DNA from: Sipunculus nudus
Lineage: Eukaryota; Annelida; Sipuncula; Golfingiida; Sipunculidae
Assembly (NCBI GenBank): GCA_026874595.1
Contig: CM049307.1
Coordinates: forward strand, 34,638,862-34,702,861
DNA length: 64,000 nt
Direction of reading: 5' to 3'
The notes below the pieces were generated by a model, which had not been told where the DNA came from, made no database searches, and saw nothing but the letters and a program-made list of their open reading frames with translations. Shown here piece after piece: positions 1 to 64,000 of the stretch (its first letter is position 1; the number at the start of each line of letters is the position of its first letter). Both the position numbers and the translations under genes were made by a program.

Positions 1-752
1 ATATTATATATAGGCGTGGTTCTCCTCTTTGATATCATATATATGCGTGGTTCTCTTCTCTGGTATCATATATATGCGTGATTCTCCTCTTTGATATCAT
101 ATATAGGCGTGGTTCTCCTCTTTGATATCATATATATGCGTGGTTCTCCTCTTTGATATTATATATAGGCGTGGTTCTCCTCTTTTATATCATATATATG
201 CGTGGTTCTCCTCTTTGATATTATATATAGGCGTGGTTCTCCTCTTTGATATCATATATATGCGTGGTTCTCCTCTTTTATATGATAAATATGCGTGGTT
301 CTGCTCTTTGATATCATATATATGAGTGGTTCACCTCTTAATTAGCATATATATGCGTGGTTCTCCTCTTTGATATCATGTATATACGTGGTTCTCCTCT
401 TTGGTATCATATATATGCGTGGTCCTCCTCTTTGATATCATATATATGCGTGGTTCTTCTCTTTGATATCATACATATGCGTGGTTTTCCTCTTTGATAT
501 CATACATAGGCGTGGTTCTCCTCTTTGATATCATATATAGGCGTGGTTCTCCTCTTTGATATAAAGTATATGCGTGGTTCTCCTCTTTGATATAATATAT
601 GCGTGGTTCTCCTCTTTGATATCATATATATGCGTGGTTCTCCTCTTTGATATCATATATATGCGTGGTTCTCCTCTCAGATATCATTTATATACGTGGT
701 TCTCCTCTTTGATATAATATATATGCGTGGTTCTCCTCTTTGTTATCATTGA
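1..752 (+). repeat. 31-bp minisatellite, direct array
   Basis: About 24 head-to-tail copies of a 31-bp unit built around GCGTGGTTCTCCTC followed by TTTGATATCATATATAT. Copies differ by single substitutions (ATATATAT or ATATATAGG, CAT or AAT) and a few by small indels. The array runs off the left edge, so its true start is unknown. The short open frames in it are a by-product of the repeat and are not treated as genes. Confidence 0.95.
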
Positions 753-876
753 GAGTAGAACCACGCATACATATGATAACTGAGAGGAGAACAACGCTTA
801 TATATAATATCTGAGAGTACAGAACCACGCATACATATGATAATTGAGAGGAGAACAACGCTTATATATAATATTC
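753..876 (-). repeat. Inverted copies of the 31-bp unit
   Basis: At about 750 the orientation flips. Four units now read GAGAGGAGAACCACGC or the variant AACAACGC, the reverse complement of the preceding array. The junction is a near-perfect palindrome (TCTCCTCTTTGTTATCA against GATAACTGAGAGGAGA). Confidence 0.9.
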
Positions 877-1377
877 TATCTTAATTACATTAAATGTACT
901 TAAAATATAACAGTACTTATTTTTTTATGCTTGTATATATTTAGTCTGTACATTTAAGTGTGTAGGAGGGTTTGACAATTTATTGGACATTAGTATGTAA
1001 TTATCCTGAGTTTAATTTTACACTTAGATTGCATAATATTGGATTGTTATTATTTTGTGTGAGATTAAGCTTTTCACTGACACTTTATTTCAGGTTTATA
1101 AGTTGTGTCTAACCGCATGGGGAGGCAATAACTAATCTATTTGATGTAAAAAAGTTATGTATAGGCTACAAGTATTTTTGTAAAATGTTTTGTTATTGTT
1201 AATCATTATATAGTAAAGAGATAATATATACTATTGCATGGGTACAGATTGGGGTAGTATTTTTTTTAGAGAAAATCCACCAAATTTATCCATGCATAAC
1301 ATTAAGCATTATATTTTTTATGTCAATGTACGTTGTTTCTTTTTGTTCAATAAAATTAAAAATAAATATATATATAT
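877..1377. other. AT-rich spacer between inverted minisatellite arms
   Basis: About 500 bp of AT-rich sequence with no recognisable gene or repeat, ending in AATAAAATTAAAAATAAATA followed by a short TA run. It sits between two blocks of inverted 31-bp units, so the whole 1-1493 region has a fold-back layout. Confidence 0.6.
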
Positions 1378-1493
1378 ATTTGAGATGGGAACCACGCATA
1401 TATATGATATCTGAGAGGAGAACCACGCATATATATAATATCTAAGAGGAGAACCACGCATATATATATATCATATCTAAGAGGAGAACCACG
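1378..1493 (-). repeat. Second inverted block of the 31-bp unit
   Basis: Three to four further units in minus orientation (GAGGAGAACCACGCATAT), with TA-run length variation between them. The block ends abruptly at 1493 next to the TCTAGAC palindromes. Confidence 0.9.
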
Positions 1494-1570
1494 GCTCTTG
1501 CGGGTGTCTAGACAATGTGTCTAGACGTCTAGACACAGCGTCTAGACGTCTAGACATTGTGTCTAGATGC
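1494..1570. repeat. TCTAGAC palindrome cluster
   Basis: GTCTAGAC, itself a perfect 8-bp palindrome, occurs six or so times in about 70 bp with spacers such as AATGT, GT and ACAGC, so the block can fold on itself. A related short run (GTCTAGATGTCTAGATG) is seen near 3240. Confidence 0.8.
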
Positions 1571-1609
1571 AGAATTCCCAGATTATTGGATCTATATCTT
1601 TCAGCTGTT

Positions 1610-2975
1610 TGAAAAATTTTGGTTTGCATTTTTAGCAAATCTGTGTATACTTATGCAATGGTGTGGCATCGTCCGTCGTCCGTCGTGCGTCATAGCTATC
1701 TCAAACAGGGCAGGAGCTAGCATTACCAATTTTTCTGCAAAAGATTTGGCATCTAAAAAAATTTTGGATTTTTAGCGAACCTGTGAGCTTATGCAATGTT
1801 GCTGCATCGTCCATCGAGCGTCAGTGCGTCGCGCGTCGTCTCTAGTTAACCATACCTATCTCAAAAATGGCAGGAGCTAGTATCACCAGATTTTTTGCAA
1901 ATAATCAGTCATCAGTCATAATTTGTTAATTTTTTTTCTAACTGCATATTCTTAGGTTTTTGCACAGCGTCCATCTGTTCATCTGCCTTGGGATAAAAAC
2001 ACTCATATCTCTGCATTGGTTGGACCTATCGACCTGAAATTTTGCATGTGTATACATCTTGGACAGCTTTCTTGATTTTATGACAGGTGGCGCCGCCTAC
2101 ATCATGTTTAAGCTGCAGAGAGCCAAGCACATATCTTGGGAACCGTTTGACCAGTTGGGCGAACATTTTTCATGTGTATAGATCTCCCATAGCTCTTTAT
2201 CATACGCAAAACTGGTGGTGCCACCTGCAACCATTTTTGCACAGCGTCCATCTGTTCATATGCCTTGGGATAAAATCACTCATATCTCGGCAGTGGTTTG
2301 ACTTAACCACCTGAAATTTTGCAAGTTTATACATCCTTGACAGCTTTCTTGATTTTATGGCAGGTGCTACCACCTACATTCAAAATTACGCTGCAGACAT
2401 CTAAGCTCATATCTCTGGACTGGTTTGACATTTCCCCCTGAAATTTTGCATGTTTATAGATCTCACATAGCTCTTGATCATACACAAAATTGGTGGCGCC
2501 ACCTGCCACCATTTTTTGCACGGCGTCCATATGTTTGTCTGCCCTGGGCTAAGATCACTCATATCTCAGTAGTGGTTTGACTTATCTGCCTAAAATTTTG
2601 CATATGTATACAACTTGGACAGCTTTTCTGGATTTTGTGGTAGGTGGCGCAACCTACATACACATTTCGGCTGCAGACATCCATGCTAATATGCAAAACA
2701 CCTCACTCTATTTCCCCTTGCCACTCAATCAATGCCTCACTTCACCCGTCCCACTCTGATTTCGGCGGATACACGTAGTGGCTTGTCGACTACCCGTATT
2801 CTAGTTTTAAAATGTCCCAGTCCGAAACTTGCAGGTCCGAAACATCCATTTTGCTGAAGTTATAATACTAAGGTAGATATGCAGGACATAAGAGGATCAA
2901 TATTAAATTTTCAAAATAATCCTCCATTCATAATCCCAAACTTTGCACAGGTTCGCATTCAGCCTGTAGGCCTTG
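1610..2975 (+). mobile_element. Family A element pieces hosting a B copy
   Basis: Two partial family A 5' ends lie in tandem: TTTTTAGCAAATCTGTG near 1628 and TTTTTAGCGAACCTGTGAGC near 1769. Each is followed by the typical GGTGTGGCATCGTCC and CAGGAGCTAGCAT segments. The matching 3' end, GCACAGGTTCGCATT followed by GCCTGTAGGCCTTG, closes at 2975. Family B sequence sits inside (1957-2804). Confidence 0.7.
1957..2804 (+). mobile_element. Family B element, 5'-truncated
   Basis: About three core units carry CATATCTCGG, TTTGACC and GGTGGCGCCACC-like motifs. The full 3' end follows: GGCGGATACACGTAG, a hairpin arm TCGACTAC, then GTATTCTAG at 2804. The 5' hairpin GTATCCGCCAAAAC is missing. Confidence 0.8.
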
Positions 2976-3839
2976 TTTTTAAGAAACTGGTAAGCTGATT
3001 GGTTTAAACTTTACAAGAACTGTTCTATGTATTGTTCTCTCAGTTTTATAAGAATAGATTAGGTAAATGCAGCTTTAAAAAGGCCTTGTAGCCAATTAAA
3101 AAAGACTTTCAGTGTTTGAAAACAGATTTGGCAGCATGGCAAGTTTCAACATGTCAACTCAAGAGGTCAATCAGTGCACTCAGGTGCAGTCCAAACATCA
3201 CCATGGCAACTGACCTGGCTATGCCTGGTGTCCAGATACAGTCTAGATGTCTAGATGTCTAGAACCTACCGACTGTGTCAGATTTTACAATAGTTCAAGT
3301 TACACTCTGTATCTATAAATAACTTTGGCAGACTGCCAACCATTTTAGATTTGCCAACAGGTCAAGTTTCAGTCTGTAAGAACCAGTGGTAAGTTTCAGT
3401 CTGTAAGAGCCAGTGGTGAGGTTACATGTGGCACAGTAGGTATGCGTGACCTGGGGGAAAGCTGAACCTCCATTGCCAGGATGCATAAGGTGTGACTCAA
3501 TACCAAGGCTAAAAGAGGAACTTGTTCTTAGATTTTATAGGGAAAAAGCTAAAAAAAACATTTCAAAATGTTCTTCTCCGAAACCATGCTGCCAAATTGT
3601 CCATTCATCTGTCCCAATATCCCTCCCTGGCGAAAAGAACATATCAGAAAATCCTGACTGATACATCCTAGTTTTAAAATGTCCTAGTCCATAACATGCA
3701 GGTCCGAAATGTCCATTTGGCTGAAATCATAATGACTAAGGTAGAATGCAGGAGTCATGAAAGGGTCAGTATTAAATTTTAAAAATAAACATTCATACTC
3801 CAAAACTTGCACAGGTTCACATTAGGCCTGTAGGCCTTG
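2976..3839 (+). mobile_element. Second family A 3' portion
   Basis: This stretch repeats the A-type body (GGCAGACTGCCAAC, AGTCAGTGCA-like phrases, AATGTCCTAGTCC) and ends at ACAGGTTCACATTAGG then CCTGTAGGCCTTG at 3839. The segments 2806-2975 and 3670-3839 are clear copies of each other. Confidence 0.7.
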
Positions 3840-4260
3840 TTTTGTGATAAACTATATTTTTTTAATTTGCAAAACAATAATATATCTGAAAATAACACTT
3901 GATTCAGAATTCAGAATTCCAATTGCTCCTTTGTTCATCCATAATTTGGTTCATAAATTATCAAATATTGCCTACTGGTTAGTTTAAGTATATTTTAATT
4001 CCTTTAATTATTCAAAAGAAAAAAGAATTTCTCTAAAAATGCAACATCTGCACAACATGGTATCTTCTGGATTACTCCTTGAACTACTTCTTCATGAAAA
4101 GTTGTGTACATTGGATCAACACAGCTTTACATTTAAAGAAATACAGTTGTCAATAAGAAAAACATATATTGAAGTATACTTGTGGCAAAGGGGGGGGGGG
4201 GCGGGTTAGGGCACATGAGAATAAAGTACAACCTTTGAAAGAAGGGGTGCTCTGCCAGTG
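3840..4260. other. AT-rich low-copy DNA with a G run
   Basis: No gene recognised. A run of eleven G with a C near its end lies at about 4190-4204. Most other homopolymers in this window are C on this strand, so this one is the opposite sense. Confidence 0.5.
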
Positions 4261-4990
4261 TTGCATATTGCATCAACATATATTGTTAATCTGGTCAGGC
4301 AACATTTCGACATGGTTGGACCTACGAATCCGAAATTTGGCATACAGTTAGATGTCCTTATGTTCTCCTAACAAATCCGAAACTGAGTGTCTATCACTTC
4401 GTTTCTTTGAGAAATTAAGGAAAAACTTCAATTTTTTATTAAAAACTTATTTTCTTACTTCAGGACTGTCTAGTGTCAAAACCACTCATCTGTTTTTCTT
4501 CATATTTACCATAAATATTTCCCTATATAGTTCCTATGTACATACAAAAATTAGGTCAGTATTACATAATTTTTAAAAGTTATGGGCCCAAACATAATGC
4601 ACTTTGTAAAATGAGGAAAGACATTTAATCACTTACCACAATAAATGTGAAAGCTAGGGGCTTGTTTTCAGGGATATAACTTTATTTATTCAAAATTAAA
4701 TTCTATACCCAAAATTAGAGCAGAATCTTGTAATTTTTTCAAGATAATTAATAGCATAAATATTAAATTGAAAGCTTTAATTTTGCCCAATTTTGACCAT
4801 GGCACGTTTTTTTTCCTGCAAGTACATCTGATTTAATTTTTTACAGTAGGTACACATATGGACGTAATCTGTTAACCTTTGAAATTTGAAAATTAAGCTA
4901 AAAAATTAGGCTAGTTATTGAAGTTTTCAGAGGCTCTAATGTATTTACATTTTGAAGAACCAGACCACCCATTTTTGGTCACTACAGCCT
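4260..4990 (+). mobile_element. Family C body fragment
   Basis: Contains the C landmarks in order: GACCTACGAATCCGAAAT, GTTAGATGTCC, GAGAAATTAAGGAAAA, CTTCAGGACTG, CCACTCATCTGTTTTTC, TATGGGCCCAAACATAATG and AGGCTAGTTATTGAA. The AGCTCAGCTGAC 5' end is absent. The probable continuation lies after the F insertion at 5636. Confidence 0.8.
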
Positions 4991-5004
4991 TGTCTGGGTA
5001 ACCT

Positions 5005-5635
5005 TATTAGTGATGCAACACTGGCGTAGCATCCCTGCTGTCAAAGATGGATGAAGAAACCTTTCAATTTTGAGGTCATGGGGTCGAAGGTCACGCCCAC
5101 AAAGCCCAATTCTTGAAAAAGCTTCAGGACCATATAAAGCCAAATAATTTGACAAAAACCTTTCATCTTGCAAATATGGCTTACCCACCCATAAATGAAG
5201 AACCCTGACAATTTTGAGATCACAGGGTCAAAGGTCACGGCCACATGGCCCACTTCTTGAAAAAGCTTGTGGACCCATTTAAAGCCAAACCTTTTGACCA
5301 AAACCTTTCATCTTGCAAATATGGCTCATCCACCCATAGATGAAGAACCCTATAAATTTTGAGGTGACGGGGTCAAAGGTCAGAGCTACAAAGCCCACTT
5401 TTTAAAAAGCTTGTGGACCCATTTTAGGCCAAACAGTTTGACCAACACCTGCCAGTTTCATCTTGCTCATATTGCTCACCCACCCATGGATGAAGAACCC
5501 TATATTTAGTTTTGATGTTACGGGAGCAAAGGTCAAGGCCAGAGAGCTGCCCTCCTCAATTTCACACTTATAATGTAAAACTGCCATTCTAATTATGCCC
5601 CATGCGAGGGGATGCTTCGCTTTCCGGTGCCCTTG
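5005..5635 (+). mobile_element. Family F element with 145-bp core repeats
   Basis: Three to four tandem units of about 145 bp, marked by TTTCATCTTG at 5161, 5306 and 5457 and by GGGTCAAAGGTCA in each. Near the 5' end is GGCGTAGCATCCCTG. Near the 3' end is AGGGGATGCTTCGC, its imperfect reverse complement. The element then stops at GGTGCCCTTG followed by a T run, the same end design as families A to D. Confidence 0.65.
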
Positions 5636-6050
5636 TTTTTTTTATTACAAATTTATCAAACTTGTAAATTAAAAAAAATATGATTCTGATAAAAACTATA
5701 AATGGAGAAAGTGGATATGCTAAAAAGAATAAAGTTTAATATAAAGTTGAGTGCATTATTCCCCTGAAAGTGAAATAAAGGTATCAGTCCATTCTGTCCA
5801 TTTGCCTGTCCATCTGTAAGTTTTTTATATGCAAACGTTTACTGTTTTTCTCATGACAGTCTTAATTGTCAGAGTATTTGTTTTGCAATTATATATTAAG
5901 AACTTTACTATAACCAAGTAGGAGGGCCATTTCCTCTTAGCTTCTTATATGCTTATACATATGAAAAACATTACAATAGAAATCAGCATATTTTGCATTT
6001 GCTAAAATTTTCCAAACTTCAGCTATGCGCCGTGACCCATGAGTTCCTTG
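5636..6050 (+). mobile_element. Family C 3' portion
   Basis: Matches the 3' parts of other C copies (GTGGATATGCTAAAAA, GAAAGTGAAATAAAGG, CAAGTAGGAGGGCC). It ends with the degenerate C terminus CGCCGTGACCCATGAG then TTCCTTG at 6050. Confidence 0.8.
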
Positions 6051-6111
6051 TTTTCTAAACTTCATTAATGATTTATCATTTTGTGGGTTAGAATCCAGAT
6101 TTCCATTCATT

Positions 6112-6112
6112 T

Positions 6113-6175
<63 letters not shown>
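6112..6175. repeat. (TA)n microsatellite
   Basis: About 60 bp of almost pure TA dinucleotide, starting 80 bp upstream of the UBA exon acceptor. It separates the repeat patchwork from coding sequence. Confidence 0.95.
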
Positions 6176-6179
<4 letters not shown>

Positions 6180-6192
6180 TTTGAAATTTTAG

Positions 6193-6599
6193 TCCATGCA
6201 ATGCTACAGAAGCTGCATATTTGATTGAAGGTGCCTCCAGTTCAAGAATTGATCAACAGATGGTGACTGCACAGATGGTAACAAGACAGGTACAGATAGC
6301 CCTTGACATGGGGTTTCCCCGCGGTCTTGTCCAGAGTGTGGTGGAGATGCAGCTGAGGAACACTGGTCAGGGATTTTCGAATGCAGAAAGTCTGGTTGAA
6401 GCTGTGTTGAATGCTGCACCAGGTTTCCCGCAGAATAACAACAATGTACCGAAAATTATCCAAGCCAGTCCACCATCAGAGAACCCACAAAGTTTTGCAG
6501 TCACTAATCAAGGACCAAAGAAAAGAGAGGTGAACAGTGCCCAGGAACAGGCAGCATGTGCAGCTTCAGAAAAACAGCCAGAGCAAAAGGGAATGGGAG
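6193..6599 (+). CDS. IAP (BIRC-like) UBA exon, partial gene
   Basis: An internal exon of an inhibitor-of-apoptosis protein, a ubiquitin-binding regulator of caspase and immune signalling in the cytoplasm. After the acceptor ATTTTAG the frame reads PCNATEAAYLIEGASSS. A UBA domain follows (about 6280-6415) with the MGFPRGLV loop, the NTGQGF segment and a closing helix SLVEAVLNA, which is the arrangement of UBA domains in BIRC proteins. A Gln/Asn/Ser/Pro-rich linker completes the exon. The exon starts with one base of a split codon and has 135 whole codons. It ends after one base at GAG|GTGGGT (6600), phase 1, and downstream TGA would stop the frame within a few codons. BIR domains would be encoded upstream, outside or unrecognised here. 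No RING exon was found. UBA identity is fairly sure; exact paralogue is not. Confidence 0.85.
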
Positions 6600-6978
6600 G
6601 TGGGTGATAAAGTGGTCATCTCTTGTCTCATCTCTGGTGTCTTAATCACTGTATTAATTGGTTGATAATTCGGAGTTAAGCAGGATGTGCATGTTAGGTA
6701 ACTAAATCTGGGATTTACTTTTAAAAACATATCACGGATCTTTACCAAACTTGGTATATGTATAGATATGAGTAAGAGGACGACGCCTATTTAAAATGAG
6801 GTCATGACCTTTACTAGGAGAGTGTCCTTGACCTTGAATAGGTCAAATTTTGGGGAAAATCACACAAATTCTTTAAATATCTAAAGAAATCTTGCATGGA
6901 TTGATCCCATAATCAAGTTGATCGAAGATCATGGATAGGGTTGTCATGTTCCAGAAACTGGTGGTGCCACCTATTATT
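6600..6978 (+). mobile_element. Intron start with family E copy
   Basis: From about 6725 the intron carries family E sequence: ATATCACGGATCTTTACC, GGTCATGACCTTTACT, TGACCTTGA and AACTGGTGGTGCCACC. Related copies lie at 8490-8740 and 63700-63950. The E copy is split at 6978 by the B element; its other part resumes at 8408 with TTTTCCTGT and GCCACTTGACAGTACTG. Confidence 0.7.
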
Positions 6979-8407
6979 GTATCCGCCAAAACGAAGTTTT
7001 GCGGAAACTATGTTTTTGACTGAATTTCCGGAGAACTCCTCTGAGACTATTGGAGGGATTTTCCCGAAACTTAACCAGTTATCGGGTCACCTGTGAACTG
7101 GTGCCTAACCAATTCATGTTGACCTCTGACCTTCCCTCTCTGCATAGCATCCATTTGTGCGTATGTTTCCACACATAAACCCACATATCTCGGTAACCGT
7201 TTGACCGATGAGGAAAAAAATTTTGTACAAATGTAACCCTTGGATAGCTTTATAACATACACAAACAATGGTGGCGCCACCTGCAACCATGTTTGCACAG
7301 TGTCCATCTGTTCGTCTGCCTTGGGTTAAATCACTCATATCTTTGCAGTGGTTTGACTAATTCACTTGAAATTTGGCATGCGTATACATCCTGGGTAGCT
7401 TTCTTGATTTTATGACAGGTGACGCCACCTACATTCACATTTACACTGCAGACATCCAAGCTCATATCTCGGGAACTGTTTGACCGATCTGGCCAAAATT
7501 TTGCATGTGTATAGATCTCACATAGCTCTTTATGAAACGCAAAACTTGTGGTGCCACCTGCAGCCATTTTTGCACAGCATCCGTCTTTTTGTCTGCCGTC
7601 GGATAAAATCACTCATATCTTGGCAGTGGTTTGACATATCTGCCTAAAATTTTACAGGTTTATACATCCTGGAGAGCTCTCTTGATTTTATGACAGGTGG
7701 CACCACCTACATTCTAGTTTACGCTGCAGACATCCAAGCTTATTTCTCGGGAACTGTTTGACTGATTTGGCCAAAATTTTCATGTGTATAGATCTCACAT
7801 AGCTCTTTATGAAACGCAAAACTGGTGGCGCCACCTGCAGCCATTTTTGCACAGCATCCATCTGTTTGTCTGCTGTGGGATAAAATCACTCATATCTCGG
7901 CAGTGGTTTGACATATCTGCCTAAAATTTTGCAGGTTTATAGATGCTGGACAACTCTCTTGATTTTATGACAGGTTGCGCCACCTACATTCTAGTTTACG
8001 CTGCTGACATCTAAGCTCAAATCTCGAGAACCGTTTGAACGATTGGGCCAAAATTTTGCATGTGTATAGATCTCACATAGCTCTTTATCATACTCAAAAC
8101 TGGTGGCCCCACCTGCAACCATTTTTGCACAACGTCCGTCTGTTTGTCTGCCACGGGCTAAAATCACTCATATACATGTAGTGGTTTGACTTATCTGCCT
8201 TAAATTTTGCATATGTATACTTGGACAGCTTTCTGGATTTTGTGGTAGGTGGCACAACCTTCATACACATTTCGGCTGCAGACATCCATGCTAATATGCA
8301 ACACTTGACTCTATTTCCCCTTGCCACTCAATCCATGCCTCACTTCACCCGTTCCACTCTGATTTTGGCGGATACACGTGGTCGCTTGTCGACTAGCCGT
8401 ATTCTAG
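6979..8407 (+). mobile_element. Family B element, near full length
   Basis: The 5' end is GTATCCGCCAAAAC then GTTTTGCGGAAAC, a hairpin. Four core units of about 275 bp follow, each with TCGGGAACYGTTTGAC-like and GGTGGCGCCACC motifs (palindromes at 7270 and 7824). The 3' end has TTTTGGCGGATAC, the inverted 5' terminus, then GTCGCTTGTCGAC and ATTCTAG. No transposase is encoded, so it is a non-autonomous element. It lies in the IAP intron in the same orientation as the gene. Confidence 0.85.
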
Positions 8408-8742
8408 TTCTTTACTTGTTTTCCTGTCTTTTAATACCCCCCAAATTGCCACTTGACAGTACTGTGAGCATTATAAGTAAAAAACTAATGGACAGATATC
8501 TTTTATATTATGCATATACATAGATATGGGTTATGGGATGATGTTTATTTAAATTGGGGTCATGACCTTTCCTATGAGAGTGGCCTTGACCTTAAATATT
8601 CCCATATTTGGTGAAATTCACACAAAATCTTTAATATCTCAGTAAGGGATACATGGAATAATTCATGACATAAGATCTTGGATAGCTTTGTCTTTTGCAG
8701 AAGGCAGGTGGCGCCACCTTGTGTCGTTTTCTTGTTAAAATG
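8408..8742 (+). mobile_element. Family E remainder and second E copy
   Basis: 8408-8480 completes the interrupted E copy. The block 8448-8480 (GCCACTTGACAGTACTG through TTATAAGTA) is repeated exactly at the right edge of the window. A further E copy then runs to GGTGGCGCCACCTTG (8707) and TCGTTTTCTTG near 8739. Confidence 0.65.
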
Positions 8743-9302
8743 ATGTTAACACAATAACTTTGTAAGAATTTGAGATACAGTTACCAAACCCACAGGTTTG
8801 ATGCATCTTATCAACGGCTAGGTCAAGTTTGAACATGGATGACCTTGATGCATATTTTCAAGGTCACAGCAGAAAACTGGAGGTGCCACCTGTATTTTTT
8901 TCTCCCATCAAATCACAGCAATGTCAGTATTTAGATGCAATGTTATCATAGTGATGCATTTATTGATCATAATTAGTTTATTCATTTCCTGAAGACTGGC
9001 GGCACCACATATTTTTAGCTAACCTGCGAGCGTATGTGATGGTGTGGCAGTCATCCGTCATCCGTTGTCCATCATACCGTCAACAATGATATGAAAAGGA
9101 AAGGTTATAGTATATATCATGCAATTTGATTTGGGGCAGATAAGATTTACATCAAATTTGGTGTGTTATGGATTATAATGAAATTTAGCTATATGCATGA
9201 ATGATATGATACCACCTACATTATGTTAATTATTTGCCTGTGCGAGAACATATATTGTCAACATGTCAGTCGGCCAAGTGTCATGACCCATGGGTCACTT
9301 GT
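8743..9302 (+). mobile_element. Repeat patchwork with D-like 3' end
   Basis: 8743-8910 is an E/F-related unit (AGGTCACAGCAG, GGAGGTGCCACCTGT). At 9014 an A-like 5' end starts (AGCTAACCTGCGAGC, GGTGTGGCAG). At 9265-9300 a D-like 3' end follows: CAGTCGGCCAAGTGTCATG, the palindrome GACCCATGGGTC, then ACTTG. The A-like head joined to a D-like tail is a short chimera. Confidence 0.55.
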
Positions 9303-9889
9303 TAATTTATTTGATAAAAGTAAAGAAATGCACCTCCCCTGGGATGTATTTATCTCATCATGCAAAGTACTACATTTGATTTTGATAATGGCACATTTTC
9401 CTCGTGTAAGTACTGTTGAGTTAATTTTCATATGATACACACGTGTTAATTGTCTCCACCAGAAAGGTATGCCTTCATTCCTGTTAATGTGTGTGTGTGT
9501 TTGTTCACAACATAGCTCATGCAAACAGGAATGGAATCCCATGAATTTCAGGGCACATAGGGAATGAGCCAATGAAGAATCCATTAGATTTTGCTGTGGG
9601 TCTGGCTCATGATCCTTATCCAAAAAGGAATATTCAAAATTATGTAGTCACATATGCGCATGGAACCTGGGAATAAGGGCGAATAAGTCAATGCAAACAA
9701 GTTTTAGGGAACATATGCACCAATGAACCTTTAAATATGGGCCTATAAGTGAATTAAATTACGGGTTGCAGAGTAACCCACATTAAGGACCACCCACATG
9801 GCAGAGGCCTGCATTCACAGGAATGCATATTTCTTGTCGGTTAAACTTTCTTGAATCATGCTTTCAAGATGAGACTTCTGTATTTTCAG
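9303..9889. other. Intron, low-copy
   Basis: Remaining IAP intron. A small family C scrap (GGCACATTTTCCTCGTG and following) lies at about 9390-9445 and a short GT run at 9488-9500. The intron ends in a fair pyrimidine tract and TATTTTCAG at 9889. Confidence 0.6.
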
Positions 9890-9969
9890 GTGCAGAAGTC
9901 ATTGATGATGAGGATCAGGATTATGCACAATATGGAGAAGATTATGCTGAGTATGATGATGACGAGTAA
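9890..9969 (+). CDS. Terminal acidic exon of the IAP-like gene
   Basis: The acceptor TATTTTCAG is followed by two bases that complete the glycine codon left open at 6599. The frame then reads AEVIDDEDQDYAQYG and continues with Asp, Glu and Tyr to DDDE and TAA at 9967-9969, 25 whole codons plus stop. Joining the two exons gives at least 161 residues ending in an acidic tail, not the RING finger expected at the C-terminus of most BIRC2/3-like proteins. The same frame runs on past TAA into a tandem repeat of Gly/Asp/Glu/Tyr codons. That the two exons belong together is inferred from phase and order only; a transcript would settle it. A possible polyadenylation signal AATAAA is at 11451. Confidence 0.6.
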
Positions 9970-10400
9970 TATGATGGTGATGAGTATGATGCTGGTGATG
10001 AGTATGATGATGGTGATGAGAATTATGATGGTGATGAGAATTATGATGGTGATGAGAATTATGATGGTGATAAGTATGATGATGATGATGAGAATTATGG
10101 TGATAAGTATGATGATGGTGATAAGTATGATGATGGTGATGAGTATGATGATGGTGATGAGTATGATGATGATAGTGATGAGGATGATGATGAGTATGAT
10201 GATGGTGATGAGTATGATGATGATGGTGATGAGTATGATGATGATGGTGATGAGTAGGATAATGGTGATTAGTATGATGTTGGTGATGAGTATGATGATG
10301 ATGAGAATTATTATGGTGATGATGATTATGGTAGTGATGGTGGGAATGGTGGTGATGATGGTGGGATTGGTGGTGATGGTGGGGATAGGGATAGTTTTTG
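9970..10400 (+). repeat. GATGAGTATGATGGT codon-multiple repeat
   Basis: An imperfect tandem array of GATGAGTATGAT and GATGGT units (12- to 18-bp, all indels in multiples of three) with AATTAT and AAG variants. It grades into GGTGGTGAT units. Read in the frame of the preceding exon it is all Asp, Glu, Tyr, Gly, Asn and Lys except TAG at 10255 and 10270. Other frames give Met/Ile-rich nonsense. Confidence 0.9.
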
Positions 10401-11251
10401 TGTAATATATATACATATAAGTAAATAATACAAACAAAATCACAAAATGGTGTTAAATTGGTTTGGTTAGTAAAACAAAATCTGCCAGTATGATGTGGCC
10501 AGGAGGAATACCTCCTCTGAGAGTTTATATAAATACTGTAGTGGCCTACTCACTGATTGGTGATATGATTACATTTACTGAAGTGGCTTACAAGCAAGTG
10601 AATGTGCTTTACCAGCATTCTATGTAATTTGTAATCATATGGCTATGATGTATTATGTCAATAATGTTTTGTTAATTGTAGGATCAGCAGTTTTTTTCTG
10701 TTAGATTAAGTTTTCTGTTAGAATTAAGATGTATGTTGTTGCATCGCAATTGTTCAAAAGTTCCTTCAAACTCCATTCAATAATGTCTGAAAAAACATGG
10801 TAAAATTGGTGAGTGTATAAACCTGATCCCTCAGTCATTGTTCTGGTCAAAATATGTGAAAACTCAGAAGATTCTCTGTACTTGTTCAACATAGGGATTA
10901 CAATGATGAAGCTTCGTTTAAATCAAAGCCTATGTGCCTGGCAGACCAATAGTGTTTGTGGTGAGTATAATTGTATTCAAGTGGCAGCTCACTTTGATTG
11001 ACAACCAAATACTTTAGATATAAAACGTCATATACTTTATTTTAACAACCTGCAACTTTGGGAAGCAGTATATATTTTTGTTGCTGTTTGATTTTGTATA
11101 TATATACTGTAGTCTATTTCTGTTTATTTAGTTTGTGTTTATTGTTGTTTATCAAAAGTTAATATAAGTTCAAGATGGATGATTGAATTGTACAAGCTCT
11201 GTGATACACAAATTAGAAGGCATGTTGTACAAGAAGAGAGTAAAATAGCAG
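10401..11251. other. Low-copy DNA, no gene seen
   Basis: Possibly 3' untranslated or intergenic sequence after the IAP gene. The only structure noted is a short palindrome AGGAGGAATACCTCCT at about 10501-10516. No coding signal was recognised on either strand. Confidence 0.5.
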
Positions 11252-11397
11252 TGAAGCATTTTGTAGGCACATATGGGTAGTGCAGCATTTTGTAGGAACA
11301 TAAGGGTAGGGCAGCATTTTGTAAGCACATATGGGTAGTGCAGCATTTTTTAGGGACGTAAGGTTAGTGCAGCATTTTGTAGGTATGGGTAGGTATT
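11252..11397 (+). repeat. 29/30-bp minisatellite, five units
   Basis: Units start with GCAGCATTTTGTAGG at 11252 (first base changed), 11282, 11311, 11340 and 11369. Units alternate between ACATATGGGTAGT and ACATAAGGGTAGG forms, as if a two-unit block had duplicated. Confidence 0.9.
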
Positions 11398-11639
11398 TAA
11401 TGACCTAGAGTCCTTGTTATAAATTTTCGGTTCTGTTTATATAAAATATAAATAAACCATGTGACGGTTAGACCATGTTTGTGTTTTTTAAGGTGATCCT
11501 TGAAAAGTGGTGCCCCGTAGTGATCAGACAGTCTCTCTTTCCAGCTGTCCATTCTGCCTCTGACCATTTGTTGGTGGCCTCTAATGCTTTCTTTTTGCGT
11601 GCAGTATCTCAAACAAAATACATTTGATCTTTCTCAAAA

Positions 11640-12870
11640 TCAAAGAGATAACTGGTGCCTGTAGGAGTGCACCAGCCCTGTCAAATTTCAGACCCATATA
11701 AAATACAATGTGTCTTCCATTCAGTGATTTTGGTATTTCTTTTGTGCATTATCTTTAGAGTCATTCAAGCAATTGCCATGAAAATTTAACTTAAGATTGA
11801 CATTCTTGAGAGGATTTGCTCTCTCGAATTTCAGAAATACAACACTGTTTCCAGGCAGCCATCTTGAAATTCCTTTTGTACACATTATCTCGAGAACTTT
11901 TTCAAGTGATTTACTAAAGTTTGACACTAAAAGGAAGATGTGTGCTCTCAGATTTCATACCCATCTGAAATACAAAAGCCGCCAGGCAGCTGTCTTTAAA
12001 TTTCCTGTTTAAATGGCACTGTTGACTTTGGGCCATGTTTTCTTGTTAGCATGAATAACTCAGGATGACCTTGAAATTTGTGGAATTTCCATTTATAAAA
12101 TTAGGTAAATTTGACCAAATTTTGCTATAAAGTTGATCAACAGACCAAGTTGAACAAGTCTATTTTCTTCAATAAAACAACAGGAATTACACCAAACTAT
12201 CCAGTCATGTCACAGTGTAAGACTTTGTTTTTATGATGACCTTGACCTTTTTCCCAGGGTCAAGTTACTATGGTCTTTAGGGGTAGTTCTCTGAGTTTTC
12301 AGTAGATTTGGTTCAAATTTGGTGGGTGGAGAGCAGTGATGTACGAGTCCCTCAAACGGATTAACCTTTGGGTGAAATTAGGTCCCTTTAACCCAGTTCA
12401 GATATGAACTCAGCTTATGTGTGTAGTTCTAATTTTCCTTCAATCAATAATACCAAACTGCAGTCTCCATTTTTATTTGTCATTTGCCACTTTAGTGTCT
12501 ACACTGGCTCACAATTACATGTAAAACATCCCTTGGATTTGCAATCAATGTAACTTCATTAAGTTATCTCAAGAACTTTCAAGTGACTGCCGTGACACAA
12601 GAGGATGTCTGAGTGATATCTACTTTCAGACCCTTTAGAAATAAAGTGTGACTGCCAGGCAGCGATCTTTGAATTCCTTTTGCAGGCATTATCTAAAGAA
12701 CCATTCAAGCAATTGCCATGAAAGTTAACCAGTGATTGATACCCTTGAGAGGATGTACACTATCCCATTTCACACCTGTCAGAAATACAACGTTGCCACC
12801 AGGAATGCCTTTCATGAGCATTTTCTCAAGAATTGTTAAAGTATTTACTGTGAAAATTGAACCATAGATT
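11640..12870 (+). repeat. About 130-bp tandem/interspersed repeat units
   Basis: Diverged units share CAGACCCAT, GAAATACAA, CAGGCAGC-ATCTT, ATTATCTNNAGAAC and TCAAGCAATTGCCATGAAA. Examples of the ATTATCT landmark are at 11748, 11883, 12561, 12687 and 12819. One sub-block ends near 12040 at CATGTTTTCTTGTT, resembling the E-type terminus. No coding capacity. Confidence 0.65.
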
Positions 12871-13207
12871 GACACTCATCAGACTGCTACCAAATTTCAG
12901 ACCCATCAAAATCCAGTACCACCAAAGGGCGGCTATTTCTAGGAAGTGGGCATATTGGGGCCCTAACTGAGGTCCATTAGGGTCCCAGTCATTTCTAATA
13001 TTCACTCCTGTATTCATTTTTCACTGATCAACTTCTTTGAGCCTTTTTCGTGTCAAATCACCATAGCAGTACCAGATAACATTGAACGTGAAGCTCAAAG
13101 GTAAATCCACATGAGTAGGGCAAATATATCTGGAAGGTGAAAAACTACAATTAAAATCGAATTCAAGTATAGTTTATACGAGTAAAGAAGATGAAAGCTA
13201 CAGACAA
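12871..13207. other. Low-copy DNA, no gene seen
   Basis: Contains a GGGGCCCTAACTGAGG stretch and no open frame or repeat family recognised elsewhere in the window. Confidence 0.4.
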
Positions 13208-13540
13208 GAGCTCATGAGTAGTTTTTCCATACAAATGGGATGTGGACCAGAGCAAGGTAAAACGGGGCTCCTGACCTTAACTGGAGGTGTTGCACAGAAC
13301 TGGTGCCACCTGTTATACTGTCACAGTTGCATCAGCTAGTCATATCAGGGCTGGGTCGTGGTGAATGTAATGCGCCCATTACATAACAAACCAACATGGT
13401 AACAGAATGACCTGAGATACTGTCTGTAACCACCTTCCCCCTCTCCCTTTAACTTTGCAAAAATAGTCAGTTTTGTTCCCAAGCCGGTCACTGATTTCAG
13501 CTTGTTTTTACAGAAAACTTTGACATTGGACATTCCTAAC
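13208..13540 (+). repeat. Interspersed repeat shared with the right edge
   Basis: CCATACAAATGGGATGTGG, CTCCTGACCTTAACTGG, ACATAACAAACC and GTTTTGTTCCCAAGC recur in the same order at about 63390-63640. The two copies differ by a few indels and a C-run expansion in the right-hand copy. Confidence 0.8.
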
Positions 13541-14721
13541 TCTGACATTAATTGTCATTAAATAATTATACTCGAACTCTGCAGAATCAGTTGAGCTGTA
13601 AATTTATGATCTCCCAGATTTTAGTGATCAATCAACATTTAAAATCCTGGTTCAAATATGAACATCAAGTATCTCATCTCTAAGTAGGAGCGTTATCATG
13701 AATACCCAGGTCAATCAGCTGTCACACTCATATAAACCAGATAATGTGTAGTAATAGTATATCTCTAGGGGACCCATTTCACACAAACCAGTCATGCAAG
13801 ACAAAACTGGAAAAAAATATAAAACATTTTATTTTGAAATCCCAGTATATCACAGTTTACATTTATTTTGAAAAAAGCAAGTTTGATCAGTTAGCTATTG
13901 GGAGTATAAAACTTAACTTATTCTCTCGCTTCTTATGTGTCCAGTCTTGCAAATATGTAATATCTCACAGATAGTAATCACAAGAAAATTAACTATTATG
14001 CATCTGGAACTCCTCTCTTGAGGAAGACGACCAACATTGTATTTACAATCATTGGCCTGTCAGATATGAAATTCTTCATAAAACTTAATCATAACTTTAT
14101 TTTGCAATTTTATCTTCCTCTCTGAGTGGTCTGACTTGTACTACACTGGTGTATTACTACAAGGGTTAATAATATCGGTACAGGCATTGGCTCTAATAAG
14201 ACAAATCGTACAAGTGTCCAGTTTTATAACCGCTTCAAGTATTCATGCAGATGTTGTGAATGATTCAACATCCATCTATTACTAATCAGCTTGCTTTCAT
14301 CTATAATGAATTCAGCTTTTGACCATGGATGACTGGCCTATGATTCTCCATGCATTTTAAATTTGCTTCAATGTTCTCCTCAGAGGATCTACATGATATT
14401 TAAACATCAGCACCATCTCAAACATTACCAGAAATATGATTTCCTACCAAAATTAATGTTTCATAATCTGGCTGAAAGCAGCAGCTTGGTCTCCTGATAT
14501 AAAGATTAACGAACCTATTAGTAATATGGAACAGCAGCAACAGACCACCTTTATAAATTGTATCACAGATACAAAAAGCCAAGACCTTATTGAGCAGTAC
14601 ACCGATTCGCTTATATCCCAAGTTTAACTGTCATTACAAATCCTTTCCACAGTGTCCATATAAAAAAGGATTGATTAGATCCTATTCAGAGTGATTTAGA
14701 TTCAGAGTGGTTTGAGTCAAT
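13541..14721. other. Low-copy DNA, no gene seen
   Basis: About 1.2 kb without recognised repeats. Short open frames exist on both strands but none has convincing flanking splice sites or a known motif. Confidence 0.5.
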
Positions 14722-14846
14722 TAAGTGAGGCATCGATTGAGTTATATGGGGGAAATAGAGTGAGGTGTATTGCATATTAGCATGGATGTCTGCAAACGTA
14801 TAAACATGATTGTAGGTGGTGCCACCTGTCATTTGAACGAGAAAGC
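14722..14846 (-). mobile_element. Family B fragment, reversed
   Basis: Reverse complement of the last core unit of B (compare 59205-59330). It includes AGTGAGGCATCGATTGAG, TTAGCATGGATGTCTGC and GTAGGTGGTGCCACCTG. It is one of only two minus-oriented repeat fragments found in the window. Confidence 0.8.
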
Positions 14847-15660
14847 TAACAACCCAGCATCTCAGCTAAACATCCTCTCCTCACGTCAGCATATCCTACT
14901 ATCATCACTTTACATGATTTCAATTTAAAAATACGATCAGAAACAGATTATCAGTCATGGCCATATCTACAAAACTCGTCTATTAGTGACATCAGTAGCC
15001 CAACGAGCATGCATGCAATGCGCAAACTGAAAATATCATATCGTATTATACTGTTAACTCTACACTACTCAAAGCATAAGATACTCTAAATGTCACATGC
15101 ATTACATTAAATTAAGTATCACATACTGTAAGCACCAAATGAATCATTTATAAACTCGATTGTATGTGATCTATGATAAGCATATACTTCACTGATACAT
15201 ACAAGACAATTAAGGCGGTCAAGTGTTACTTCATAAGTTGGTTACGGCTGACACTTAAAACAGTCGCAAAATACTGAAATTCTACACAACTAAGTAACCA
15301 AAATATATATCTGACTATCTTAGGTAAAGTATCTTGGAAAAATCCACAAAGGTGTAACCTGTGCCTACTAACTCTCACTAACTGTTCCAAAATGATATTA
15401 AATAAATAAGGATGTAAATAATAGAAATATTAATAAAAAGTCAAGGTTAAGTTCTGTACACAGTTCACATGAAATTAATGTTTCTCTCAAATACAGCTTT
15501 CCCATAGTTAAAGTTCCCAACTTACTTGCTGAGCTAAACAATCGAAAAAAAAAAAGAATACTACAAGCTAACCTGGTCAAGGTTATGAATATCTCCTAGG
15601 GTTAATTGGTATGTCCTTAAAAATTCATGATTTTTTAGATTTAAAAAAAGTCATGATTTT
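14847..15660. other. Low-copy DNA, no gene seen
   Basis: No gene or repeat family recognised. The left flank of the D element is TCATGATTTTTTAGA then a second TCATGATTTT. The right flank beyond 16907 contains ATCATGATTTTCAA, so the insertion is into locally repetitive AT-rich sequence. Confidence 0.5.
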
Positions 15661-15661
15661 T

Positions 15662-16907
15662 AGCTCAGCTTACTGTAAGTCATCTGAGCTATTGCGATCA
15701 CTCTTTGTCCGTCAGGCCATCCGGCTTTCTGTCCGTTAGCAAGGCACAAATCATAACCACTGGACCTGGAATCTTCTAACTTAACATCTAGAGAGGTCTA
15801 TGAAAAATCTCCTAGGAAACCTGGAATTAGGACTCTGTTACCCATATTCTTCAACCTATGGGGCTCCGAAGTACCCCCCAGAATAATGAAAAATTTGATA
15901 ACAAAGCTCAAATATCTGAACAGCTAATGCAGTGATCACCATGATTCTTTGTATGGATATTGATCATGGAATGTCTCATCAGTTTCTGCAGACTGGTGGC
16001 GCAAACTGTATTTTTCGATTTTTTTTCTCTAATTTTGAGACCTTAAAAGTTGCCGTCATCTGTTAATAGGGCACAAATCTTAATGACTGGACTTAGAATC
16101 TTCTTTTTTGACATGCAGGGAGACCCATGAAAAGTCTCCTTTTAAACCTGGATTTAGGTCTCTGTTACCTAACCCCCCCCCCCCCCCCCCCCAGAATAAT
16201 AGAAATTTTGATACAAAAACTCAAGTGTCTGAACAACTTATGCATTTATCACCATGATTTTTTGCATGGATATTGATCATGGAGTGTTTCATCAGTTTCT
16301 GCAGACTGGTGGCGCCACCTGTATTTTTTCTATTTTTACTATTTTTTATCTATTTTTGAGACCTTAAAAGATGCGGTCATCTATTAACAGGGCACTAATC
16401 GTAACGACTAGACCTAGAATCTTCTTTCTTGACATGCAGGGAGGCCCGTGAAAAGTCTCCTGAAATTAGGTCTTTGTCACCCATATTGTCCGAGCTATGC
16501 ATGGGGCTCAGAAGTACCCCCCCCCCCCCCCCCCAGAATAATTGAAAATTTGACACCAAAGTAGGGCACAAATCATAACCATGGGGCCCAGAATCTTCTA
16601 ACTTGATATCCTGAGAGTTCCTCAAAAGTTCTCCCCAGAAACCTGAAATTGGGTCACAATGACTTAAATTCTCAGAGTTTTTTGGGTATGTTTGAGCACC
16701 CCAGAAATAATACAAAATACACACAAATTGCTAGATTCCTCATGAAAGGCTGGTTGGATTGTTATCAAATTTGTTGTGCTTATGGGTCTTGATGAACTTA
16801 AGCTAATATGCACGAACAATTATGCCACCTATCTAAGTTAGATGTCTGTGCAAGGACATGTTATCAACATGCCAGTCGGCTGAGCGTCATGACCAATGGG
16901 TCACTTG
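15662..16907 (+). mobile_element. Family D element, complete
   Basis: The 5' end is AGCTCAGCTTACTGTAAG then CATCTGAGCT, a hairpin. Four core units follow with GGGCACAAATC-TAAC, AGAATCTTCT, CAGAATAAT and CAGACTGGTGGCGCCACC (palindrome at 16308). Near the 3' end GTCGGCTGAGC inverts the 5' terminus. A GTCATGACC...GGGTCAC end and ACTTG close it at 16907, before a T run. Two C homopolymers (about 22 and 18) lie at equivalent core positions, near 16171 and 16518. Non-coding. Confidence 0.85.
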
Positions 16908-17560
16908 TTTTTAGGAAATTCTCAAATTCATGAAAAAATCATGATTTTCAATTTTCTTACTGTTGAAAAATATTTTATTCCAACTTTATCATCATATTTA
17001 TCAAAGATTGAACGTACATAATACATGAAAACCACCTAAACCAGACTACACCTGGGCATTTCTCCCCTCAGTGATGATCACACTCAGCTTGGCATCCGCT
17101 CTTCTCTATCCTGGCGGTTAACCCCCCCATTGCCGTCATGCTATTCTTACGAATACTTTTGTAAAAATTTGCCAGGGAAGTCTTCATTCCACAATTTCAA
17201 GAATTAAGTGTTGCTCGCAGGATACCAAGCGAAGCAAATTCTGAACTTTCTGTAGTGCATGAAGTATTCACGGCAATGGCGAATTTTGTGCAAATGCAGT
17301 TTGACATCACGGGGAGAAGCTTAAAATGGTACATGTGTATGAAACGAATGAAAATGGTAGGTATTTTACTGTCGTTTGCAATAAAAAAAAATAATCACTT
17401 AGGCCTATGAGTTTAAGATGTTAAATCATTAATAAAAATGCTTTTTTAGATATTTTTTCAGGGATTGACGTGTATTGAAAATTGCAATTTAAAAAAATGT
17501 TTTTAAAATGAGAGAAAAGTAGAATATACTGTCATTTCCAGAGAAGTATAAATAACAGAA
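16908..17560. other. Low-copy, CpG-containing DNA
   Basis: No known gene. A possible short first exon is ATGGCGAATTTTGTGC at 17277 with an open frame of 27 codons to a donor-like ATG|GTAGGT at about 17357. It has no recognisable motif and no upstream support, so it is not called as a CDS. Confidence 0.35.
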
Positions 17561-18100
17561 TGTTCCTTTATAGTTAAAACGGCGACATCATTGTTATCCA
17601 GTAGGATATACCAACGCTTCCGTTTTCCGGGAGTCCACGGAGATTTAATGCCAAATCCCTGCCATCCCGGGCCTTCTATTGCCAAGCCAAGCCAAAAGAA
17701 TCGAGCAGCTACAGGTTGCTGTGGTCAAGACCTCAGCCCTGTGCGCTCCTTAAGCATGTTCTCTGAGCCAACAGTCGCAGTGCCACGCCAAGCAAAGCAG
17801 GGAGCCGTAGAGGGCGCCATCTTCTCTCCTGTGTTGTTGTCCTTGTTAGAAAGTTACAGCATCCACAGCCACAAAGCCAGAAGCAACCCGCATTCCCTCC
17901 ACCGATCCCAGCAGCGGAGACCCAGCCATGCCATTCGAGAGCCGAACTCGATCTTTGTGAACGACCTTACTTCGAGACGCAATATATTGCATCGCAAAGT
18001 AAAACAAGCACATATTCCAAGCACTCGTATATCTCTTTAAGTTCATAACTAGACAACAAATTAATATTATATATAATTGTAAGAAAGTCTTATTCAAAAT
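17561..18100. other. CpG-richer island with long open frames, function unknown
   Basis: GC content and CpG frequency rise sharply here. A plus frame stays open from 17591 to 18040 (149 codons) and a minus frame from 18097 to 17846. Neither has a recognised domain, and both are rich in Ser, Pro and Arg as expected of GC-rich noncoding DNA. On the minus strand the motif AAGATGGCGCC at about 17815-17825 resembles the YY1-type start-site element, so a minus-strand promoter is possible. Confidence 0.35.
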
Positions 18101-18385
18101 GCCAATGAGGCCTCATTTCTTGTTCTGTGCATTCCATTTGGTTTTGCTGGAAACTGTTTCCACCCACACCTGTATTCGCTGATTCGGTCCGTACAGTTAT
18201 TTTCTGTTATATGATTATTAGAAATTTATCCAAATACTTTATTGAATGACAAATAATCATAAGTTCATAGATAAAACCTCACATGCACAGTGCAGGAACA
18301 TTCTCACTAATTCTAAAATGAAATTGATGTAGACATGAACTAAAGAATGCTTTAGTATAACTTAATAAACTTAAAAAATCCTACA

Positions 18386-18487
18386 GAAAGGAATATTCCG
18401 CCGAAGTGGAAAGAGGCGATGATACGGCCATTGATCAAGAAGGCAGGTCTAGATCTCGTTCTTAAAAACTTCAGACTTGTAAGTTAA
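18386..18487 (+). pseudogene. Non-LTR retrotransposon reverse transcriptase fragment
   Basis: The frame from 18386 reads IPPKWKEAMIRPLIKKAGLD then LVLKNFRLVS and stops at TAA. The pattern P-x-x-W-K-x-A-x-x-x-P-L-x-K-K-x-G-L-D...N-[YF]-R-x-[VI]-S is a diagnostic stretch near the N-terminal part of the reverse transcriptase of CR1/Jockey-like LINEs, where the tyrosine and proline of NYRPVS are usual. Only this 34-residue piece is present, without the catalytic YxDD box, so it is a dead fragment. CTACAG lies just before it and CTT|GTAAGT just at its end, so it resembles a spliceable cassette. Confidence 0.75.
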
Positions 18488-18889
18488 CACGATTTATGAT
18501 AAACTCACATTATATGTGTATCCTGCAAGGATTTTTTTTCTAGTTACAATTTTTGTTTTTATTTATATCAGCAAAGGGATGAATGTTCTTTTAAGTGTGA
18601 CGAAGGAATTCCCTGCTCATGAATTCTAGTAACAATTGATTCTATTTGGATTATAATCGCGTTTTTGTCAACTTAAAGCCTTTTAAATAAAAATTTGACG
18701 GGATATGTTCCTATTGTTTTATGTATAATGGTTAAAAAAGGCTTAGGTAAAAATGGCTTGGGTAAATGTAGTTTGTATAGGCAAAAATAGCTAAGGTAAA
18801 AATAACAGATATAACGGGATTTAATTCTGAATTTCATAACCTCACAGATCAGTATAAAAAAAGAGTGGTCTCACTGAATTTCTGAAATT

Positions 18890-19341
18890 AAACCCATCTT
18901 GGACTCGCGCTTCCGCTTGCGTGTCCGATTCTGCGCAGTGTGTGCATCTTACATCATCTTCGCGAATCAAAGTGACTTTTTCTCATCTAAGTTGCAAGTT
19001 GATTAATTAATTTTTATACATAAAGTCCGTTCACATAATGTAAAAAAGCATCGCAAAGACAATGAATTTCTAACATACTGGTCAACTAAGTTAATACAGC
19101 ATTTCAACCTGCCACCCCTATTACACAATGGGTCAACCCAGTTCCCTGAAAGTTGGCCCGAGTTAAATCCACTCGTCCCGCGTCGATCCGCGTGCATACA
19201 TCTACGTTTCTAACCCTAGTAAGCAGTAAGTTCAGCTCAGGAGAAGACAGGCCGGACTGCACAGTCATCACGTGATTGCCTTTATACAAACGTCGTCAAA
19301 CGAGTGTTCCTATGTTCCCGCGTTTTCGCGAGTTCTCCAAG
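18890..19341 (+). promoter_or_regulatory. Candidate CpG-rich promoter and first exon
   Basis: CpG dinucleotides cluster here against an AT-rich background. A 10-bp palindrome ATCACGTGAT (CACGTG E-box) lies at 19267-19276, and TTCCCGCG then TTTTCGCG, both E2F-like, at 19315-19330. ATG at 19312 opens MFPRFREFSK and meets a strong donor AAG|GTAAGA at 19342. The next supported exon is at 29684, but its phase does not fit this frame directly. Either an intermediate exon is missed or the ATG is not used and the exon is 5' untranslated. E2F control would suit a mitotic kinesin, but that link is inference. Confidence 0.4.
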
Positions 19342-20600
19342 GTAAGATTCGCAAACTTGTCAGTGTTTAAAGTTGAAGCGTGTAATTGAATGTATGCGAC
19401 TTCGGGTGATCACTGTATAAGGGGTTACGTCTTAGGAGAATTCTGCTGCAGATATTTTGATGAACTGGATAAATTATAATTAAATATGAACGAAATGAAG
19501 GAGGAAACAGAGTCACCCTGTCAGTGTTTATCCCGAATTCATCCATTTAAACGCTGATATCTTGATATTTATTTTGTTATATATTTATACATGCACACAT
19601 TCATGGTGTGGTTGTTTTAAATTGCACCTGTATATAATGGGTAGTTGGAGAAATATTTAAAATTTTATTAACTGGAATTCAAGTTGATCTTGGAAATTTT
19701 GAGTAAATCATTTAAAATTTGAATATTGAATTAAGAGTTGAGATAAATTTAAATTCTGTCCAAGAATGAGTGTTTTTCAGTCATGTCTGATGTGAATGTC
19801 TTGAAAATATATTCTTTTATTGGACTTTTTTTATAATCATAGGTAAAAACTGTTTTAGCAGTCTAAAATCAGAGGTACTTGTATAGAAATGGCTCCTTTT
19901 GTACCTTCAGGCTATCTTGTTGGATGTCATCAGAGCACAAGTTTAAAACATTTTAGCTATCAGAAATTTTGCATTCTATTAAGGTGTTACATTCCTCCAA
20001 CTAGAACTCTGGAACCAGGTACAAGTATCTGTTCACACCTATCAAAACTGCTTAGTATACCATTAAAATTATACATATTGGAATATAAGTGTGATCCCTT
20101 CAGGAAATAAATCAGTGTGTTAATAAATTAAGCTGTAATTTAACATTTTATGAAAACATGAGGTTGATAATTGCTGCTGCCCCTCCCCCCCCCCCTTTCC
20201 AGGTGACCCTTACTGCTGGGACTAGCCTCCCTGGCTGGGTGCCAGGCTGCTTGGGTCCCTGATTTCATGGTAGCCTGCCAGGCCTGGTCTGAGAAAGGTG
20301 TCACTGGGTCCTGGGTCAAGGCATCAGACAACTGAGCTTGTGACTGTTACTTAACCAGCAAGTAGGCCTAGTCAGCAGGGCTCAGGTTGAACATTACCAG
20401 TAGTAAAAGTATCAGGAAAGATTATTCTGTATATATATATAAATGTCTTTAATATTCACGGTTTGCCCTCAAATTTGAACTGAATTAATTTGCAGTTTTC
20501 CATGATAATTGTTCCCATTGCATTTATATCTTTTTAGTCAATGATACGGATTCAGTGCAGTTGGTCTATATTGAAAATCAAAATTCCTGGAGAAGCATCA
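19342..20600. other. Intron-like low-copy DNA
   Basis: No exon identified. A GC-rich patch at 20170-20330 contains a C run and repeated CCTGGCTGGG/GCCTGCCAGGCCTGG phrases of unknown nature. An open frame at 19889-20110 has no recognisable motif. Confidence 0.4.
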
Positions 20601-21206
20601 ATTTCTTAACAATTCTCATTCACATAGCTGACTTTAAGTCCATTAACAAGGCATGTTTTGAAACTGTTGGACCTATGAATAAGAAATTATACATTCAGTT
20701 AGATGTCCCCAAGTTCTCCTACAAACTTAAAACTGGGTCACTAGGACTTCATTCTTTCAAAAATTAAGGAAAATCTCAATTTTCCATTAAAATCCTATTA
20801 ATTGTTACACTTCAAGACTGCCTCATACGAAAAACCAATGGTTTTGTTTTGTTCATACTTGTTCATACTATTCCTCTGTGTGTTTCCTATAAACTACATA
20901 GTAGAAATTTGGTCTATGTTCAGTATAATTAGCTCAGCTGACTATAATTCATCTGAGCTATATTTGTGGTCAATTGTTCATCGTCCGTCCATTAGACTGG
21001 CACATTTTGAAACTGTTACAATTTACTAATCCAAAATTTGGCATACTGTTTGTTAATTGTCCCCAAGATCTCCTGTACAACAAACCTAAAACTGGGTCAC
21101 TGTGATTTTGTTCCTGTGAAAAATTAAGTAAAAATCTCAATTTTCCATTAAAAACCAATTGTCTCACTTCAGGACTGCCTAATATCAAAACCACTCATCT
21201 GTTTTT
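20600..21206 (+). mobile_element. Two truncated family C heads
   Basis: A 5'-degenerate C head at 20610-20900 is followed by a second one with AGCTCAGCTGACTATAA at 20931. That copy runs to CCACTCATCTGTTTTT, where the next C element begins. Confidence 0.75.
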
Positions 21207-22816
21207 AGCTCAGCTGACTAAAAGTCATCTGAGCTATAGTCGTGGTCCATTGTCTGTCATTCGTCAGTCCTGCTGACTATCCGTAAGACAGGCACATTTC
21301 GACACCGTTGGACCTATGAATCCAAAATTGGCATACTTTTAGATGTCCCCAAAATTTCCTACCAAACCAAAAACTGGGTCACTGCGACTTTGTTCCTTCC
21401 AAAATTTAGGAAAAACCTCAAATTTCCATTTAAAACCTATTATCACACTTCAGGACTGCCTAATATCAAAACCACTTATCTGTTTTTCTTAATATTTATC
21501 AGAAGTATTCTAATATATATTTCCTATATACATGCCAGAAATTAAGATTGTTAAGTGTAATTTCTAAATATAAGTTATGGGCTTGAACATATTGGACTTT
21601 GTAAAAAATAAGGAAAAATATTTTCTAACTTAACATGTAAAAATTTGAAGCAAGAGACTTTTTTAAGTATAAAACTTTGTTTAATTAAGATTTAATTGTA
21701 TACCCAAAATTAGAAATGAATTTTGTAAATTTTTTGAGTCATTAGCATAAAAATAAATCTGTACCTTAAATTTTGCCCATAAATTTTGCAACTTTTTTTC
21801 CTATGAGGACTTGATTTATTTTTCACTGCATGTAAACATACCTATTTCATTTGTTCAAATCAGAAATTTAAAAATAAAAGCTTGAAAATTAGGCTAGTTA
21901 CTGAATTTTTCCTTGAGGCTATGTTGTAGCCACTTGCTTTGTCCAGATGCAGGCAACTCACTCCTGGTCACTGGAAGTCAGCTATGCCATGCAGGGTTAC
22001 TGATTTGTTACAGTCACTGGGGGACATTCCCTGCAGTGACAGATGTACATTTATTCTCATATCACCCCCCTGTGTTATGCTGTAATTGTAATTGCTTGCA
22101 CTGTATTTCCTTACAAACATTTGTTCATTATTTTCCTGCCTCAGCAGAATTGGAGATCAGGCTTTGTTTGCCCTGTATGTACATGCAGAAGTGTTGTTAA
22201 TCCCACAATCTCCCCATCCCTGCTGCCATTGATTCCTTTGCACCTATGCACTGGGATATTAGTTTATAATGCAAATGTGTACAATTTTGAGCTCAGCTGA
22301 CTTTAAGTCTTCTGAGCTATTGTCGTGGTCCATTGTCCGTCGTCCGTCTGTCCGGATGTCTGTCCGTAAGACTGGGACGTTTCGACACCCTTGGACCTAC
22401 GAATCTGAAATTCGGCATACAGTTAGATGTCCCCTAAATCTCCTACCATGCCGAAAATTGGGTCAATAGGACTTTGTTCCTCAGAGATATTAAGGAAAAA
22501 CCTCAATTTTTTATTAGAAATATATTTTCACACTTCAGGACTGCCTAATATAAAAACCACTCATCTGGTTTTCTTCATATTTACCATTATATTCCTCTAT
22601 ATAGTACCTATGTACATGCCAGATATTAAGTCAGTATTATATAATTTAAAAAAGTTATTGGCCCAAACATAATGGACTTTGTAAAAAAATCAGGAAGATA
22701 TTTGGTCACTTAAGACCAAAAGTGTTAAAGGTAGGGACTCTTTTCCAGTAATACAACTTTAATTAATCAAAATTTTATTGTATACCAAAAATTAGATCAA
22801 AATCTTTTAAATTTTT

Positions 22817-24725
22817 AGCTCAGCTGACTATAAGTCATCTGAGCTATAGTCGTGGTCCATTGTCCGTCGTCCCTCTGTCTGTCCGTCCGTCCGTCCGTCA
22901 GTCCGTCCGTCCGTCCGTCCATCCGTAGATGTGGCACGTTTTGAAACCGTAAGACTTAGGAATCCAAAATTCAGCATAATGTTAGATGTCCCCAAGATCT
23001 CCTACCAAGCCGAAAACTGGGTCTTTGCGACTTCGTTCCTTTGAGAAATTAAGGAAAAACCTCAATTTTTTATTAAAATCCTATTTTCACACTTCAGGAC
23101 TGCCTTATATCAAAACCACTCATCTGTTTTTCCTCATATTTACCATAAATATTCCTCTATATAGTTCCTATGTACATGCCAGAAATTAAGTCTGTAAAGT
23201 ATAGATTCTTTAAGTTATGGGCCCAAACATAATGGACTTTGTAAAAAATCAGGAAAAATAATAACTCACTTAACATGAAAAATTTTGAAACTAGAGTCAA
23301 TTTTATCAACTATATAACTATGTTTAATTAAGATTCAATTGTTTACCCAAAATTAGATCTGAATTTTGTAAATTTTTTAAGTTATTAGCATAAAAAAAAA
23401 TCAGTACCTTAAATTTTGCCCAACTTTGACCATGGCACATTTTTTTCCTGTAAGCACCATTGATTTAATTTTTACAGCATGTAAACATAAATATTTAGTT
23501 TGTCTAAATCTGAAAATTAAAGCTTGAAAATTAAGCTAGTTATTGATTTTTTTTCTGTAGTCACTTGCTTTGATTACAGATGCAGGGTCCCACTCCAGGT
23601 CACTGGAAGTCAGCTATGCCAGGGTTTCCGATTTGTTTCAGTCACTGGGGGAGATCCCCTGCTGTGACAGGTGTACAGTTATTCTCATATCACCACCCCA
23701 ATCACCCCCCCCCCCCCCCCCCCCCCGGCAAACCCACCAAGTGTTATGCAGTAATTGTTATTGTTTTCACTGTATTTCCTTAATTGTAATGCTGTTTCCA
23801 CTCCGATATGCAAAAACTTTCCTTGAAAAAATAATTCAAGGTGTAATCCAGAAGATGCAATGTTGTGTAATGTAGCATTTTTAAAGAAATCAATTTTCTT
23901 TTAAATGATTTTAACAAATATAAATTAACCCATCAGTATGCTTAAATTATTATAAAATATGAAGCACATTATGGATAAATAAAGACACAATTAAAAATTG
24001 TGAAATCTAAATCAAGTATTATTTTTAGATATTTATTGTTTTTACAGATTTAAAAGATATATTTTTGTGGTAAAAAATAAATAAACATTTGTATGCATGA
24101 TGTGGTGTTATCTGACAAGATTGAGATTTTATGATGATGCAATTGAGAGTTATGAATCAACTTTTATATTCAGATATATATGTTATATTGGAAATGTATA
24201 GAAATATTAACTTAATTTAGAAAATAATTGATGTGATAAAAAATCAGGATTTAATACAAACGTTTGTTCATTATTTTCCTGCCTCAGCAGAATTTGAGAT
24301 CAGGCTTTGTTTGCCCTGTTTTATGTTGTTAATTAGCTATATTTCAACTGTATACATTTCATAAAAAAAATACATATATATTTAATAATATATATTATAC
24401 AAAAAAATAGATTCAATTGAACAAATGTGTAAACTACTGAAATGTCAACAGTTAATCGAAAAAACCAACTAATGATCATGGTAATAGTACAGATCATTTG
24501 TTCACAAACTGCTCACATGCTTTAGTTTAAACATTAGGAAACACATGGTCAGGTCACAAAATATTATTTGCAACAATTTCTTGCTCATCAATACAAACCA
24601 ATCATATAAACCAACCATGGCCTTTATTACCTCTTCCTCTTACACTTTATCTCCATTAGATATTATTTTAGATTTTTACCTTCAAGGTTAACGTCAGCTG
24701 AGCACAGTGACCCATAGGTCCCTTG
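22817..24725 (+). mobile_element. Complete family C element, third level
   Basis: About 1.9 kb from AGCTCAGCTGACTATAAG to CAGTGACCCATAGG then TCCCTTG. The host reads AAATCTTTTAAATTTTT to the left and TTTAAATATTGGCAAAAA to the right. The intact copy at 60711-60745 has AAATCTGTTAAATTTTTTTAAATATTGG, so the insertion lies in a T run with no longer duplication. A CCGT/GTCC tetranucleotide run (22876-22920) and a 22-C run (near 23706) are internal. Confidence 0.85.
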
Positions 24726-25971
24726 TTTTAAATATTGGCAAAAATATAAAATTGCTACCTTAAATTTTGCCAAACTTTGGCCACGGCACGTTTTTTTTCC
24801 TGTAAGTACTGTGGATTTAACTTTCACAGCATGTATACATAAGGATTTAATCTGTTAAAATCTGAAATTTGAAAATAAAAGCTGCAAAATTAGGCTAGTT
24901 ATTGAATTTTTTGGAGGCTCTTGTTGTATTCCCTTACATTGTCAAGCAGTCCACTTTGATGACTGTAGGTCATTCAGTGCACATCTCTATGCTCCCCAGG
25001 CTGTTGGCATAATTTTAGATGTCCCCAAAATCTCCTACCATACCGAAAATTGGGTCATTAGGACTTCGTTCCTTCGAGATATTAAGGAAAATACTCCATT
25101 GTTACACTTCAAGGCTGCCTAATATCAAAACCACTGATCTGTTTTTGATCGTATTTAGTATTCACTTTCTTTCATACATTTTCTATGAACAAACCAAAAA
25201 TTAGGTCAGTATTGGGTATTATTTTGAAGTTATGGGCCAAAACATAATGCAATTTTTAAAAAAATCAGGAAATATATTTACTCACCTAAAATGAGAATTG
25301 CTGAACCTAGAGACTTTTTTTCAGGAGTATAACTTTATTTAATCAAGATTCAATTGTTTACCCAAAATTAGATCTGAATTTTGCAAATTTTTCAAGTTAT
25401 AAGCATAAATAAAAAATCAATACCTTAAATTTTGTCCAACTTTGACACTGTTGATTTAATTTTCACAGCATATATACATAAGGATTTAATCTTTTAAAAT
25501 CTGAAATTTCAAAGAAATTGATTGGAAAGAATGGCTTTTATTCATGTTTTCATACACCATGTCAAGTGTTGTTTACATCTAGCCCACCTAGTAGTACAGC
25601 CTTCACTTGCATTATGTAACCCACCCCAGGCAGCTTGCCTTGGGTCAGCCTGGCCACTACCAGCAGGCTTCCCCTCTTCCCTGCACTCCACCCCCCCCCC
25701 CCCAGATGGTGCCTAAACTAAATGAATGTTATTATTTTCTGTATTTGATTCATTCTTATTCAAGGCTATGCTACATTTTAGATTTTGTATTGTACCACCA
25801 GGGTTAAAATGATTAAAGTGTACATTTAATGGTGTCCACAAAGTGGTGTATTGCTATGAAAGTGTGGATGTTCATCAGATAAGTAATTCCTTACTTCAGA
25901 AGAGTAAAAACTTCACCACTTGTGAAATTGACTATTAATTCCAGTAATAAATTAAAACTGGGATAGTAATT
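24726..25971 (+). mobile_element. Second-level family C body, resumed
   Basis: Continues from TTTAAATATTGGCAAAAAT through the GTCCCCAAAATCTCC, TATGGGCC and CACCTAGTAGTACAGCC landmarks, a C run at 25690, and GGGATAGTAATT, where B is inserted. Confidence 0.75.
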
Positions 25972-27163
25972 GTATCCGCCAAAACAGAGTTTAGCGGATA
26001 CTATGTTTTCAGTTGCACACTGCCGCAGCCACCGCCGCCACGTAGGTGTCCGGAGAACTCCTCCGTAACCGCTGGGCGGAATTTTACAAAACCTGGGATT
26101 ATGTTCGGGTCACATGTGAACTACTGCACCCTGATTTTGTTTTGACCTCTGACCTTTCCTCTGCGCTCTGCGTCCGTTTGTGCATCTGTTTCCACACATA
26201 AACCCACATATCTCGGGAACCGTATGACGGATCAGGAAAATTTTTTTAGCACAAATGTAGCCCTTGGAGAGCTTTATAACATACACAAAAAATGGTGGCG
26301 CCACCTGCAACCATGTTTGCACAGTGTGCATCTGTTCGTCTGCCTTGGGTTAAAGCCACTCATATCTCTGCAGTGATTTGACTAATTCAGCTGAAATTTG
26401 GCATGCTTATACATCCTGGATAGCTTTTCTGATTTTATGACAGGTGGCACCACCTACATTCCCGTTTACGCTGCCAACATCCAAGCTCATATCTCGGGAA
26501 CCGTTTGACCGATTTGGCCAAAATTTTGCATGTGTATAGATCTCACATAGCATATCATATGCAAAACTGGTGGCGCCACCTGCAGCCATTTTTGCACAGC
26601 TCCCGTCTGTTTGTCTGCCATGGGATAAAATCACTCATATCTAGGCAGTGGTTTGACATATCTGCCTAAAATTTTGCAGGTTTATACATCCCCGACAGCT
26701 CTCTTGATTTTAAGACAGGTGGCGCCACCTGCATTCTAGTTTATGCAGCAGACATCCAAGCTCATAACTTGGGAACCATTTGACCGATTGGGCCAAAATT
26801 TTGCTTGTGTATAGTTCTCACATAGCTCTTTATCATACTCCACACTGGTGGCGCCACCTTCAACCATTTTTGCACAGCGTCCAACTGTTTTTCTGCCACG
26901 GGCTAAAATCACTCATAAACATTTAGTGGTTTGACTTATATGCCTCAAATTTTGCATATGTATACAACTTGGACAGCTTTCTGGATTTTGTGGTAGGTGG
27001 CGCAACCTACATACACCATTTGGCTGCAGACATCCATGCTAATATGCAACACTTCACTCTATTTCCCCTTGCCACTCAATCCATGCCTCACTTCACCCGT
27101 TCCACTCTGATTTAGGCGGATACACGTAGTCGCTTGTCATCTTATTAGTAACCCGTATTCTAG
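25972..27163 (+). mobile_element. Family B element in family C
   Basis: The 5' hairpin is GTATCCGCCAAAAC with GTTTAGCGGATAC. Three to four core units with GGTGGCGCCACC follow. The 3' end is TTAGGCGGATACACGTAG and GTATTCTAG. Left flank is GATAGTAATT and right flank TTAACACAATGATG. The intact relative at about 61995-62020 reads GATAGTAATTAGCACAATG, so a single TT became present on both sides. Confidence 0.88.
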
Positions 27164-28554
27164 TTAACACAATGATGTTGTTTGTCCCTCATTCAACCAA
27201 CAGTGTGTATACTTTATTTGAAAAGATGTTTTATTTTATCAAATTTACTTTTATTTTATTTTGGTGAATAAGATTAAGCATGTACTGAAAACTCCAAGGT
27301 GCAAAACTTTTTAATAGTGATTCAAGGAATATTCTTTTAGATGCCATGTTGTGGCATTATTTTCTTTTAAATTCAGTTTAAACATTTATGCTTTAAAAAT
27401 AATAAAGTATATGTGTATGCATTATATGACCTAATATGATTGCAACTTTTGCAAAAATTCTAATATTTTAACTTATAGTTTCAGTTTTTTACTCTGTATA
27501 TATAATGATTGCAACTTTTGCAACAATTCTAAAAATTTAATTTATATTTTCAGGTTTTTTTTATTAAAAATTTATAAAACATGTAAATAAAAAAATGATA
27601 AAAACTTCTTAATGGAAAAGTGGATATGCTTAAAAAAATTTGCTTATATATAAATTTAAATGCATTATTTCCTTGAAAGTGAAATAAAGGTATTAGTTCA
27701 TTCCGTCCACTTGCCTGTCCATCTGTAAATTTTCATATGCATCACAGTATCTCAAAACCTTTACTGTTTTTCTTCATGACAGTCTTGTCAGAGTATTAGT
27801 TTGCAATCATATATTTAGAACTTTACTATAACCAAGTAGGAGGGCCCCTTTCCTCTTAGCTTTTCATATTCTTATATAAATGAAAAACATTACAATAGAT
27901 TATTTCTACATCCACCTTCGTGCTGCCCTCACTTTTCCCTTCTCCAAACCCCATCCCAAAGTCACCCTCAGTATTAGCAAGAACAAGATGAATCAGATAT
28001 ATTCATACTTTAATATTTTGTATAACTATTCGTCCATAGGTACCTATGTACATGCCAGAAATTATGTCAATATTGTGCAATATGTAGACATAGTGGGCAT
28101 CACAATAATGTACCTTGTCAAGACTAAGGAGATATTGTGTCATACAGTCACAAATTCATAAATCACTTCATCAGCATAGTTAATCATAACATCATATCTG
28201 TCAAATTGAAAGCTTGCAGACTAACATACACTTTAGATCCTTCAACAAATAGCCTTATCATCATTCTGCTACTGCCTATTACTGCTGTCATTGCATTCAT
28301 ATTTGCTCAAATATATCACAATTTTCAACCCCTTCTAAATAAATAAAAAATAAACCACTATATTTTACTCTTTTAATCCATCAGTCAGGTAATTTTTTTT
28401 TATCATTTACTCACATATTACATTACATCCCTTTATAATAGCCCAACATGTCCATGATATTCATAAGCTTTATCAACTCGATATAGTATCACAGTGGAGA
28501 AACATTTATAGTCCAATGACGATCAGCTGAGCGCCGTGACCCATGGGTCCCTTG
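27164..28554 (+). mobile_element. Second-level family C 3' part
   Basis: Contains GTTTGTCCCTCATTCAACC, GCATAATATGACC-type and GAAAGTGAAATAAAGG landmarks. Two tandem pieces with TGATTGCAACTTTTGCAA occur at 27440 and 27508. A 3' stretch of about 600 bp leads to the terminus at 28554. Confidence 0.7.
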
Positions 28555-29297
28555 TTTTAATTTAAAAAAATAAATGGATTAGAAAAAATTAACATCTGAT
28601 TGAAACATATTCATAAAGTGATCTGCTGTGTCCATCATCTCTCCGTTATCATTAAATATATATTAATTATGAAATGTTTCCTATAAGAACTGTTGAAATA
28701 ACTTTCATATGCTGTATGTGTATGGATTTAAGCTATTGAAGTCTAAAATATGGAAGCAACTTATATATTCAGTTGTGTAATATTGCAGATGTGAAACTTT
28801 AATCCCATGATTCAACCCGCCCCCCCCCTTCCCCCACACACACACACATGCACATACCACCATCACCAAGTCCTTGCATCTGTGGACTGGGGACATTAGT
28901 TATATTTCAGCTGTTTTTTATATTTACATTTTATAAAACAAAAATATACATATATTTAATAATATATATATTATAAAAATTAGGTCCAGTTGAACAAACG
29001 TGTTAACTACTAAACTGTGAACAATTTATCAAAGAGCAAACCAGTGATCATGGTAATAATATACATCTTACTGGCACAAACTGCTCACATGCTTCAATTT
29101 TAACATTAGGAAATGCATGGTTTGGTCACAAAATATTATTTGCAATAATTTCTTACTCATCAGTACAAACCAATAATGTCAACTAGGCATGGCCTATATT
29201 ACCTTTTCCTCCGAGACTTAATCTAGATTTGATATTATTTTAGATTTTTACCTTCAAGGTCAACTTTAGCTGAGCACAGTGACCCATTGGTCCCTTG

Positions 29298-29640
29298 TTT
29301 CAAGTTTTTACACATTTTTTTCTCCTTTTTCTTGGAACTTCAAAGATGCAGTTGTCCTTTGGCAGGGTGCAAATGGTAACCATTCAACCTAGAATCTTTT
29401 AATTTGACATCCAGTGAGGTCTATGAAAAATCTCCTTCGAAACCTGAAATAAGGTCTTCATTTCCCATATCCTTTGAGCTATAGGGCTTGTAAATATGCC
29501 TTAGTATAATTAGAAATTTGATACAAAACCTCCAGTTACTGAACAACTTATGCATTCATCACCATGATTCTTTGCATGCACATTCATCATGGAGTGTTTC
29601 ATCAATTCCTGCAGACTGGTGGCACCACCTGGATTTTTAA
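29298..29640 (+). mobile_element. Family D core fragment
   Basis: One D core unit: GGGTGCAAATGGTAACC, AGAATCTTTTAATTTGACA, AGTATAATTAGAAATTTGA, GCAGACTGGTGGCACCACC. It has no termini and ends 44 bp before the next exon acceptor. Confidence 0.75.
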
Positions 29641-29683
29641 AAATTTCTATGCTGTGATTTTGAACTGGATGTTTATATTTCAG

Positions 29684-29825
29684 AATGAAGACCATTAAGA
29701 GAAAGGGGAACATCAAGGGACTTGAGGAGAGTTCCAGTACACCACCTAAGAGGATAAAGACAGACACAAAGGGAGCAAGTACATCCAAAACGCTGCACAG
29801 TAAAGAAGAAATAAAAATACAAAAG
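29684..29825 (+). CDS. KIF4-like gene, basic exon before CXC domain
   Basis: The acceptor TTTATATTTCAG ends at 29683. After one base of a split codon the frame gives 47 codons, MKTIKRKGNIKGLEES then SSSTPPKRIKTDTKGAS and a Lys/Glu-rich end HSKEEIKIQK. The exon closes on a whole codon at AAG|GTGAGG (29826). It is rich in Lys, Ser and Thr with a PPKRIK motif, as in the disordered nuclear-localising region before the cysteine-rich tail of chromokinesins. The first methionine could be a start only if the upstream exon is untranslated. Otherwise the exon is internal and the kinesin motor lies upstream, unrecognised in this window. Phase 0 at its end matches the phase of the next exon exactly. Confidence 0.65.
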
Positions 29826-30544
29826 GTGAGGTAATGTGCATTTAATCTGCACCAGGTGAGAAAAGAAAACCCAACTCATGAACTCTTTAGAGAATAAGGA
29901 GTGTATAAAGTGCCCCCTGTTTAAGATGATATAACTTAGTCTCACATAACAAAAGTACTATAAAAACTGAAAAGCAGTCTGAGAATAGATACCACAAGAA
30001 TGTTCTGGATAACCAGATGCAGAAGATTAAAAGGATTATAATGAAACTGGTCAGTTTGGTTTCTTATATATAAAAAAAGTGTGTTTTAGTTCACTAGCTT
30101 GATGGTTGCATCACAGTTAAGCTTGCCCCTTCAGAACAAAGGTGCATTAATTAGGTTGCACCAGTGCAAATTGCAGTGGGTTGAAATTTCCATATTGTTC
30201 AGAAATACACTTTAAAGGTCCTCTAATTCAGGACAAACTAATGAACCAAGCCACAGTGGTAAAGAATCCCTAAAATAAATTTAATGGACTACTGCTTGGA
30301 TGTTGTGCTATAAAAAATTTGACAATTTTTCACAGCTTTTTGAGCGAATGAACATCAAGATCAAGAAGTCATATGATGATTTGTGTCATTTATGACTGGA
30401 ACAAAACCCTGACTTGAAACCAATGTACTGGGGATGAGAAATGATCCACATTCCTCATTGGTTAGACAAGTAAGCAACAATTCAGGGTCACCATCTGCTA
30501 CAGTGAAACCTGTGTAATAAGACCACCCATGGCACTTGCCAAAA
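29826..30544. other. Intron, low-copy
   Basis: No supported exon. Two short open stretches at about 29930-30070 (QSENRYHKNVLDNQ) and after TTTTTCACAG at 30337 (FERMNIKIKKSYDD, then TGA) look protein-like but lack paired splice sites. They are left as unassigned. Confidence 0.4.
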
Positions 30545-31040
30545 GTTGACTATAAGTCATCTGAGCTACAATTGTGGCCCTTTGTCTGTCAGTCCGCCAG
30601 CTATCCAGCCTTTAACAGGGCACGTTTTGAAACCGTTGTACCTATACGAATCCAAAATTATGCATACAGTTAGATATTCCCAAAATCTCCTACCATATAG
30701 AAAACTGGGTCACTATAGGACTTCGTTCCTTTGAGATATCAAGGATATCAAGGAAAAACCTCTGTTTACCCAAGGAGTTTACAGGACTGGAGTAACAACT
30801 GTCAGAAGCCCTGCCAGGTTGTGAGTGTCAGTCGTGCGCTAATTGCAATTAAGACATGATAAGCCCATTAACTCTATTGTACGCCTATTGTGCCGCGTCG
30901 TCAGGCGCAGCGGCGGCACGGCCTTTGATAAAGCGAGCCTGCTAGATGTTACTTCTGCGGTCAGCTGTAGCTCGCTGAAGCGGAGAGCGATATATCCAGT
31001 AACTGAGCAGTAAATCACTGGAATAACATTGACCGGAATT

Positions 31041-31189
31041 ATGAATGCGCAAATGGTTTGTTTTGTCAAGAATTATGCGCAACAAATATATCTAGAGAGG
31101 TCTCGTGTTGAGGAATCACTTGACCAATTTTTGGATAGATGCGGACACTCTACATCAACTTATGCCGTGATTCATGACGGACGACTGGT
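31041..31189 (+). CDS. Short unassigned exon-like frame inside the transposon
   Basis: From ATG at 31041 the frame reads MNAQMVCFVKNYAQQIY, then ERSRVEESLDQFLDRCG and HSTSTYAVIHDGRL, closing at a strong donor CTG|GTAAGT. It is not low complexity and would form amphipathic helices. No family is recognised. A plausible downstream acceptor is TTGGAATTTCAG at 31680, but joining in phase 0 there gives a stop after four codons; another frame after 31680 stays open for about 45 codons to TGA. It may be a captured or remnant exon of the transposon; function unknown. Confidence 0.35.
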
Positions 31190-31678
31190 AAGTGTAAACC
31201 TTACTTTCCCTGAATAACTTCGGAATTATAAAAAATTCCATCAGTTCCAACACTTCTGACTTATATTAATAATTGGCCATGTATTATAGTATTCTGACGA
31301 TAAAAAAAAATTTTTAGCTTATGCTCGGATGACTTTCATTTTGATGGATAACAGCATGCCATTGTCCGCTCTGTCACTGACGGCGTTGTTCTCGTATTAT
31401 CGCCCATATGTACCGCAGCAAGCTATAGCTCAGGCGTCATTAGCAACGAAACCTTCACACACGTTTCCCACACATATGGAAATATGGTGTTCAAACTTAT
31501 GATTGTTTAAAAAATTTATATTAAGTACTACCGGAGATAAATTTCGGGAGAAACTTACTCATCCCTGTCAAAATATTTATAAAAATACCGGTACTATAAA
31601 ATCCAGTAATTATTTTGTTAAACTGTGGAAACATTTTTATCGCATTGAGTTTTAATGTACACTTTTATTTGGAATTTC

Positions 31679-31830
31679 AGTGGGTCTCGCGTTAGTTCAC
31701 ATTGGTGGTCTCCGGGAACTAACGAGCTGTTCCGAAGTCACGCCGAAGGGTGGTCTCTCGCGCTGAATCAATTAGCGCCGGGCTTATCAGCGGCATCTCT
31801 GTGTGCCATTGAGCAGTGAGTTTTATGACC
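31679..31830. other. Second GC-rich block of the transposon
   Basis: Contains the inverted pair CGTTAGTTC and GAACTAACG (about 31689-31723), a 9-bp perfect stem. A frame after it is open (GSRVSSHWWSPGTNELF onwards) to TGA at about 31817. Could be a hairpin used by the element or a remnant exon. Confidence 0.35.
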
Positions 31831-32184
31831 CCCGTCAGCAACATCCGACACGGCCAGACTCTCACTTGATACTCCATCCCTGTAAACTCCTTGGTTTACC
31901 ATTAAAAACCCATTGTTACAATTCACGACTGAATAATATCAAAACCACTGATCTGATTTTGATCATATTTAGTATGCTTATTGTTCCACACATTTTCTAT
32001 GTACATCCCAAAAATTAGGTCAGTATTGCATAACATGTTGAAGTTATGGGCCTGAACATAATGCACCTTATAAAAGTCGAGAAATATATTTACTCAACAT
32101 AAGAATTGCTGAAGTTAGAAATTTTTTTTTCTGGGGTATAACTTTATTTAATCAAGATATACAATTGTGAATTTTGCAATTTTT

Positions 32185-33817
32185 AGCTCAGCTGACTATA
32201 AGTTATCTGAGCTATAGTTTTGGTCCATTGTCCGTTGTCCGTCCGTCTGTCTGTCCGTCCTTCCGTAGATGTGGCACGTTTTGAAACCGTAAGACCTAGG
32301 AATCCAAAATTCGGCATAATGTTAGATGTCCCCAAGATCTCCTACCAAGCCGAAAACTGGGCCTTTGCGACTTCGTTCCTTTGAGAAATTAAGGAAAAAC
32401 CTCAATTTTTTATTAAAAAATTATTTTTACACTTTAGGACTGCCTAATATCAAAACCACTCATCTGTTTTTCCTCATATTTGCCATAAATATTCCTCTAT
32501 ATAGTTCCTATGTACATGCCAGAAATTAGGTCTGTATTATATAATTTAAAAAAGTTATGGGCCCAAACATAATGCATTTTGTAAGAAATCAGGAAAGATA
32601 TTTGAACACTTAACACAAAACATGTTAAAGCTATGGACTTTTTCCAGTAATATAACTTTAAATAATCAAAATTAAATTGTATACCCAAAATTAGATCAAA
32701 ATCTTTTAAATTTTTAAAAATATTAACAAAAATAAAAATGGTACCTTAAATTTTGCCCAACTTTGGCCACGGCACAATTTTTTCCTCTAAGTACTGTGGA
32801 TGTTATTTTCACAGCATGTACACATAAGGATTAAATCTGTTAAAATCTTAAATATGAAAAATAAAAGCTTCAAAATTAGGCTAGTTATTGAATTTGTTTG
32901 GAGGCTCTTGTTGTATTCCCTTACATTGTCAAGCAGTCCACTGAGGTCACTCTAGGTCATTCAATGCAACTCTCTATGCTCCCCAGGCTGTTATGTAATC
33001 CAATCACTCCAGCAAGCCCTCTCTCTTGTTGAGCTTGATCAGGCTGCCAGCATAAATACCACAGGGAGCCTTTCTCTCCCCCCCCCACCCCATTCTGTTG
33101 ACAGACCTGTACTCTAAACAAGATGAATCTTATAATTTCAGCGATGAACAGTAACAACAGAGACCCCTCACTGAACCCACCGCTTCGTTACACAGGACTA
33201 ATATACAAGACAAAGCTGATAATTTTAATGTTAAAAAATTCTTTTTGTTGAGACTTGGACAATTTTTATTTTTTTTTAAAGAAAAAAATGTTCAGGAATT
33301 TCATACTAATATTCATATATGGTAAAATATTAGGACCTAATGAAAATGCTAACTGACAAGATTTAAGAAGATATAAATACTTTGTAGCATTTCGTTCATG
33401 TTTCTTAAAGTTGGTGGGGCATAGTTATCTAGTTTTTAAAATTAGAAATATTGGTCAAACTTTGTGGGATTAGTTTTTAACTCATATGGCCATATATTTA
33501 ACTTTTGAAAAATTAATTACCTTCACACATTATTTGTTTATGAAATGGAACTTTTATATGACACTTACCGTAAGCCCATTTTTTCCCTTGGTGCATCACT
33601 TAATGGTTTCAGGCCAAAGGTTTCATTTATTACACAGTCCATATGCTTTAGCTCATGTCCATTATTCTATAATTTACAGAGTTTCATTTAAGCTGGGCCA
33701 TTTTCTCTTAGCTTTTCAAATGTAATATACATGGAAAAACCATAAGAAACAAAAATATTTTGCAGTTACTAATATTTTCCAAAATTCAGCTCAGCGACGT
33801 GACCCATAGGTCCCTTG
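32185..33817 (+). mobile_element. Complete nested family C element
   Basis: Runs from AGCTCAGCTGACTATAAG to CGTGACCCATAGGTCCCTTG, 1.63 kb. Left host is GAATTTTGCAATTTTT and right host TTTTAAACTATTAGCATAAAT. Intact relatives (for example 42768) read GAATTTTGCAAATTTTTCAAGTTATTAGCATAAAT, again an insertion in a T run. Confidence 0.82.
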
Positions 33818-34458
33818 TTTTAAACTATTAGCATAAATAAAAAATCCATACCTTAAATTTGTCCAACTTTGGCCACAGCATGTTTTTTTCCATGTAAGCA
33901 CTGTTGATTTTAATTTTCACAGTATATTTACATGAGGATTTTTTCTTTAAAAATCTGACATTTCAAAGGAATTGTTTGAAAAGAGTAACATTTATTCAAG
34001 TTTTCATACACCATCATTTTGTTTACATCAAACCCACCTAGTACAGCCTTCACCTGCATTATGTAACCTACTCCAGGCATCTAAATTGCCCTTGCTCAGC
34101 TTGGCCACTATTGGCAGGCTTCTCCTCTGCCCTGCATTCCCCCCCCACCCCCCCCCCAGATGGTGCATAAACCAGATGAATGTTATAATTTTCTGTATTT
34201 GATTCATTCTTAATCGAGGATTTTGCTACATATTAGATTCTGTATTGTACACCAGGGTTACAGTGATCAAAGTGCACATTAATTGTGTCCACCAAGTGGT
34301 GTATTGCTGTGAAAGTGTGGATGTTCATCAGATAAAGAATTCCTTACTTCAGAAGATTTAAAACTTCACCAGGTGTGAAATTGAATATTAATTCCAGTAA
34401 TAAATTATAGCTGAGATAGTAATTAGCATAATGATATTGTTGACCCATGAGTCCCTTG

Positions 34459-34748
34459 TTGAAGTGTCACTTTATTTTCCAATGTTACCTACTATTGTGC
34501 ACATTTTATCACATGCAGTGAATGTGAAAAGGGCTCTTGTTGGGAATGAATGATGTCAGTGTGATACTTGATTAGCAGGGCACAAATCTTAACCAATGGA
34601 ACTATCATATTCAAACTTATTTCACACCCAAATTCTGGTAAACTCTTCTTACAAGTCACCTAAGATCAAAATTTATGTTTATCATAGTAAGATGTGAAGT
34701 GTGCTAATATTAATTGTTATTTAATCTCTAACAATATTTATCTAACAG
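34459..34748. other. Intron, low-copy
   Basis: About 290 bp with no repeat family apart from a GGGCACAAATCTTAACC scrap resembling the D core. It ends in ATTTATCTAACAG. Confidence 0.5.
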
Positions 34749-34952
34749 GAGGTTCCCTTCATTCAGCAGCCTAAACGTGATAGCGAGAACACTACTGGAT
34801 GTGGTTGCAAGAAGAACAAAGGGACAGGAATGTGCTCAACAAAGATGTGTTCATGCAGGAAGAATGGTCAGGGATGTGATGAGGCATTCTGTAAGTGTAA
34901 CCCGGCAAAATGTAAAAACCGACAGAAACCTGAATCTGCAACTAATGACAAG
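34749..34952 (+). CDS. CXC-domain exon, KIF4-like
   Basis: Sixty-eight whole codons between ATCTAACAG and AAG|GTTAGT. After a short linker (EVPFIQQPKRDSENTT) comes GCGCKKNKGTGMC, STKMCSCRKNGQGC, DEAFCKCNPAKCKNR and a Lys/Ser tail. Nine cysteines in the pattern C-x-C-x8-C-x4-C-x-C-x6-C-x4-C-x-C-x4-C form a single CXC (CRC) module, which in related proteins binds three zinc ions. The closing CDPxKCRNR-like segment is the form at the C-terminus of chromokinesin KIF4, which moves along spindle and midzone microtubules and binds chromosomes through this region. The C2-C3 spacing is longer than the usual three or four. LIN54/tesmin and MSL2 also carry CXC modules but fit less well. The exon is in phase with its neighbours on both sides. 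Confidence 0.8.
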
Positions 34953-35379
34953 GTTAGTATATACTCCAGCCAGGTGGTGATACACAAGTCATGACATCAA
35001 CCTTAGACCAAAATGACTTTCAGTGGTCTAAGTAGAGATCACTTGTCTCTAAATGTCCAGCCTTTATCAGGGCACAAATCCTCACTTTGAGGCCCATGCA
35101 GGAACTTCAAATATATCACAGGCTGACAGCTTATGATAGGTTCTCTATGGAAACCAAAACATATGTTTGACCTACTTTCTGAGTGTTATGCAGTGATATT
35201 TTACAGCACACAAATTATAAGAGTTTGATACATGGTGCTTTAACTTGACATGCTTTAATACTGGGCCAGGTAGAATATCTGTTGAAACCCATAAATTGGT
35301 CACTGTGATGATTGTATTTGTTTAGTTATGTAGAGGTAAAAAATATTTTGAGCCCACTGGTCCCCCGGACAAATACAAG
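34953..35379. other. Intron, low-copy
   Basis: No exon recognised. A small D-core-like phrase (CAGGGCACAAATCCTCAC) lies at about 35068. Confidence 0.4.
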
Positions 35380-36508
35380 TCAAAAGTCACATATCCTCTC
35401 AGATTGGTCAGTGTCCCAAAAATTCATTAACACCCCATAACAATATTGGAAAGGTTCCTGGGCAAATTTAAACAACAAGGTTTCAGCTAATTTTGGAGTC
35501 ATGAGGTCAAAGGTCAAGGTCTCAGGACCCACTTCACTAATGACACTGCTTGGATGCATTTTAAGTCTTAAAGTCCAACTTTTCAACACAAACCTTAAAT
35601 CTTGCACATACAGCTTGCCTGCCAATAGCGAGGAAACTTTCAAAGGATTTTGGGTTCACAAGTTCAAAGGCCTAGGTCACAGGGGACATCTGTCCACCAG
35701 TTCATTTCCGGATGATGAATATGGTTTGACATTTAGGGATTTCAATTTAATTATACATAACCCAGAAATAAACTAGAACTATATATTGCTTTTTGGGTCA
35801 ATAGTTCAAAGATCAAGATCTTTGATAGCTTTGTCTTTTATGGAAGACAGGCGGGGCCACCTTTTGTCCTTTTCTTGTTTTTTGGCTGAAATTTTGCATG
35901 TCCTTTGATCTTGGATACCTTCTTCTTGTATTCAAGACTATCTGCAGTCGTTATTGTGTGGCGTCCATCCATACGTTTGATTACAGTGAACATTTCTCAT
36001 ATCTCCAAAGTGTTCAAGGTATTGGTCTGAATTTTGCCATATCCATCGAAGTTGGAAAGTTTTCTCATAAACCAGACAGGTAGCACCACCTACCTTCCCG
36101 TTTTTGTAGAATAAATTAATGCCCTTTTCTGTGGAGTGATTTGCCCTATTTGCCTGAAATTGTGCTTATCAAAAGATCTTGGACTCCTCGCTCTTGTACT
36201 CAAGACTGGTGGTGCCATCTGCAGTTGTTTTCCCATGGCTTCCATCTTTTAATGTGCTTTGTGTGAAATTTGCTAATATCTCTCGAGTGGTTCAAGGTAT
36301 TGGTCTGAAATTTGGCATGTCCATCCATCTAGGAAAATGTTCTCATTTACCAGACAGGTGGTACCACCTACCTTCCCATTTCTGTAGAATAAACTAATAC
36401 TCTTTTTCTTAGGAGTGGTGTGCAGTATTGGTCTGAAACTGAGCATGTCCATAGATCTTGGACTCCTTCATCTTGTACTCAAGACTGGTAGCGCCGTCCA
36501 CCATTTTT
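35380..36508 (+). mobile_element. E/F-related repeat with 280-bp core units
   Basis: 35480-35720 carries F-like AGGTCAAAGGTCAAGG units. An E-type terminus GGGGCCACC..CCTTTTCTTG ends at 35877. After it, units of about 278 bp are marked by CCAGACAGGTAGCACCACC (36074) and CCAGACAGGTGGTACCACC (36352). The last unit is cut at 36508 by a family C insertion and resumes at 38391. Confidence 0.65.
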
Positions 36509-38390
36509 AGCTCAGCTGACTATAAGTCATTTGAGCTATAGTCGTGGTCCATTGGCCGTCGTCTGTCCGTCCGTCTGTCCGTAGATGTGGCACGTTTTGA
36601 AACTGTAACACATAGGAATCCTAAATTCAGCATAATGTTAGATGTCCCCAGAATCTCCTACCAAGCCTAAAACTGGGTCTTTGCGACTTCGTTCCTTTGA
36701 GAAATTAAGGAAAGACCTCAATTTTTTATTAAAAACCTATTTTCACACTTCAGGACTGCCTAATATAAAAAACCACTCATCTGATTTTCCTCATATTTAC
36801 CATAAATATTCCTCTATAAAGTTCCTATTTACATGCCCGAAATTAAGTCTGTTAAGTATAAATTCTTTAAGTTATGGCCCGAACATAATGGACTTTGTAA
36901 AAAATCAGGAAAAATATTTACTCACTTAACATGAAAAATTTTGAAACTAAGAGTCTATTTTCCCAAGTATATAACTATGTTTAATTAAGATTCAATCGTT
37001 TACCCAAAATTAGATCTGAATTTTGTAAATTTTTAAAGTTTTTAGCATAAAAATAAAATAGGTACCTTAAATTTTGCCCAACGTTGACCATGGCACGTTT
37101 TTTTTCCTGTAAGTAACATTGATTTAATTTTCACAGCATGTAAACATAAATATTTAATTTGTTTAAATCTGAAATTTAGAAATAAAAGCTTGAAAATAAG
37201 GCTAGTTATTGATTTTTTTCTTGAGGCTCTATTGTAGTAATTTGTTTTGATTACAGATAACAGATGCAGGGTCCCACTCCAGGTCACTGGAAATCAGCTA
37301 TGCCAGGGTTTCTGATTTGTTATAGTCACTGGGGGAGATCCCCTGCTGTGACAGGTGTATAGTTATTCTCATATCACCCCCCCCCCCCCCCCCCCCCGCA
37401 AACCCAACCCACCAAGTGTTATGCAGTAATTGTTGTTGTATCTCCTTAATTGTAATGCTGTTTCCACTCGGATATGCAAAAACTTTCCTTGAAAAAGTAA
37501 TTCAAGGTGTAATCCAGAAGATGCAATGTTGTGTAATGTATCATTTTTAAAGAAATCAATTTTCTTTCAAATGATTTTAACAAATATAATTGAGCCCATC
37601 AGTATGCTTAAATTTATAAAATATGAAGCATATTATGGATAAATAAAGAAACATTTAAACATTGCGAAATCTAAACCAAGTATTATTTTTAGATATTTAT
37701 TGTTTTGCAGATTTAAAAGATATATTTTTGTGGTAAAAAATAAATAAACATTTGTATGCATGATGTGGTGTTATCTGATAAGATTGAGATTTAGGATGAT
37801 GCAATTGAGAATTATGAATCAACTTTTATATTCAGATATATATGTTATATTGGAAATGTATAGAAATATAAACTTAAATTAAAAAAAAAATTGATATGAT
37901 AAAAAAATGAGGATTTAATACAAACATTTGTTCATTATTTTCCTGCCTCAGCAGAATTTGAGATCAGGCTTTGTTTGCCCCGTTTTATGTTGTTAATTAG
38001 TTATATTTCAACTGTAAACATTTCATAACAAAATACATATATATTTAATAATATATATTATACAAAAAATAAATTCAATTGAACAAATGTGTAAACTACT
38101 GAAATGTCAACAGTCATTTGAAATCAAAAAACCAACTTATGATCATGGTAATAGTACAGGTCATTTGTTCACAAACTGCTCACATGCTTCAGTTTCAACA
38201 TTAGGAAACACATGGTCAGGTCACAAAATATTATTTGCAACAATTTCTTGCTCATCAATACAAACCAATCATATAAACCAACCTTGGCCTTTATTACCTC
38301 TTCCTCTTACACTTTATCTCCATTTGATATTATTTTAGATTTACCGTCAAGGTCAACTTCAGCTGAGCACAGTGACCCATGGGTCCCTTG
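36509..38390 (+). mobile_element. Complete family C element
   Basis: About 1.88 kb from AGCTCAGCTGACTATAAG to AGCTGAGCACAGTGACC, CATGGGTCCCTTG. It has a C run of about 20 at 37377. It is very close in sequence to the copy 22817-24725 over its whole length, including the 3' third (ATTATGGATAAATAAAG, ATATATGTTATATTGG), so the two are recent siblings. Confidence 0.85.
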
Positions 38391-39140
38391 TTTTCATGTG
38401 GGGTCCATTTGTACAATAATTTGTTTTGGTGAAAATTACTCATATCTGAGGAATGGTTCAATGTGTTTGTCTGCAATTTGGCATGTACATCCATCTTGTT
38501 GAATTTTCTTGTCAACAAGACAGGTGGCACCACTTACCTTATGATTTTTATAGAAAATTAATCCCCTTTTCTCAAGAGTGATTCACTGTATTGGCCCCCA
38601 TATTTGGTGAAAAATTTTGTTTCTCAAGTTGAAAGATATAAGAAACCATAGTCGCTCAAGTGTCAGAATGTGCTGCTGAAGATAAGGGGCCTATTCTTAA
38701 AGGGGGGTTGGATTAATTGTCTAGGGATACTATGGCACCTGTGGTGCCAAGAATTGTCTAGTTGTATTTTGATTATGCTTTCAATAGGCATCTTTTATTC
38801 TAAACATTTTGTTTAACAAAAATCCTATAAATATGCAGCTTGAAAAAAATCATTGAAGTCCAAATCTTTCAGTATGCATAAACAGATTTGGCAGTTTGCT
38901 AAGGTTTTGTCTGTATCTATAAATAGCTTGGCAGACTGCCAACTATTTCAGACTTTGCAACACACCAATTACAGTCTGGATCTTTTATAGCTTTGGCTGA
39001 CTGCCAATTGTTATGGATTTTGCAACAGTTCAAGTGTCCACTCAGTGCAGCCAGGTACAAGTCAAAAGTTAACTCAGTGCAATAGCTATACCAAGCACAT
39101 GGTCACCATTGGCTTAGGGGTAACTGCCTTCCTCAGCTGA
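38391..39140 (+). mobile_element. Core-repeat remainder, then family A body
   Basis: 38391-38600 completes the interrupted unit (AACAAGACAGGTGGCACCAC). From 38600 the sequence is A body, with GGCAGACTGCCAACTATT and AAGTGTCCACTCAGTGCAG, as at 3290-3420 and 46430-46700. Confidence 0.6.
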
Positions 39141-40953
39141 GTTTAGTCAGTCCGTCCGTCCGTCCGTCCGTTCTTCCGTAGATGTGGCACGTTTTGAAAC
39201 CGTAAGACCTAGGAATCCAAAATTCGGCATAATGTTAGATGTCCCCAAGATCTCCTACCAAGCCGAAAACTGGGTCTTTGCAACTTCGTTCCTTTAAGAA
39301 ATTAAGGAAAAACCTCAATTTTATATTAAAAACCTATTTTCACACTTCAGGACTGCCTAATATCAAAACCACTCATCTGTTTTTCCTCATATTTACCATA
39401 AATATTCCTCTATATAGTTCCTATGTACATGCCAGAAATTATGTCTGTATTATTTAATTTAAAAAAGTTATGGGCCCAAACATAATGCATTTTGTAAAAA
39501 ATCAGGAAAGATATTTGATCACTTAACACAAAAAATGTTAAAGCTATGGACCTTTTTTCCAGTAATATAACTTTAATTAATCAAAATTAAATTGTATACC
39601 CAAAATTAGATGAAAATCTTTTAAATTTTTTAAAATATTAATAAAAATAAAAAATTGGTACCTTAAATTTTGCCCAACTTTGACCATGGCACGTTTTTTT
39701 CCTGTAAGTACTGTGGATTTAATTTTCACAGCATGTTTTTGTTAGCATTTCAACTGTTAACACCAAAAATTTGAAACCAGTTGATCAAAAACTGTAGATT
39801 TTAATCAAGTTTTCAAGCACCATGTAACATATTGTTTACATCAAGCTAGTATTATGCAGTTTGCAAGAGCTCAGCTCCCCAGCTTCAGCTCTAAGTTCCT
39901 TAAATTCGGCATACAGTTAGATGTCTCCAAAATCCCCTACCATGCCAAGAATTTGGTCACTAGGACTTAATACCTTCGAGATATTAATGAAAAACTTCAT
40001 TTTTCAATTAAAAACCCATTGTTACACTTAAAGACTGCCTAATATCAAAACCACTGATCTGACTTTAATCATAAATAATATACATATTTTTCATTCTCTA
40101 TGCACATGCCAGAATGATGTCAGTATTGCTTAATTGTTTTAAGTTATGGGCCCAAACATAATGCACTTTGTAAAAAATCAAGAAATATATTTACTCCCTT
40201 AACAAGGGCATTGCTGAAGCTAGAGATTTTTTTGTCAGGGATGTAACATTATTTAATCAAGATTCAATTGAATACCCAAAATTAGTTCTGAATTTTTCAA
40301 ATTTTATAAGTTATTATGATCATTATTGAAATGTGTGAATTTTGTATATTCTGGATTCTCAACATCATTGTTTGGTGAAAACTGAATAAATACCAGACAT
40401 GGTGCGAATACTTTGTAATTGTATTTAAATACGAATATGATTATATACTCCATTATAAAATTTCTTGCATAAAGAATGGGAATTCAGGTAAAAATGAAAG
40501 TATATGAATACTCGTGCAAATACTTTCAAAATGTATTCATGAGTGCATTCATGAATATATTCTTTAATATTATTTTAATAATCATATCAGTTATATTTCA
40601 TTTTAAAAGATCATATGATTCTCTTATTATTTTTAATAAAAATTATATTTGGGACAATATTTGTAATTTTTTTTAATAAATAGTTAAACTCTTATATTAT
40701 ATGTTCTGCTTATAAGTTATATGGCCAAGTCAAAATCTGTGTGACAATAGTACTCCATTTGTTAATAAAATAATTGAAATCAATCCTCTTCCCTGTCTCC
40801 AAAGGTACTATTAAAATCACACATAAGCTAAACAACAACAACTCATAATACAGCTTATATAAATTACCACACAAAACCAGTATGTGCCTCATTTCTAAAT
40901 AATATTTTTTTATCATATATAACAGCTGAGCGTCGTGACCCATAGGTCCCTTG
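39141..40953 (+). mobile_element. Family C element lacking its extreme 5' end
   Basis: Begins in the GTCCGTCCGTCC run, without AGCTCAGCTGAC, and ends AACAGCTGAGCGTCGTG, CCATAGGTCCCTTG at 40953. Apart from one deletion it is a close copy of 55300-57773. Confidence 0.8.
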
Positions 40954-41385
40954 TTTTGGGTTTCCACTCATCTGTGCACAGAGCTCAAGGATGGTTTGAT
41001 GTATCTGCCTGAAATGTTGCATGTCCATACTTTGAAGGTTTTCTTGTTCACAAAACTGGTGGTGATGATGACCTACAATCATTTTGTGTTGTCTATATCC
41101 ATGCCAGTATTTCAGAGTGATATTTGTGTAATTGGTGCTGAAACTTAGGTTCAAAATGTTCAGTACTTGGATTGTACAAATAACTGTTACATATGTACTG
41201 GAAAAGTAATGGTCCAGCATGGAAGCATTATACCTGATGTATATCCCATTGCACAGGTTTCGCATTAGGCCTGTAGCTGGTAGAATCAAGACTTGAAACA
41301 ACAGTATACTATATGTACTAAAGTTATATATGGTGAAGTAACTTGCATATCATAATCACTTGATTGAAAATTCTCTGTGTTCCAG
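40954..41385 (+). mobile_element. Family A 3' region, degenerate, then intron end
   Basis: Continues A body (GATGTATCTGCCTGAAATG, ACTGGTGGTGATGATGACC) to a decayed A terminus, GCACAGGTTTCGCATTAGG with CCTGTAGCTGG, near 41280. The last 100 bp lead to the acceptor TGTGTTCCAG at 41385. Confidence 0.6.
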
Positions 41386-41503
41386 AAGTCAGAGAAGTTG
41401 AGAAACCAAAGACTGAAAGAGATCATCAAATCAAAAGGTAAGCCTGTCAGTGTCAAGCAGGAGCCACAGATGAATAAGAAACTCATAAAGAATTTACTGA
41501 CAG
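41386..41503 (+). CDS. KIF4-like gene, lysine-rich exon after CXC
   Basis: The acceptor TTCTCTGTGTTCCAG is followed in phase 0 by KSEKLRNQRLKEIIKSKGK, then PVSVKQEPQMNKKLIKNLLT, and closes after one base at ACAG|GTAATG (41504). It is basic and helical in its first half, and VKQEP is a sumoylation-type motif (psi-K-x-E). The phase agrees with the CXC exon. A second, stronger-looking donor, AAG|GTAAGC, lies inside at 41438 in the same phase, 66 bp (22 codons) earlier, so two tail lengths are possible. If neither is used the frame ends at TGA within the adjacent family A element after NELLANL. The next exon was not found in the remaining 22 kb. Confidence 0.65.
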
Positions 41504-41516
41504 GTAATGAATTGTT

Positions 41517-41661
41517 AGCAAACCTGTGAGCTTATGTGATGGTGTGACGTCATCTGTCAGCCATTGTCTGTATGTTAACACATACTATCTCAAAATCGGC
41601 AGGAGCTATCATTGCCAAATTTTATGCAAAGAACAGCCATCTAAAAAATACTTTGTAAATA
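41517..41661 (+). mobile_element. Family A 5' fragment beside the splice donor
   Basis: AGCAAACCTGTGAGCTTATG starts 13 bases after the last exon base. After about 145 bp it is joined directly to C sequence (CGTGGTCCATTGTCC). Confidence 0.75.
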
Positions 41662-42267
41662 CTATCGTGGTCCATTGTCCATCTTCCATCCGTCTGTCCA
41701 TTAGGCATTCACGTTTTGAAATTGTCGGACCTATGAATCCAAAATTCTGCATACTATTAGATGTCCCCAAAATCTCCAACTAAACCAAAAAAACCAGGGC
41801 ACTGCGACTTCGTTCCTTCGAGATATTAAGAAAAACCTCGAATTTCCATTAAAAACTTATTATCACACTTCAGAACTGCCTAATTTCAAAACCACTTATC
41901 TGTTTTCTTAATATGTTCCAGAAGTAATCCCCTATATATTTCCAAAATACATGCCAGAATTTAAGTCCGTTAAGTGTAATTTCTTTAAATTATGGGCCCG
42001 ATCATAATTGTCTTTGTAAAAAATCAGGAAAAATATTTACTCAGTTAACAAGAGAAATTTTGAAACTAGAGACTTTTTTCCCAAGTATATAACTTTGTTA
42101 GCGAACCTGTGAGCTTATGCGATGGTGTGGCGGCGTCCGGCGTCTGTACGTTAACCCATACTATCTTGAAAACGACAAGAATTAGCATCACAAAATCTTA
42201 TGCATAAAATTAGTCATCTAAAAAACTCTATCAGATTTTGCTTGTTTTTTGGCTAACTGCATTTTTT

Positions 42268-44733
42268 AGCTCAGCTGACTATAAGTCATCTGAGCTATAG
42301 TCGTGGTCCTTTGTCCGTCGGCCGTCCGTTAACAGGGCACGTTTTAAAACCGTTGGACCTACGAATCCAAAATTCTGCATACTATTAGATGTCCCAAAAA
42401 TCTCCTACCATACCGAAAATTGGGTCATTAGAACTTCGTTCCTTCGAGATATTAAGGAAAAACCTCCGTTTTCCATAAAAAAGCAATTGTTACACTTCAA
42501 GTCTGCCTAATATCAAAACCACTGATCTGTTTTTGATCATATTTAATATTCATATTCTTCCTCACATTTTCTGTGCACATACCAAAAATTAAGTCAGTAT
42601 TGGGTATTATTTTGAAGTTATAGGCCCAAATATAATGCAATTTTTTAAAAATCAGGAAATATATTTGCTCACTTAACATGAGAATTGCTGAAGCTGAAGA
42701 CTTTTTTTCAGGAATATAACTTTATTTAATCAAGATTCAATTGTTTGCCCAAAATTAGATCTGAATTTTGCAAATTTTTCAAGTTATTAGCATAAATAAA
42801 AAATAAATACCTTAAATTTGTCCAAATTTGGCAGTGGCACGTTTTTTCCCTGTAAGCACTGTTGATTTAATTTTCACAGCATATATACATAAGGGTTTAA
42901 TCTTTTAAAATCTGAAATTTCAAAGAAATTGTTTGAAAAGAGTAGCTTTTATTCAAGTTTTCATACACCATGTCAAGTGTTGTTTATATCTGGCCCACCT
43001 AGTAGTACAGCCTTCACTTGCATTATGTAACCCACCCCAGGCAGCTTGCCTTGACCCAGCTTGGCCATTACTAGCAGGCTTCTCCTCTGCCCTGCACTTA
43101 ACCCCCCCCCCCCCCCCAGCTGGTGCATAAACTAGATGAATGTTATAATTTTCTGTATTTTATTTTATTCTTGGACATGCTACATTTTAGATTTTGTATT
43201 GTACCACCAGGGTTACAATGATTAAAGTGCACATTTAATTGTGTCCACAAAGTGATGTATTGCTATGAAAGTATGGATGTTCATCAGATAAGTAATGCTT
43301 TACTTCAGAAGAGTAAAACTTCACCAGGTGTGAAATTGACTATTAATTCCAGTTATTATTTATAGCTGAGATTGTAATTAGCATAATGATATTGTTTGTC
43401 CCTCGTTCAACCAACAGTGTGTATACTTTATTTGAAAAGATGTTTTTATTTTATAAAATTTACTGAATCTTTTATTTTATTTTGGTGAATAAAATAAAGC
43501 TTGTCCTGAAAACTCCAATGTGCAAAACTTTTCAATAGGAATTCAAGGAATAATTTTGTAGATGCCATGTTGTGGCATTATTTTCTTTTACATTCAGTTT
43601 AAACATTTGATTTAAAAATAATAAAATATATATGTATGCATAATATGACCCAATGTGAGCTACAATCTGGATATATAATGATTGCAACTTAGAATTCTAA
43701 TATTTTAACTTATATTTTCACTTTTATATTACAAATTTATAACACTTGTAAATAAAAAAAATGAATCAGATAAAAACTATTAATGAAAAAAGTGGATATG
43801 CTAAAAAAATAGGCTTATATATAAACTTAAATGCATTATTCCTTTGAAAGTGAAATGAAGGTATTAGTCCATTCTGTCCACTTGCCTGTCCATCTGTAAA
43901 TTTTTCATATGCATCAAAGTATCTCAAAACTTTTACTGTTTTTCTTCATGACAGTCTTGTCAGAGTATTAGTTTGCAATCATATATTGAGAGCTTTACTA
44001 TAACCAAGTAGGAGGGCCCTTTCCTCTTAGCTTCTCATATGCTTATATAAATATAAAACATTACAATAGAATATTTTTCATATTTTGCATTTGCAAAAAT
44101 TTCAAACTTTTGTCGTGACCCATGGGTCCTTTGTTTATATTCTGGATTCTCAACATCATTGTTTGGCTAAAACTGAATAAATACCAGACATGGTGCAAAT
44201 ACTTTGCAAATGTATATGAATATGAATATGAATTTGTACTCCATTATAAAATTTCTTGCATAAGAATGGGAATTCAGGTAAAAATGAAAGTATTTGAATA
44301 CCAGTGCAAATACTTTCAAAATGTATTCATGAATGCATATATTCTATAATATTATTTTAATAATTAGTTCAGTTAGATTTTATTAAAAAAATCATATGAT
44401 TGTCTTATTATTTTTAATAAAAATTATATTGGCACAATATTTGTTATTAAATTTTAATAAATAGTTAAACTCTTTTATTATATGTGCTGCTTATAAGTTA
44501 TATGGCCAAGTCAAAATCTGTGTGACAATAGCACTCCATTTGTTAATAAAATAAATGAAATCAATCCTCCTCCCTGTCTCCAAAAATACTATCAAAATCA
44601 TACATAAGCTAAACACCAACAACTCATAATAAAGCTTATATTTATTACCACACAAAACCAGCATATGCCTGTTTCCCAAATCATATTTTTTATCCTATAT
44701 AACAGCTGAGCTCCATGACCCATGGGTCCCTTG
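42268..44733 (+). mobile_element. Family C element inside family A
   Basis: Runs from AGCTCAGCTGACTATAAG to AACAGCTGAGCTCCATG, CCCATGGGTCCCTTG. A second internal C terminus at about 44113-44133 (GTCGTGACCCATGGGTCC) marks another partial C joined within it. The A host reads AACTGCATTTTTT to the left and TTTAGATTTTATAGGG to the right. Confidence 0.75.
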
Positions 44734-46490
44734 TTTAGATTTTATAGGGAAAAAGCTAAAAAAGCTTAAAAAATCTTCTTCTCCGAATCTGTTCAGCCAA
44801 ATTGTCCAATATTTTAAAGAAATGATTCCTGGAACAATTTCTCTCAAGTTTGTTCGAATGGTTTAAGTTCGGTGATTTTTGGCCGAGTTACAGGAAGTTG
44901 AACTTAGTCATCTGTCCAAAAAAGCATACTAAAATTACAATCTCAGGAATGGCTTGAGCTGTCATCACCAAATTTTATGCCAATGTTGGTCACATGAGTC
45001 ATATCTGAAATTGAGGTATTGGTGGCGCCACCTGTATCGGCCTTTTTTGTACGGGGGTCATCAGTGCCCATATCATACTGACAGCTACAAATAACTTCTT
45101 CTCTGAAATGAAATGGCCAAATTGTTTAATATCGCACAGAAATGATCCTAGGGTAGTGCTTTCTGAAGTTTGTTCAAATGGTCTCAGTTCAGTGACTTTT
45201 GGCTAAGTTATGGGAAGCTGAATTTAGTCATATGCCATAACAGCCTATGTAAGCTAAGTGGCTACAAAAATCTTCTCAAAAACCTCTGGGCCAAATTCTT
45301 AAATCTCAAACATTAATTATCCTTAGATGTTGATAATTCAAGTTTGTTCAAATGGTCTCAGTTCAGTGACTTATGGCTGAGTTATGGGAAGCTGAATTCA
45401 GTCATAACCCATAACAGCCCATGTAAGCTAAGTGGCTACAAAAATCTTCTTCTCAAAAACCACTGGGCCAAATTCTTAAATCTCACACATTAATTATCAT
45501 TAGATGTTGATAATTCAAGTTTGTTCAAATGGTCTCAGTTCAGTGACTTTTGGCTAAGTTATGGGAAGCTGAATTTAGTCATATGCCATAACAGCCCATG
45601 TTAGCTGAGTGGCTACAAAAATCTTCTTCTCAAAAACCACTGGGCCAAATTCTTAAATCTCATACATTAATTATTCTTAGAAGTTGATAATTTCAAGTTT
45701 GTTCAAATGGTTTTGGTTCAATGATTTATGGCTGAGTTATGGGAAGCTGAACTTTGCCATTTTGCTGTATTTTCCCATATGAGTTATAAACCTACAAAAC
45801 GTTTTTTGACTGATGATACTGAGGCCAGTTTGTTTAATATTTTGCAAGAATAATTCCCTGAATCATTCTAATAATATTTGTCTTTTATGGTTCCAAAAAA
45901 TGAATTTTGGCTTAATTATAAAGATTGAATTGAGTCATTTTACCATATATGTTAGCTGTGTGAAGCAGATACATCTAGCCTAGCACCAGTTTATCAGCAT
46001 CCATTACATCATGCCTCTAGACATTTAGATTTCAGAATATCTATGGAAAGTATTGACAAGAATGTTTTTTAAAAGCTTTAAAAAAATGTAGATTTATGAT
46101 ATTACATATCATCTGTACACTATTCATAATTTCTCAGGAATAGCAGGAGCTACCATCTCCAAATTTTATGCAATTATCAGTCACATATCAAATGTTGATG
46201 GATTCAGCTTATTTTTGCTATCTGCATTTACTTAGATTTTACAGGGGAAAAGCTGAAAAAAACTTCTTCTTCTTGTAAAGAGTTCAGCCAAATTGTTCGA
46301 TATTTTACAGAAATGATCCCAGAGGCGAGCCTTCTCAAGTTTGTTCAAATGGTTTGTGTTGAATAAATTTTAGCAGAGTTACATATTAGGCCAAGATTGT
46401 GTATGTTTCTTGAATAGGTTGAGAAACTGCCAACTGTTTCAGATTTGGCAACAGATCAAGAGTTCATTCAGTGCAGCCAGATTTAGGTCA
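44734..46490 (+). repeat. Family A core, about 175-bp tandem units
   Basis: Units share GGCTACAAAAATCTTCT (45260, 45433, 45611), GGGCCAAATTCTTAAATCTC, AAGTTTGTTCAAATGG and TTATGGGAAGCTGAA. A GGTGGCGCCACC palindrome is at 45021. Units become more diverged towards 46400. Confidence 0.8.
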
Positions 46491-46514
46491 AGAGTTCAGT
46501 CAGTGCAGCCAAGC

Positions 46515-46605
46515 ACAAGGCATGTGATCACCTCATGTGCAGCATGTGATCATTTCATGGGTAGCATGTGATCACCTCATGAGTATCCTGTGATCACCTC
46601 ATGTT
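46515..46605 (+). repeat. GTGATCACCTCATG tandem repeat
   Basis: Four units of 20-22 bp with TGTGATCA(C/T)(C/T)TCATG and spacers GTGCAGCA, GGTAGCA and AGTATCC. TGATCA is palindromic. The array lies inside the A body among repeated TTCA(C/G)TCAGTGCAGCCAGG phrases. Confidence 0.85.
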
Positions 46606-47604
46606 CATTCAGTGCAGCCAGGTACAGGTGAAAAGTTCACTCAGTCTAGCCAGGTGCAGGTCAAGAGTTCACTCAGTGCAGTAGCCTGAGCCAGTAATTT
46701 GTCACAGTACACTCGGGGCAACAGCCTTTCTCACCTAAGCCTGGTCAGCCCCGTGCATCAGACTCAAGGTAAGTTTGATGTATTGGCCTGATATTCTGAC
46801 CTGTCTATGTGTCTTTAATGGCTTTCTCGTTCACAAGACAGGTGTTGCCATCTACAATGACTTTTGCAAAGTGTATGTGCCTGCTTAATTCTACGGAAGA
46901 ATTTGATATATCAGCCTGAAATTGGGCATATTTATACATGTCAAATAGCTTTGTCGTATACAAGACTGGTGGTGCCACCTACAATAATTTTTGTGTTGTG
47001 TGCACCCATGCCAGAATTTCAGCAGTGATGTTTGTGTGTTTCTTGTTCAAAATGTTTAGTACTTGCATTGTTCATATATATGAAAAGTAGTGGTTCAGCA
47101 TTGAAGCGTTATACCTGGTGTATATCCATATGCACAGGTTCGCATTAGGCCCGTAGGCCTTGTTTAATTAAGATTAAATTGTATACCAAAAAAATAAGAT
47201 CTGAATTTGGTAAATTTTTTAATTTGTAAGCATAAAAATAAAATCAGTACCTTAAATTTTGCCCAACTTTGACCATGGCATGTTTTTTTCCTGTGAGTAC
47301 TATTGATTTAACTTTTACAGCATGTAAACGTATGTAATAATTTGTTTAAACCTGAAATTTGAAAATAAAAGCTTGAAACTTAGGATAGATTTTTTTCTTG
47401 ATGCTCTATTGTAGTCATTTGCTTTGTCCACATGCAGGCAGCCCACTACTGGTCACTGGAAGTCAGCTATGCCAGGGTTTCTGATTTGTTACAGCCACTG
47501 GGGGAGATCTCCTGCTGTGACATATGTACAGTTGTTCTCATATCACCACCCCAATCCCCCCCCCCCCCCAGCAAACCCAACCCACCAAGTGTTATGCAGT
47601 AATT

Positions 47605-47918
47605 GTATCCGCCAAAACAAAGTTTTGCGGATACTATGTTTTTGTTCAGGTTCTGCGGCCAATTATAATTATATTTTATTATAAAATCACTCATATTTGA
47701 CAGTGGTTTGACTTATCTGCCTAAAATTTTGCAATTGTATACAACTTGGATAACTTTCTGGATTTGTGGCAGGTGGCGCCACCTACATATTTTGGCTGCA
47801 GATGTCCATGCTAATATGCAACACACCTCTCTCTATTTCCCCTTGCCACTCGATCAATCCATGCCTCACTTCACCCGTCCCACTCTGGATAGTCGCTTGT
47901 CGACTACCTGTATTCTAG
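47605..47918 (+). mobile_element. Short family B element, 314 bp
   Basis: An internally deleted B with both ends: GTATCCGCCAAAAC hairpin and GTCGCTTGTCGACTACC, GTATTCTAG. Only one core unit remains (GGCAGGTGGCGCCACC). Left host is TTATGCAGTAATT and right host TTGTTATTGTTTTCACTG. The intact relative at 23740-23770 reads TTATGCAGTAATTGTTATTG, so TT is present on both sides after insertion. Confidence 0.9.
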
Positions 47919-48045
47919 TTGTTATTGTTTTCACTGTAACTCCTTAATTGTATTGCTATTTCAACTCCAGTATACAAAAACTTTCCTTGAAAAAGTAATT
48001 CAAGTAAATCCAGAAGATGCCATGTTGTGTTAATGTAACATTTTT

Positions 48046-50075
48046 AGCTCAGCTGACTGTAAGTTACCTGAGCTATAGCGATCACTCTTTGTCCCTCGTC
48101 CGGCCAACCTGCCGTCTGTCCGTTAACAAGGCACAAATTGTAACCTTTACATCCAGAGATGTCCATGAAAAATCTCCTTGGAAACCTGGAATTAGGTCTC
48201 TATTACCCATATTCTTCAACCTATGGGGCTCTGAAGTACCCCCCAGAATAATGAAAAATTTGATAACTAATGCATTGATGCATTGATCACCATGATTCTT
48301 TGCATGGATATTAATCATGGAGCTTTTCATCAGTTTCTGTAGACTGGTGGCGCCACCTGTATTTCCTTTATTTTTAGCTTAGCTGACTATAAGTCATCTG
48401 AGCTATAGTCGTGTTCCATTGTCTGTCGTCTCTCCAGCTATCCGTCTATCCTTCCGTCTGCCCATAGATGTGGCACGTTTTGAAACCATAAGACCTAGGA
48501 ATCCAAAATTCTGCATAATTTTAGATGTCCCCAAGATCTACCAAGCCGAAAATTGGGTCTTTGCAACTGCGTTCCCTTGAGAAATTAAGGAAAAACCTCA
48601 ATTTTTTATTAAAAACCTATTTTCACACTTCAGGACTGCCTAATATCAAAACCACTCATCTGTTTTTTCTCATATTTGCCATAAATATTCCTCTATATAG
48701 TTCCTATGTACATGCCAGAAATTATGTCTGTATTTTATAATTTAAAAAAGTTATGGGCTCAAACATAATGCATTTTGTAAACAAAACAGGAAAGATATTT
48801 GATCACTTAACACAAAACTTGTTAAAACTAAGGACTTTTTTTCCAGTAATATAACTTAAATTAATCAAAATTAAATTGTATACCCAAAATTAGATCAAAA
48901 TCTTTTAAATTTTTTAAAATAGCAAAAATAAAAAATTGGTACCTTAAATTTTGCCCAACTTTGGCCACGGCACGTTTTTTCCTGTAAGTACAGTGGATTT
49001 AATTTTCACAGCATGTGCACATAAGGATTTAATCTGTTTAAATCTGAAATTTGAAAATAAAAGCTGCAAAATTAGGCTAGTTATTGAATTTTTTTTTTGG
49101 AGGCTCTTGTTGTATTCCCTTACATTGTCAAGCAGTCCACTTTAGGTCATTTAGTGCAGCTCTCTATGCTCCCCAGGCTGTTGGCATAATGTTATGCAAT
49201 CCCATCACTAGGGCAAGCCCTCTCTCGATCCTCTGAGTTGAGCTTGATCAGGCTGTCTGCAGTTAATACCTCAGGGAGCCTTTTTCTCTCTCTCTCTCTC
49301 CCCCCCCCCTCCCCCACCCCATTCTGTTGACAGACCTGTACTATGAACTAGATGAATCTTAAAATTAACATTTTTTTCAGCGACGAGCAGTAACAACGGA
49401 GACCCCTGCCCCCACCCACCCCTTCAATACACAGGACTAATAAACAAGATTAATCTTATACTTTTAATGTTAAATAAATTCTTTTTGATGAGACTTGGAT
49501 AATATTGATTTTTTAAAAGAAAAATATTTCAGAAATTAAATCCTAATATTCAGATGTGATAAAATATTAGGATCTAAGTGCTTACTGACAATATTTAAGA
49601 AGATATAAATACTTTGTAGCATTTCATTCATATCTCTTAAAGTTGGCGGGGCCTAGGTGTGGATAGCCCAATTCTCAAGCTATTGGGCTAAGAAGTACCC
49701 CCCAGAATAATAGAAAATTTGATACCAAACTAGGTCACAAATCATAACCATGGGGCCCAGAATCTTCTAATTTGACATCCTGAGAGTTCCCCAAAAGTTC
49801 TCCCAAAAAACCTGAAATTGGGTCACATTGACCTATATTCTCAGAGTTTTGGGGTATGTTTGAGGACCCCAGAAATAATGCAAAATACACACAAATTGCC
49901 AGATTTCTCATGAAAGGCTGGTTGGATTGTCATCAAATTTGTTGTGCTTATGGGTCTTGATAAACTTAAGCTAATATGCAAGAACAATGATGCCACCTAT
50001 CGTAATTGGTTTTCTGTGCAAGGACATATTATCAACATGTCAGTTGGCTAAGCGTCATGACCCATGGGTCACTTG
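48046..50075 (+). mobile_element. Family D element with nested C piece
   Basis: Starts AGCTCAGCTGACTGTAAG, GAGCTATAGCGATCAC and ends GTTGGCTAAGCGTCATG, CCCATGGGTCACTTG. Host family C continues from AATGTAACATTTTT to AAAAGAAATCAATTTAC, matching intact 23866-23890. A family C head with body (48376 to about 49655) is inserted into its core, with no C 3' terminus. Confidence 0.78.
48376..49655 (+). mobile_element. Family C element, 3'-truncated, inside D
   Basis: AGCTTAGCTGACTATAAG starts the copy. It reaches the GAGGCTCTTGTTGTATTCC, CCCCAGGCTGTTGG and AAGTTGGCGGGGCCTAG landmarks, with a CT/C run at 49282-49318, then passes into D core (AAGAAGTACCCCCCAG). Confidence 0.75.
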
Positions 50076-50922
50076 TAAAAGAAATCAATTTACTTTTAAA
50101 TGATTTAAACAAATATATTTTAACCTATCAGTATGAATAAATTTATAATATATTCAGCAAATTATGGATAAATAAAGGCACAATTTAAAATTTTGATTGA
50201 AACTGAATGAAGTATTATTTTTAGATATTTATTGTTTTGCAAATTTAAAAGAACTATTTTGTGGTAAAAAAATAAATATCCATTTGTATGCATGATGTGG
50301 TGTTATCTGACAAGATTGAGATAGATGATGCAATTTAGAATTATGCATCAACTTTTATATTAAGATATATGTTATATTGGAAATGTATAGAAATATAAAC
50401 TTATAATAAAAAAATTGATGTGATTAAAGATGAGGATCTAATACAAACATTTGTTCATTATTTTCCTGCCTCAGCAAAATTGGAGATCAGGCTTTGTTTG
50501 CCCTGTATGTATGTGCAGTAGTGTTTGGTAATAAACCACCCCCCCCCCCCCCATCACCCACTCCCTCCCCTTGCTGCCATAGATTCCTGTGCATCTGTCC
50601 ACTGGGACATTAGTTTATATTGAAAATGTGTAAAAAATTATTTTATTAAAAAAATAATTGGATTAGAAAAAATTAAGATCTTATTGAAACATATTCTTGC
50701 CTTAGGTGAATGGAACATAAAGTGATCAGCTGTCTGTACATCATGTCTATGTTATCAATATATGTATATTAATTATGAAATTTTTCCTACAAGCACTGTT
50801 AAAATAACTTTCATATGCTGTATGTGTATGGAATTGAGCTATTTAAGTCTGAAATTGGAAAGCTACTTATATATTCAGTTGTGTATTGTTGCAGGTGTTA
50901 AATTTAAAAAAATATTGATATA

Positions 50923-52370
50923 CCGTATTTGTTCGTGTACAGGACAAATTTTATCCTAAAAATATTTGGCAAAGAAGGGGGGCCATCTTATACAAGGGTA
51001 CAAGTTTTTCAGTGTCCTCAGGGCCGCCAAGGATAATTAACGGCAATCAGCATTATTAGGTCGGTCCAACTGGATGGCGTGAATATCAGTGATCATGTTG
51101 GTATGGTGGTAAAGGATGTTTTTTTCATATGGTGCCGTATTTATCGCGTAAAATGTTCACGAGTCCAGTGAATGCGGACGCTGTCAGCTGGCTTGCACAC
51201 TGACATACACGGAGACTCGCACATGGCACTTTGATTACAAGACAACCAGTAGCGCGTTATAATTATAAATCTGAAGCAGCCTTTCCTCAGGTGACGCGAA
51301 ATTCAATGTTTGTCAAGCTTGTATTATTGGTCTACGTCAAGAAATGAATGTATTATAATGGGTCAACAAAGTTCAAGAAAGGGACCAGGTTTCCAGGGGA
51401 TTTAAATGACGAATTTCCTCACAATTCTATAACGAAACCCCAGATTTGGTGCGTATATCCTCTTAGGGAATGATCTATTAAATAGTACCGAATGGAAACC
51501 CTGGTTTCTACAAGGTAGCATTGAACTTGCACATAGTTCAAGGTCGTAAAATTATGTAGTTCATGAAAGTCCTACTGGGTCATTACCTATTTACATTTTT
51601 CCTTCCTCACGGGTACAACGGAATAAATTCGAACCTGACCGACGTCGTTTACGCAAACGTGGTACATTTTGTGGGAAAATTTGGTGACTGTGACATGGTT
51701 GTGGATAGGCCAGGAAAATGTAATTTTCGATAGTTTAAGATTAACACAAAATAATAAATGAGGAAACCTAGTTAAGTAGAGTATCATGGAAGCCTTGGTT
51801 TCGTGCGCGGTCACTCGTCTACCTTAAGCCACTTGTGGATGTGGACGCTGATATGCAGTGGGCGTTTGGGGTGATCTCCCTCAAATTATGCAGAAGACTG
51901 ACATTTCTTTGAAATAAATTTATCTTTTTTGAAAGAGGAAAGTGTCAGTGCCCTGTAATGCACATTCTCTTGACATGTTAATTCTTAGTGGTGCCATTTC
52001 CTGGATAATAATTTATTACCCAAATCTGGGCCCTAAAATTGGCCCTTTGATGTCTCTTATGATATTAATTTGAATTGTTGCATAACACTCATTCTTTGAT
52101 ATGTTTAATTAATTCCATTTTGGTCTGATCCATACCTTTCTTTATTACTTTCCTGTTTTCACTTGTTGCATCATAAAAAAATATACCACTGACCATTTTA
52201 AGAATAAAAAATTATAAAATCCCATTTCAATCATCAGTGTTAAAGTGATCATTATGCTAACAAAGTGATCCTCAGTAGCTGGCAGCTCCAACTTAAGATG
52301 CTGAAAAAAAAATTGAACTAAAATTTGAGGCTCAACATTGGGGGGTCGTCTTATACACACGTAAATACGG
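50923..52370. mobile_element. 1.45-kb TA-flanked DNA transposon, no transposase seen
   Basis: The ends are CCGTATTTGTTCGTGTAC (50923) and GTGTGTATAAGAC-type sequence whose inverse is CCGTATTTACGTGTG (ending 52370), flanked by TA on both sides. GGGGGGCCATCTTATAC inside the left end is repeated directly as GGGGGGTCGTCTTATAC inside the right end. TA duplication and CCGTATTT-type ends suggest a Tc1/mariner/pogo-like non-autonomous element. The interior is unique in the window and CpG-richer. Its longest open frame (51814-51587, minus, 75 codons) has no recognised motif. Confidence 0.75.
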
Positions 52371-53011
52371 TAATATATAAATTAAGAAATAATTAAATTT
52401 TAATATATTATCAGCTTTGTTTGTCTACCAATGTGTCTGTCCTTATTTAAATATAAAGTAATTGTGAATGAACTTTTTTATCCTGTAAGCATGGTTGGAT
52501 TAAGTGAAAATCCTATGTATTTACACTATAATAATACAGATATGTTGTAACTCCCATCATTCCACCCCCCCCCCCCACCACCACCATGTCCTTTTACCTG
52601 GGGACTTTAGTTATATTTCAACTGTTTACATTTCATAAAATAAAAAAAAAATACATTTATCTAATATTATAAATTTTAAAAAAATATAGATTCAATTGAA
52701 CAAATCTGTAAACTACTGTACTGTCAACAGTTAATCAAAAAGCCAACTAATGATCATGGTAAAGGTACAGATCATTTGTTCACAAACTGCATACATGCTT
52801 CAGTTTCAACATTAGGAAACAAAGTGGTCAGGTCACAAAATATTATTTGCAACAATTTCTTGCTCATCAATACAAACCAATCATATAAACCAACCATGGC
52901 CTTTATTACCTCTTCCTCTTACACTTTATCTCCATTTGATATTATTTTAGATTTTTACCTTCAAGGGTAACGTCAGCTGAGCACAGTGACCCATAGGTCC
53001 CTTGTTTTATT

Positions 53012-56000
53012 AGCTCAGCTGACTATAAGTCATCTGAGCTATAGTCGTGGTCCATTGTCCGTCCGTCCGTCTGTCCGTCCGTCCGTCCGTCCGTCCGTAG
53101 ATGTGGCACGTTTTGAAACCGTAAGACCTAGGAATCCAAAATTCAGCATAATGTTAGATGTCCCCAAGATCTCCTACCAAGCCGAAAACTGGGTCTTTGC
53201 GACTTCATTCCTTTGAGAAATTAAGGAAAAACCTCAATTTTTTTATTAAAAACCTATTTTCACACTTCAGGACTGCCTAATATCAAAACCACTCATCTGT
53301 TTTTCCTCATATTTCCTATAAATAATCCTCTATATAATTCCTATGTACATGCCAGAAATTAGGTCTGTATTATATAATTTAAAAAAGTTATGGGCCCAAA
53401 CATAATGCATTTTGTAAATAATCAGGAAAGAAATTTTATCACTTAACACAAAACTTGTTAAAGCTAAGCACATTTTTTCCAGTAATATTACTTTTATTAA
53501 TCAAAATTAAATTGTGTCCACAAAATAAGATCAAAATCTTTTAAATTTTTTAAAATATTAGCAAAAATAAAAAATTGGTACCTTAAATTTTGCCAAACTT
53601 TGACCATGGCACGTTTTTTTGCTGTAACTGCTGTGTATTTAATTTTCACAGCATGTTTTTGTTAGCATTTCAACTGTTAACACCAAAAATTTGAAACCAG
53701 TTGATCAAAAACTGTAGATTTTATTCAAGTTTTCAAGCACCTTGTCACATATTGCTAGTGTTATGCAGTTTGCTAGAGCTCAGCTCCCGAGCTTCAGCTC
53801 TAAGTTCCTTAAATTTGGCATACAGTTGGATTTCTCCAAAATCCCCTACCATGCCAAGAATTTGGTCACTAGGACTTAATTCCTTTGAGATATCAATGAA
53901 AAACTTCATTTTTCCATTAAAAACCCATTGTTACACTTCAAAACCACTGATCTGACTTTGATCATTTATAATATACATATTTTTCTATACATTCGCTATG
54001 CACATGCCAGATATGATGTCAGTATTGTGTATTTTTTTTAAGTTATGGGCCCAAACATAATGCACTTTTTTAAAAATCAAGAAATATATTTACTCACCTT
54101 AGATGAGAATTGCTGAAGCTGGAGACTTTTTGTCAGGAATATAACTTTATTTAATCAAGATTCGATTGTTTACCCAAAATTAGATCTGAATTTTGCAAAT
54201 TTTTCAAGTTATTAGCTTAAATAAAAAATCAATACCCTAAATTTTGTCCAACTTTGGCAATGGCATGTTTTTTTTTCTGTAAGCACTGTTGATTTAATTT
54301 TCACAGCATATATACATAAGGATTTAATCTTTTAAAATCTGAAATTTCAAAGGAATTGATTGAAAAGAGTAGCTTTTATTCAAGTTTTCATACACCATGT
54401 CAAGTGTTGTTTACATCTAGCCCACCTAGTAGTAAAGCCTTCACTTGCATTATGTAACCCACCCCAGGCAGCTTGTCTTAGCTCAGCTGGGCCACTACTA
54501 GCAGGCTTCTTCTCTGCCCTGCACACCCTCCCCCCCCCCTAGATGATGCATTAACTAGATGAATGTTATAATTTGCTGTATTTCATTTTATTCTTGGCTA
54601 TGCTACATTTTAGATTTTGTATATACCACCAGGGTTACAATGATTAAAGTGCACATTTAATTGTGTCCACAAAGTGGTGTATTGCTGTGAAAGTGTGGAT
54701 GTTTATCAGATAAGTAATTCCTTCCTTGAGAAGAGTAAAAACTTCACAAGGTGTGAAATTGACTATTAATTCCAGGAATAAATTAAAGCTTAGATTTTAA
54801 TTAGCATAATGATATTGTTTGTCCCTCATTTAACCAACAGTGTGTATACTTTATTTGAAAAGATGTTTTTATTTTACCAAATTTACAGAATCTTATTTTA
54901 TTTTGGTGAATAAGATTAAGCATGTACTGAAAACTCCAATGTGCAAAACTTTTTAATAGTGATTCAAGGAATAATCTTGCAGATGCCATGTTGTGGCATT
55001 ATTTTCTTTTAAATTCAGTTTAAAAATTTGTGATTTAAAAATAATAAAAATATATGTGTATGCATAATATGACCCAATACGAGCTACACTCTGGATGTAT
55101 AATGATTGCAACTAAGAATTCTAATATTTTAACTTATATTTTCAGTGTTTTTTTAATACAGATTTATAAAACTTGTAAATAAAAAATATTAATCAGATAA
55201 AAACTATTTTAATGGAAAAAGTGGATATGCTTAAATAATATATAAACTTAAATGTATTATTCCCATGAATGTGAAATAAAGGTATTAGTCCAGACCGAGG
55301 AATCCAAAATTCGGCATAATGTTAGATGTCCCCAAGATCTCCTACTAAGCCAAAAACTGGGTCTTTGCAACTTTGTTCCTTTGAGAAATTAAGGAAAAAC
55401 CTCAATTTTTTATTTAAAACCTATTTTCACACTTCAGGACTGCCTATTATCAAAACCACTTATCTGTTTTTCCTCATATTTACCATAAATATTCCTCTAT
55501 ATAGTTCCTATATACATGCCAGAAATTATGTCTGTATTATTTAATTTAAAAAAGTTATGGGCCCAAACATGATGCATTTTGTAAAAAATCAGGAAAGATA
55601 TTTGATCACTTAACACAAAAAATGTAAAAGCTATGGACATTTTTTCCAATAATATAACTTTAATTAATCAAAATTAAATTGTATACCCAAAATTAGATGA
55701 AAATCTTTTAAATTTTTTAAAATATTAATAAAAATAAAAAATTGGTACCTTAAATTTTGCCCAACTTTGACCATGGCACGTTTTTTTACTGTAAGTACTG
55801 TGGATTTAATTTTCACAGCATGTTTTTGTTAGCATTTCAACTGTTAAAACCAAAAATTTGAAACCAGTTGATCAAAAACTGTAAATTTTAATCAAGTTTT
55901 CAAGCACCATGTAACATATTGTTTACATCAAGCTAGTGTTATGCAGTTTGCAAGAGCTCAGCTCCCCAGCTTCAGCTCTAAGTTCCTTAAATTCGGCATA

Positions 56001-57773
56001 CAGTTAGATGTCTCCAAAATCCCCTACCATGCCAAGAATTTGGTCACTAGGACTTAATACCTTCGAGATATTAATGAAAAACTTCATTTTTCCATTAAAA
56101 ACCCATTGTTACACTTCAAGACTGCCTAATATCAAAACCACTGATCTGACTTTAATCATAAATAATATTTTTCATTCTCTATGCACATGCCAGAATGATG
56201 TCAGTATTGCGTAATTGTTTTAAGTTATGGGCCCAAACATAATGCACTTTGTAAAAAATCAAGAAATATATTTACTCCCTTAACAAGGGCATTGCTGAAA
56301 CTAGAGAATTTTTTGTCAGGGATGTAACATTATTTAATCAAGATTCAATTGAATACCCAAAATTAGTTCTGAATTTTTCAAATTTTATAAGTTATTAGCA
56401 TAAATATAAAATTAGTACCTTAAATTTTGCCCAACTGTGACCATGGCACGTTTGTTTCCCGTTAGCACTGTTGATATAATTTTCATATCATGCACACATA
56501 AGGATTTCAGCTTTTTAGTTTAGAAAGCTGAAAGAAATTGGCCAAATATTGTAGCTTTTATTAATGTTTTTTATGAGACCCTGTCAGACTTTGGCTCTCT
56601 CCAGCCCCTCTTGAGTCACCACTTTGTTGACCTTGTTGACCTTTCATCAAATTATGCACGCTTGGGGCGAGAATCCAGGCAGCTTATGGCCAGCCACAGT
56701 TGATCCAGGTGTCCAACCCAACTCATCTAGTAGTTTTAACCAACAACATAACAATAAACAATAAATTAATAAATTTTTATTGGTTTTTAATAACAAATTA
56801 AAGAAAAAACAGAAAAGGAATTTGTTAGTTTATAATAACAGGAAATTAACTTGCAGTTACTGATGATATAAGAATCTTGTATCGATGGGTAGAATGTCAC
56901 ATATTCCAAATAACACCATGCAGTCACCTATGGCATTTTTCAGTTCAATTTTAATGATAAAGAAGTAAATCTTATTATTCATTACTAATAATTAGGGATT
57001 ATATGAAGGAAATTAATGATAGACAAAGATGCAGTTGATAATATTAATCTAGATTCCTACTGTGTCTAGTGTGTACATTGATGTGAAATTAGTCCAAAAT
57101 GAATTTTTTACAGTTATTTTTTAATATAAATAAAGGCCATAAAACCAGGTACTTATGATCATTATTTAAATGTGTGAATTTTGTATATTCTGGATTCTCA
57201 ACATCTTTGTTTGGTGAAAACTGAATAATTACCAGACATGGTGCGAATACTTTGTAATTGTTTATGTACTCCATTATAAAATTTCTTGCATAAAGAATGG
57301 GAATTCAGGTAAAAATGAAAGTATATGAAAACTTGTGCAAATACTTTCAAAATGTATTCATGAATGCATTCATGAATATATTCTTTAATATTATTTTAAT
57401 AATCATATCAGTTATATTTCATTTTAAAAAATCATATGATTCTCTTATTATTTTTAATAAAAATTATATTTGGGACAATATTTGTAATTTTTTTAATGAA
57501 TAGTTAAACTCTTATATTATATGTTCTGCTTATAAGTTATATGGCCAAGTCAAAATCTGTGTGACAGTAGTACTCCATTTGTTAATAAAATAAATTAAAT
57601 CAATCCTCTTCCCTGTCTCCAAAGGTACTATCAAAATCATACATAAGCTAAACAACAACAACTCATAATACAGCTTATATTTATTACCACACAAAACCAG
57701 CATGTGCCTCATTTCTAAATAATATTTTTTTATCATATATAACAGCTGAGCGTCGTGACCCATAGGTCCCTTG
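53012..57773 (+). mobile_element. Family C block, two or more joined copies
   Basis: AGCTCAGCTGACTATAAG at 53012 with a long GTCC run (53055-53100). Bodies are joined at about 53800 and 55293 (AGACCGAGGAATCC). The end is AACAGCTGAGCGTCGTG, CCATAGGTCCCTTG at 57773. 55300-57773 is the fuller sibling of 39200-40953. Confidence 0.7.
56420..57150. other. Family C extension segment
   Basis: Contains GGCACGTTTGTTTCCCG, GATTTCAGCTTTTTAG and a low-copy AT-rich stretch. The first part recurs at 60045-60200; the whole is missing from the sibling copy at 40311-40330. No gene seen. Confidence 0.5.
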
Positions 57774-57907
57774 TTAAAAACCTATTTTCACACTTCAGGA
57801 CTGCCTAATATCAAAACCACTCATCTGTTTTTCCTCATATTTACCATAAATATTCCTCTATATAGTTCCTATGTACATGCCAGAAATTATGTCTGTATTA
57901 TTTAATT
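57774..57907 (+). mobile_element. Family C scrap before B insertion
   Basis: C sequence from AAAAACCTATTTTCACAC to TCTGTATTATTTAATT. It continues after the B element at 59379 with TTAAAAAAAGTTATGG. Confidence 0.8.
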
Positions 57908-59378
57908 GTATCCGCCAAAACGAAGTTTTGCGGATACTATGTGTTTGACCGGGTTCCGCCGCCGCCGCTGCCGCTGCGTTCGTTTCCAGAGAACTCCTCT
58001 GAGACTACTGGACAGATTTTTCCGAAACTTACACAAATTATCGGGTCACATGTGAACTGGTGCCTAACCAAGTGACCTTGACCTCTGACCTTTCGTCTCT
58101 GCCCAGCGTCCGTTTGTGCGTCTGTTTACACACATAAACCCATATATCTCGGGAACCGTTTGACGGATCCGGAAAACATTTTTACACAAATGTAGCCCTG
58201 GGATAGCTTTATAACATACACAACAAAAGGTGGCGCCACCTGCAACCATGTTTGCACAGTGTCCATCTGTTCATCTGCCTGGGGATAAAATCACTCATAT
58301 CTCTGCAGTGGTTTGACTAATTCACCTAAAATTTGGCATGCATATACATCCTAGATAGCTTTCTCAATTTTATGACAGGTGGCGCCACCTACATTCACGT
58401 TAACGCTCCACACATAAACCCATATATCTCGGGAACCGTTTGACCGATCCGGAAAAAAATTTTACACAAATGTAGCCCTGGGATAGCTTTATAACATACA
58501 CAACACAAGGTGGCGCCACCTGCAACCATGTTTGCACGGTGTCCATTTGTTCATCTGCCTGGGGTTTAAAATCACTCATATCTCTGCAGTGGTTTGACTA
58601 ATTCACCTAAAAATCGGCATGCATATACATCCTAGATAGCTTTCTTGATTTTATGACAGGTGGCGCCACCTACATTCACATTAACACTCCACACATAAAC
58701 CCATATATCTCGGGAACCGTTTGACCGATCCGGAAAAAATTTTTACACAAATGTAGCCCTGGGATAGCTTTATAACATACACAACAAAAGATGGCGCCAC
58801 CTGCAACCATGTTTGCACAGTGTCCATTTGTTCATCTGCCTGGGGTTAAAATCACTCATATCTCTGCAGTGGTTTGACTAATTCACCTAAAATTCGGCAT
58901 GTGTATACATCCTAGATAGCTTTCTTGATTTTATGACAGGTGGCGCCACCTACATTCACGTTAACGCTGCAGGAATCCAAGCTCATATCACGGGAACCGT
59001 TTGACCGATCCGGAAAACATTTTTACACAAATGTAGCCCTGGGATAGCTTTATAACATTCACAACAAAAGGTGGCGCCACCTGCAACCATGTTTGCACAG
59101 CGTCCATCTGTTTGTCTGCTGTGGGATAAAATCACTCATATCTATGCAGTGGTTGACTTTTCCACATGAAATTTTGCATGTGTATATATCTTGGATAGTT
59201 TCTTGTTCAAATAACAGGTGGCGCCACCTACAATCATGTTTATGTGGCAGAGATCCATTCTAATATTTAACACATGTAACTCTTTATCCCCTTGCCACTC
59301 AATCCATGCCTCACTTCACCTGTCCTTCTCTGATTTTGGCGGATACACGTAGTCGCTTGTCGACTACCCGTATTCAAG
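57908..59378 (+). mobile_element. Family B element, full length, four core units
   Basis: GTATCCGCCAAAAC pairs with GTTTTGCGGATAC at the 5' end. Four units of 280-282 bp follow (CACATAAACC at 58131, 58411 and 58692; fourth unit from 58970). They are nearly identical to each other, so homogenised or recently amplified. The 3' end is TTTTGGCGGATAC, the perfect hairpin GTAGTCG-CTTGT-CGACTAC and GTATTCAAG, with CAAG in place of CTAG. Confidence 0.9.
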
Positions 59379-60212
59379 TTAAAAAAAGTTATGGGCCCAA
59401 TCATAATGCATTTTGTAAAAAATCAGGAAAGATATTTGATCACTTAACACAAAAAATGTTAAAGCTATGGACCTTTTTTCCAGTAATATAACTTTAATTA
59501 ATCAAAATTAAATTGTATACCCAAAATTAGATGAAAATCTTTTAAATTTTTTAAAATATTGATAAAAATAAAAAATTGGTACCTTAAATTTTGCCCAACT
59601 TTGACCATGGCACGTTTTTTTCCTGTAAAGTACTGTGGATTTAATTTTCACAGCATGTTTTTGTTAGCATTTCAACTGTTAATAGGACTTAATACCTTTG
59701 AGATATTAATGAAAAACTTCATTTTTCCATTAAAAACCCTTTGTTACACTTCAAGACTGCCTAATATCAAAACCACTGATCTGATTTTAATCATAAATAA
59801 TATACATATTTTTCATTCTCTATGCGCATGCCAGAATGATGTCAGTATTGCGTAATTGTTTTAAGTTATGGGCCCAACATAATGTACTTTGTAAAAAATC
59901 AAGAAATATATTTACTCCCTTAACAAGGGCATTTGCTGAAGCTAGAGATTTTTTTGTCAGGGATGTAACATTATTTAATCAAGATTCAATTGAATACCCA
60001 AAATTAGTTCTGAATTTTTTCAAATTTTATAAGTTATTAGTATAAATATAAAATTAGTACCTTAAATTTTGCCCAACTGTGACCATGGCACGTTTGTTTC
60101 CCGTGAGCACTGTTGATATAATTTTCATATCATGCACACATAAGGATTTCAGCTTTTTAGTTTAGAAAGCTGAAAGAAATTGGCCAAAAATTGTAGCTTT
60201 TATTAATGTTTT
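59379..60212 (+). mobile_element. Family C remainder, host of next C
   Basis: Resumes the C body to AGCTTTTATTAATGTTTTT, where the next C starts. The intact relative at 56545-56570 continues TTAATGTTTTTTATGAG. Confidence 0.75.
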
Positions 60213-62737
60213 TAGCTCAGCTGACTATAAGTCATCTGAGCTATAGTCGTGGTCCATTGTCCGTCGTCCGTCCGTCCGTAAGACTGGCACGTTTCGACAC
60301 CGTTGGACCTACGAATCTGAAATTCGGCATACAGTTAGATGTCCCCAAAATCTCCTACCATGCCAAAAATTGGGTCAATAGGACTTTGTTCCTTTGAGAT
60401 ATTAAGGAAAAACCTCAATTTTTTATTGGAAATCTATTTTCACACTTCAGGACTGCCTAATATCAAAACCACTCATCTGGTTTTCTTCATATTTACCATA
60501 AATATTCCTCTATATAGTTCCTATGTACATGCCAGATATTAAGTCAGTATTATATAATTTAAAAAAGTTATGGGCCCAAACATAATAGACTTTGTAAAAA
60601 AATCAGGAAGATATTTGGTCACTTAAGACCAAAAGTGTTAAAGGTAGGGACTTTTTTCCAGTAATACAACTTTAATTAATCAAAATTAAATTGTATACCA
60701 AAAATTAGATCAAAATCTGTTAAATTTTTTTAAATATTGGCAAAAATATAAAATTGGTACCTTAAATTTTGCCCAACTTTGGCCACGGCACGTTTTTTTC
60801 CTGTAAGTACTGTGGATTTAATTTTTACAGCATGTATACATAAGGATTTAATCTGTTAAAATCTGAAATTTGAAAATAAAACCTGCAAAATTAGGCTAGG
60901 TATTGAATTTGTTTGGAGGCTCTTGTTGTATTCCCTTACATTGTCAAGCAGTCCACTTTGATGACTGTAGGTCATTCAGTGCACATCTCTATGCTCCCCA
61001 GGCTGTTGGCATAATTTTAGATGTCCCCAAAATCTCCTACCATACCGAAAATTGGGTCGTTAGGACTTCATTCCTTCGAGATATTAAGGAAAAAAAACTC
61101 CGTTTTCCATAAAAAAGCCATTGTTACACTTCAAGGCTGCCTAATATAAAAAACACTGATCTGTTTTTGATCGTATTTGGTATTCACATTCTTTCATACA
61201 TTTTCTATCAACATACCAAAAATTAGGTCAGTATTGGGTATTATTTTGAAGTTATGGGCCAAAACATAATGCAATTTTTTTAAAAATCAGGAAATATATT
61301 TACTCACCTAACATGAGAATGGCTGAACCTAGAGACTTTTTTGCAGGAATATAACTTTATTTAATCAAGATTCAATTGTTTACCCAAAATTAGATCTGAA
61401 TTTTGCTAATTTTTCAGGTTATTAGCATAAATAAAAAATCAATACCTTAAATTTTGTCCAACTTTGGTAATGGCACGTTTTTTCCCTATAAGCACTGTTG
61501 ACTTAATTTTCACAGAACATATATAAGGATTTCATCTTTTAAAATCTGAAATTTCAAAGAAATTGATTGGAAAGAATAGCTTTTATTCATGTTTTCATAC
61601 ACCATGTCAAGTGTTGTTTACATCTAGCCCACCTAGTAGTACAGCCTTCACTTGCATTATGTAACCCACCCCAGGCACCTTGACTTGGGTCAGCTTGGCC
61701 ACTACAGGCAGGCTTCCCCTCTGCCCTGCACCCCACCCCCCCACCAAGATGGTGCATAAACTAGATGAATGTTATTATTTTCTGTATTTGATTCATTCCC
61801 TATCCTAGGCTATGCTACATTTTAGATTTTGTATTGTACCACCAGGGTTACAATGATTAAAGTGTACATTTAATTGTGTCCACAAAGTGGTGTATTGCTA
61901 TGAAAGTGTGGATGTTCATGAGATAAGTAATTTCTTACTTCAGAAGAGTAAAAACTTCACCAGGTGTGAAATTGACTATAAATTCCAGTAATAAATTAAA
62001 ACTGGGATAGTAATTAGCACAATGATATTGTTTGTCCCTCATTCAACCAACAGTGTGTATACTTTATTTGAAAAGATGTTTTATTTTATAAAATTTACTG
62101 AATCTTTTATTTTATTTTGGTGAATAAAATTAAGCATGTATTGAAAACTCCAATGTGCAAAACTTTTTAATAGTGATTCAAGGAATATTCTTGTAGATGC
62201 CATGTTGTGGCATTATTTTCTTTTAAATTCAGTTTAAACATTTATGATTTAAAAATAATAAAATATATGTGTATGCATAATATGACCCAATATGAGCTAC
62301 ACTCTGGATTTATGATGATTGCAACTTTTGCAACAATTCTAATATTTTAACTTATAGTTTCAGTTTTTAAATCTGTATATATAATGATTGCAACTTTTGC
62401 AACAATTCTAATATTTTAACTTATATTTTCAGGTTTTTTTATTAAAAAGTTATAAAACCTGTAAATAAAAAAATGATTCAGATAAAAACTTCTTAATGGA
62501 AAAAGTGGATATGCTTAAAAAATAGGAGTATATATAAACTTAAATGCATTATTCCCTTGAAAGTGAAATAAAGGTATTAGTCCATTCTGTCCACTTGCCT
62601 GTCCATCTGTAAATTTTCATATGCATCACAGTATCTCAAAACTTTTGCTGTTTTTCTTCATGACAGTCTTGTCAGAGTATTAGTTTGCAATCATATATTT
62701 AGAACTTTACTATAACCAAGTAGGAGGGCCCCTTTTC
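60213..62737 (+). mobile_element. Family C element, 3' end cut by inverted A
   Basis: TAGCTCAGCTGACTATAAG at 60213; the long C form with a second half-copy starting near 60990 (CCCAGGCTGTTGGCATAA). It runs to CAAGTAGGAGGGCCCC, where the reversed A piece replaces the expected 3' end. Confidence 0.78.
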
Positions 62738-63376
62738 CATAACTTAGCCAAAAAATCACTGAACTGAAACTATTTGAACAAACTTCAGAAAGCACTACCC
62801 AGGGATCATTTCCGTGCGATATTTAACAATTTGGCCTTATCATTTCAGAGAAGAAGTTATTTGTAGCTATCAGTATGATACTGGCACTGATGACCCCCGT
62901 ACAAAAAAGGCCGATGCAGGTGGCGCCACCAATACCTCAATTTCAGATATGACTCATGTGACCAACATTGGCATAAAATTTGGTGATGATAGCTCAAGCC
63001 GTTTCTGAGATTGTAATTTTAGTATGCTTTTTTGGACATATGACTAAGTTCAACTTCCTGTAACTCGGCCAAAAATCACCAAACTTAAACCATTCGAACA
63101 AACTTGAGAGAGATTGTTCCAGGAATCATTTCTGTAAAATATTGGACAATTTGGCTGAACAGATTCGGAGAAGAAGATTTTTTAAGCTTTTTTAGCTTTT
63201 TCCTTATAAAATCTAAGAAAATGCAGTTAGTCAAAAAATAAGAAAAATCCGATAGAGTTTTTTAGATGACAAATTTAATGCAAAAAATTTAGTGATGCTA
63301 ATTCTTGCCGTTTTCAAGATAGTATGGGTTAACCTACAGACAACGCCACACCATAGCATAAGCTCACAGGTTCGCT
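62738..63376 (-). mobile_element. Family A fragment, reversed
   Basis: Reverse complement of the A head and first core units. The A terminus AGCGAACCTGTGAGC reads inward from 63376. GGTGGCGCCACC lies at 62919, and CTGTAACTCGGCC matches the inverse of 44875-44900. The A 3' end is missing. Confidence 0.82.
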
Positions 63377-63645
63377 AAAAAGTAGTTATTCCATACAAAT
63401 GGGATGTGGACCAGAGTAAAACGGGTCCTGACCTTAACTGGGAGTGTTGCACAAAACTTCTGGTTTAACCTATTATACTGTCACAGGGTCATTGTTGTGA
63501 ATGCAATGCTCCCATCACATAACAAACCCACATGGTAATAGAATGACCTCAGATACTGGCAGTAACCACCATCCCAGTCCCCCCCCCCCCCATCCCCCTT
63601 TAAATTTTGCTAAAATATTCAATTTTGTTCCCAAGCCAGTCACTG
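63377..63645 (+). repeat. Second copy of the 13208-13540 repeat
   Basis: CCATACAAATGGGATGTGG through GTTCCCAAGCCAGTCACTG. A C run at 63580 expands the CCTTCCCCCTCTCCC segment of the left copy. Confidence 0.8.
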
Positions 63646-64000
63646 ATTGTATCCTTATCGGGGATAGTATGGTTAGGCATGGTAGCACCAGAGCTGTAGA
63701 GATTTCTTTCAGGCGAGATAACTCAAAAAATATTTCATGGATCTCTACCGAACTTGCACGTGCATAGATATGGGTGAGATGCTGAAGCCTATTTAATATG
63801 GGGTCATGACCTTTACTGGGATAGTGACCTTGACCTTGACAAACTCCATTTTGGGGGGGAAAAATCAAGTTGCCAAAAGATCTTGGATAGTGTTGTCATG
63901 TACCGGAAACTGGTGGCGCCATTTATTATCCTTTTCCTGTTTTTGTGTCGTTTTATACACCCATCATTGCCACTTGACAGTACTGTGAGCATTATAAGTA
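63646..64000 (+). mobile_element. Family E element with 5' hairpin
   Basis: Starts GTATCCTTATCGGGGATAG, a hairpin like that of B, then TGGATCTCTACCGAAC, GGTCATGACCTTTACTGG and AACTGGTGGCGCC. A T-rich end TATCCTTTTCCTG follows near 63943. The last 32 bases repeat 8448-8480. The window ends inside the repeat. Confidence 0.65.

Follow-up and report, generated by a model that had tools for sequence, protein, structure and literature searches.

The stretch of Sipunculus nudus DNA analyzed here (the window, 64,000 nt; coordinates below are positions in it) carries copies of several repeat families, denoted A, B, C, D and F, and raises the question of what kind of elements these are and whether, as the initial annotation proposed, one replication machinery mobilizes all of them. 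The class suggested there was that of Helentrons, rolling-circle transposons with one protein joining Rep, PIF1 helicase and endonuclease domains, and of the protein-less Helentrons (HINEs). The following elements were mapped, with the uninterrupted paralogous (empty) sites found for them in the window:

42098..47162, plus strand: family A element, sitting in a copy of family C whose flanking parts run to 42097 and resume at 47163; uninterrupted C copies found, the best at 36899-37057 (88%)
42266..44733, plus strand: family C element nested in the preceding A element; uninterrupted A copy at 63297-63138, minus strand (93%)
1772..2975, plus strand: family A element that contains a B 3' end at 2804; empty site searched for, none found
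62751..63378, minus strand: family A copy, 5' part, which provides the empty site for the nested C element
3810..3839, plus strand: family A 3' end, reading CTTG followed by TTTT
6979..8407, plus strand: family B element with tandem repeats of ~277 bp; one empty site, 63863-64000 (83%)
25972..27163, plus strand: family B element with tandem repeats of ~275 bp; empty site 61936-62093 (95%)
47605..47918, plus strand: short family B element that has lost the 3' inverted repeat (match of 5 nt); empty site 23672-23834 (86%)
57908..59378, plus strand: family B element with tandem repeats of 280 bp, terminating in CAAG; empty site 39380-39537 (98%)
22815..24725, plus strand: family C element with a GTCC microsatellite, sitting in another C copy; 19 uninterrupted copies, the best at 60648-60806 (96%)
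36507..38390, plus strand: family C element, with a putative end pairing; empty-site match poor at the junction
28537..28554, plus strand: family C 3' end
15660..16907, plus strand: family D element; empty site searched for, none found
48044..50075, plus strand: family D element that contains a C 5' end at 48374; empty sites 23800-23960 (86%) and 37473-37624 (88%)
5023..5635, plus strand: family F, single copy with tandem repeats of 145 bp; reads CTTG followed by TTTT at the 3' end, 5' end not fixed

Empty sites support the ends of four families (one of the two elements tried for A, 4/4 for B, 2/3 for C and 1/2 for D); two further trial end pairings, 53010-57773 and 9015-9301, gave no usable empty site.

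The ends were surveyed in the window together with loci L009-L045 (330 kb), where some rows represent one common insertion event. The proposed terminal letters, CTTG or CTAG, close 30 of 34 3' ends, though those letters belonged to the search pattern. The proposed T after the 3' end is borne out by TT, which was absent from that pattern and adjoins 30 of the 34 3' ends (A 3/4, B 7/8, C/D 17/19, F 1/1 and G3, a Rep lineage described below, 2/2), compared to a background TT frequency of 0.12 in the window. The single B row without TT is out of register, the true end being CTAG followed by TT at 27163. Sense-strand 5' ends are preceded by TT in 27 of 31 cases (A 5/5, B 6/6, C/D 14/17, G3 2/2, F 0/1), with 33 antisense or chance rows left out of this count (A 1, B 12, C/D 16, F 2, G3 2).

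The initial annotation also had the 5' terminal bases of all five families inverted near the 3' end. The longest exact inverted run between the first 40 and the last 60 bases of an element is 11 nt in both A copies, including the one at 1772..2975, 13 nt in two of four B copies (9 and 5 nt in the other two), 11 nt in both D-type autonomous elements (GCTCAGCTGAC; threshold at least 11 bp) and 10 nt in both G3 copies. Among 5000 random window pairs, runs of at least 13 nt occurred twice, of 11 nt 12 times and of 10 nt 25 times. The inversion stands for A, B and C/D and is weak for F. Short subterminal inverted repeats, CTTG/CTAG ends and TT on both sides are thus confirmed for A, B and C/D.

The 3' hairpin attributed to A-D is visible as palindromes, but its predicted fold is often no better than that of shuffled sequences. 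When the last 45 bases were compared with shuffles, z-scores of -2.0 to -2.6 were obtained for both G3 copies, one of two A copies and two of four B copies; the other A copy (-0.2), the other two B copies (-0.8 and 0.4), F (0.7) and the D-type elements L016 and L026, for which a 5-bp stem is predicted (0.2 and 0.5), fold like shuffles. Strong 5' hairpins, absent from the initial list of features, are present in B, D and G3 (z -3.4 to -6.4); the folding test detected none in A or F.

Filled sites differ from empty ones by two extra T. These could be a TT target duplication, in which case A and B might be cut-and-paste transposons (MITEs) that merely resemble Helentrons. However, the T pattern is the same in C and D, and the A and B inverted repeats are internal to the 3' end, with a palindrome and then CTTG or CTAG after them. 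Given that these repeats are subterminal and asymmetric, and that D has a Rep partner (see below), we set the MITE reading aside as highly improbable and retain the HINE assignment.

An autonomous Rep-helicase element with matching ends, of the sort that the initial annotation proposed to look for, was found for family D. There are 143 Helitron_like_N matches in the genome, of which 20 Rep loci were fetched for close study. D-type ends bound one Rep lineage, represented by two copies of 15.9 and 14.9 kb (L016 and L026). The two elements resemble each other as far out as the D ends, beyond which the flanks differ and are T-rich, with a T-run before and TT after both copies. The L016 protein contains Rep motif 2 in the Helentron form Q.RGSPH.H (FYRVEFQQRGSPHIH), two tyrosines (YIVSYVSK), a PIF1 helicase (PF05970, E 6.5e-23) and a C-terminal match to an AP-type endonuclease that is below the Pfam cut-off (20.5 of 24.5 bits). 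In L017, a 90% identical member of the same lineage whose ends were not seen, one of the two endonuclease models, PF14529, passes (32.7 vs 27.4 bits). The two-tyrosine motif AYAC/ANAC..Y...Y..K is found in 12 of 15 Rep frames, the other three being partial; the pattern Y..KY..K is found in none of the 15. A second sequence resembling the 5' end lies in the D-type elements, 0.7-1.1 kb inward of the outer one, and makes the functional 5' end of D uncertain. The D element at 15660..16907 matches L026 over 905 bp at the 5' end (77%) and over the last 34 bp (85%), and is by this comparison a deletion derivative of the L016/L026 type.

A related lineage (L020), with 62% amino-acid identity to the D Rep, is followed by a C-type 3' end that is similar to D ends. 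The C 3' end at 28537..28554 is, as the one such copy, identical to the end of this locus over 35 of 35 bases (28523-28557), and the C element at 36507..38390 matches it over 149 bp at the 3' end (79%) and over the last 41 bp (90%). The 11.8 kb preceding the L020 frame contain no C-type 5' end, so that D shares both ends with autonomous Helentrons and C the 3' end only; the L020 element is the probable partner of family C. The G3 lineage, with about 30-33% amino-acid identity to D in the best matches, has both ends mapped and split frames; its ends are different and have the same layout.

For A, B and F, no partner with matching ends was detected at the 20 Rep loci (of 143 matches). Similarity to these loci is limited to a B copy carried inside the D-type elements and to an A-like copy that L027 has entered; B repeats are also found inside two A queries. 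The most numerous lineage, G1, accounts for 11 of the 20 loci, with copies alike for more than 10 kb and ends that lie beyond the sequence scanned. No family ends were found at six extended G1 loci, apart from one chance G3-like match with five mismatches, or in 9.9-kb scans of the remaining five; G1 may or may not be the partner of A, B or F. Two loci, L022 and L023, match no other of the 20.

These results bear directly on the single machinery. The families were held to be otherwise unrelated in sequence; since C and D are akin to each other, the number of end types is at most four instead of five. Weak likeness extends further, with 58-62% identity between A and D and 61% between F and G3 over the last 60 bases (99th percentile of random pairs, 58.5%). 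Three Rep lineages (D, C and G3) bear three sets of ends, that is, the end types known so far go with different partner lineages in the three resolved cases, and accordingly a single machinery is not supported. One Helentron protein could still move all families by reading how the ends are arranged, irrespective of their sequence, given that the layout is common to A-D and G3 and that A ends weakly resemble D ends, but the D, C and G3 Rep genes each accompany their own ends, and we consider this unlikely. We also regard it as quite improbable that A, B and F lack any Rep specific to them and depend for their movement on Helentron proteins recognizing a folded end layout instead of sequence; if they were, unrelated DNA could turn mobile by gaining that layout.

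The Helentron/HINE class itself is upheld by the presence, in the same genome, of an element with D-type ends that codes for Rep, helicase and a probable endonuclease, and further by the C-type 3' end that follows a Rep gene related to that of D. The families are very probably HINEs, at whose ends Helentron proteins act, with F a tentative member. An autonomous protein would act at the two ends of an element, and one strand would be copied, by a presumed chemistry, and then placed at TT; each end type might be served mainly by its own Rep lineage. For A and B, we infer membership from anatomy, namely subterminal repeats (intact in A 2/2 and B 2/4), a 3' palindrome and TT insertion.

Family F could instead be an outsider, a tandem array in which the inverted match arose by chance. 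Its exact match spans only 8 nt, or by eye 12 nt if one mismatch is allowed, and 275 of the 5000 random pairs reach 8 nt; it is a single copy, its proposed 5' end lacks TT, and no empty site was found for either of two trial boundaries. Conversely, the 3' end followed by TTTT and the 145-bp array between the ends are HINE-like. We consider the chance reading possible, although the less probable one, and keep F as a tentative HINE. A partly similar place at 4237-4256 (minus strand) hints at a 5' end of F further upstream.

The abundant elements with tandem repeats are linked here, through matching ends, to long open frames for Rep, helicase and a probable endonuclease; together they form pairs of candidate donor and candidate enzyme, suited to asking which sequences at the ends a Helentron protein requires.

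For the most part, the repeats represent an ordinary type of rolling-circle transposon, lacking proteins and known from oysters, to which they add new members. As described in PMC7492417, Cg_HINE of Crassostrea gigas has a 5' subterminal repeat accompanied by an inverted copy of itself, a GTCC-like microsatellite, central tandem repeats, a 3' subterminal repeat with a palindrome and TT sites, and sequence-unrelated families occur side by side in one genome, all as here; this likeness, drawn from the description, is one of layout. The tandem units are 145-280 bp here and about 140-180 in Cg_HINE, and family A, unlike Cg_HINE, has no 5' hairpin. Several features of the present elements recur in the Helentrons and HINEs that PMC4067079 describes from mite, Culex and Drosophila, namely a protein joining Rep, PIF1 and endonuclease (the last probable here), a Rep motif containing GSPH, subterminal repeats, T-rich sites and non-autonomous deletion derivatives. 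HINE-partner identity over the last 60 bases is lower here than in the elements of that description: the best matches of 13 C/D ends in the window to autonomous ends are at 58-77%, all below the identity of at least 80% that is given there as a rule for HINE subfamilies, not for the class. Finally, some Helentrons, with molluscs among their hosts, are described in PMC9741609 as carrying tegument-type (VTD) or OTU deubiquitinase domains; similarly, domain matches here are to Herpes_teg_N in the D-type proteins and to OTU in both of the G1 proteins scanned.

The window has a GC content of 35%, belongs to a 1.43-Gb assembly and is densely filled with repeat copies. Among these are two nested elements of families read as protein-less Helentrons (HINEs):

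42098-47162, family A element (the span of the finding), inserted in a C-family copy
42266-44733, family C element, nested in the A element 42098-47162

Uninterrupted copies in the window show both nestings: family C occurs free of the A insertion (for example, at 36899-37057, 88%), and family A free of the C insertion at 63297-63138 (93%). The window also contains a 31-bp tandem repeat array (1-874 and 1366-1493, with an inverted copy downstream) and an open frame of 140 aa at 6185-6604 (+) with a UBA_BIRC2-3 match below the cut-off (26.3 of 27.2 bits), which may represent an exon of a host inhibitor-of-apoptosis gene.

The end sequences quoted in the initial annotation, which assigned a common end layout and a TT target to families A, B, C, D and F, are present in the window. 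Family A starts with TTAGCGAACCTGTG and finishes with CACAGGTTCGC, a palindrome and CTTG; family B starts with GTATCCGCCAAAA, folded back on itself, and finishes with TTTTGGCGGATAC, a hairpin and CTAG (CAAG in one copy); families C and D, which had been considered unrelated in sequence but are in fact related, start with TTAGCTCAGCTGAC, also folded back, and finish with CAGCTGAGC, a palindrome and CTTG. At 22815 and 53010, the C 5' end is followed by a GTCC array. Among 5000 random window pairs, inverted matches as long as those of A, B and D seldom occur, whereas an 8-nt exact match like that of the tentative, single-copy family F is not rare. In the 330 kb searched, TT stands after 30 of 34 3' ends and before 27 of 31 5' ends in sense orientation, compared to a TT frequency of 0.12. 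Empty sites (paralogous copies lacking the insertion) were recovered for one of two A, four of four B, two of three C and one of two D elements tried, and for neither of the two F boundaries tried. The common layout with TT holds for A, B and C/D and is weak for F, the 5' end of which could not be fixed; the proposed 3' hairpins hold only in part, folding energies being unremarkable in D and F and in one copy of A and two of B. Filled sites mostly carry two extra T, so that TT duplication and element-borne T are indistinguishable; PMC4067079 describes terminal T-runs that vary in number and reports no target-site modification.

With 150 of 195 candidates scored, the Pfam Helitron_like_N (Rep) model matches the genome at least 143 times. 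The 20 loci fetched include 11 of Rep lineage G1, four D-type, one C-type and two G3, the remaining two being unassigned. Two D-type loci, L016 and L026, were extended upstream. Their mutual similarity is delimited by TTAGCTCAGCTGACTGAAAGTCA and by CCCATGGGTCACTTG followed by TT, beyond which the flanks are different and T-rich; these limits are D-type ends. The ends are 14.9 and 15.9 kb apart in the two elements, which are 98% identical over the last 7 kb and contain a second 5'-end-like copy 0.7-1.1 kb internal. A nested B copy common to both (L029:3637-4987 (+); L030 is the same insertion in L016) has accordingly been carried along in the copying of its host element. The L016 frame (2342 aa) encompasses Herpes_teg_N, DUF6570, Helitron_like_N and PIF1; its endonuclease match is below the cut-off, and L017, 90% identical to L016, is above the cut-off with one endonuclease model. 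The D-type protein contains a two-tyrosine motif, and the L016 Rep motif, FYRVEFQQRGSPHIH, has a form given in PMC4067079 as diagnostic of Helentrons. Herpes_teg_N is found in the D-type frames of L016 (-) and L017 (+), and an OTU domain in both G1 proteins scanned (L010 (-) and L013 (+)); such tegument-type and OTU deubiquitinase domains are known from Helentrons, molluscs included (PMC9741609). The L016 and L020 frames carry N-terminal arrays of 21-aa-like basic repeats, and a similar region of L010 matches Pfam STPRs just below the cut-off.

By analogy with the class, Rep would nick the element ends, the helicase would unwind the DNA, and one strand would be copied and joined at a TT. In non-autonomous copies, the ends would have been kept and the gene lost, as exemplified by the window D copy 15657-16909, in which 905 bases remain at the 5' end (77%) together with the final 34 bases (85%).

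The C-type locus, L020, encodes a Rep-PIF1 frame of 1658 aa, with downstream frames containing a GDFNIDIS piece that is presumably endonuclease-like. Its 3' end is identical over 35 bases to the window C end 28523-28557; a C-type 5' end was not found in the 11.8 kb upstream of the frame. An element of this type is the probable partner for family C. Together with the autonomous element with D-type ends, this C-type 3' end behind a related Rep gene supports the original assignment to the Helentron/HINE class. In the two G3 loci, L027 and L028, both ends were mapped: 5' TTATGCCCCCGC, folded back, and 3' GCGGGGGCATTC, with a hairpin and CATCTAG followed by TTT. The G3 frames are split, Rep and PIF1 being separate in L027 and the endonuclease forming its own frame in L028; L027 is inserted in an A-like copy.

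Identity between the D and C proteins is 62%, whereas best matches to D and C show 30-33% identity for G3 (first L027 frame only) and 31-33% for G1; G1 and G3 share 38-42% (best matches). Over their last 34 bases, D and C share 79-82% identity, against at most 50% for either of them with G3. Thus, in the cases resolved in this small sample, the ends follow the Rep lineage. The single machinery proposed in the initial annotation to mobilize all families is not supported; there are several Rep lineages, with ends differing between D/C and G3. Less probably, Helentron proteins may loosely recognize foreign ends; the last 60 bases of A and D are 58-62% identical, just exceeding the 58.5% that marks the 99th percentile of random pairs.

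The window families are mostly ordinary members of the already known Helentron/HINE class; the useful additions of this analysis are the autonomous partner for D, the probable one for C, and the replacement of one machine by several lineages. In the part of PMC10294476 consulted, Helentrons are named solely among the references. The closest parallel is with the 11 oyster Cg_HINE elements (PMC7492417), which share the layout of the window families. They have TT sites and GTCC-like microsatellites, the GTCC arrays here following the C 5' ends, and include families with no sequence relationship.
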